Positions 1 to 32,346 of a stretch of 32,346 nt of DNA are shown here, piece by piece. The DNA is from a virus: positions 1 to 32,346 of the IMG/VR virus record IMGVR_UViG_3300020172_001354. One strand, given 5' to 3'. The notes under the pieces were generated by a model. That model ran no database searches, was not told the DNA's origin, and saw nothing but the letters and a program-made list of their open reading frames with translations. Numbering within the stretch: the stretch's first letter is position 1; each line of letters opens with the position of its first letter. The translations under genes were made by a program, and so were the position numbers.

Positions 1-91
1 GGTATAAGAGCGAAGGAGATAGTATATTCATGAGAGAATTTGTAATTTATATAGTGAATAATTACACTACTTTTAAAACTAAAAAATGACA
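1..91. repeat. Left copy of 91-bp terminal direct repeat (circular junction)
   Basis: Bases 1-91 are identical to 32256-32346. An exact overlap at contig ends is what an assembler leaves when a circular or circularly permuted molecule is cut at an arbitrary point. The repeat cuts through a gene rather than lying between genes, which argues against a biological short terminal repeat. Unique length is therefore 32,255 bp. Confidence 0.95.
3..89 (+). CDS. C-terminal part of small hypothetical protein split by the contig ends
   Basis: Partial reading frame (YKSEGDS... to the TGA at 87-89) that is the tail of the 60-residue protein starting at 32162 at the other end of the window. On the closed circle it is one intact gene. 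Its stop overlaps the ATG of the next small gene in an ATGA arrangement (86-89), so the two are probably translationally coupled. No function is recognised. Confidence 0.8.
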   Translation, partial: YKSEGDSIFMREFVIYIVNNYTTFKTKK

Positions 92-184
92 GTAGAACTT
101 TTTGAATATATCGAATTAATTGTTTACGAAAATGTCAAATGTGATAAATATTATTATCTTTATAGGCTAATATGCAACAATTAG
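86..184 (+). CDS. Very small hypothetical protein (32 aa)
   Basis: A 32-residue frame beginning MTVELFEYIEL. Its ATG overlaps the stop of the preceding gene (ATGA) and its end overlaps the start of the 70-residue gene at 172 by 13 bases. This tight overlap with both neighbours is the same organisation seen across the tiny-gene cluster that runs from 31275 through the junction, and is the main reason to accept it. It is rich in Tyr and has no recognised domain. It may be a chance frame. Confidence 0.45.
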   Translation: MTVELFEYIELIVYENVKCDKYYYLYRLICNN

Positions 185-384
185 AAAAACTAGAGCAATA
201 TTGCAAAGTAAGAAATATCAAAGCTACGTTTGTAGATGGTATTTTAATCGACCCTTTGCCTATAGTAAAGTCAAATTATAGAGTACGAAAAGAACCTTAT
301 TTTATTGATTTGGCGGTTAAAAGATACGGATGTCAAACTGTTGTAGATGCAATGTTCAATAAACAAATGACCTTAATCATATGA
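172..384 (+). CDS. Hypothetical protein (70 aa)
   Basis: Small mildly basic protein, no recognised domain. It contains a repeated basic/aromatic pattern (YRVRKEPYFIDLAVKRYG) and ends in an ATGA overlap with the sigma-like gene at 381, so the two are probably co-translated. Position between the replication block and the sigma-like gene suggests an early/middle accessory role; this is inference only. Confidence 0.7.
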   Translation: MQQLEKLEQYCKVRNIKATFVDGILIDPLPIVKSNYRVRKEPYFIDLAVKRYGCQTVVDAMFNKQMTLII

Positions 385-893
385 AGCATTTAGAAAAGTT
401 AGCCAAAAACCATAAAAAGTGGGTGTCAATTGCTAAATCATTTGGAGCTGGTGAAATTTCAGAAGATGTTGTTCAAGATATGTATTTAAAAATATACACA
501 AACAAAAACAACAAAGATATATCAGATGCTTACATTTGGCTTACTTTACGATCAGTTTATATTGATAAGGTTAGAATAGATAATAGAATGCAAAAAGTTA
601 ACTTAGAAGACGTTAAAGGCTTAGTTTCTGAACAAATAGATCAACTGGAATTTCAATCGTTCAAAAAGATTAACACTAAAATAGAAGCCGTTAAATACAA
701 AACACACTATTCAGACGTTATAATACTGAATAACTATTTTGAGAAAGGTTTATCAATGAGAAAAATAGCGGCTAAATACAACATAGCACCCTCAACAGTT
801 TTCAGAAGTATTAAGAAAACAAAGGAGAAAATTAGATTAGAGATAGGTGAAGATTTTGAAGATTATTTAAACAAAGAATTTGAATTGATATAA
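381..893 (+). CDS. Sigma-70-like (ECF-type) transcription factor, probable late regulator
   Basis: A 170-residue protein with the two-part look of a small sigma factor. Residues about 8-67 resemble sigma region 2 (W-x-x-x-A-K-S-F near 14-21, DVVQDMYLKIY at 29-39, then YIWLTLRSVYIDKVR). Residues about 122-147 form a helix-turn-helix like region 4 (LSMRKIAAKYNIAPSTVFRS). Known ECF sigma factors bind core RNA polymerase with region 2 and the -35 element with region 4. It sits just before the terminase genes at the entry to the virion block, where a switch to late transcription would be expected. A role at the ACAAAT/CGTTAA motifs upstream of late genes is inference. It could instead be a terminase-associated DNA-binding protein, which can also look sigma-like. 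Confidence 0.7.
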   Translation: MKHLEKLAKNHKKWVSIAKSFGAGEISEDVVQDMYLKIYTNKNNKDISDAYIWLTLRSVYIDKVRIDNRMQKVNLEDVKGLVSEQIDQLEFQSFKKINTKIEAVKYKTHYSDVIILNNYFEKGLSMRKIAAKYNIAPSTVFRSIKKTKEKIRLEIGEDFEDYLNKEFELI

Positions 894-894
894 C

Positions 895-1125
895 ATGGCA
901 AAGAAAAAATGTAAATTAGTAGTGGCAAATCATTTACCATTAGAATTAAACGAGGTTGAATTTTTAAACGATTGCTTTTTAAGTGATGAGATTTCACCAC
1001 TAGAACAAATTAGATTGATACAGATATTCAATAGGATATTCAGTAAGAATGAACAACCTACAATGTGCGGAAGTTGTTGGAGAGATTTGGTAAAAGAACT
1101 TAAAAAGGTTTTAGATACTAATTGA
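895..1125 (+). CDS. Hypothetical protein with CxxC motif (76 aa)
   Basis: Starts one base after the sigma-like gene stop, so it is in the same transcript. Lysine-rich N-terminus (AKKKCK), mostly helical middle and a CGSCW motif near residue 58, suggestive of a thiol or zinc site although only one CxxC pair is visible. No family recognised. Position directly before the small terminase suggests a packaging or regulatory helper, which cannot be shown from sequence. Confidence 0.75.
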   Translation: MAKKKCKLVVANHLPLELNEVEFLNDCFLSDEISPLEQIRLIQIFNRIFSKNEQPTMCGSCWRDLVKELKKVLDTN

Positions 1126-1145
1126 TAAATCAATTTTTTTCAATT

Positions 1146-1421
1146 ATGGATAACAGAAAAAATAACGGAGGTAAAAGAGAAAATTCAGGACGTAAATCTA
1201 TATCTGATGAGATAAAAGGTTTCACTTTAGCACAACCTCATGTACAAGATGCTTTTAGAGTAATAGCTGAAATTATGTTAGACGAAACTAAACGTCCAAC
1301 AGATAGAATAGCAAGTGCAAAAATATTAATAGAGTACGGTTGTGGAAAACCAAAAGAAACTATTGATACTAATTTAACTTTAAACGATTTTAACATTAAA
1401 GAACTTGTTAGAATTAAGTAA
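1146..1421 (+). CDS. terS: Probable terminase small subunit
   Basis: About 91 residues from the ATG at 1146 (MDNRKNNGGKRENSGRKS). A TTG at 1122 would add eight residues and overlap the upstream stop, but the ATG is preferred because the basic GGKRENSGRKS segment then forms the N-terminus, as in many small DNA-binding terminase subunits. A helical segment follows (DRIASAKILIEYGCGKP, about residues 59-75), common in small terminase-like proteins of Bacteroidota phages. TerS recognises the packaging site and loads TerL. The gene overlaps the large terminase start at 1405, supporting the pairing. Family assignment rests on position and composition, not on a decisive motif. Confidence 0.65.
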   Translation: MDNRKNNGGKRENSGRKSISDEIKGFTLAQPHVQDAFRVIAEIMLDETKRPTDRIASAKILIEYGCGKPKETIDTNLTLNDFNIKELVRIK

Positions 1422-2604
1422 AAAATATGAAGGATTATTTTCTGATAGTAGATATTTCGTAGTTACGGGAGGTCGTGGAAGTGGCAAATCATTTTCGATA
1501 AATAGCTTTTTATTAGCACTTACTTACGAAGTCGGTCACGTTATATTATTCACTCGTTATACATTAACTTCGGCTCACGTTTCAATTATACCTGAGTTCA
1601 TAGAAAAGATTGATATTATTGATAGACATCAGGACTTCCATATTACAAAGGATGAGATTATAAACCTAACCACAGGATCAAAGATTTTATTTAAAGGTAT
1701 TAAGACTTCAAGCGGTCAACAAACAGCAAATCTTAAATCTTTATCAGGAGTTACAACGTGGGTATTAGATGAAGCGGAGGAGTTAACAGATGAAGAAACA
1801 TTCGATAAAATAGATTATTCGATTAGGCATAAGGAAAAACAAAACCGAGTTATATTAATACTTAATCCTTCAACGAAAGAACATTTTATTTATCAAAAGT
1901 TTTTCGAGAATAAAGGAATTGAAGCAGGCACAACCGCAACAAAAGACGATATAACCTACATTCATACTACTTACTTAGATAATGAAGAAAACCTATCAGA
2001 AAGTTTTTTAAATCAAATAAATGATATTAAAGAAAGAAGACCAGAGAAATATAAACATACTATTCTCGGTGGATGGTTAAACCGTGCCGAAGGTGTTATT
2101 TATAACAATTGGAGAATAGGAGAATTTAACAACGATAACGGTTCGGTATTCGGTCAGGATTACGGATTTTCAAACGATCCGACTACATTAGTTGAAACCT
2201 CAATAGATAAGGGTAAAAAACTTATTTATGTCAAACTACATATTTATCAAACTCAATTAGTAACAACAGAATTAGCACGTTTAAACAATCATTTTACCAA
2301 AGGTGGATTAATAGTTGGTGACAATGCAGAACCTCGTTTAATAGCAGAATTAAAGCATCAAGGCAATAATGTCGTACCTTGTGTAAAGCATAAGATTACA
2401 GAAGGCATTGAGATGCTAAGAGACTACGAATTGATAATAGAAGAAAATAGTATTGATCTAATAAAAGAATTTAACAACTATTGTTGGTTGGAAAAAAAGT
2501 CACAAACTCCGATTGATAAATACAATCATGCTTTAGATGCGTTAAGATATGCAGTAAGCTATCAATTAAGCAATCCAAATAAAGGTAATTACTCAATATA
2601 TTAA
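1405..2604 (+). CDS. terL: Terminase large subunit
   Basis: 399 residues, the usual size for PBSX/Terminase_3-type large subunits. The N-terminal ATPase has Walker A GGRGSGKS at 22-29 and Walker B with catalytic acids VLDEAEE at 120-126. The C-terminal RNase H-fold nuclease shows acidic positions in GQDYGFSNDPT (D252), VGDNAEP (D306) and NHALDALRYA (D378). The enzyme pumps DNA into the prohead through the portal and cuts the concatemer. The start is a TTG at 1405 overlapping the terS end; no ATG lies between it and the Walker A motif in frame, so a non-ATG start is needed. Unusually, tail genes and not the portal follow it. Confidence 0.95.
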   Translation: MLELSKKYEGLFSDSRYFVVTGGRGSGKSFSINSFLLALTYEVGHVILFTRYTLTSAHVSIIPEFIEKIDIIDRHQDFHITKDEIINLTTGSKILFKGIKTSSGQQTANLKSLSGVTTWVLDEAEELTDEETFDKIDYSIRHKEKQNRVILILNPSTKEHFIYQKFFENKGIEAGTTATKDDITYIHTTYLDNEENLSESFLNQINDIKERRPEKYKHTILGGWLNRAEGVIYNNWRIGEFNNDNGSVFGQDYGFSNDPTTLVETSIDKGKKLIYVKLHIYQTQLVTTELARLNNHFTKGGLIVGDNAEPRLIAELKHQGNNVVPCVKHKITEGIEMLRDYELIIEENSIDLIKEFNNYCWLEKKSQTPIDKYNHALDALRYAVSYQLSNPNKGNYSIY

Positions 2605-2605
2605 T

Positions 2606-3313
2606 ATGAAAATAGAATTAACAATACCGACTTCATTAGATGAAATTCCATTGATGCACTACCAAAAGTTTATGGAAGTTTCAAAGAACTCAAATGACGA
2701 CGAGTTTACGGCCCAAAAAATGATACAAATATTTTGTGGAATTGAACTAAAAGAAGTTGTTAAAATAGCTTTTAATGATATGGTTGAATTGGTTAATCAT
2801 TTTAATAAATTGTTTAGCGAGATACCTAAATTAAAACCTACATTTAAAATAAAAGATTTAGAGTTAGGTATGATACCGAATTTTGATAAAATTACATGGG
2901 AGGAATATATCGAATTAGAAAGTCAATTTAAAGACTTTGATACGTTTCACAAAGCGATGGCAGTATTGTACCGTCCTGTAATTGAAAAGAATAAAAGTAA
3001 TCAATATCTAATTGCACCATTTAATAACGTTGAAGAATTTAGCAATCTTATGAAATATACTCCTTTATCAGTTGCGTTAAGTTCACATGTTTTTTTTTGG
3101 AATTTAGAAAGGGAGTTGTTAACAGCTACAATCAACTATTTGGAGAATCAGATGAAGAAGCTGAACAAGAGCAACAGAATGATTTTAGCGAAGAAAATCA
3201 ATTTAGCAAACGATGGGGATGGTATCAGTCAATTTATGCAGTCGCAAAGGGAGACGTTACAAAATTTGATGAAGTCCTCAGAACAGAACTATTTACCATA
3301 CTTAACTTTCTAA
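2606..3313 (+). CDS. Tail assembly chaperone, unshifted (G-like) product
   Basis: 235 residues in the zero frame. The first about 164 residues (LDEIPLMHYQKFMEV..., WEEYIELE, LYRPVIE) resemble G-type tail assembly chaperones that coat the tape measure during tail assembly. At codons 162-164 (GTT TTT TTT) the gene runs into nine T (3090-3098), a U UUU UUU slippery heptamer in exact -1 phase. Ribosomes that do not slip make this form, ending in 71 more residues (WNLEREL...NLMKSSEQ). It lies between terminase and tail genes, where G/GT pairs are normally found. The overlapping 71-codon open stretch is long for an AT-rich genome, so this tail may also be functional. Confidence 0.75.
   Translation: MKIELTIPTSLDEIPLMHYQKFMEVSKNSNDDEFTAQKMIQIFCGIELKEVVKIAFNDMVELVNHFNKLFSEIPKLKPTFKIKDLELGMIPNFDKITWEEYIELESQFKDFDTFHKAMAVLYRPVIEKNKSNQYLIAPFNNVEEFSNLMKYTPLSVALSSHVFFWNLERELLTATINYLENQMKKLNKSNRMILAKKINLANDGDGISQFMQSQRETLQNLMKSSEQNYLPYLTF
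3089..3098 (+). promoter_or_regulatory. Programmed -1 ribosomal frameshift site (U9 run)
   Basis: Zero-frame codons are GTT TTT TTT TGG; the heptamer T TTT TTT at 3091-3097 fits the X XXY YYZ rule, so slippage by -1 enters the frame that reads TTG GAA TTT AGA from 3097 and stays open to 3375. A weak 5-bp stem (AGTTG 3114-3118 with CAACT 3133-3137) lies downstream. A homopolymer length error in the assembly would produce the same picture. Confidence 0.7.
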
Positions 3314-3375
3314 CTTTCGAAAAGCAAAAGAATAGAATTGAAATAAACCAATTAAAAAAACAAAGATTAAAATGA
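3097..3375 (+). CDS. Tail assembly chaperone, -1 frame extension (T-like domain)
   Basis: This frame has no convincing start of its own (first codon TTG inside the T run) and is best read as the C-terminal 92 residues of a 256-residue fusion made by -1 frameshifting from the gene at 2606. After an acidic Gln/Glu linker (DEEAEQEQQ) comes WGWYQSIYAVAKGDVTKFDE followed by a helical segment, a pattern typical of the shifted C-terminal domain in Bacteroidota phage tail chaperones. In lambda the equivalent GT product bridges the tape measure and tail tube subunits. It ends in an ATGA overlap with the next gene at 3372, so translation of the shifted frame may also feed the downstream gene. Confidence 0.75.
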   Translation: MEFRKGVVNSYNQLFGESDEEAEQEQQNDFSEENQFSKRWGWYQSIYAVAKGDVTKFDEVLRTELFTILNFLTFEKQKNRIEINQLKKQRLK

Positions 3376-3827
3376 GCGGATTTTACGACATAGTGACAAA
3401 ACTTTACGATAGTGTAAACAATGATAGTTTAGTTAATCAAACGACTAAGGGGGATTTGGCAAGTGTATTAAACAACAAACAAAACCTATTCCCTTTATGC
3501 CATATTATGGTTAATAGTTCTACATTTGATAAGCAAGTTTTAATCTTTAATATATCAGTTATTTGCATGGATTTGGTTGATTTTAGTAAAGATGAAACGG
3601 TTGTACAATACACAGGGAATAATAATGAGGATGATGTAATGAATACAACTTTATCAATACTTAATAGACTTTACGAAAGTATGTATAGAGGTTCTTTATT
3701 CAGTGATTTATATCAGATTGAAAATGTTGCAAATTGTGAGCCTTTTTACGATAAGTTTGAAGAAAATGTTGCAGGTTGGACTATGACTTTTGATGTTATT
3801 TGTGAAAATAGTATGGTTATATGTTAG
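3372..3827 (+). CDS. Conserved tail-region protein, possible tail terminator/completion protein
   Basis: 151 residues, alpha/beta composition, no signal peptide. N-terminal helix (SGFYDIVTKLYDSVNNDS), later YESMYRGSLFSDLYQIENV and a strand-rich end (GWTMTFDVICENS). Size and place between the tail chaperone and the gp10-like protein fit a tail terminator that caps the tube, but no specific motif proves this. ATGA overlap with the upstream frame and a short overlap with the next gene show one translation unit. Confidence 0.5.
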   Translation: MSGFYDIVTKLYDSVNNDSLVNQTTKGDLASVLNNKQNLFPLCHIMVNSSTFDKQVLIFNISVICMDLVDFSKDETVVQYTGNNNEDDVMNTTLSILNRLYESMYRGSLFSDLYQIENVANCEPFYDKFEENVAGWTMTFDVICENSMVIC

Positions 3828-4330
3828 AAACTGAAAAGGAATTAAAGAAGTTTCGTGACTACGTAATAAAAGAAAGTAGAACAAACTTAACTAGACTTAA
3901 AAAGAATAGCTCTAAGAAGCTTTATAATAGCTTAAAAGGAGAATACAAGTTGATGGCGAACTCATTTAGCTTGTATTTTTCAATGGAGGATTACGGACAG
4001 TTTCAGGATAAGGGTGTAAATGGTAAACGTTCAGTTTATACGACAGCATATAAGTTCGGAACTAAGATGCCTCCGCCTAGCAAATTAGATAAATGGATAG
4101 TTAGAAAGGGAATAGCACCAAAAGATAAGCAAGGTAAATTTATTTCTCGTAAAAGTTTACAATTTTTAATTGCACGTTCTATTTATTACAATGGTATTAA
4201 ACCTTCTTTATTTTTTACAAAACCATTTGAAGCTGCATTTAAAAGATTGCCTGAAGAATTAGTTACTAAATACGGTTTAGATGCAATTACGTTATTTAAT
4301 CAGACAATAGAACAACCGAAAAAGAAATGA
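3821..4330 (+). CDS. HK97 gp10-like tail completion / neck protein candidate
   Basis: 169 residues, very basic. A long N-terminal helix (EKELKKFRDYVIKESRTNL) is followed by strands containing SLYFSMEDYGQFQDKGVNGK and a C-terminal KPSLFFTKPFEAAF segment. This layout (helix, central 'D-Y-G-x-F-x-D-x-G' region, 'P-x-x-F' segment before the last helix) is like HK97 gp10-type proteins, which join head and tail or complete the tail. Assignment is from pattern memory and position; moderate certainty. Confidence 0.55.
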   Translation: MLETEKELKKFRDYVIKESRTNLTRLKKNSSKKLYNSLKGEYKLMANSFSLYFSMEDYGQFQDKGVNGKRSVYTTAYKFGTKMPPPSKLDKWIVRKGIAPKDKQGKFISRKSLQFLIARSIYYNGIKPSLFFTKPFEAAFKRLPEELVTKYGLDAITLFNQTIEQPKKK

Positions 4331-5397
4331 GTATAATATTATCTAAAAGTCCGTACATAGTAGAAGCAAGTGGGACAGGTATAGTTGGTGGAAAGGTTGA
4401 GATATTTCTTTGGAAACAAGGAACGACAGCGCCAACAGTTCCACAATACACACTTAGCAAGTTAAGTCCTGCTAGTAACGTAAATAGTGTTTATTTTGAT
4501 GTCTCACCGTACATAAACGAATTTATTACTAATAAGACTTATACAGTTAACTATGGAACTGTAGATGTTAGTACAAACACAGAAATTTATACAAATGTTA
4601 GAATTAAACGTTATAAATTAGTAGGAACGACGTACACTTTAATAGACAATTTAACTTATACAGCTTTTAAAGGTTATTCTTATCAAGTTGACGGTATTAA
4701 TAACGATTACGGTGTATTTTTATTAGACGAAAAAACATATTATTATCATTACGACAGTACAAAGAATTATATTACTTTGCCTGCAGGAGATTTGACATTG
4801 TACAATAACTACAATATGTCACTCGTTCAATTTCTACAATTTAAATACACTAACTTAGCAAATGGAGGTGAAGACATTAACATGGTTACCAATCAAGGTT
4901 GGAAAACTATTTATCGTGTTTTTCCTGACAATTGGGCTGATGGAAATAAGTTAGAAATATTAGACCAAGACGATGTTGTTTTAGCAACCTATTATTTTAA
5001 ACCAATTTCAGAATGTAGATATTCTCCAGTTACTTTAGACTTCATAAATAAATACGGGTCATGGCAAAGAGAATTTTTATTTAAAAACTCAACTGATACC
5101 GTAAATGTAGAAAGTCAACAATATAAAAACTATAGAGCAATACCAAACGTTTACAGCGCTCAAGAGAATTTAATAACTACATTTAACACAAACGGAACTG
5201 AATCAATTAAAACAAATACAGGGTGGGTTGATGAAGACTTTAAAGACACTATTAAACAAATATTACTTAGTGATAGGATATTAATTAACAATAAACCTGC
5301 TACAATTACAACTAAGCAAGTTGATTTGCAGAAAAACATAAACAATAAATTGATTAATTATTCTTTAGATTTTAACTTTTCAAATCCTTTAATTTAA
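4327..5397 (+). CDS. Hypothetical virion protein, probable tail component (356 aa)
   Basis: Strand-rich, Tyr/Asn/Thr-rich protein starting in an ATGA overlap with the upstream gene. The first about 110 residues (SPYIVEASGTGIVGGKVEIFLWKQ) look like an immunoglobulin-like or fibronectin-like beta domain. No catalytic motif. Position just before a large tail protein and tape measure suggests a distal tail or tail-tip component. Exact role unknown. Confidence 0.5.
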   Translation: MSIILSKSPYIVEASGTGIVGGKVEIFLWKQGTTAPTVPQYTLSKLSPASNVNSVYFDVSPYINEFITNKTYTVNYGTVDVSTNTEIYTNVRIKRYKLVGTTYTLIDNLTYTAFKGYSYQVDGINNDYGVFLLDEKTYYYHYDSTKNYITLPAGDLTLYNNYNMSLVQFLQFKYTNLANGGEDINMVTNQGWKTIYRVFPDNWADGNKLEILDQDDVVLATYYFKPISECRYSPVTLDFINKYGSWQREFLFKNSTDTVNVESQQYKNYRAIPNVYSAQENLITTFNTNGTESIKTNTGWVDEDFKDTIKQILLSDRILINNKPATITTKQVDLQKNINNKLINYSLDFNFSNPLI

Positions 5398-5398
5398 T

Positions 5399-7813
5399 AT
5401 GAAAAGACAGGTAGATATTTACATTGAAGGGACAGAACCAAATACATTATTAGGTTACGGTTATAATTACTTAAAGTTAGATTTATTTGATGACGAAAAA
5501 ATAAACATATCTAGTTCGATTCAAAACGTTCAGGATATTTCAAAAGTTTATACAGATTTCAGTCAATCATTTACTGTTCCTGCATCCGATAATAATAATA
5601 AGATATTTGAATACTTTTACCAAAACGACGTTGATAATACAATAGATCATAATTTACGACGTTATGCTTACATTGAAATAGGTACGGTTCCTTTTCGTAC
5701 AGGTAAAATTCAATTAGAGGGTAGTAGTGTTAAAAATGGAAAAGTAGAACATTATAGTATTACATTTTACGGTGACTTAATTTCTTTAAAAGATACTTTT
5801 GGAAATACTAAAATAAATCAGTTAGACTATTCATTTATATCTAATCCTTATACAGGTGCAGCGGTTAAAAGTAGAATAACAGACACTACAACAAATTACG
5901 ATATACGTTACCCATTAATTACTAGCCAAAAGTTATGGAGTTATGCAGATGGAACGAGTACAGATTTAGCGACTTCATTAGGTCGTATAGATTGGAGAGA
6001 GTTATTTCCTGCTATTAAGGTAAGTAAGATATTTGAAGCAATACAAAATGATTTTAATATAACTTTTCAATCTACATTCTTAAATACTGATCGTTTTAAA
6101 AAGTTGTTTTTATGGTGTAAAAATACAAACGATATTGATACAAAAATAAATGGACGTGATTTACCTATTAATACATTTACACAATATAAAGACTATGCAA
6201 ATCGTGATGTTTTTAAAATGTATTATGAAGTAGGTAATCCGCAAGGAGAAGAAGAAAATACATTTTTAAGTTATTCAGAATCATTAAATAGCACTTGGAT
6301 AAATTGTATATTTACTATTGATAATGCGCCAATAATAACGGGCCCACAATGGTTAATTTATATTGACGTATATGTTAATGGAGTATTTTTTAATACTGTT
6401 AATGTAAATACAGCGACATCGAATAGTATTAATATTTATAATTATTACGGATTAGGAAGTAGATGGTTAAAGTTCAAGATTAGAAGTGAACAAAGTATTA
6501 ATATTAAATATAGTATTTCATTAGATAGAAAATATTATGCAACTGTAAATAATGCAAAAGTAATAGTTAACGGAGGTTATGTAATTGCTAAAAATACAAT
6601 AGGTTTAAATTTGTCTAGTAATACAAATAGTGTTTATTCTAACATGCCAGACATAACAGTTTCTGATTTCTTTAGCGGAATATTAAAACAATTTAACTTA
6701 ACTTGTTATTCAGTTGGGATTGATACTTTTCAAATCGAACCACTAGATAATTGGTATTCAAAAGGTGCTATAATTGACGTTACAAAGCATGTAGATGATG
6801 ATACAATTACGGTTGATCGTTTACCATTGTATAAAAATGTTTCGTTATCATATCAAAAAAGTGAGTCATTTACAAATAGACAGTTTGGAGATTTTAATGG
6901 TCGTGAATATGGGGACATATCAAATAATTATCCATACGACGGTGGCGAATATAAAATTGATGTACCTTTTGAAAATTTATTATTTCAGAAATTCAGTACA
7001 ACTCCGTTACAAGTTGGTTATGCTTTAAACGGTGAGCCTGACTTTAAACCGTACGTTCCTAAACCTGTATTATTATATTTAAATGGTGGGACAACAACGG
7101 CAATACGTTTTTACGACGGTACAACAGAAAGCACAATAAACAATGTTGCTTTATTCGGTCAAGACTTGCTTACAAACGGTAATATTTATTCGTTAAATTT
7201 TTCTAGTGACAACTCAACATGGTATAATAAACTAATTGATAATTCATTATTTGCTACTTATTACTTTGGTTATTTATCTAATTTATTTAACACAAAAAAT
7301 AGATTAACAAAACTTAAGGCATATTTTCCAATATCTTTAATTACTTCATTACGTTTAAATGATAGGTTAGTAATTGATAATAAAAGATACATAATTAATA
7401 CTATAAATTCAGACATTACTAGCGGTGAAGTTAGTTTAGAATTGATAAACGATTTTAGAAAGATTTTAACTTCAAACACTCCAAACGTTAACGACTTAGG
7501 CGGAAATTATTCAGTTGAAATATTTGTTCCTAATAATACAGATCCAAACGGTGTAAATGTAACAGGTGGAAGTGGTGTTAATGTTGTAGGTGGGAGCGGT
7601 TTAAACAATGATACTATTGTAGAGTTAATAATTAACGCAAATCCTAATCCTGTAATATACGTAAAACTAGATGACGGTACAATAGTTAGAACGGAGGACG
7701 ACGGTACAATTATTAGAAGCGAAAAAGGAGAGGTTTATAATCCATATTTGGAAATTAATTCAACAGATAATTTTGGCAACGTATTAGATGACACTTTATA
7801 TTTAAATCAATGA
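5399..7813 (+). CDS. Large tail/baseplate protein candidate (804 aa)
   Basis: One of the largest genes, starting one base after the previous stop. The N-terminus (VDIYIEGTEPNTLLGYGY) and the region DISKVYTDFSQSFTVPASDNN look like conserved tail-tip proteins of Bacteroidota phages; the rest is strand-rich. A Gly/Asn/Val segment near residues 710-735 (TGGSGVNVVGGSGLNND) looks like a flexible linker before a short acidic tail containing two near-identical units (KLDDGTIVRTEDDGTIIRSE). A baseplate hub or distal tail function is plausible from size and position, but no defining motif is visible. Confidence 0.5.
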   Translation: MKRQVDIYIEGTEPNTLLGYGYNYLKLDLFDDEKINISSSIQNVQDISKVYTDFSQSFTVPASDNNNKIFEYFYQNDVDNTIDHNLRRYAYIEIGTVPFRTGKIQLEGSSVKNGKVEHYSITFYGDLISLKDTFGNTKINQLDYSFISNPYTGAAVKSRITDTTTNYDIRYPLITSQKLWSYADGTSTDLATSLGRIDWRELFPAIKVSKIFEAIQNDFNITFQSTFLNTDRFKKLFLWCKNTNDIDTKINGRDLPINTFTQYKDYANRDVFKMYYEVGNPQGEEENTFLSYSESLNSTWINCIFTIDNAPIITGPQWLIYIDVYVNGVFFNTVNVNTATSNSINIYNYYGLGSRWLKFKIRSEQSINIKYSISLDRKYYATVNNAKVIVNGGYVIAKNTIGLNLSSNTNSVYSNMPDITVSDFFSGILKQFNLTCYSVGIDTFQIEPLDNWYSKGAIIDVTKHVDDDTITVDRLPLYKNVSLSYQKSESFTNRQFGDFNGREYGDISNNYPYDGGEYKIDVPFENLLFQKFSTTPLQVGYALNGEPDFKPYVPKPVLLYLNGGTTTAIRFYDGTTESTINNVALFGQDLLTNGNIYSLNFSSDNSTWYNKLIDNSLFATYYFGYLSNLFNTKNRLTKLKAYFPISLITSLRLNDRLVIDNKRYIINTINSDITSGEVSLELINDFRKILTSNTPNVNDLGGNYSVEIFVPNNTDPNGVNVTGGSGVNVVGGSGLNNDTIVELIINANPNPVIYVKLDDGTIVRTEDDGTIIRSEKGEVYNPYLEINSTDNFGNVLDDTLYLNQ

Positions 7814-7968
7814 AAAATTTACTACAACTATTATCAATTTCTAATTTTTTTGGTGAGTCTGAAAATATAGATATTGCAAAGGGTATAAATGAAATACCGA
7901 AAACAACAGCGGAAGCTTTTAAGCAAGGAGTTAGAAAAATAAAATCTAGAAAATATGGCAGAAACTAA
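7810..7968 (+). CDS. Small hypothetical protein (52 aa)
   Basis: Begins in an ATGA overlap with the 804-residue gene and ends inside the start of the tape measure gene (overlap 7955-7968). The sequence MKNLLQLLSISNFFGESEN followed by a very basic C-terminus (RKIKSRKYGRN) is compatible with a small structural or coupling peptide. Its fit between two coupled genes, filling an otherwise empty 141-base gap, is the main support. Confidence 0.6.
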   Translation: MKNLLQLLSISNFFGESENIDIAKGINEIPKTTAEAFKQGVRKIKSRKYGRN

Positions 7969-9754
7969 AACAGTTAATTTAAATGTAGAAACTAACTTAG
8001 GTAGTTTAAAAAGCCAATTAAAGCAAGCGCAACGAGATGTTGAATTGTTATCCGAAAAGTTTGGCGCAACGTCTACAGAAGCTATAAACGCAGCACGAAA
8101 AGCAGCACAATTAAAAGATGCAATAGGTGACGCAAAGGCTTTGACGGATGCCTTTAATCCTGATGCTAAATTTAATGCTTTAGGTGGCGCTTTACAAGGT
8201 GTTGCAGGTGGATTTAGTGCGGTGCAGGGTGCAATGGGTTTAATCGGTGTTGAATCTAAGGATGTCGAAGCTACTTTATTGAAAGTTCAAAGTGCTATGG
8301 CTTTGTCGGAGGGTATCAATTCAGTAATGGGAGCGAAAGATGCCTTTACAAACTTAGCCGCTGTAATTGGTAGAACTGCAATAGGTCAAAAAGCTTTAAA
8401 CGTTGTTCAGGTTATAGGAACTACAGTTATGAAGGCTTTGAACTTTGTAATGAAACAAAATCCTATTCTTTTAATAGTATCAGGAATTACGGCAGCCGTT
8501 GCAGCTTTTAAATTCTTTTCAAGTTCTACAGAAACAGCAACGGAGAAAAACGAAAAATTAAACGCAAGTTTAGAAAGACAGGAAAAAGCCTTAGAAAGAA
8601 ACTCCGCAGCTATAAAACAATCAGGTGAAAATAGGTTAAAAATATTAGTTGCTCAGGGTGCAAGTGAAGAAACTATACATAATCAAACATTAAAGAATTT
8701 AAACAACGACGAAAAAGCAAGGCAAAAAAATGTTGATTTCTTAAAAGAAAAATTAGAGGAAAAAAGAGCAATTTTAAAACAAGCTTATATTGATGAAGAT
8801 GAGGAACTAATTAAGTCTGTAAAAAAAGAAATAAGCGAAACAAGAGGAAAATATTTTGAATTAGTAAATCAAAAGAAAAACAATATTACCAATATTAGAG
8901 TAGAAGAAGAAAGCTATAAAACTAAGGTAAAAAAAGACGAAGAAGAAACAACAGCAAAACAACAAGAGGAGAACAAAAAGAAAATAGCTGACAATAAAGC
9001 TAAAAATGCTAAAATTGCAGCAGACAATAAAATCGAAGCTGAAAAACATAAACAAGATTTAATTGATAATGCAAATGCTTTAAATGAAGCACTAGCAGAA
9101 AGTGATTTAGCAAGGCAAAAACAAAAAGAAGAACAAGCCGCAGCAGATGACAAAATGCGAGCAGATGGTTTGGAAAAACTTAAAGAAAATGCAAAGGCAC
9201 AATTAAAGATAAATGAAGAAGAAGCAGCAGCCGCTAAACTTTTACAAGAACAAAAAGTTCAAGCCGTTCAAAGCACACTTTCAACAATTGGAAACTTAGC
9301 CGAACTATTTGCGGGTAAATCTAGAAAACAACAGGAAACAGCTTTTAAAATTCAAAAAGCAGCAAACATAGCAAACGCAACTATAGATACTTATAAGGCT
9401 GCAACGGGTGCTTATTCATCTTTGGCTAGCATCCCCGTAGTTGGTCCCGCTTTAGGAATTGCAGCGGCAGGGGCGGCACTTACTGCAGGTTTATTAAATG
9501 TAAAGAAAATTGCATCTACAAAATTCGATGCAGGTGGCGCTACTGGTGGCGGTGGTGGTTCTAGTACTTCGGGTACTGGTGGCGGTGCAGAACCTCAAAA
9601 CGTTATAACTCCAAACTTTAATATAGTAGGAAACAACGCAACAAATCAATTAGCACAATTACAACAAGCACCAATACAAGCCTATGTAGTAAGTGGTGAA
9701 ATTTCAACTCAACAAAGCTTAGATAGAAACAGATTAAGAAACGCAACGTTATAG
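7955..9754 (+). CDS. Tail tape measure protein
   Basis: 599 residues. Residues 1-60 are helical (NLGSLKSQLKQAQRDVELLS), then an Ala/Gly-rich hydrophobic region (FNALGGALQGVAGGFSAVQG; NPILLIVSGITAAVAAFKF near 168-186), a long Lys/Glu/Ala coiled coil (about 200-430), a second hydrophobic segment (SIPVVGPALGIAAAGAALTA) and a Gly-rich linker before QAYVVSGEISTQQSLDRNR at the end. This is the organisation of tape measure proteins that set siphophage tail length and pass through the membrane. With the usual 0.15 nm per residue, tail length would be near 90 nm (inference). It lies downstream of the chaperone pair as expected, though separated from it by four larger genes. Confidence 0.85.
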   Translation: MAETKTVNLNVETNLGSLKSQLKQAQRDVELLSEKFGATSTEAINAARKAAQLKDAIGDAKALTDAFNPDAKFNALGGALQGVAGGFSAVQGAMGLIGVESKDVEATLLKVQSAMALSEGINSVMGAKDAFTNLAAVIGRTAIGQKALNVVQVIGTTVMKALNFVMKQNPILLIVSGITAAVAAFKFFSSSTETATEKNEKLNASLERQEKALERNSAAIKQSGENRLKILVAQGASEETIHNQTLKNLNNDEKARQKNVDFLKEKLEEKRAILKQAYIDEDEELIKSVKKEISETRGKYFELVNQKKNNITNIRVEEESYKTKVKKDEEETTAKQQEENKKKIADNKAKNAKIAADNKIEAEKHKQDLIDNANALNEALAESDLARQKQKEEQAAADDKMRADGLEKLKENAKAQLKINEEEAAAAKLLQEQKVQAVQSTLSTIGNLAELFAGKSRKQQETAFKIQKAANIANATIDTYKAATGAYSSLASIPVVGPALGIAAAGAALTAGLLNVKKIASTKFDAGGATGGGGGSSTSGTGGGAEPQNVITPNFNIVGNNATNQLAQLQQAPIQAYVVSGEISTQQSLDRNRLRNATL

Positions 9755-9758
9755 AATT

Positions 9759-10349
9759 ATGAAAAAAGAACTACAAACAATTGAACTTACAATTAAAGAC
9801 GAGCTAAAAGAAGGTGTATTCGCAATAAGTTTTGTCGATGCCCCTGCCATAGAAGAAGATTTCATTATGTTAAATGCTTTAAAAGTTGAATTAAAGGTTG
9901 TTAACGACGAAAAAAGGGAGGTTATAGGACTTGCTTTAGTGCCAAATAAGAAGATATTAAGACGTAAAAACGATGTAGAATTTAATATTGAGTTTTCAGA
10001 ACAAACAATTGAGAAAGTTCAGGAGCTTTACATGAAGAATTTACGAGCAAATAACGTTACAATAGACCACGAAAAGCCTGTTAACGGAGTATCTTTAATT
10101 GAAAGTTGGATAGTTGAAGACCCTAAAAATGATAAATCAAATATATATGGCTTAAATGCCGTTAAGGGTGCGTGGGTAGTTAAGATGAAAATCTATAATG
10201 ATGAAGTTTACGAGGGTGTAAAGTTAGGTAAATTCAACGGATTTTCAATAGAAGGAATGTTTGACGGATTAGACCAACTTAAAATGAGTGAACAAACAGA
10301 AGAAGAAAAATTGATTGAAGAAATTAAAGATTTGTTATCTAAATTATGA
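9759..10349 (+). CDS. XkdF-type prohead serine protease
   Basis: 196 residues. Contains VTIDHEKPVNGVSLIESW (H104), then KGAWVVKMKI and KFNGFSIEGMF (S163), matching the spacing of His and Ser in XkdF/S78-like phage proteases. Such enzymes cleave scaffold and capsid proteins during head maturation. The N-terminal line GVFAISFVDAPAIEEDF is also typical of the family. It precedes the scaffold and capsid genes. The acidic C-terminus (EQTEEEKLIEEIKDLL) could act as a short scaffold-like tail. Confidence 0.85.
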   Translation: MKKELQTIELTIKDELKEGVFAISFVDAPAIEEDFIMLNALKVELKVVNDEKREVIGLALVPNKKILRRKNDVEFNIEFSEQTIEKVQELYMKNLRANNVTIDHEKPVNGVSLIESWIVEDPKNDKSNIYGLNAVKGAWVVKMKIYNDEVYEGVKLGKFNGFSIEGMFDGLDQLKMSEQTEEEKLIEEIKDLLSKL

Positions 10350-10585
10350 TTGATTTAAATTATAATAGGCGGTTTAAAGAAACTAATAGTATAGATCATA
10401 CTGACTATATTTATTACGACAACGGTACACAAATTTTACAACGTATATCTTATACAGATTTTAAAACAAATACTTACAATACTATTTTAAATGGCGGTGT
10501 AAATAATATAGATGAGGACGTGCCACAGTTAATAGGTGGTTTTCATGGAGTATCAAAAAATTCAAATACATTAAATAATGAATAA
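10346..10585 (+). CDS. Hypothetical virion-block protein (79 aa)
   Basis: ATGA overlap with the protease gene and an 8-base overlap with the next gene, so translated with them. Tyr/Asn/Asp-rich and strand-like (DYIYYDNGTQILQRISY), no recognised domain. Ends in an Asn/Ser-rich segment. Probably a small structural protein, by context only. Confidence 0.6.
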   Translation: MIDLNYNRRFKETNSIDHTDYIYYDNGTQILQRISYTDFKTNTYNTILNGGVNNIDEDVPQLIGGFHGVSKNSNTLNNE

Positions 10586-11609
10586 CGAAACAAGGAGAAT
10601 ATTAATAAAAAAGGGTACAGGAATTGCAACAGTTCCGAGTAGTTCGGATCATTCAGATGGGACGTGGATATCTACTGATATTTATATAGGCGAGTTCTAT
10701 ATGAATACTACAAATGGAAAAATTTACACACGTACGGCAACAGGAATTGAAGAAATTATTTACGATGTTGCAGACTTTGAAGTTTTAGCAAATAAAGCGA
10801 CAAATTTTACCACAATAAACAACACTAAATACCCAACAACACAAGCGGTTGAAAACCAAATTGATGCTAAATTATTAGCTGAGAATTATTGGATAGTTGG
10901 AAGTTCAGAAATCGCAAGAGGTTATAGAGCGCAACACAACTCAACAACTATTATAGCCGAAAATATAGCGACAGGAACTTTACAAGGGACATCTACAGCG
11001 GTTGCAATTTCAAATACTTCTATTCAAACTAAAAAAACACGTTTAAAAATTGGAGTTTCAACTCCTGCTGCAAATGGTATTTGTGGATATCGTTCGACAA
11101 GTGCTTTTAATCTTATAAATGTAGGTTGGAGGATGACTGTAGGTTTTGGAGTTTCGGACACTGCCTTTAATTCGGGCGCTCGACAATTTTATGGTATGAC
11201 TGCAAACACTGCTTCATTAGGTTTATCTTCAACCGTAACAGTTGAAAGTTTGGTAAACATAGTAGGTATTGGATCAGATGCTGCAGATACTAACTTACAA
11301 ATATTTCATAACGATGGTACAGGAACGGCTACAAAAATAGATTTAGGAATTAATTTTCCTGCAAATCGTACAAGTGGAGCGGCTGCTACTGATTTCTTTG
11401 TTATGGATTTATACAATCCTTTTAATTCATCTAATGTTTATTATAAGGTAGTTTCATTGGAAAATAATTATACAGCTACAGGATCAATAACAACAAATTT
11501 ACCAAGTGATACAACACCAATAACAATACAGGCTTGTAGAACGTCGGGTGCGTCTTCAAATGCTTGTAGCTTTGATATTAGTCAATTAACTTTAAATTGT
11601 TTATCATGA
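10578..11609 (+). CDS. Hypothetical surface/appendage virion protein (343 aa)
   Basis: Thr/Ser/Ala/Asn-rich, strand-rich protein. The N-terminus contains YIGEFYMNTTNGKIYTRT, the 'G-x-x-Y-x-x-x-x-x-G-x-x-Y-x-R' pattern often found where tail spike or decoration proteins attach. The C-terminal 200 residues (GWRMTVGFGVSDTAFNSGAR and onwards) look like a compact beta fold similar to receptor-binding or head-fibre modules. Placed between protease and scaffold, it may decorate the head rather than the tail; this is inference. Confidence 0.5.
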   Translation: MNNETRRILIKKGTGIATVPSSSDHSDGTWISTDIYIGEFYMNTTNGKIYTRTATGIEEIIYDVADFEVLANKATNFTTINNTKYPTTQAVENQIDAKLLAENYWIVGSSEIARGYRAQHNSTTIIAENIATGTLQGTSTAVAISNTSIQTKKTRLKIGVSTPAANGICGYRSTSAFNLINVGWRMTVGFGVSDTAFNSGARQFYGMTANTASLGLSSTVTVESLVNIVGIGSDAADTNLQIFHNDGTGTATKIDLGINFPANRTSGAAATDFFVMDLYNPFNSSNVYYKVVSLENNYTATGSITTNLPSDTTPITIQACRTSGASSNACSFDISQLTLNCLS

Positions 11610-11755
11610 TAGAAGTAATCCAAGAAATAAGGGGTTCTTATACCTATGTAGAAAGTAGTTATTTAAATGTTATTAAAATAGGTAACGAGGTTTTAAATGC
11701 AGATGTAACAAGCGAAATAACTATACAAGAGAATATGATAAATGATTACATTTAA
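11606..11755 (+). CDS. Small hypothetical protein (49 aa)
   Basis: ATGA overlap with the preceding 343-residue gene (11606-11609). Sequence begins MIEVIQEIRGSYTYVES and ends QENMINDYI. Strand-like, acidic, no signal or membrane segment. It is the last gene before a 62-base gap that carries the shared ACAAAT/CGTTAA motif, so it probably ends the upstream translation unit. Confidence 0.6.
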   Translation: MIEVIQEIRGSYTYVESSYLNVIKIGNEVLNADVTSEITIQENMINDYI

Positions 11756-11788
11756 TTGTAAATCAATAAGTTAAGTAAATAAATAGAA

Positions 11789-11811
11789 ACAAATATAAAT
11801 TTAATCGTTAA
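11789..11811 (+). promoter_or_regulatory. Late-unit motif copy 1 (ACAAAT-N11-CGTTAA), possible phage promoter
   Basis: ACAAAT at 11789-11794 and CGTTAA at 11806-11811, six bases before the ATG at 11818. Same pair at nearly the same spacing precedes the genes at 14266 and 17085. It does not match the host TTG/TAnnTTTG form. Could be a phage-specific promoter giving a very short leader, an operator, or an upstream translation enhancer. Confidence 0.45.
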
Positions 11812-11817
11812 AATGGT

Positions 11818-12384
11818 ATGAACAAAGAAGTAAAAAAAGCAATTAAAACATTAAAAACATTTTTGGGAATGGAGACAAAATTAGAGGATATGCCTTTAGC
11901 AGATGGAATGACTACAATTCAGGCGGATATGTTTGAAGTAGGCGAAGCGGTTTTTATCGTCGTTGAAGATGCGGAGCCAGTACCTTTGCCAGTTGGAGAA
12001 TACGAGTTAGCAGATGGTCGTATTTTAGTTGTAGAAGTTGAGGGAGTTATCGCAGCAATTAATGAAGTTGAAGAAGAAGTTGAAGTTGTAGAGCCAACAG
12101 AAGTTCCTGTAGAAGCTGAAAAAGTAGCGCCACAACAAACTACTGCAAAAAAGATTATTAGATCAACGGTTGAGGAGCAACATTTTTCAAAGTTAAATGC
12201 TAAAATTGAAGAATTAGAAGCTAAGATTTTGGAACTTTCAAAAGTTAATGAAGTAGTTGAGGATGTTGTAGAATTGGATGAGGTTAAACCAATTAAGCAC
12301 AACCCTGAAAACAAAAGTAAAAACAATACTCCGTTAACTCCATTAGAACGTTACAGAGAAATTAAAAGTAGGATGAATGGATAA
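11818..12384 (+). CDS. Probable capsid scaffolding protein
   Basis: 188 residues, strongly acidic in the middle (runs of Glu/Val, about residues 70-105) with a helical or coiled-coil C-terminal part (KLNAKIEELEAKILELSK) and a basic C-terminal tail (PLTPLERYREIKSRMNG). The N-terminal half has LPVGEYELADGRILVVEVEG, a pattern common just upstream of capsid genes in Bacteroidota phages. An acidic body plus a basic C-terminal helix beside the capsid gene and downstream of a protease is what a scaffold needs. A minor head protein is the alternative. Confidence 0.6.
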   Translation: MNKEVKKAIKTLKTFLGMETKLEDMPLADGMTTIQADMFEVGEAVFIVVEDAEPVPLPVGEYELADGRILVVEVEGVIAAINEVEEEVEVVEPTEVPVEAEKVAPQQTTAKKIIRSTVEEQHFSKLNAKIEELEAKILELSKVNEVVEDVVELDEVKPIKHNPENKSKNNTPLTPLERYREIKSRMNG

Positions 12385-12544
12385 GTTTGTAAATCCATTT
12401 GAAACAGGTGTTAATTACGATATGTTCTTAAAAGCATTAGGAACAAAAACCGTAAAATTATACTGCAAAGGAAAATTAACCGAAGAGCAAATAGAATGGT
12501 TAATAGAAGATTTGAAACATTATAAATTAAATAAAAACAAATAA
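12377..12544 (+). CDS. Small conserved capsid-adjacent protein (55 aa)
   Basis: Overlaps the scaffold candidate by 8 bases and ends 3 bases before the capsid ATG. Sequence MDKFVNPFETGVNYDMFLKA, then LYCKGKLTEEQIEWLIEDL, suggests a short helical protein. Similar short 'K-x-x-L-T-x-E-Q-I-x-W-L' proteins are, to my recollection, common before the capsid gene in Bacteroidota phages; function unknown. Confidence 0.65.
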   Translation: MDKFVNPFETGVNYDMFLKALGTKTVKLYCKGKLTEEQIEWLIEDLKHYKLNKNK

Positions 12545-12547
12545 ACA

Positions 12548-13564
12548 ATGGCAATTAATTACACAAGTGTGGATTTTCGTGGAAAAGCTGCGGAACCAAT
12601 TTTGGAAGAAGTATTATTCGCAAACAAAACGGTATCAGAGGGATATGTAACTTTTGCAACGGATATCAAAGCAGGAACAATCATCACCGAAGCAGGTGTT
12701 GACGTTACAGCACAGTTATATACTGGTTCAGCTTTGTCTAGTTCAGGTTCTATGAACGTTACAGATAGAATTGTAACTCCTACAAAATTAGAGTACAAAC
12801 AAACTTTCTTACAAGAAGCTTTAAGAGCAGGTCGTTTTGGTCGTTCAATGAACCCAGGAGCGTGGAATATTGAAAGTTCAGAATTTGCATCTACAGTATT
12901 AGCGCAATATGCACCTAATATTTCTCAAGATGCTGAAAATATCTTTTGGGGTGGTATTACTTCGGCTACAAAATCAGCAATTGCAGGTTTAACTCCTGGA
13001 GCTGGTCAAGGTTCTATGACTGCTGCAACTCAAACAGCAGTAGCTTCTATTACTGCAGGTTTAGTGGATGGTGTTTTTGCTAAGGTTTTGTATGACAATT
13101 CAGCTTTAGGTTCTTATATTAAAGTAACAGGAACAACTGTGACGGCTTCAAACATTGCTGCTCAAATGGCACTTATTTATGCTGCTATTCCTGCTGAAAA
13201 TTTAGCAGATACAGTTTCACCAACTGCTATTTATTGCCCAAGAGCATGGAGACAATTAGCGAGAATTGCTAACAACTCTGTAGGTGCAGCACAACAAGTT
13301 AACTTTGAGTTTGACGGATCAGGTGCAGATGCTAAATGTTTCTACAACGGTGTTGAAATGATTTTCGTACCAACTCCTAACAATTTAATGGCATACGCTC
13401 AAAGAAAAGCGGCTATCATGTGGTTAACTGATTTGACTGATGACTTGGTTAAATTTGAGGTTGGAAAACTTACTGCAGATGCAGATGTTCAATTCGTAAG
13501 ATCTATCTACACTTTAGCTGCTCACGTAGGTCAAGCTTCAAAAGGTGTTCTTTACGGAGGATAG
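12548..13564 (+). CDS. Major capsid protein
   Basis: 338 residues, a normal size for HK97-fold capsid proteins of small siphophages. The sequence is Ala/Thr/Gly-rich with a long helical segment (LEYKQTFLQEALRAGRFGRS), a conserved-looking ISQDAENIFWGG region, and a C-terminal strand set (GKLTADADVQFVRSIYTLAA). Codons look more biased and somewhat less AT-rich than in neighbours, as expected for a very highly expressed gene, and a strong intrinsic terminator follows at once. Scaffold and protease genes lie upstream and the tail tube candidate downstream. No large N-terminal delta domain is evident. Confidence 0.8.
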   Translation: MAINYTSVDFRGKAAEPILEEVLFANKTVSEGYVTFATDIKAGTIITEAGVDVTAQLYTGSALSSSGSMNVTDRIVTPTKLEYKQTFLQEALRAGRFGRSMNPGAWNIESSEFASTVLAQYAPNISQDAENIFWGGITSATKSAIAGLTPGAGQGSMTAATQTAVASITAGLVDGVFAKVLYDNSALGSYIKVTGTTVTASNIAAQMALIYAAIPAENLADTVSPTAIYCPRAWRQLARIANNSVGAAQQVNFEFDGSGADAKCFYNGVEMIFVPTPNNLMAYAQRKAAIMWLTDLTDDLVKFEVGKLTADADVQFVRSIYTLAAHVGQASKGVLYGG

Positions 13565-13587
13565 GAATTAAATTAAATTAATAATCT

Positions 13588-13618
13588 AAGGGTGGTGAGA
13601 AATACGCCACCCTTTTTT
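13588..13618 (+). terminator. Intrinsic terminator after the major capsid gene
   Basis: Stem GGGTGGTG (13590-13597) with CGCCACCC (13605-13612), one G-U pair, 7-base loop, extended by two A-T pairs, then six T (13613-13618). It lies 23 bases after the capsid stop and would limit read-through to the tail tube gene and cap the abundant capsid message. Confidence 0.9.
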
Positions 13619-13631
13619 AATACAAAAAATT

Positions 13632-14180
13632 ATGGCTTGTACAATAGCAGCAGGAAGAATAGAACAATGTAAAGATAGTGTATCAGGATTAAAAGCGATA
13701 TACTTTATCAATTACCAAATTGAAAAAAGTCACGTAACATATGATGTTACAAATACAGATTTAATAACGGCGGTTACGAATGTAGATAGTTTGTATAAAT
13801 ACGAGTTAAAATCTACAGAAAATTCATTTGAACAAACTATTAATTCAGACAGAAATAACGGAACTACTTATTTCACTCAGACGTTAAATGTTAAGTTGAA
13901 AAAACAAGACATTGCAACGTCAAAAAATGTGAAATTATTAGCTTATGCACGTCCTCACATAGTAGTTCAAACTAATTCAGGTCAATTCTTTTTAATGGGT
14001 TTAAATCATGGAGCAGATTTGACTGCTGGAGCGCTTAGTTCAGGTGGTGCAATGGCTGATTTTAACGGTTACTCAATGACTTTTGAAGCTATGGAGGAAT
14101 GTTATGCAAACTTTTTAAATGCAGCGACTGAGAGTGCAATGGTTGCGTTATTTACTTCGGCTACTTTAGTAGTAGGATAG
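13632..14180 (+). CDS. Probable major tail (tube) protein
   Basis: 182 residues, strand-rich. Starts MACTIAAGRIEQCKDSVSG; a 'C-T-x-x-A-G-x-x-x-x-C-K-D' start, then TTYFTQTLNVKLKKQD, LLAYARPHIVVQTNSG, FFLMGLNHGADL and GYSMTFEAMEE, a pattern known to me from presumed tail tube proteins of Bacteroidota phages. Located between two strong terminators right after the capsid gene, as befits a very abundant structural protein. Absence of any other tube-sized candidate near the tail genes supports the call. Confidence 0.65.
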   Translation: MACTIAAGRIEQCKDSVSGLKAIYFINYQIEKSHVTYDVTNTDLITAVTNVDSLYKYELKSTENSFEQTINSDRNNGTTYFTQTLNVKLKKQDIATSKNVKLLAYARPHIVVQTNSGQFFLMGLNHGADLTAGALSSGGAMADFNGYSMTFEAMEECYANFLNAATESAMVALFTSATLVVG

Positions 14181-14200
14181 TTAATAAATGATTGATATTA

Positions 14201-14231
14201 AGGCTCTGCAGAAATGTAGAGCTTTTTTTTT
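14201..14231 (+). terminator. Intrinsic terminator after the tail tube gene
   Basis: Stem GCTCTGCA (14203-14210) with TGTAGAGC (14215-14222), one G-U pair, a GAAA tetraloop (14211-14214) and nine T (14223-14231). A textbook strong terminator isolating the tail tube gene from the portal operon. Confidence 0.93.
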
Positions 14232-14235
14232 GAAT

Positions 14236-14259
14236 ACAAATTTTGAAATAATACGTTAA
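14236..14259 (+). promoter_or_regulatory. Late-unit motif copy 2 (ACAAAT-N12-CGTTAA), possible phage promoter
   Basis: ACAAAT at 14236-14241 and CGTTAA at 14254-14259, six bases before the ATG at 14266. It starts only five bases after the T-tract of a strong terminator, exactly where a new promoter is needed to express the portal operon. This placement is the best argument that the motif is a promoter and not merely a translation signal. Confidence 0.5.
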
Positions 14260-14265
14260 ATTGAT

Positions 14266-14685
14266 ATGATTATATTGACAACGGAAACAACGGAGCAAAC
14301 TTTTAATTTTATTCCTAGAAATAAGGACATAGATTTTGACGTTTTCCCTGTTAGAGATGAACAAAGCAATGAAATTGTAAACATACTAGTTAATAATTCA
14401 GCAGGAACGAGCTATAATAAGCTATCAATAACAGATGAACAAACTAATATAACTACTGAATTAGACATTATTAGTAGTTATGCAGGAGAATACTATCATA
14501 CAATTACAAGTGAATTTGAATTAATTGAAGGACACTTTTATATGATACGAGTTTATAGAGATAGTATAACACAAACTAGATTTTTAGGTAAAGTTTTTTG
14601 TACGGATCAAAGTTTACCATACAAAATTACAGATGGAGTTTATAATCAAACAACAAGTGAAAACGATTTTATAATATATGAGTAA
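14266..14685 (+). CDS. Hypothetical virion-block protein (139 aa)
   Basis: First gene after the tail tube terminator. Strand-rich (FNFIPRNKDIDFDVFPVRDE; GHFYMIRVYRDSITQTRFLG), resembling a small beta-sandwich. Its last 8 bases overlap the portal gene start. No catalytic residues or membrane segments. Could be a small tail or head accessory protein made together with the portal. Confidence 0.6.
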   Translation: MIILTTETTEQTFNFIPRNKDIDFDVFPVRDEQSNEIVNILVNNSAGTSYNKLSITDEQTNITTELDIISSYAGEYYHTITSEFELIEGHFYMIRVYRDSITQTRFLGKVFCTDQSLPYKITDGVYNQTTSENDFIIYE

Positions 14686-16549
14686 TATAAAACAAACGCA
14701 AGTTATCGAATTAAGTCAATACACAACTCCCGTAATTACTGAACAACGTAATGAGGGTTGGGTTGACTTTGGTAAAAAGAACGATTACTATCAATTCTTA
14801 ATAGATAGATTTCAAAATTCAGCTACAAATAACGCAGTAATAAATAACATTTGTAAACTTATTTATGGACGTGGAATTACAGCATTAGACGCTAGTAAAA
14901 AACCAATTGATTATGCTAACTTTTTGAGTTTAGTTTCAAGTGATGACATTAAAAGAATAATTAGCGACACTAAAATGTTAGGTCAAAGTGCTATTCAAGT
15001 TCATTACAACGCAAAAAGAGAGGTTGTTAAATTTATGCACTTGCCTGTTAATTTAATTCGTTCAGAAAAGTGCAATGAAGATGGTGAAATATTAGGTTAC
15101 TACTATTCTGACAATTGGCAAAAAACAAGAGAGTATAAGCCTATTAGATACGATGCTTTTGGAACGTCTAAAAGTGAGGTTGAAATTCTAATGATACAGC
15201 CCTATTCAGCAGGAATGAAGTACTATAGTTATGTTGATTATCAAGGCGCACTTGATTACTGTATGTTAGAGGAAAAAGTAAGCGAATACCTTATAAATGA
15301 GGTTAGTAACTCCTTTGCACCTACGACTATCATAAATTTTAATAACGGACAAGCTTCACCAGAACAAAAAAGACAAATATCAGAGGACGTTACAGATAAA
15401 TTAACAGGTTCGACAGGTAAGAAAGTAATTATTTCATTTAACGATAACCCCGAAGCGAAAACAACTATTGATACTATTCAACTTCAAAAGGCTGCAGATC
15501 AATATCAGTATTTAAGTGAAGAAAGTAGAAATAAAATATTAGTAGGTCATAACGTTACAAGTCCATTACTTTTTGGAATAGCAACTTCAACAGGTTTTAG
15601 TTCAAATGCAGATGAGTTAAAGAACAGTGCTATATTATTTGACAATATGGTAATAAGACCATACCAGGAATTAATAGTTGAGGCATTCGATAAAATACTA
15701 GCAGTAAATAACATTAGTTTAAACCTTGAATTCGTACCGTTACAACCTTTAGATAGTTCAGGAGAACTTGCAAGCGGTGGATCTAAAAGAATTATTGACG
15801 GTATTAATAGTTTATCTCCATTAGTTGCTAATAAAGTACTTGAAAGTATGACAGCAAATGAGATACGTGGATTAGTTGGTTTAAATCCCGAACAAGGTGG
15901 AAGCGATTTACAGCCTTCAACAACTACGACACTATCAGAAATATTCGATTTTGAAAGTTTAGGAGAAGAAATAAACGATGAATGGCTTTTAGTAGATAGT
16001 CGTAAAGTTGATTACGATTTGGAGGATGAATTAGATAATGAATTAGAAAACTTAATACCTAAAAAATCATTTTTAGCTAAACTAGTAAGTACAGGAACTG
16101 CGAGAGGTAACGCAAAAAGTGAACAAGACGGAAAAATCTTTAAAACTAGATATCGTTATGCAGGTGATAAACCTGGTGAACGTGCTTTTTGTGTTAAAAT
16201 GTCGCAACAAAATAAAGTATATCGTAAAGAAGATATTATTCAAATGAGTAATACTGATTTGGGAGATAGCTATACTAATAAAGATGGCAGAGTTATAGGT
16301 TGGGGGCCAAATGGAGCTACAAAATTCGACAGATTTATTTGGAAAGGCGGAGGTAACTGTCACCATTACTGGGTTAGAGAGACTTATTTAAAGAAATCAG
16401 ATGTAAATTCTCCACTAGCGAAAAAATATACAGCAGCAGAAAGTCGTAAAATGGGGGAAATTGCACCCGTAAATGATTCAAGAGTTTATCAAAAACCTAT
16501 AGACATGCCTTATAACGGATTTTTACCAACAAATAAACGCTTTAAATAA
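14678..16549 (+). CDS. Portal protein with C-terminal Cys/His domain
   Basis: 623 residues. Residues 1 to about 420 fit a portal: VDFGKKNDYYQFLIDRF near the start, a helical SATNNAVINNICKLIYG segment, VKFMHLPVNLIRSEK, QLQKAADQYQYLSEESRNKI, and SSNADELKNSAILFDNMVI before an acidic stretch. Portals form the ring through which DNA enters the head. The C-terminal part (about 475-575) is a separate module: RYRYAGDKPGERAFCVKM, YRKEDIIQMS, then FDRFIWKGGGNCHHYWVRE. This Cys/His-rich domain resembles the extra domain carried by some head morphogenesis proteins; it may bind metal or act after ejection. The gene is unusual in lying about 12 kb downstream of terL. Confidence 0.8.
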   Translation: MSNIKQTQVIELSQYTTPVITEQRNEGWVDFGKKNDYYQFLIDRFQNSATNNAVINNICKLIYGRGITALDASKKPIDYANFLSLVSSDDIKRIISDTKMLGQSAIQVHYNAKREVVKFMHLPVNLIRSEKCNEDGEILGYYYSDNWQKTREYKPIRYDAFGTSKSEVEILMIQPYSAGMKYYSYVDYQGALDYCMLEEKVSEYLINEVSNSFAPTTIINFNNGQASPEQKRQISEDVTDKLTGSTGKKVIISFNDNPEAKTTIDTIQLQKAADQYQYLSEESRNKILVGHNVTSPLLFGIATSTGFSSNADELKNSAILFDNMVIRPYQELIVEAFDKILAVNNISLNLEFVPLQPLDSSGELASGGSKRIIDGINSLSPLVANKVLESMTANEIRGLVGLNPEQGGSDLQPSTTTTLSEIFDFESLGEEINDEWLLVDSRKVDYDLEDELDNELENLIPKKSFLAKLVSTGTARGNAKSEQDGKIFKTRYRYAGDKPGERAFCVKMSQQNKVYRKEDIIQMSNTDLGDSYTNKDGRVIGWGPNGATKFDRFIWKGGGNCHHYWVRETYLKKSDVNSPLAKKYTAAESRKMGEIAPVNDSRVYQKPIDMPYNGFLPTNKRFK

Positions 16550-17052
16550 TGGCTAAAGTACTTTTAATATCAAACAAAGACCTTGTTAAGTTCACCGCTT
16601 TAAATGGTAATATTGATCCTGACAAAGTAATGCACTTCATATCTATAGCGCAGGATATTTATTTGCAGCAATACTTAGGTAGTAAACTATTAGCAAAACT
16701 ACTTACTGATACTGCAAACAATACTTTGACAAGTGACTATAGCAACTTAATTGAAGTATATTTAAAACCTATGTTAATTCACTTTAGTGCGGTTGAATTA
16801 TATCCATTTATAGCCTATTCAATATCGAATAAAGGAGTTTACAAACATAGTGCAGAAAATAGCGAAGTAGTTAGCAAAAATGAAGTAGATTATTTAGTTG
16901 AGAAAGAACGAGTGATAGCGGAGAATTACGCACAAAGGTTTTTAAATTATATGAAATATAATCATCCTTTATTTCCTGAATATTACGATGTTTATAACGA
17001 AGACATAGCGCCTAAATTCAAAACTGACTTAACAAGTTGGTATCTTGATTAA
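16549..17052 (+). CDS. Head-tail connector candidate (DUF6712-like)
   Basis: 167 residues, largely helical, starting on the last base of the portal stop. The line LVKFTALNGNIDPDKVMHFI, then IAQDIYLQQYLGSKL and YLKPMLIHFSAVELYPFIAY, matches the pattern of Bacteroidota phage adaptor proteins annotated as DUF6712 (gp6-like helical connectors). Such proteins dock beneath the portal. Direct adjacency to the portal supports this. Confidence 0.65.
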   Translation: MAKVLLISNKDLVKFTALNGNIDPDKVMHFISIAQDIYLQQYLGSKLLAKLLTDTANNTLTSDYSNLIEVYLKPMLIHFSAVELYPFIAYSISNKGVYKHSAENSEVVSKNEVDYLVEKERVIAENYAQRFLNYMKYNHPLFPEYYDVYNEDIAPKFKTDLTSWYLD

Positions 17053-17054
17053 AT

Positions 17055-17077
17055 ACAAATATTAATAAATACGTTAA
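17055..17077 (+). promoter_or_regulatory. Late-unit motif copy 3 (ACAAAT-N11-CGTTAA), possible phage promoter
   Basis: ACAAAT at 17055-17060 and CGTTAA at 17072-17077, seven bases before the ATG at 17085. The gap is only 32 bases and is almost fully occupied by the motif. It would start the fibre/lysis transcript. See copies at 11789 and 14236. Confidence 0.45.
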
Positions 17078-17084
17078 TTATATA

Positions 17085-17540
17085 ATGGCTTTAGAGAAAA
17101 GAATATCAGAACTTACAGCAAAAACAGGCGCTTTAGAAGATACGGATTTAATCTTAATATCAGACTACAACGGTGTGGATTATGATACAAAATCCGTTAC
17201 AGGAGCGCAAATAAAACCATACAAAACTTTATTATTAAATATTTCACAAAGTGGAACTTCTGCACCTACAATTAATTCAAGTTATTCAGAATTAACAAGT
17301 AATTTTTATTGTCAAAGAAATACAAATGGTAATTATTATATTCAGTTATCTAGTCTTGAATTTTTAGATAATAAAACATTTATTCAAGTAACATTAGGAG
17401 GAAGTGCATCCTTGACAAATATGTATGCTATTAAAGTTACAGAAGATAGAATAAACTTTTACAGTTCAAATTCTAACACAGGAACTTTGACAGATGGATT
17501 ATTAAACGAAGCACAAATTGAAATTAAAATTATAAAATAA
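17085..17540 (+). CDS. Short fibre-like virion protein with shared N-terminal anchor
   Basis: 151 residues. Residues 1-43 (KRISELTAKTGALEDTDLIL ... YDTKSVTGAQI) are closely similar to the N-terminus of the next, much longer fibre protein, so both probably plug into the same virion site. The C-terminal 100 residues are a strand-rich Ser/Asn/Thr domain (SSYSELTSNFYCQRNTNGNY) that may be a small trimerising or capping module. The stop overlaps the next start by one base (TAATG), indicating co-expression. Confidence 0.6.
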   Translation: MALEKRISELTAKTGALEDTDLILISDYNGVDYDTKSVTGAQIKPYKTLLLNISQSGTSAPTINSSYSELTSNFYCQRNTNGNYYIQLSSLEFLDNKTFIQVTLGGSASLTNMYAIKVTEDRINFYSSNSNTGTLTDGLLNEAQIEIKIIK

Positions 17541-20158
17541 TGGCTATAGTTAAAAAAATATCGGAGTTAACTCCAAAAGGTTCGGCGCTTGCTAATACCG
17601 ATTTATTAATCGTTGGTGTTGACAATGGAACTGATTACGATTTAAAGAGTGTAACAGGGGCGCAAGTGTTAGGTAATGTGGTTAGTCAAACGATTACGGA
17701 TGGGGTTACAACAAAATCACCTTCTGAAAATGCGGTTTTTGATGCTTTGGCGTTAAAAGTTGACAAGGTAACAGGAAGTAGATTAATTACAAGCGCAGAA
17801 GCTACTATTTTAGGTAATACAAGCGGAACAAATACAGGGGATCAAAACTTACAACAAGTTACTGATAAGGGAGCAATAACAACAAATACATTTTCAAGCC
17901 AAAATGCTACTTTTCAAAGTTCATTAGCACCTTCTCAAATTCAATCTCAAAGGTTATCAAATTCAAAAAGAAGTTCTTTAAATGCGGATGGTTACATATC
18001 ATTTAGCACAACTGGAATTTCAGAAGCTACAATCAAAGCAACTAATATTTTAAACGATGTTACTTTAGAAGTACCTAATAAATCAGTTGGTAGTTATACA
18101 ATTGCGACAATTTCTGATTTAACTAATCAAGTGCCTTATACGGGCGCAACTACAAACGTAAATTTAGGAGAATTTGAACTAAAAGCGGGACAATTAAGCT
18201 TAGATATTACTCCAACAGGAACGGCTGCAGTAGGTACAACACGTTGGAACGATGCTTTAGGAAGTTCAGAAACTACATTAAAAGGGGGGTCAGTTATTAT
18301 TAAAAACGGTGTTGACTTAGTAGCGAGAGTAGTAAACAAAGTTACTCCAAACACTACATTAACAAAAGCTAGTTATCAAGTTGTTAAAGTTAGCGGAGCG
18401 CAAGGTCAACGTTTAGCGGTTAACTTAGCACAGGCAAACAATGACAATAATAGTGCTGATACTTTAGGGATAGTTTGTGAAACAATACCAACTAATCAGG
18501 AAGGATTTATAATTACAGTAGGTCAATTAGAAAACGTTAATACGACAGGAAGTTTACAAAGTGAAACGTGGGTTGATGGTGATGTTTTGTATTTATCCCC
18601 AACAACAGCTGGAAAAATAACTAATATTAAACCAACAGGAGCAACGGGTCATATAGTTATATTAGGATATGTTGAGTATGCTCATGCAGTAAATGGAAAA
18701 ATTTACGTTAAAATTATGAACGGTTGGGAGTTAGATGAACTTCACAATGTTTCAATTTCAAATCCATTAGATAAACAACTATTATCTTACGAAAATTCAA
18801 CCTCACTTTGGAAAAACAAAAGTGTTACAACTGCTGATATTGCAGATTCAACAAATAAACGTTATGTAACTGATGCAAATTTAACAACTATAGGAAATAC
18901 AAGCGGAACGAATACAGGTGATCAGATTCTTTCAGATGCAACGTTAACAACAACTGATATAACAACAAATAACGTATCAACTACTAAACATGGTTTTGCA
19001 CCAAAAGCACCTAACAATACAACTCAATTTTTAAGAGGGGACGGAACATGGGCAACTCCTGCAGCGGGTGGTTTAACATTCTTTACAGAAGCGCAAAGTA
19101 CGGCAGCACCAAATGCAACTGTAAATGTAGATAGTTTAACGGCGGTTGCTAGTACAACGGATGCAGATTTTTCAATCATAGCAAAAGGAACTGGAGCAAT
19201 TTTGGCAAGTATTCCAAACAATATCGCAACTGTACCTAATGTTGGGGGTAATAAGAGAGGTCAATATGCTTTAGATTTACAACACTTTGGACAAATAAAT
19301 GTAGGAACAGAGGTTGCAAGTGGTAATTACTCATCCATTACTGCTGGAAATAGAAATACGGCAAGCGGTCAATACTCATTTATAGGCTCAGGTTTTAGAA
19401 ATACAGCTTCAAATGATTATTCAGTTATTAATAGCGGTCAAATTAATAATGCTAACGGACTTTATTCTTTTATTGGAACGGGACAAAGCAATACCGCATC
19501 TAGTACATACGATACTGTTTTAAATGGTTTTGGTAATACATCTTCTGGCGGTTATTCTTTAAGTGGTGGTCTTCAATGTACAAATACAGGAGCTAGAGCT
19601 TTAGTATATGGTGAAAATAATACTGTTAGCGGTAGGTCAGCTGCTTCAATTAACCAAGAAAATACAGCTTCTTCTGATTATTCAAATGCTAGAGGTTTAA
19701 GAGCGACAACTTTCACAACATGGGGTAAATGGGTCTTAGGCGGTGGCGGTGCAACATTAGGCTCAGCACAAAAAGGAATGTTAGTTTTGAGTGTTAGAAC
19801 TACAAATAACACTCCTACAGAAATATCATTTGGAGCAAATGGAGTTGATGCAAGGGCAAATTTAACGTGTCAAGATAACAACGGAATGAGAGTTAAGGGT
19901 TCTATAATAGCAAAACAAAGCGGTTCGACAAATATAGCAGCATGGGATTTCGACTATGTAATAGTTAGAGGTGTTGGTGTTGGTACTACTTCGGTTGTAG
20001 TTTCAAATGTAAATGTTGTAACTAATATACCAGTATGGGGAACTCCAACAATTACAGCGGACACAGTTAGGGGTTATGCTTCAATTAAAGTAATAGGAGT
20101 AACAGCTAATATACAATGGACCGCAACAATAGAATCAACAGAGGTGATTTACGCATAA
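17540..20158 (+). CDS. Tail fibre / receptor-binding protein with YadA-like head repeats
   Basis: 872 residues, the largest gene. N-terminal anchor (KKISELTPKGSALANTDLLI ... SVTGAQV, 1-43) shared with the preceding protein. GNTSGTNTGDQ occurs twice (about 92-102 and 452-462), each opening a new segment. Residues about 595-715 contain roughly 15-residue repeats (SFIGSGFRNTASNDY-like units with Gly-x-x-NTAS) as in YadA/Hep_Hag heads, which fold as left-handed beta-rolls in trimeric surface adhesins. A Gly-rich joint (GGGGATLG) leads to a C-terminal strand-rich domain that probably contacts the host. Expected to form a homotrimer at the tail tip and determine host range. Confidence 0.85.
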   Translation: MAIVKKISELTPKGSALANTDLLIVGVDNGTDYDLKSVTGAQVLGNVVSQTITDGVTTKSPSENAVFDALALKVDKVTGSRLITSAEATILGNTSGTNTGDQNLQQVTDKGAITTNTFSSQNATFQSSLAPSQIQSQRLSNSKRSSLNADGYISFSTTGISEATIKATNILNDVTLEVPNKSVGSYTIATISDLTNQVPYTGATTNVNLGEFELKAGQLSLDITPTGTAAVGTTRWNDALGSSETTLKGGSVIIKNGVDLVARVVNKVTPNTTLTKASYQVVKVSGAQGQRLAVNLAQANNDNNSADTLGIVCETIPTNQEGFIITVGQLENVNTTGSLQSETWVDGDVLYLSPTTAGKITNIKPTGATGHIVILGYVEYAHAVNGKIYVKIMNGWELDELHNVSISNPLDKQLLSYENSTSLWKNKSVTTADIADSTNKRYVTDANLTTIGNTSGTNTGDQILSDATLTTTDITTNNVSTTKHGFAPKAPNNTTQFLRGDGTWATPAAGGLTFFTEAQSTAAPNATVNVDSLTAVASTTDADFSIIAKGTGAILASIPNNIATVPNVGGNKRGQYALDLQHFGQINVGTEVASGNYSSITAGNRNTASGQYSFIGSGFRNTASNDYSVINSGQINNANGLYSFIGTGQSNTASSTYDTVLNGFGNTSSGGYSLSGGLQCTNTGARALVYGENNTVSGRSAASINQENTASSDYSNARGLRATTFTTWGKWVLGGGGATLGSAQKGMLVLSVRTTNNTPTEISFGANGVDARANLTCQDNNGMRVKGSIIAKQSGSTNIAAWDFDYVIVRGVGVGTTSVVVSNVNVVTNIPVWGTPTITADTVRGYASIKVIGVTANIQWTATIESTEVIYA

Positions 20159-20170
20159 AAATAAATAAAA

Positions 20171-20428
20171 ATGGAAATAGTTTTAAAGAAAGTAGAAGCA
20201 ATAGGAAATGCAAACATTTTAGAAAATGGTAACACTATTCAAAGATGTTTGTTAACAACTGAACTTGAAGGAGTTAGTATAGTTGGAAAACAATTTTCTG
20301 ATATAGTAGAATTTGAAATACCTAATTCTGAAATGGTCGGAAAGGATAAACCTCTAGTTAGCGGTTGGGATTACATTAAGAATGTTTTAGCTCCTCAATG
20401 GGTAATTGACAACTATAGCAATATATAA
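20171..20428 (+). CDS. Hypothetical fibre-adjacent protein (85 aa)
   Basis: Begins 12 bases after the fibre stop and shares one base with the next gene. Sequence shows a strand-like body (IVGKQFSDIVEFEIPNSEMV) and a C-terminal helix (DYIKNVLAPQWVIDNYSNI). No membrane segment. May be a fibre chaperone or small tail protein; position is the only guide. Confidence 0.6.
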   Translation: MEIVLKKVEAIGNANILENGNTIQRCLLTTELEGVSIVGKQFSDIVEFEIPNSEMVGKDKPLVSGWDYIKNVLAPQWVIDNYSNI

Positions 20429-21039
20429 TGAATCAAATTAAATCAATTTTAACCGAGTTAAGAAAAATGAAAAATATAGCACTAATCCTATTATTTTTGG
20501 GGTTGGTGCTTTATTCATACCAGCCACTAATTACTAAGGTAGTTGAAAAAAAGATTGAAAAAGACCCCGTAAAAGAAGATATAAACAACAATGTCCTAAT
20601 TCAACAAATGTTAAATGATTTGATGAATAAATATAAAGCGGATAGGGCATATATATTTCAATTCTCTAACAATGTGATGTATTACGATGGAACTCACAGA
20701 AATCATACTTCGATGTCATTTGAAGTATGCACAAACGGAGTAAGTTATGAATCTAAAAACTTACAAAAGTTACCAGTTAGTTTATTTCCTGTATTTTTAC
20801 AAGAGATTATGTTAGATAAATGTAGATATACGGATATAGATAGTTTGCATGAAACTTCGACACGAATATCGTTAAAAAAACAAGGTATTAAAAGTGTTGT
20901 TATTGCGCCTTATTTTAAAGAAGGTCATTTTGTTGCCTATATAGGTTTAGACTATGTTAAGCAAAATAATTTTTTAGACTTTAATTATTACGAGTTTAAA
21001 TCTAAAACTAATGAAATAGGTAATATACTTTGTCAATAA
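20428..21039 (+). CDS. Membrane-anchored GAF-like domain protein
   Basis: 203 residues: a basic N-terminus, one strong transmembrane segment (about 16-33, IALILLFLGLVLYSYQ), a charged linker, and a soluble alpha/beta domain (57-200) with KADRAYIFQFSNNVMYYDGT, SMSFEVCTNGVSYESK, GIKSVVIAPYFKEGHFVAYI. This order of motifs ('R-x-Y-I-F-Q-F', then a helix, then 'I-x-x-x-x-x-x-P-Y-F-x-x-G-x-x-x-A-Y-I-G') is GAF-like, a fold used for sensing small ligands. The start at 20428 is chosen for overlap with the upstream stop; an internal ATG (residue 14) would also keep the membrane segment. Located directly upstream of holin and endolysin, it may sense cell state or tune lysis or exclusion; inference. Confidence 0.65.
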   Translation: MNQIKSILTELRKMKNIALILLFLGLVLYSYQPLITKVVEKKIEKDPVKEDINNNVLIQQMLNDLMNKYKADRAYIFQFSNNVMYYDGTHRNHTSMSFEVCTNGVSYESKNLQKLPVSLFPVFLQEIMLDKCRYTDIDSLHETSTRISLKKQGIKSVVIAPYFKEGHFVAYIGLDYVKQNNFLDFNYYEFKSKTNEIGNILCQ

Positions 21040-21062
21040 TTACTATATTTAAATAAAAAAAT

Positions 21063-21251
21063 ATGAGAGAGATAAAAAAAAGATGGAATAGCGAAACTCC
21101 GCACTTCTTTAAGAAAGTGATTAATTTCGGAATAATAGCGGGAATAGTTGGAAGCGGTTTAATAACATTACCAGCAACGGTTACAATAGGAACAATTTTG
21201 GTAACAGTAGGAGCAACCGCAACGGCAATCGCTAAATTGACAAAGATATGA
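21063..21251 (+). CDS. Putative holin
   Basis: 62 residues. A basic, aromatic N-terminus (REIKKRWNSETPHFFKKV) followed by two hydrophobic segments (about 20-36 and 41-58, rich in Gly/Ala/Ile/Thr) joined by a short LPAT turn, and a basic end (KLTKI). Size, two membrane segments and an ATGA overlap with the endolysin at 21248 fit a class II holin, which lets endolysin reach the cell wall. Similar KRW-x-S-x-TP-x-FFKK proteins precede endolysins in Bacteroidota phages, from memory. Confidence 0.75.
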   Translation: MREIKKRWNSETPHFFKKVINFGIIAGIVGSGLITLPATVTIGTILVTVGATATAIAKLTKI

Positions 21252-21655
21252 TTAGCAAACATATATCATTAAAAGAAGCTACATTTAGCGCAACGGCTAC
21301 AAGGTTAGGCATAGATAACCAACCAACTGCAGAACATTTAATTTGTATGAAGTTAGTGGCTGAAAAATGCTTTGAACCTTTAAGAAATTGGTACGGTAAG
21401 CCTATTAAAATAAATTCATTTTATAGAGGTTTAAAGCTTAATAAAGCGGTCAAAGGTAGTTTGTCAAGCCAACATTGTAAAGGTGAAGCTATCGACATGG
21501 ATGCAGGTTCAATTGAAGAAAATAAGAAGCTTTTTGATTGGTGCAAAGCTAATTTAGAATTTGATCAGTTAATCAATGAGTATAACTTTTCATGGGTTCA
21601 TATATCTTACACAGAAAAAAAACCAAATAGAAAGCAAGTATTAATTATTAAATGA
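21248..21655 (+). CDS. Endolysin, M15 family zinc peptidase
   Basis: 135 residues of the Peptidase_M15_3 type. Zinc ligands are visible as SSQHCKGEAIDMD (H76, D83) and SWVHIS (H118), with E111 placed as the likely catalytic Glu; INSFYRG near 55-61 is also typical. It cleaves peptide cross-links in peptidoglycan for lysis. No signal peptide, so it needs the holin. Last gene of the late block; a terminator follows 45 bases downstream. Confidence 0.92.
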   Translation: MISKHISLKEATFSATATRLGIDNQPTAEHLICMKLVAEKCFEPLRNWYGKPIKINSFYRGLKLNKAVKGSLSSQHCKGEAIDMDAGSIEENKKLFDWCKANLEFDQLINEYNFSWVHISYTEKKPNRKQVLIIK

Positions 21656-21700
21656 TTATATTTACATATTCATAATAATTTAGTTTTAGTTAACAGTTGG

Positions 21701-21733
21701 AAATGAGGTAATTAAAAACTATCTCATTTTTTT
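21701..21733 (+). terminator. Intrinsic terminator ending the late block
   Basis: Stem AAATGAGGTA (21701-21710) with TATCTCATTT (21720-21729), one G-U pair, 9-base loop; T-tract to 21733. Separates lysis genes from the first early-type promoter. Confidence 0.88.
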
Positions 21734-21756
21734 ATTAAAATAATTTAAAAATACTA

Positions 21757-21786
21757 TTGTATATTTAAAAATAATATGTATCTTTG
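21757..21786 (+). promoter_or_regulatory. Early promoter P1, Flavobacterium-type
   Basis: TTG at 21757-21759, 19-base spacer, TATCTTTG at 21779-21786: an exact match to the Bacteroidota form TTG-N17-23-TAnnTTTG. Expected transcription start near 21792, about 20 bases before the ATG at 21813. Shares extended sequence (TTGTATATTTA at the left, TTTGTA at the right) with P2 at 24059. Confidence 0.88.
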
Positions 21787-21812
21787 TAAAAACAAACTAA
21801 AACAAATTAATT

Positions 21813-22016
21813 ATGGAAAGAACAATCAATTACAGAAATGTTGAACTAAGATGTGAATTTAGGATTGACAAATATGAGCCAGCTACTTATTGGCAACCTG
21901 AAGAGGGGGGAACTATTTACGATTTATTCGTGTATGTTCAAGATACTGAAATATTAGATATTTTAGGAAAAAAACAAATAGAAGATATTGAAGATTTAAT
22001 TTACGAGCAGTTATGA
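21813..22016 (+). CDS. Small conserved hypothetical protein (67 aa)
   Basis: First gene of the P1 operon. Strand-rich N-terminal half (INYRNVELRCEFRI), then EPATYWQPEEGGTIYDLFVY and an acidic helical C-terminus (KKQIEDIEDLIYEQL). The 'P-A-x-Y-x-x-P-E-x-G-G' pattern recurs in small early proteins of many phages, but its function is not known. ATGA overlap with the ERF gene implies coupling to the recombination module. Confidence 0.75.
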   Translation: MERTINYRNVELRCEFRIDKYEPATYWQPEEGGTIYDLFVYVQDTEILDILGKKQIEDIEDLIYEQL

Positions 22017-22525
22017 AAATATACGCAAAAATACACGAAGCAAAAAAAGAAATTGGAGTTGTTAAGAAAAACGCAAAAAATCCACACTTCAAAAATACTT
22101 ATGCCGATTTAAACGCATTAATTGATGCAGTTGAGCCGATACTATTGGAAAAAGGTTTAATTATGTTACAACCGATTAAAGACGGCAAAGTTTACACGCA
22201 AATAATCGACATTGATACATTTGAAAGTGTTGAAAGTTGTATTGATTTAAGCCCTAATTTAACGGCGCAAGCTTTGGGTAGCCAAGTGACTTATTACCGT
22301 AGATACACTTTACAAAGTTTAATGAGTTTACAAGCTGACGATGACGATGGTCAATTAGCTAGTAAACTACAACCAATAGTTAAAGAAGTATTACAAGTTG
22401 GTTCTACTAATTTTATTCGTTGCATAGATGCTTTAAAAGAAGGCAAAGGTACAATTGAACAAATCAAAGCTAAGTACAACGTAAGTAGTGAAGTTGAAAA
22501 ATTATTAATCGAAAAAAGTAGGTAA
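22013..22525 (+). CDS. erf: ERF-family single-strand annealing recombinase
   Basis: 170 residues. The ERF signature is clear: NPHFKNTYADLNALIDAVEP (27-46), LLEKGLIMLQP, then SQVTYYRRYTLQSLMSLQ and ADDDDG (about 90-113). ERF proteins bind single-stranded DNA, form rings and anneal complementary strands for phage recombination and genome circularisation or repair. Partner genes nearby are the DUF3127 SSB-like protein (23434) and, further off, the helicase-HNH protein (29649); no separate 5'-3' exonuclease is visible in the operon. Confidence 0.92.
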   Translation: MKIYAKIHEAKKEIGVVKKNAKNPHFKNTYADLNALIDAVEPILLEKGLIMLQPIKDGKVYTQIIDIDTFESVESCIDLSPNLTAQALGSQVTYYRRYTLQSLMSLQADDDDGQLASKLQPIVKEVLQVGSTNFIRCIDALKEGKGTIEQIKAKYNVSSEVEKLLIEKSR

Positions 22526-22526
22526 A

Positions 22527-22763
22527 ATGGCAGAATTAGAAGTAAATGTAGACCAATTCATTGATGTAGATGTAGATGTAGAAGATTTTTTAGATGCATG
22601 TTCAGAAAGTGAAATTGAAGATGTTATAGAATGGTTAAATGAGAATGATTATAATATAACGGTGAATGATGATACAAATAAAGATTTGATTAAATTAATG
22701 AATGTGATTTCATTAACCGTAGAAGATGAAATATTATTAAATAACATAGCAAATAAATACTAA
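22527..22763 (+). CDS. Very acidic hypothetical protein (78 aa)
   Basis: One base after the ERF stop. Strikingly acidic (VDQFIDVDVDVEDFLDACSE; SEIEDVIEWLNENDY), with no Arg and only a few Lys. Such small acidic proteins can mimic DNA or bind basic partners, but here the neighbour context (recombination) only allows the suggestion of a modulator of DNA-binding proteins. Function unknown. Confidence 0.7.
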   Translation: MAELEVNVDQFIDVDVDVEDFLDACSESEIEDVIEWLNENDYNITVNDDTNKDLIKLMNVISLTVEDEILLNNIANKY

Positions 22764-22768
22764 ATAAA

Positions 22769-23269
22769 ATGGAAAATTTAAATGACATCAACAGACAAGA
22801 CGAAATGCACTGGGAAAATACGCCAATTGAAAACCCCTTTCATTTATCAGTAGTTACAGAAGCAACGGTTATGACACTTCATGAACACTTCGATATGATG
22901 ATACAAGCAGTTAGAAATGGAGAATTAGACGCACTTAGCCTTTATACTATATCTAAGGAAGTAAAAGATATAGCCGACAAAGTTAATCGAGATGTACAAG
23001 AGTTAGCAATTGAAGAAGCGGAAAACCGTACAGAAAAAAGTTTTAAATATGGCAATAAAATGGTTACTAAAGTTGAAGGTAGAAGATTAATTGACTATTC
23101 AGATATAGAAGAATGGAAAATTGCAAAAGACAACTTGAAAGAAATTGAAGAGAAATATAAACAAGTGGCGCTTTCGAAAGTTAGTAGCTTAGATGAAACT
23201 ACAGGAGAGGTTTTACAACGTCCTATCATAACATTTAGCAAGTCATCTATTATGATTAAAAATGTTTAA
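22769..23269 (+). CDS. Hypothetical helical protein in recombination operon (166 aa)
   Basis: Mostly helical and charged: HLSVVTEATVMTLHEHFDMM, ALSLYTISKEVKDIADKVNR, a coiled-coil-like region (EWKIAKDNLKEIEEKYK), and a C-terminal PIITFSKSSIMIK. Its position between ERF and the SSB-like gene, and its size, are like Gam/Sak accessory proteins, but no family motif is definite. Overlaps the next small membrane protein gene by 8 bases. Confidence 0.65.
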   Translation: MENLNDINRQDEMHWENTPIENPFHLSVVTEATVMTLHEHFDMMIQAVRNGELDALSLYTISKEVKDIADKVNRDVQELAIEEAENRTEKSFKYGNKMVTKVEGRRLIDYSDIEEWKIAKDNLKEIEEKYKQVALSKVSSLDETTGEVLQRPIITFSKSSIMIKNV

Positions 23270-23444
23270 GGTTTTAATATTACCATGTATCGGAATTGTG
23301 TTAATTTTGCAGTTCCGATGCAAACATAAAGAAAGTAAAAACTATAATGTAAATGAGCGAAACGAATCATTTTACATAGATACAAATGGAATAGAAAACG
23401 AGTATATTAATAGTAACCCAATAATAAATAAATATGAATATTGA
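23262..23444 (+). CDS. Small predicted membrane protein (60 aa)
   Basis: One hydrophobic segment at 4-18 (VLILPCIGIVLILQF) followed by RCKHKE and a polar Asn/Glu/Tyr-rich tail. Cys20 is preceded by Arg, so it is not a normal lipobox; a single-pass inner membrane protein is more likely. It overlaps both neighbours (8 and 11 bases), which supports translation. Early small membrane proteins often affect superinfection or host physiology; unproven here. Confidence 0.6.
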   Translation: MFKVLILPCIGIVLILQFRCKHKESKNYNVNERNESFYIDTNGIENEYINSNPIINKYEY

Positions 23445-23772
23445 ATTAAAAGCAAAGATTGTAGGAATTAATGACACGATTGTAGTAAGTGATGCATTTA
23501 GCAAAAGAGAATTTAAAGTAACTACTTTAGACCAGTACCCAAACACTTATAAAGTGCAAGTTACTAAAGACAAATGTAGTCTATTGGATAAGTTCAAAAT
23601 AGGTGACGAGGTTAATGTTCATTGTAATTTGAATGGTAGAGATTGGACGAATCCAACAACGCAAATAGTAAGCAACTTTATTTCTTTGGATTGCTGGAGA
23701 ATTGAACAAGTTACAAACGAGGTGAAAGTTGAAAATACTATTTTAGCTGAACCTGAAGATTTACCATTCTAA
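23434..23772 (+). CDS. DUF3127-type SSB-like OB-fold protein
   Basis: 112 residues. Strand pattern KAKIVGINDTIVVSDAFSKR, the 'Y-P-x-x-x-x-V-x-x-x-K-D-K' segment, FKIGDEVNVHCNLNGRDW and a SLDCWRIE strand match DUF3127 proteins, which are single-strand DNA-binding OB-folds in Bacteroidota and their phages. The C-terminus EPEDLPF resembles the acidic tip by which SSB proteins recruit replication partners. Works naturally with ERF and the helicases. Confidence 0.8.
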   Translation: MNIELKAKIVGINDTIVVSDAFSKREFKVTTLDQYPNTYKVQVTKDKCSLLDKFKIGDEVNVHCNLNGRDWTNPTTQIVSNFISLDCWRIEQVTNEVKVENTILAEPEDLPF

Positions 23773-23987
23773 TGAAGTTATTAGTAAACAAAAAAGAATG
23801 TGACGAGGTTAGAGATAGCTTCGTCACTATCGAATTAAGACAACGAAAAATAGTAGGTAATCGTATTTATTCACCTATTAGAGCAAAGGTCTTAGAAAGC
23901 ACTACAAGGGCAACTTACAACAAGTTTATAATATATAAGCAACCGATTAGCGAGAAAGTATTAAACGTATTTAAAAATTATTTATGA
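23772..23987 (+). CDS. Hypothetical basic protein (71 aa)
   Basis: Last gene of the P1 operon, sharing one base with the SSB-like gene stop (TAATG). Basic, alpha/beta composition (ECDEVRDSFVTIELRQRKIV; ESTTRATYNKFIIY). No recognised domain. A strong terminator follows 11 bases later. Confidence 0.7.
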   Translation: MKLLVNKKECDEVRDSFVTIELRQRKIVGNRIYSPIRAKVLESTTRATYNKFIIYKQPISEKVLNVFKNYL

Positions 23988-23997
23988 ATTATTTACT

Positions 23998-24034
23998 AAA
24001 TTAACTATCTTTAAATCAGGTAGTTAATTTTTTT
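23998..24034 (+). terminator. Intrinsic terminator ending P1 operon
   Basis: Long stem AAATTAACTATCT (23998-24010) with AGGTAGTTAATTT (24018-24030), one G-U pair, 7-base loop, and a T-rich tract to 24034. AT-rich but 13 bp long. Confidence 0.85.
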
Positions 24035-24058
24035 CTTTCATTTATTTTAAAAAAACAC

Positions 24059-24088
24059 TTGTATATTTATAAAAGAGTTGTATATTTG
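24059..24088 (+). promoter_or_regulatory. Early promoter P2, Flavobacterium-type
   Basis: TTG at 24059-24061, 19-base spacer, TATATTTG at 24081-24088. Same spacing and extended sequence as P1, so both are probably read together by host RNA polymerase. Expected start near 24094, leaving a leader of about 34 bases before the ATG at 24128. Confidence 0.88.
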
Positions 24089-24127
24089 TAGTGTAGAAAC
24101 AAACAATAACTAAAAAACTAAGAAATT

Positions 24128-24289
24128 ATGAAAACTTTAAGAATAAGCAAAACAATTTTCCCAACTGATAAACCTCAAAATTTTAACGAGTGGAGCGCAT
24201 GGTTTTGGGGAATATATGGAACGGAACTAGAAAAAATTAAGAACAAAAAAAGTTGGGAACGAAATATTTACAAACCAAAAAATAAATAA
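24128..24289 (+). CDS. Small hypothetical protein (53 aa)
   Basis: First gene of the P2 operon. MKTLRISKTIFPTDK, then a Trp-rich patch (FNEWSAWFWGIYG) and a strongly basic end (KIKNKKSWERNIYKPKNK). One base separates its stop from the next ATG. The Trp patch plus basic tail suggests binding to a protein or nucleic acid partner, without any known family. Confidence 0.65.
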   Translation: MKTLRISKTIFPTDKPQNFNEWSAWFWGIYGTELEKIKNKKSWERNIYKPKNK

Positions 24290-24290
24290 G

Positions 24291-24524
24291 ATGAAAACAA
24301 GTTTAGATAATTTATACAAATTACATTTTGAATTAAATTTAGATAATTTTTTCAATGTTGAAATTACAGAAAATACTACACGTTTGTTAGGATGGTATGA
24401 CTCACATTTAGAAAAATTACTATTTGACAAAGGTTACCAATTAAAATGGAGCGATGAAATGAATAACTACCGATTTGAAAGCGAAAGTTTAGTAATTGTA
24501 TTATCAAATAAGCCAGTTTTATGA
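24291..24524 (+). CDS. Hypothetical protein (77 aa)
   Basis: Alpha/beta composition, no membrane segment; FFNVEITENTTRLLGWYDSH and YQLKWSDEMNNYRFESES are its most distinctive stretches. ATGA overlap with the zinc-ribbon gene at 24521. Function not recognised; member of the P2 early cluster. Confidence 0.65.
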   Translation: MKTSLDNLYKLHFELNLDNFFNVEITENTTRLLGWYDSHLEKLLFDKGYQLKWSDEMNNYRFESESLVIVLSNKPVL

Positions 24525-24829
24525 TACCTACTAGAATCTGTAATGTTTGTAATATAGAAAAAAGATTAAACGCACTTTATTTTTATGAACGAATTAACAG
24601 AAGAAAAGAATTGAAAATTTACTATGATAGAATGTGTAAAAAATGTTATGGTAAAATAGCTTCTGAAAAAAGAAAAGAAATAAGGTATGTATTAAAACCT
24701 AATGTAGAAAGAATTTACATAAGAAAGGCAGAAATAGGTAGCAAAACAGAACCTTATTTTGAAGGTGAAAACTTTGAGTATATCGCACCAACGTATGAAC
24801 AAATATTAATGGAATATGAAAACAATTAA
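24521..24829 (+). CDS. Small zinc-ribbon protein (102 aa)
   Basis: Two CxxC pairs, RICNVC (C7, C10) and MCKKCYG (C39, C42), with a basic segment between and after, predict a zinc ribbon similar to the N-terminal zinc motif of some phage nucleases and endonuclease VII-like proteins, but no nuclease His/Asn motif follows. The second half is polar and ends in an acidic helix. May bind DNA, RNA or a host polymerase subunit. Confidence 0.7.
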   Translation: MIPTRICNVCNIEKRLNALYFYERINRRKELKIYYDRMCKKCYGKIASEKRKEIRYVLKPNVERIYIRKAEIGSKTEPYFEGENFEYIAPTYEQILMEYENN

Positions 24830-24929
24830 AATAGACAAAACAACTTACTACATCCACTTTGAAAGTTTGGATTATTATTTAGTAAGTAAAAGTAAAACAA
24901 GTGCAAAATTTAAAATTGATAAGAAATGA
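24816..24929 (+). CDS. Very small hypothetical protein (37 aa)
   Basis: Frame MKTIKIDKTTYYIHFES ... KFKIDKK, basic and strand-like, overlapping the zinc-ribbon gene by 14 bases and ending in an ATGA overlap with the gene at 24926. It fills the otherwise unexplained gap between those genes, consistent with the tightly packed layout. Confidence 0.6.
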   Translation: MKTIKIDKTTYYIHFESLDYYLVSKSKTSAKFKIDKK

Positions 24930-25249
24930 ACAAAAAATTAATAGTTGAAAAACGCAAAATTGAAAGGCAATTAAGACACGATTTATATATGTCGGATAAA
25001 CATAATTTCGATGTTAAAGCTTGTGTAGTTGCTGGATGCTTACCAGTATTTATAGATTACTGCGAGCAATTAAACAAGGTATTTCCTGAACATTATAGCA
25101 AAGAAATGATTAAAACTTTAAATCAGAATATTAATAGTATTTTCTTTAAATGTCCTGAGAACGAAAAGCAAGCGGTTGCAGAACAAATGAATAATATCAC
25201 AATGTCATTTGAGAATTGGATTGAAACTAATTTTAAAGAAGTTGAATAA
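24926..25249 (+). CDS. Hypothetical helical protein (107 aa)
   Basis: Helical and charged (EKRKIERQLRHDLYMSDKHN; CLPVFIDYCEQLNKVF; ENEKQAVAEQMNNITMSF). Four Cys are spread without a CxxC pattern. Shares one base with the next start (TAATG). No recognised family; early accessory gene. Confidence 0.65.
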   Translation: MNKKLIVEKRKIERQLRHDLYMSDKHNFDVKACVVAGCLPVFIDYCEQLNKVFPEHYSKEMIKTLNQNINSIFFKCPENEKQAVAEQMNNITMSFENWIETNFKEVE

Positions 25250-25470
25250 TGGATAAACAAATAAAATACGAAAATTACGTCAAACGTAACCCATTAATAA
25301 GAAATAAGCATAGACTTGCATATCTACGAAATAAAGACTTTAAGCATTTATATTGTAAATCTATTCAGAAACAAGCTAAAGTGCTTTTAAAACATTGTAA
25401 AAGGGAGTATTTTGGGTATAATATAACTAATTACCGAAAAAAATATGTGAATAATGAATGTATTAACTAA
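25249..25470 (+). CDS. Very basic hypothetical protein (73 aa)
   Basis: Rich in Lys/Arg/Tyr (YENYVKRNPLIRNKHRLAYL; KSIQKQAKVLLKHCKREYFG) with few acidic residues, suggesting nucleic acid binding. No motif. Followed by a short gap with a GTGAATAATGAAT direct repeat just before the methyltransferase start. Confidence 0.65.
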   Translation: MDKQIKYENYVKRNPLIRNKHRLAYLRNKDFKHLYCKSIQKQAKVLLKHCKREYFGYNITNYRKKYVNNECIN

Positions 25471-25481
25471 AAACGTGAATA

Positions 25482-26351
25482 ATGAATAATGAAAATGTAG
25501 ATTTATTTGGTGAAGTTATAGTAACAGACCCAATTTTAAGAGACCAATTTATTGAGCCACCATTTAGTGTTTTAGATACAAAAAGTGGTAATTTTTTAAG
25601 ACGCATAAAACAATGGAAACAATTAAACATCAAAAGTGAGTTAGGTAGAAACGTAAAAACATTTGGTAAATTTAATCCAAATCAGGGAAATAAAGATAGG
25701 TTTGATAAAATATCAACATCTATCTTTAATCCAGCACTTTGCGAGGTTTTGTATAAGTGGTTTTGTGTTGAAAATGGGACAATCTTAGACCCTTTCGCAG
25801 GTGGTTCGGTTCGTGGAATAGTTGCGAATAAATTAGGTTATAAATACACAGGAATAGATATAAGACAAGAACAAATTGATAGCAATAGAGAGCAAGGTTT
25901 AAATATATTAGATGTAAACAATCAACCTCAATGGTATGTAGGAGATTCAAATGAATTTTTAGACAATTTTAATAAAGATTTTGATTTTGTTTTTAGTTGC
26001 CCACCTTACGCAGATTTGGAGGTTTATAGTGATTTAGATGGTGATATAAGTAATAAACCATACAAACAATTTTTAGAACTTTATGAAAGTATAATTGAAA
26101 AGTCTTGTAAATTGTTAAAAAAAGATGGTTTAGCTTGTTTTGTGGTTGGAGAGGTTAGAGATAAAAAAGGTAATTATATCGGATTCGTACCCGACACAAT
26201 TAAGGCTTTTGAAAAATGTGGTATGAAGTTTTACAATGAATGTATTTTATTAGACCAATTAGGTACTGCATCAATGAGAGCGAATGGAAATATGAAAAGT
26301 AAAAAGTTAGTTAAAGTTCATCAAAATATTTCAGTATTTAAAAAGTATTAA
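25482..26351 (+). CDS. Orphan DNA methyltransferase (N4-cytosine or N6-adenine type)
   Basis: 289 residues. SAM-binding motif I is DPFAGGSVRG (103-112) and catalytic motif IV is SCPPY (172-176); motif I precedes motif IV, as in the permuted beta/gamma-type arrangement. Motif IV of form S-x-P-P-Y acts on an exocyclic amino group, so the product is N4-methylcytosine or N6-methyladenine. The N-terminal PPFSVLDTKSGNFLRRIKQW is typical of phage and ParB-linked methyltransferases. No restriction endonuclease is adjacent, so it probably protects phage DNA from host enzymes or marks it for replication or packaging. Several in-frame starts are close together (25482 and 25491); the first is used. Confidence 0.9.
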   Translation: MNNENVDLFGEVIVTDPILRDQFIEPPFSVLDTKSGNFLRRIKQWKQLNIKSELGRNVKTFGKFNPNQGNKDRFDKISTSIFNPALCEVLYKWFCVENGTILDPFAGGSVRGIVANKLGYKYTGIDIRQEQIDSNREQGLNILDVNNQPQWYVGDSNEFLDNFNKDFDFVFSCPPYADLEVYSDLDGDISNKPYKQFLELYESIIEKSCKLLKKDGLACFVVGEVRDKKGNYIGFVPDTIKAFEKCGMKFYNECILLDQLGTASMRANGNMKSKKLVKVHQNISVFKKY

Positions 26352-26355
26352 CACT

Positions 26356-26383
26356 ATTCTAATTGCGTGGTACGGATTAGAAT
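26356..26383. repeat. 8-bp perfect inverted repeat after methyltransferase gene
   Basis: ATTCTAAT (26356-26363) and ATTAGAAT (26376-26383) flank a 12-base GC-richer loop (TGCGTGGTACGG) that can add a 3-bp inner stem. No T-tract follows, so it may be an operator, an RNA-stabilising hairpin or a weak processing site rather than a terminator. Confidence 0.5.
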
Positions 26384-26437
26384 TTAAATCAAAACAAATA
26401 GACTAACATCTATTCAATCGTTAAAAAATCGTTTTGT

Positions 26438-26464
26438 CCCTCGCTATTTTAGTGGGGGTTTTTT
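26438..26464 (+). terminator. Intrinsic terminator ending P2 operon
   Basis: Stem CCCTCGCT (26438-26445) with AGTGGGGG (26451-26458), two G-U pairs, 5-base loop, followed by six T (26459-26464). Confidence 0.85.
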
Positions 26465-26478
26465 ATTAACTTTACTTT

Positions 26479-26670
26479 ATGAAATATCTTATAATCCTTT
26501 TACTATTTTCCTGCAAATCATATCGAATTCATGAAGCTAATTTAATAGAACAACAAAAACAGATGCTTAAACACGATGAACAAAGTAGGAAAAAACAGCA
26601 GAAAATTAGAGATAGCAGAAAAAAAAGAGTGAAAGTTTATAAAAAAAGATTGCAGAATAAATATATTTAG
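26479..26670 (+). CDS. Small predicted lipoprotein with basic coiled-coil-like tail (63 aa)
   Basis: A short signal-like start (KYLIILLLF) leads to LFSC with Cys12 as the probable lipidation site. The mature part is extremely basic and helical (HEANLIEQQKQMLKHDEQSR, then KKQQKIRDSRKKR). After Cys there is no run of Asp/Glu, so it lacks the surface-export signal known in Bacteroidota lipoproteins and would stay on the periplasmic side. It stands alone between a terminator and a non-coding region. Spanin-like function, superinfection exclusion and a host-modifying role are all possible; none is shown. Confidence 0.6.
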   Translation: MKYLIILLLFSCKSYRIHEANLIEQQKQMLKHDEQSRKKQQKIRDSRKKRVKVYKKRLQNKYI

Positions 26671-26681
26671 CCATAACTTAT

Positions 26682-26706
26682 ACCACAATTCTACCACGTT
26701 CACCAC
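26682..26706 (+). repeat. Three ACCAC repeats (possible iterons)
   Basis: TACCACAATTC, TACCACGTTC and ACCACATTC follow one another with ACCAC starts at 26682, 26693 and 26702, about one helical turn apart. The complementary pattern TTGTGGTGG occurs at 26777-26785. Such helically phased repeats are typical of replication initiator or repressor binding sites. Confidence 0.5.
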
Positions 26707-26811
26707 ATTCTCTTTATATACCGAGTGTTGAGCAAAAAAAAATTCCTTTAAATCATTATTTTGTTTTTTGTGATGGTTGTGGTGGCAGAAATATTAAAAT
26801 ATACGAAAAAT

Positions 26812-26868
26812 AAAAGTTAAATATTTGATAATTAATTACTTATAAAAACTTTAAAAGTTAGTTATTTG
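26812..26868 (+). repeat. Imperfect 16-bp direct repeat pair
   Basis: AAAAGTTAAATATTTG at 26812-26827 and AAAAGTTAGTTATTTG at 26853-26868, 14 of 16 identical, 41 bp start to start (about four helical turns). Could be paired operator sites upstream of the replication promoter. Confidence 0.5.
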
Positions 26869-26930
26869 GCGTTCAATTAGTTAACTTGTTTTTATACTTT
26901 TTTTTTAATTTATTTTAATATTTATGTATT

Positions 26931-26956
26931 TTGTATTGATATTATAGTTAGATTTG
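26931..26956 (+). promoter_or_regulatory. Candidate promoter P3 for the replication operon
   Basis: TAGATTTG at 26949-26956 matches TAnnTTTG exactly. The nearest TTG (26931-26933) is 15 bases away, shorter than the usual 17-23, so this promoter may be weak or need an activator. Expected start near 26962, just before the structured leader at 26968. Confidence 0.6.
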
Positions 26957-26967
26957 TATATGGATAA

Positions 26968-27056
26968 GTCGGAAAACAAATCCAGAAAGAAATTTATTTA
27001 GAAAACCCATTTGTAATAAAGTCCTGTTTTCCGACGCTTTATTCAATTGGGTTTTC
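26968..27056 (+). ncRNA. Structured leader with interleaved inverted repeats (pseudoknot-like)
   Basis: Perfect 11-bp inverted repeat GTCGGAAAACA (26968-26978) / TGTTTTCCGAC (27025-27035), and perfect 9-bp repeat GAAAACCCA (27001-27009) / TGGGTTTTC (27048-27056). The order A, B, A', B' is that of an H-type pseudoknot, with long linkers. CGACG (27032-27036) can also pair with CGTCG (27056-27060), an alternative. It would begin about 6 bases into a transcript from P3 and end 22 bases before the ATG at 27079, so it may act as a cis-regulatory leader or small RNA. Confidence 0.5.
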
Positions 27057-27078
27057 GTCGTTTAAAATATTTGTATTT

Positions 27079-27279
27079 ATGAGTGAAAAAAAAGAAAATA
27101 AAATGTTTGTAATAGACATTTTAGATCAATTAGTAAAACCAAGTTCTAATATTAATTTATTAGAGATTGGATACCAATTTTATGATGATTTAAATAATTG
27201 TAAAAAACAAGTTATTAAAATACAAAATAATGATTGGTACAATATTACATTTATTTTTATTAAAACAGTTGAATTATGA
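27079..27279 (+). CDS. Hypothetical protein, first gene of replication operon (66 aa)
   Basis: Begins 22 bases after the structured leader. SEKKENKMFVIDILDQLVKP and EIGYQFYDDLNNCKKQVIKI are helical, followed by strands (DWYNITFIFIKTVEL). ATGA overlap with the primase gene at 27276, so the leader could control both genes through this small frame. No family recognised. Confidence 0.65.
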   Translation: MSEKKENKMFVIDILDQLVKPSSNINLLEIGYQFYDDLNNCKKQVIKIQNNDWYNITFIFIKTVEL

Positions 27280-29639
27280 TAGCTGAACCATTTAATAGTA
27301 AGATTTCTGTATTTAAAAACTTATTTGCAAGTAAAGAAACTCCGTTCAGTTTAACAATAACTGATGTTTACGAAAGAATAAAAGAAGGTAATCCTATTTT
27401 AATTGATAAGATTAATATTATAAGAACTACCCAAGACAAAGAATTAAGAGATAAAACTAAAAATAGTTTATTAGCTATTCTATTTAATGGAATATTTATT
27501 GAAAGAACAGATAATTCACTTGAAGAACATTCAGGATGTTGTATTTTAGATTTTGATAAATATCCAAATGAACAAACTATGAATTTGGAACGTGAAAGAT
27601 TAATAAATGATAAGCACGTTTTAATGGTGTTTACTTCTCCAAGTGGAAATGGTTTAAAGGCTTTAATTCGTATTCCAAAAAGTAATAAATCAGAACATAA
27701 AAGAAGGTTTAATGCTTTTAGAAAATATTTTGAAAGTGATTATTTTGATGAAAAAAACTGTAATGTTTCAAGGGTATGTTTTGAAAGTTACGACCCAAAT
27801 ATTTATTTAAATCAATTTTGTGAAATATTTACAGATATTGAAGAAGAAAAAGGATTTAGTTATTCTGAAAAAGTACCCTCAATTATTTTAAGAGATGAAA
27901 GAAAAATAATTGAAAGAATAATGAAATTTGATTTTAAAGGTGGTTTTGAAGAAGGTAATAGAAATAACTACATTTTAAAATTAGCTATGTCATTTTCAGA
28001 ATATGGAATAAGTCAAGATACTGCAGAAGGATATATTTTTAACAATGTTGTAATTGGTGATTTTTCAGAAACGGAAACAGTAAACACTATTCGTTCAGCT
28101 TATAGAAAAACAAATTTTGATAGTAAATATTTTGAGGATTTTTCTACAATTAAAACAATACAAAATAAAATAAAAAGCGGTGTAAATTTAGAGGACATTC
28201 AAAAACAACTTAATGTAGAAAAAGAAATAATTAATGAAATTAAATTTCAGTTAGTTGAATCAGAGGATATATTTTGGAATATTCAAGTTAATAAAAATGG
28301 AGCAGAAACAATAACAGTTGAACCATTTAAGTATGCTTCTTTTTTAGTGAAAAATGGTTTTAATAAATACTATCCAGAAACTTCTGAAAATCCAACTTTT
28401 GTAAGAGTAAAAGAAAATAAAGTTAGTTTATCTTCCGTAGCTCAAATAAAGGATTTTGTATTAAATTATTTATTGGAAAAAGGTTTAATAAATGTATGGA
28501 ATTACTGTTCAAAAAGTCCTTATCTATTTACAGAAAGTCATTTAAACATGATTGATAGTATTTATTTAAAAATGTTATCAGATGAAAAAGATACTGCTTA
28601 TATTCCTTTTAAAAATGGAGTTGTAAAAGTAAATGGTAAAACTACAGAATTATTAAATTTTATTGATGTTGATGGTTATATTTGGGAAAATCAAATAATA
28701 AATAGAGAATTTAAAAAGGTTACAGATTTTACAAATGATTTTCAAGATTTTGTTAGAAAAGTAAGTGCAAATGATGACGAAAGAACTAAGTCGCTTGAGC
28801 TTACTTTAGGTTATTTAATTCATACTTATAAAGATAAAACAGACCAAAAAGCTATTATATTTAACGATCAAGAGATTGACGACAACCCAAACGGGGGAAG
28901 CGGTAAAAGTTTAGTTTTAACTTCACTTTCACATTTTAGAAAGTTAATAAAAATAGATGGTAAATCATTTGACCCTAAAAAATCGGATTTTGTTTATCAA
29001 CGTGTAAATTTAGATACTCAAATTTTATCATTTGATGATGTTAAAAAGAACTTTAATTTTGAACAATTATTCTCATTAATTACTGAAGGAATTACAGTTA
29101 ATAGAAAAAATAAAGATGAGATATTTATTCCTTTTGAACGTTCACCAAAAATTATAATTACAACTAACTATGTAATTAATGGAATAGGAAGTTCACACGA
29201 AAGAAGACGACACGAAATTGAGTTTTTTCAATATTTTAATAATAAAAGAAGTCCTTTGTCAGAATATGGTAGATTGCTTTTTGATAGTTGGAATGTAAAC
29301 GATTGGAATAAATTTGATAATTATTTTATCAATAATTTACAAATGTTTTTAAATGAAGGATTATCTAAAACAATTTCAATTAATGGAAATGCTAAAAGAT
29401 TTATTCAAGGTTCTACAAAAGACTTTTACGATTGGACTGAAGAAGGAAATTTACCTATCAATAAAAGAATTTATACAGTTGAAATTGTGGCTTTATTCCT
29501 TCAAGAGTATAAAAATTATAAAGAATTAAGTCCACGTGATTTTATGAAGTGGGTACGAGAATATTGTGATTATAAAGGATATGATTTTGAAAAAAATAGA
29601 GACCAACAAGGTAGATATTTTGAAATAAAAACTAATTAA
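27276..29639 (+). CDS. Primase-helicase (BT4734-like primase domain plus SF3-type helicase)
   Basis: 787 residues. N-terminal region (about 1-200) has CCILDFDKY (88-96) and FTSPSGNGLKALIRIP (119-134), the acidic and basic/Gly motifs of the BT4734-like/VirE-N group of archaeo-eukaryotic-type primases. Middle: linker helices. C-terminal region: Walker A NPNGGSGKS (537-545), Walker B-like QILSFDDVKK, and PKIIITTNYVINGIGSSHER with RRRHEIEF following, the sensor and arginine segment of D5/SF3 helicases. Together they make primers and unwind DNA for phage replication. No phage DNA polymerase is visible, so host polymerase is presumably used. Confidence 0.88.
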   Translation: MIAEPFNSKISVFKNLFASKETPFSLTITDVYERIKEGNPILIDKINIIRTTQDKELRDKTKNSLLAILFNGIFIERTDNSLEEHSGCCILDFDKYPNEQTMNLERERLINDKHVLMVFTSPSGNGLKALIRIPKSNKSEHKRRFNAFRKYFESDYFDEKNCNVSRVCFESYDPNIYLNQFCEIFTDIEEEKGFSYSEKVPSIILRDERKIIERIMKFDFKGGFEEGNRNNYILKLAMSFSEYGISQDTAEGYIFNNVVIGDFSETETVNTIRSAYRKTNFDSKYFEDFSTIKTIQNKIKSGVNLEDIQKQLNVEKEIINEIKFQLVESEDIFWNIQVNKNGAETITVEPFKYASFLVKNGFNKYYPETSENPTFVRVKENKVSLSSVAQIKDFVLNYLLEKGLINVWNYCSKSPYLFTESHLNMIDSIYLKMLSDEKDTAYIPFKNGVVKVNGKTTELLNFIDVDGYIWENQIINREFKKVTDFTNDFQDFVRKVSANDDERTKSLELTLGYLIHTYKDKTDQKAIIFNDQEIDDNPNGGSGKSLVLTSLSHFRKLIKIDGKSFDPKKSDFVYQRVNLDTQILSFDDVKKNFNFEQLFSLITEGITVNRKNKDEIFIPFERSPKIIITTNYVINGIGSSHERRRHEIEFFQYFNNKRSPLSEYGRLLFDSWNVNDWNKFDNYFINNLQMFLNEGLSKTISINGNAKRFIQGSTKDFYDWTEEGNLPINKRIYTVEIVALFLQEYKNYKELSPRDFMKWVREYCDYKGYDFEKNRDQQGRYFEIKTN

Positions 29640-29648
29640 AAAATAAAA

Positions 29649-31244
29649 ATGTTAAATATAGAACAACAAAAATTGCAAAATGAATTAATTGATTTTGTAA
29701 GTGGTAGTGAAAACGGATTTTTCGGAGTAGTTGGAGCTGGTGGAACAGGAAAAACGTACACTATTTGTAAATCAATAGACGTTTCAAAAGCTATTTTTTT
29801 AGGTGCTACAAATAAAGTTGTAGGTAATTTAAAAAAACAACTAATAAGAGATGGGGAAACTAATTTTAAAGCTAAAACAATAGATAGTTTTTTAGGTTTT
29901 AAAATGATAAAAGACCATAACAATAGAACGATTACTAAAAGAAAGTTACCAAAGTTAGAGGATATTCCGAAAATAATTGTAATTGATGAAATTTCTTTAA
30001 TTAATAATGAATGTTTTGAATTATTGATGAAGTTAAAAAGTAAAAGAAAGTTTATTTTAATTGGTGACAATAGACAAATACCACCTATTGAAGATGAATT
30101 TGAAAGAGATACTCAAGGTTTTAAAGTGAGTAAAATTTTCAATAATTTAGATTATAAAGTTGAGTTAACTATTCAGCAAAGACAAAAAGATGGCACAGAT
30201 TTAAAAAGTTTAATTAAAAAGTTTAGGGAAAATATGCACCTTGAAATTAACTTTGAAAGTATGGCTAATAAATATAAAAATGATAATGATATACTTTTTT
30301 ATAATAATAATTCAAAAGAATTAAAAGAAATAATAAAAGGTAAAAATCCAATTGCTGTTTGTTTTAAAAATTTAACGTGCCTTTCTTTTAATTGGTTAAT
30401 TGGTTCTACAAAATCAAATAATAGAGGGTATAAAGTAAATGAATTAAATGAGGGTGATGTTGTTTTTTTTGATGGGTTTTACTCCAGAGATAACGAAAAA
30501 TTTTATACTTCAGAAACGGTTACAATTATGAAAATTGATAATTTTGTTGAGGATGAAATGGAAATAATTAAAGGTGAAAAAATAGTTAAATTTAATTACA
30601 AAAAAATATTAGTTAAAAAAGAAAGCGGTGTTCAAGTTATTATTTATGTTGGAAATGGATATAAAGAAACTTTACAACCGATTAAATATAGAATTGATTA
30701 CATTATAGGAAAAATAAAAAAAGATATTGAAAAATTAAATGTTGGTAATAAATATAAATTTGTACTACAAAAACAAATAGCTGAATTAAATACAAAATAC
30801 AATGATTTAAAATTAGGTTTTGCGACACTTAAAAAACCTTTTGCTATTACTTCGCATAAAAGTCAAGGAAGTACGTTTAACGATGTTATAATTCCAATTT
30901 ATGACTATGCTAATAGACACGCTCAAGATGTTAATCAATTAATGTATGTAGCTATGTCAAGAGCTGATAGCAGAATAATATTTGTAGATAAAAATTCTAA
31001 CTTTAAAGATAATTCAAATAGATATTCCTTTTCAGAAATGGAACGTTCAGCAATTGCTTCAAGTCAATCTTATAATTGTAATATTTGTGAAATTGAATTA
31101 AATGATAATAGAGAGTTTGATGTTGACCATATTATTCCGATTGCAAATGGTGGAAAAAATACAGTTGATAATTTACAAGCTATTTGCAAAATTTGTCATT
31201 CTGAAAAAACAAAGTCAGAAAAGTATGGAATTGAATTAAATTAA
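29649..31244 (+). CDS. Dda/RecD-like SF1 helicase fused to a C-terminal HNH nuclease
   Basis: 531 residues. Helicase motifs: Walker A GAGGTGKT (29-36), DEISL of motif II (about 110-114), ILIGDNRQIPPI of motif III, FAITSHKSQGSTF of motif V and QLMYVAMSRADSRIIF of motif VI; the layout is SF1B (Dda, RecD2). After a short linker, residues 477-525 form an HNH nuclease: CNIC (C477, C480), FDVDHIIPIANGG (D493, H494), VDNLQAICKICH (N508, C513, C516, H517). The four Cys would hold a zinc ion and the His/Asn/His set the catalytic metal. Dda-like helicases help start and run phage replication; the attached nuclease suggests unwinding linked to nicking or cutting. Reading is continuous, not a frameshift artefact. 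Confidence 0.9.
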   Translation: MLNIEQQKLQNELIDFVSGSENGFFGVVGAGGTGKTYTICKSIDVSKAIFLGATNKVVGNLKKQLIRDGETNFKAKTIDSFLGFKMIKDHNNRTITKRKLPKLEDIPKIIVIDEISLINNECFELLMKLKSKRKFILIGDNRQIPPIEDEFERDTQGFKVSKIFNNLDYKVELTIQQRQKDGTDLKSLIKKFRENMHLEINFESMANKYKNDNDILFYNNNSKELKEIIKGKNPIAVCFKNLTCLSFNWLIGSTKSNNRGYKVNELNEGDVVFFDGFYSRDNEKFYTSETVTIMKIDNFVEDEMEIIKGEKIVKFNYKKILVKKESGVQVIIYVGNGYKETLQPIKYRIDYIIGKIKKDIEKLNVGNKYKFVLQKQIAELNTKYNDLKLGFATLKKPFAITSHKSQGSTFNDVIIPIYDYANRHAQDVNQLMYVAMSRADSRIIFVDKNSNFKDNSNRYSFSEMERSAIASSQSYNCNICEIELNDNREFDVDHIIPIANGGKNTVDNLQAICKICHSEKTKSEKYGIELN

Positions 31245-31274
31245 TTATATTAGCCGAATAAAACTAAATAGATT

Positions 31275-31448
31275 ATGAAAGAATTAGAATTTGAATTACA
31301 GAAATTAAAAGAAGCAATTGAGTTGAGAGACCCTTATTTACAGATTTCAGCAATTGGAAACTTAGGACTACAATTAAAAATAATTTCATTAGAATTAGGA
31401 CACGATTTTAATAAGGCAGTAAATAACTCAATATACGATTTAAAATAA
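31275..31448 (+). CDS. Small hypothetical helical protein (57 aa)
   Basis: MKELEFELQKLKEAIELRDP forms an amphipathic helix, followed by SAIGNLGLQLKIISLELGHD. Its stop overlaps the next ATG by one base (TAATG). Begins the tiny-gene cluster that crosses the circular junction. No recognised family. Confidence 0.7.
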   Translation: MKELEFELQKLKEAIELRDPYLQISAIGNLGLQLKIISLELGHDFNKAVNNSIYDLK

Positions 31449-31684
31449 TGGAAGAACAAATAACATTAGGTGGATGTAACTATATTTACATTCAAGAAAA
31501 AAACGAATTTCAATTATTTTATGATGCAAAAGATACTGCGTGGCGAGAAGATTTGAAAGGTAAATTAGCAACTAAAATAATTGATACAGGTAATTATTTA
31601 AAGATTATTCAAGAAAAAAAGAATAGGTTAGATTATTCTGAAGCAAGTGAAATAAAGTTTTTACTTAATAAAATATTAAAATGA
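31448..31684 (+). CDS. Hypothetical protein (78 aa)
   Basis: Alpha/beta composition: ITLGGCNYIYIQEKNEFQLF, AWREDLKGKLATKIID, and a basic helical end (EIKFLLNKILK). ATGA overlap with the next small gene. Function unknown. Confidence 0.65.
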   Translation: MEEQITLGGCNYIYIQEKNEFQLFYDAKDTAWREDLKGKLATKIIDTGNYLKIIQEKKNRLDYSEASEIKFLLNKILK

Positions 31685-31815
31685 ATACAATAGCAAAATG
31701 TAACCCAAACACACTTGAAAATTTTAATTTAAGATATAAAAGTTTAGTTATAAAAATTAGAAATTTTAAAATTGAAATTGAAAATTATAGACCATTTAAG
31801 ATTTATAAAAAATGA
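31681..31815 (+). CDS. Very small hypothetical protein (44 aa)
   Basis: MNTIAKCNPNTLENF then a very basic tail. It overlaps both neighbours in ATGA fashion (31681-31684 and 31812-31815). Its first codons nearly repeat those of the following gene (MNTIA in both), hinting at a small duplication of a translation start. Confidence 0.6.
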   Translation: MNTIAKCNPNTLENFNLRYKSLVIKIRNFKIEIENYRPFKIYKK

Positions 31816-32168
31816 ATACAATTGCAGAATCAAAAACAACCGATTTAGTAGTACAAGTTACTTATATTGATGACAATATAATCAAAGGTCATGTTTTAGT
31901 TGGAGATGAGTTTAATCATGTTGGCAAAGTAGATTATTGGAGTACAAGTTCGTTTACTATATCTAATAATAATACGGATATACCTAAACATTATAACAAC
32001 GATAACGGAACTTTATACAAAATAGCAAAGGAGCGAGGTTGGAATGCTTATTTATTTGATATCGTTAAAAGATTAGAACGTTCAGAAAAAAAAGGAGAGT
32101 TTGAAAGTGATTTAAACAAGTCAAAAGTTGTAATTGACTTATGGTTAAAAGAAAGTAAGTTATGTTAA
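31812..32168 (+). CDS. Hypothetical protein (118 aa)
   Basis: MNTIAESKTTDLVVQVTYID, strand-rich first half (GHVLVGDEFNHVGKVDYWST), then a helical half (YKIAKERGWNAYLFDIVKRL) and DLWLKES at the end. No signal or motif. ATGA overlap with the upstream gene and a 7-base overlap with the downstream one. Confidence 0.65.
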   Translation: MNTIAESKTTDLVVQVTYIDDNIIKGHVLVGDEFNHVGKVDYWSTSSFTISNNNTDIPKHYNNDNGTLYKIAKERGWNAYLFDIVKRLERSEKKGEFESDLNKSKVVIDLWLKESKLC

Positions 32169-32344
32169 TACAGCCAATATTAGATTTACCAAACAGACGT
32201 AATATAATTACTAAGCACGGTACTTTGTCCGACCTTCATAAAGTTGCGATTGAATGGTATAAGAGCGAAGGAGATAGTATATTCATGAGAGAATTTGTAA
32301 TTTATATAGTGAATAATTACACTACTTTTAAAACTAAAAAATGA
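32162..32344 (+). CDS. Hypothetical protein (60 aa), complete copy across the junction
   Basis: MLIQPILDLPNRRNIITKHG, then DLHKVAIEWYKSEGDSIFMR and a Tyr/Thr/Lys-rich tail. The last 87 bases are also present at 3-89, so on the circular molecule this gene is intact and couples to the small frame at 86. Function unknown. Confidence 0.7.
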   Translation: MLIQPILDLPNRRNIITKHGTLSDLHKVAIEWYKSEGDSIFMREFVIYIVNNYTTFKTKK

Positions 32345-32346
32345 CA
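32256..32346. repeat. Right copy of 91-bp terminal direct repeat
   Basis: Identical to 1-91; the duplicate should be removed when closing the circle. Confidence 0.95.

Follow-up and report, generated by a model that had tools for sequence, protein, structure and literature searches.

Predicted ECF-type promoters abutting late start codons, and a matching phage sigma factor, in a family of flavobacterial phages

T4 gp55 and SPO1 gp28 and gp33-34 are phage late sigma factors that act on the host core RNA polymerase, and the late promoters of T4 consist of a -10 element only (TATAAATA). Another phage-borne protein, Xpf of PBSX, is said to control the late operon, reportedly from work by McDonnell et al. 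in 1994; to our knowledge, neither leaderless late promoters nor switching of the -10 element has been described for that system. Xpf is a group IV sigma-like positive control factor of a defective Bacillus subtilis prophage, with sigma2 and sigma4 domains only (PMC10141391), and phage sigmas that turn the host polymerase to late genes are covered by a survey of jumbo phages (PMC7824862). For bacterial extracytoplasmic function (ECF) sigma factors, the open complex of Mycobacterium tuberculosis sigma-H has GGAAYA as its -35 element (-34 to -29) and G-11 T-10 T-9 as its -10 element, with contacts from N88 to T-10, from N92 to the -11 pair and from K96/R99 to the backbone at -14 (PMC6411747).

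Here we describe three elements in a phage genome that, judging from sequence comparison, are very probably ECF-type promoters of late operons, read by a phage sigma factor (ORF 381-893) and predicted to give leaderless late mRNAs. Like those of T4 and SPO1, this sigma factor would redirect the host core polymerase to late genes, but its architecture and its promoters are different, and Xpf belongs to another host phylum and another type of phage. The protein resembles bacterial ECF sigma factors (M. tuberculosis sigma-H, Escherichia coli sigma-E and B. subtilis SigW) in having regions 2 and 4 only, a length of around 170 residues, a -35 AAC and a -10 GTT. In contrast to these, it is phage-encoded and very divergent in sequence, and its predicted promoters lie directly against the start codon and belong to structural operons of the phage; their AAC-to-GTT spacing also falls 1-2 bp short of that in the sigma-H promoter, which counts against the assignment. 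Phage late sigma factors and ECF sigma factors were known already; what the sequences support here is a putative phage ECF sigma factor with promoters that abut start codons and carry matched -10 variants. A search of the openly accessible journal literature returned no account of these promoters.

The window, by which we mean the whole 32,346-nt stretch of DNA that was analysed, has 30% G+C (70% A+T) and encodes, among others, terminase, tail tape measure and portal. Its ends (1-91 and 32256-32346) are identical over 91 bp, and it is thus a circular genome, complete and overlapping at its ends, although the record itself gives no completeness. A scan of the window found three exact copies of ACAAAT-N11/12-CGTTAA, all on the forward strand (11789-11811, 14236-14259 and 17055-17077), with spacers of 11, 12 and 11 bases (17, 18 and 17 from start to start); they end 6, 6 and 7 bases upstream of the ATGs at 11818, 14266 and 17085. 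The opposite strand holds no copy, and a scan with the reversed pattern also found none. The first-pass annotation had given these copies, spacings and distances exactly, and its remarks that they occupy three of the few late-block gaps above 30 bp (there are five) and that one, at 14236, directly follows a strong terminator are likewise borne out. The late units, the terminator and the predicted promoters are as follows.

11818..14180, forward strand: late unit A, with ORFs 11818-12384, 12377-12544, 12548-13564 (probable capsid, from position only) and 13632-14180
14266..17052, forward strand: late unit B, with ORF 14266-14685, portal 14678-16549 and ORF 16549-17052
17085..20158, forward strand: first genes of late unit C, ORFs 17085-17540 and 17540-20158
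14200..14232, forward strand: intrinsic terminator, an 11-bp stem (14200-14225) and a T tract, with a fold z of -3.25, directly upstream of promoter B
11787..11817, forward strand: predicted late promoter A, before ORF 11818-12384; -35-like AAACAAAT with AAC at 11788-11790, CGTT at 11806-11809, G at -11 from the ATG; kept upstream of homologues
14234..14265, forward strand: predicted late promoter B, before ORF 14266-14685 and portal 14678-16549; ATACAAAT ... CGTTAA, G at -11; orthologous site in 53 loci (33 non-redundant)
17053..17084, forward strand: predicted late promoter C, before ORF 17085-17540; ATACAAAT ... CGTTAA, G at -12; kept in close relatives only
9727..9758, forward strand: weak candidate fourth site, before ORF 9759-10349; AAACAGAT ... 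ACGTTATAG

That the G of promoter C lies at -12 and not at -11 counts against the reading that we prefer. The candidate fourth site overlaps the 3' end of the upstream coding sequence, and its conservation is therefore partly due to coding; other phages also have a site before the start of the gene homologous to ORF 9759-10349. It also counts against it that no clear site precedes the tail and terminase genes of the window (895-9754), whose expression must then depend on read-through or on some other signal. A site that some close relatives have before ORF 2606 is absent from the window. A pattern match at 20048 and the best matches to the position weight matrix inside coding frames were judged to be chance. 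A second strong terminator (13588-13620), which is also conserved in front of the homologues of the gene that follows, precedes ORF 13632-14180, with no ECF-type site after it.

The proposed reader is encoded early in the window.

381..893, forward strand: ECF-type sigma factor of 170 residues; residues ~1-73 form region 2 and ~92-160 region 4, with D62 and R65 as the predicted readers of the -10 element

On its own, the protein falls below the Pfam gathering cut-offs for sigma regions 2 and 4, and members of its family give weak matches to Sigma70_r2, Sigma70_r4_2 and Sigma70_ECF. A profile built from 14 family sequences has as its best PDB matches SigL (E = 0.0027) and SigW (E = 0.0067), with both domains spanned, so that the detected homology to ECF sigma factors extends across the two domains. 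The AlphaFold model (mean pLDDT 75.8, relative placement of the domains uncertain) has seven Foldseek matches at E ≤ 0.001: five named ECF sigma factors (sigma-H and sigma-E) and two chains from initiation complexes of M. tuberculosis, for which the structure title leaves the sigma factor unnamed. Model residues 1-73 superpose on the complex of sigma-E region 2 with -10 DNA (4lup; 73 residues, 2.1 Å) and residues 92-160 on that of region 4 with -35 DNA (2h27; 69 residues, 2.0 Å). As modelled, the product of ORF 381-893 is a divergent member of the ECF (group IV) sigma factors and consists of two domains, regions 2 and 4, with no region 1.1, 1.2 or 3. Homologues that are 32-97% identical occur in 17 of 20 related records, the remaining three being fragments; a scan of bacterial genomes with the sigma profile gave no confirmed relative and no prophage forms. 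Among viral contigs, more than 500 stretches encode such a sigma factor.

Comparison with other phages shows that the element is conserved in place. Portal homologues in IMG/VR led to 80 related loci, and in 53 of these, at 29-94% protein identity, the two-block element stands before the gene that precedes the portal gene and ends about 6 bases before its ATG; in most of these homologues of promoter B, the T-rich tail of a terminator precedes the site. Close relatives retain the sites at the same places. The model learned from 33 non-redundant upstream regions is [A/C]AACAA[A/T]...[A/T][C/A]GTT[T/A], and in each of the 33 the second block lies 12-14 bases from the ATG; the hexamers ACAAAT and CGTTAA are not natural units, and the family-wide core is AACAA plus [C/A]GTT[A/T]. 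Under a simple AAC/XGTT rule that was free to choose other positions, G falls at -11 (A of the ATG being +1) in 86 of 92 distinct sites, and 90 of the 92 have 15-16 bases from the C of AAC to the base preceding GTT (AAC ... [C/A/G]GTT). The sites thus have a -35 AAC and a -10 GTT-type element at fixed spacing, as promoters cognate to ECF sigma factors do; the exception is a subclass with AATT (5/37), which departs at -11. Scans of whole contigs found extra sites before other gene starts, bearing each phage's own variant of the second block. A scan of viral contigs with ACAAAT-N11-CGTTAA-N6-ATG returned 108 stretches, many of them probably chance given the length of the pattern. One unrelated contig fetched by the motif alone (L170) has one such site and a sigma homologue of 24% identity, and is a lead only.

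The second block varies among phages in step with the sigma factor. Sites within one phage share its own -10 variant, and the variant tracks sigma region 2; a seed-by-target table is near block-diagonal, with each pre-portal block detecting more sites within its own clade and seldom outside it. Among 37 non-redundant sigma/site pairs, CGTT occurs with D62 and R65 (13/13 versus 0/24; Fisher P = 2.8 × 10−10, with kinship ignored), AGTT or GGTT with K65 (19/19), and AATT with R or N at position 65 and no D62 (5/5). The -12 base shows its strongest excess association with column 65, and the rule that relates residues to CGTT agrees in 56 of 56 rows. On a tree of an unrelated gene (homologues of ORF 2606), supported branches carry at least five changes of the CGTT label, and five of five independent contrasts agree with the residues; with five contrasts (P = 0.0625), this control alone is only suggestive. 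In two sets of phages (G008/G012 and G010/G011), the C halves of the sigma factors share 82-88% identity and the N halves 26-31%, and the sites of these phages keep CAACAA while the -10 block has switched from AAGTTTATA to TCGTTTTAA. Results for a residue code on the -35 side were weak and confounded by ancestry. In our own alignment of the RN..ID..R motifs, guided by the profile match, sigma-H N88, I91 and N92 correspond to S58, I61 and D62 of the window, with R65 three residues beyond D62 along the helix; the co-varying residues thus occupy the positions expected to read the -11 and -12 bases. An earlier suggestion that a sigma-like protein might read these sites gains support from this match, from the per-phage co-variation and from the co-occurrence of gene and sites; the ECF architecture of the promoters and the ECF identity of the sigma factor had gone unrecognized and are added here. 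We lean, with reservations, towards the broader proposal that region-2 positions 62 and 65 largely set -10 specificity in a large family of flavobacterial phages with leaderless structural mRNAs, and that this specificity has switched repeatedly in nature, partly by swaps of the whole of region 2, with the promoters changing to match.

Because Bacteroidota have many ECF sigma factors (PMC7366714), the promoters might be read by a host alternative (ECF) sigma factor while the phage protein does something else. We consider this very unlikely, as it does not predict a -10 variant that differs among close phages and follows each phage's own region 2, swaps included. It is slightly less probable still that the elements act in RNA as signals for translation initiation in hosts that lack a Shine–Dalgarno sequence. 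The fixed distance to the ATG would suit such a role, as would the reliance of Flavobacterium johnsoniae initiation on upstream A bases such as A-3 (PMC6847099); however, the element occurs only at the first genes of units, the regions upstream of ORFs 12548, 13632 and 16549 and of their homologues being without it, and neither the near-constant 15-16 bp between the blocks nor a second block that tracks a sigma residue is expected of a ribosome signal.

Two spaced blocks could also form a protein site, in which case an activator or repressor of the phage would bind the elements as operators and act on an unseen promoter farther upstream. The blocks are neither a repeat nor a palindrome, are positioned at -30 and -10 from the ATG, and have their bases accounted for by the match to the sigma factor. 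Nor is there a host box to act on: no TAnnTTTG occurs within 80 bases upstream of ORFs 11818, 14266 and 17085, which sets these regions apart from Bacteroidota housekeeping promoters (TTTG/TAnnTTTG). The early region does have intergenic host-type promoters (TTG-N19-TAnnTTTG at 21757-21786 and 24059-24088) that leave leaders, the next ATG being 26 and 39 bases on, and the contrast drawn between these and the late sites in the first-pass annotation was correct. We regard the operator reading as less probable than either of the preceding two. An origin by chance, or by the recent duplication of a spacer rich in A+T, is refuted by the conservation of orthologous positions across large distances and by the count of the exact pattern (ACAAAT-N9-14-CGTTAA: 3 copies versus 0.11 expected from dinucleotide shuffles, with at least 3 in 0 of 100 shuffles), even in a genome of 70% A+T in which relaxed patterns are as frequent as in shuffles. 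With up to 3 mismatches, one-genome scans of the window give counts at chance level, and the proof lies in conservation and position, not in a single-genome motif scan.

The cultured Nonlabens phages P12024S and P12024L (Inhavirus) provide an independent case for the phage-encoded reader, as the association of LRS..ID..R with CGTT was recorded before they were inspected and P12024S lay outside the training set. They share with the window phage a portal protein (32% identical), a profile-matched sigma factor and AAAACAAA...CGTTAA sites, but, unlike it, they are in culture. The family profile retrieves the P12024S sigma factor at E = 1 × 10−12, and this protein (gp33) reads NLYMDELRR, with D and R at both key positions and N, not S, at 58. 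In P12024S, seven sites follow the pattern AAAACAAA...CGTTA[A/C], six of them strict and one a variant; each stands immediately in front of a late ATG, 5-6 nt upstream, the ATGs at 3031, 5412, 21280, 23961, 25201 and 26802 among them, and there are no such sites on its other strand. The sigma genes of the two phages (L328 gp33, 20595-21074; L329 gp35, 21405-21884) are annotated as hypothetical, 'containing Sigma-70 region 2', and the promoters appear to have been undescribed so far. With the window sigma factor as query, cultured phages gave only weak P12024 matches, and a nucleotide search of cultured phages with the window gave none. The flavobacterial phages 11b and P12002S have no sigma factor by the family profile, and 0 and 1 pattern matches, respectively, about as expected by chance.

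In the mechanism that we propose, the two-domain ECF sigma factor would be made early and bind the host core RNA polymerase; its region 4 would recognize AACAA some 30 bp upstream, and region 2 would read and melt [C/A]GTT at -12 to -9. As GTT lies at -11 to -9 in most sites, as in sigma-H, transcription late in infection is predicted to start at or beside the ATG. The choice of start can shift by a base or two, so the predicted leader is 0-2 bases, and mRNAs for the head, portal and downstream structural genes would be leaderless, a prediction made from position. The terminator upstream of promoter B may isolate its unit from upstream transcription. The initial view of the elements as non-host late promoters with leaderless or nearly leaderless transcripts is favoured by their conservation and fixed ATG distance in divergent phages.

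The region-2 swaps provide natural domain-swap data on how an ECF sigma factor selects the -12 and -11 bases and, if the proposal is true, amount to a natural, readable specificity code for such a factor. Cultured P12024S and P12024L make the late-promoter reading directly testable. Leaderless late mRNAs are predicted in hosts that have no Shine–Dalgarno signal and whose own mRNAs mostly have leaders, as do most transcripts of F. johnsoniae (PMC6847099). For a family of mostly uncultured flavobacterial phages, the sigma factor and its promoters would constitute a defined late-transcription switch.
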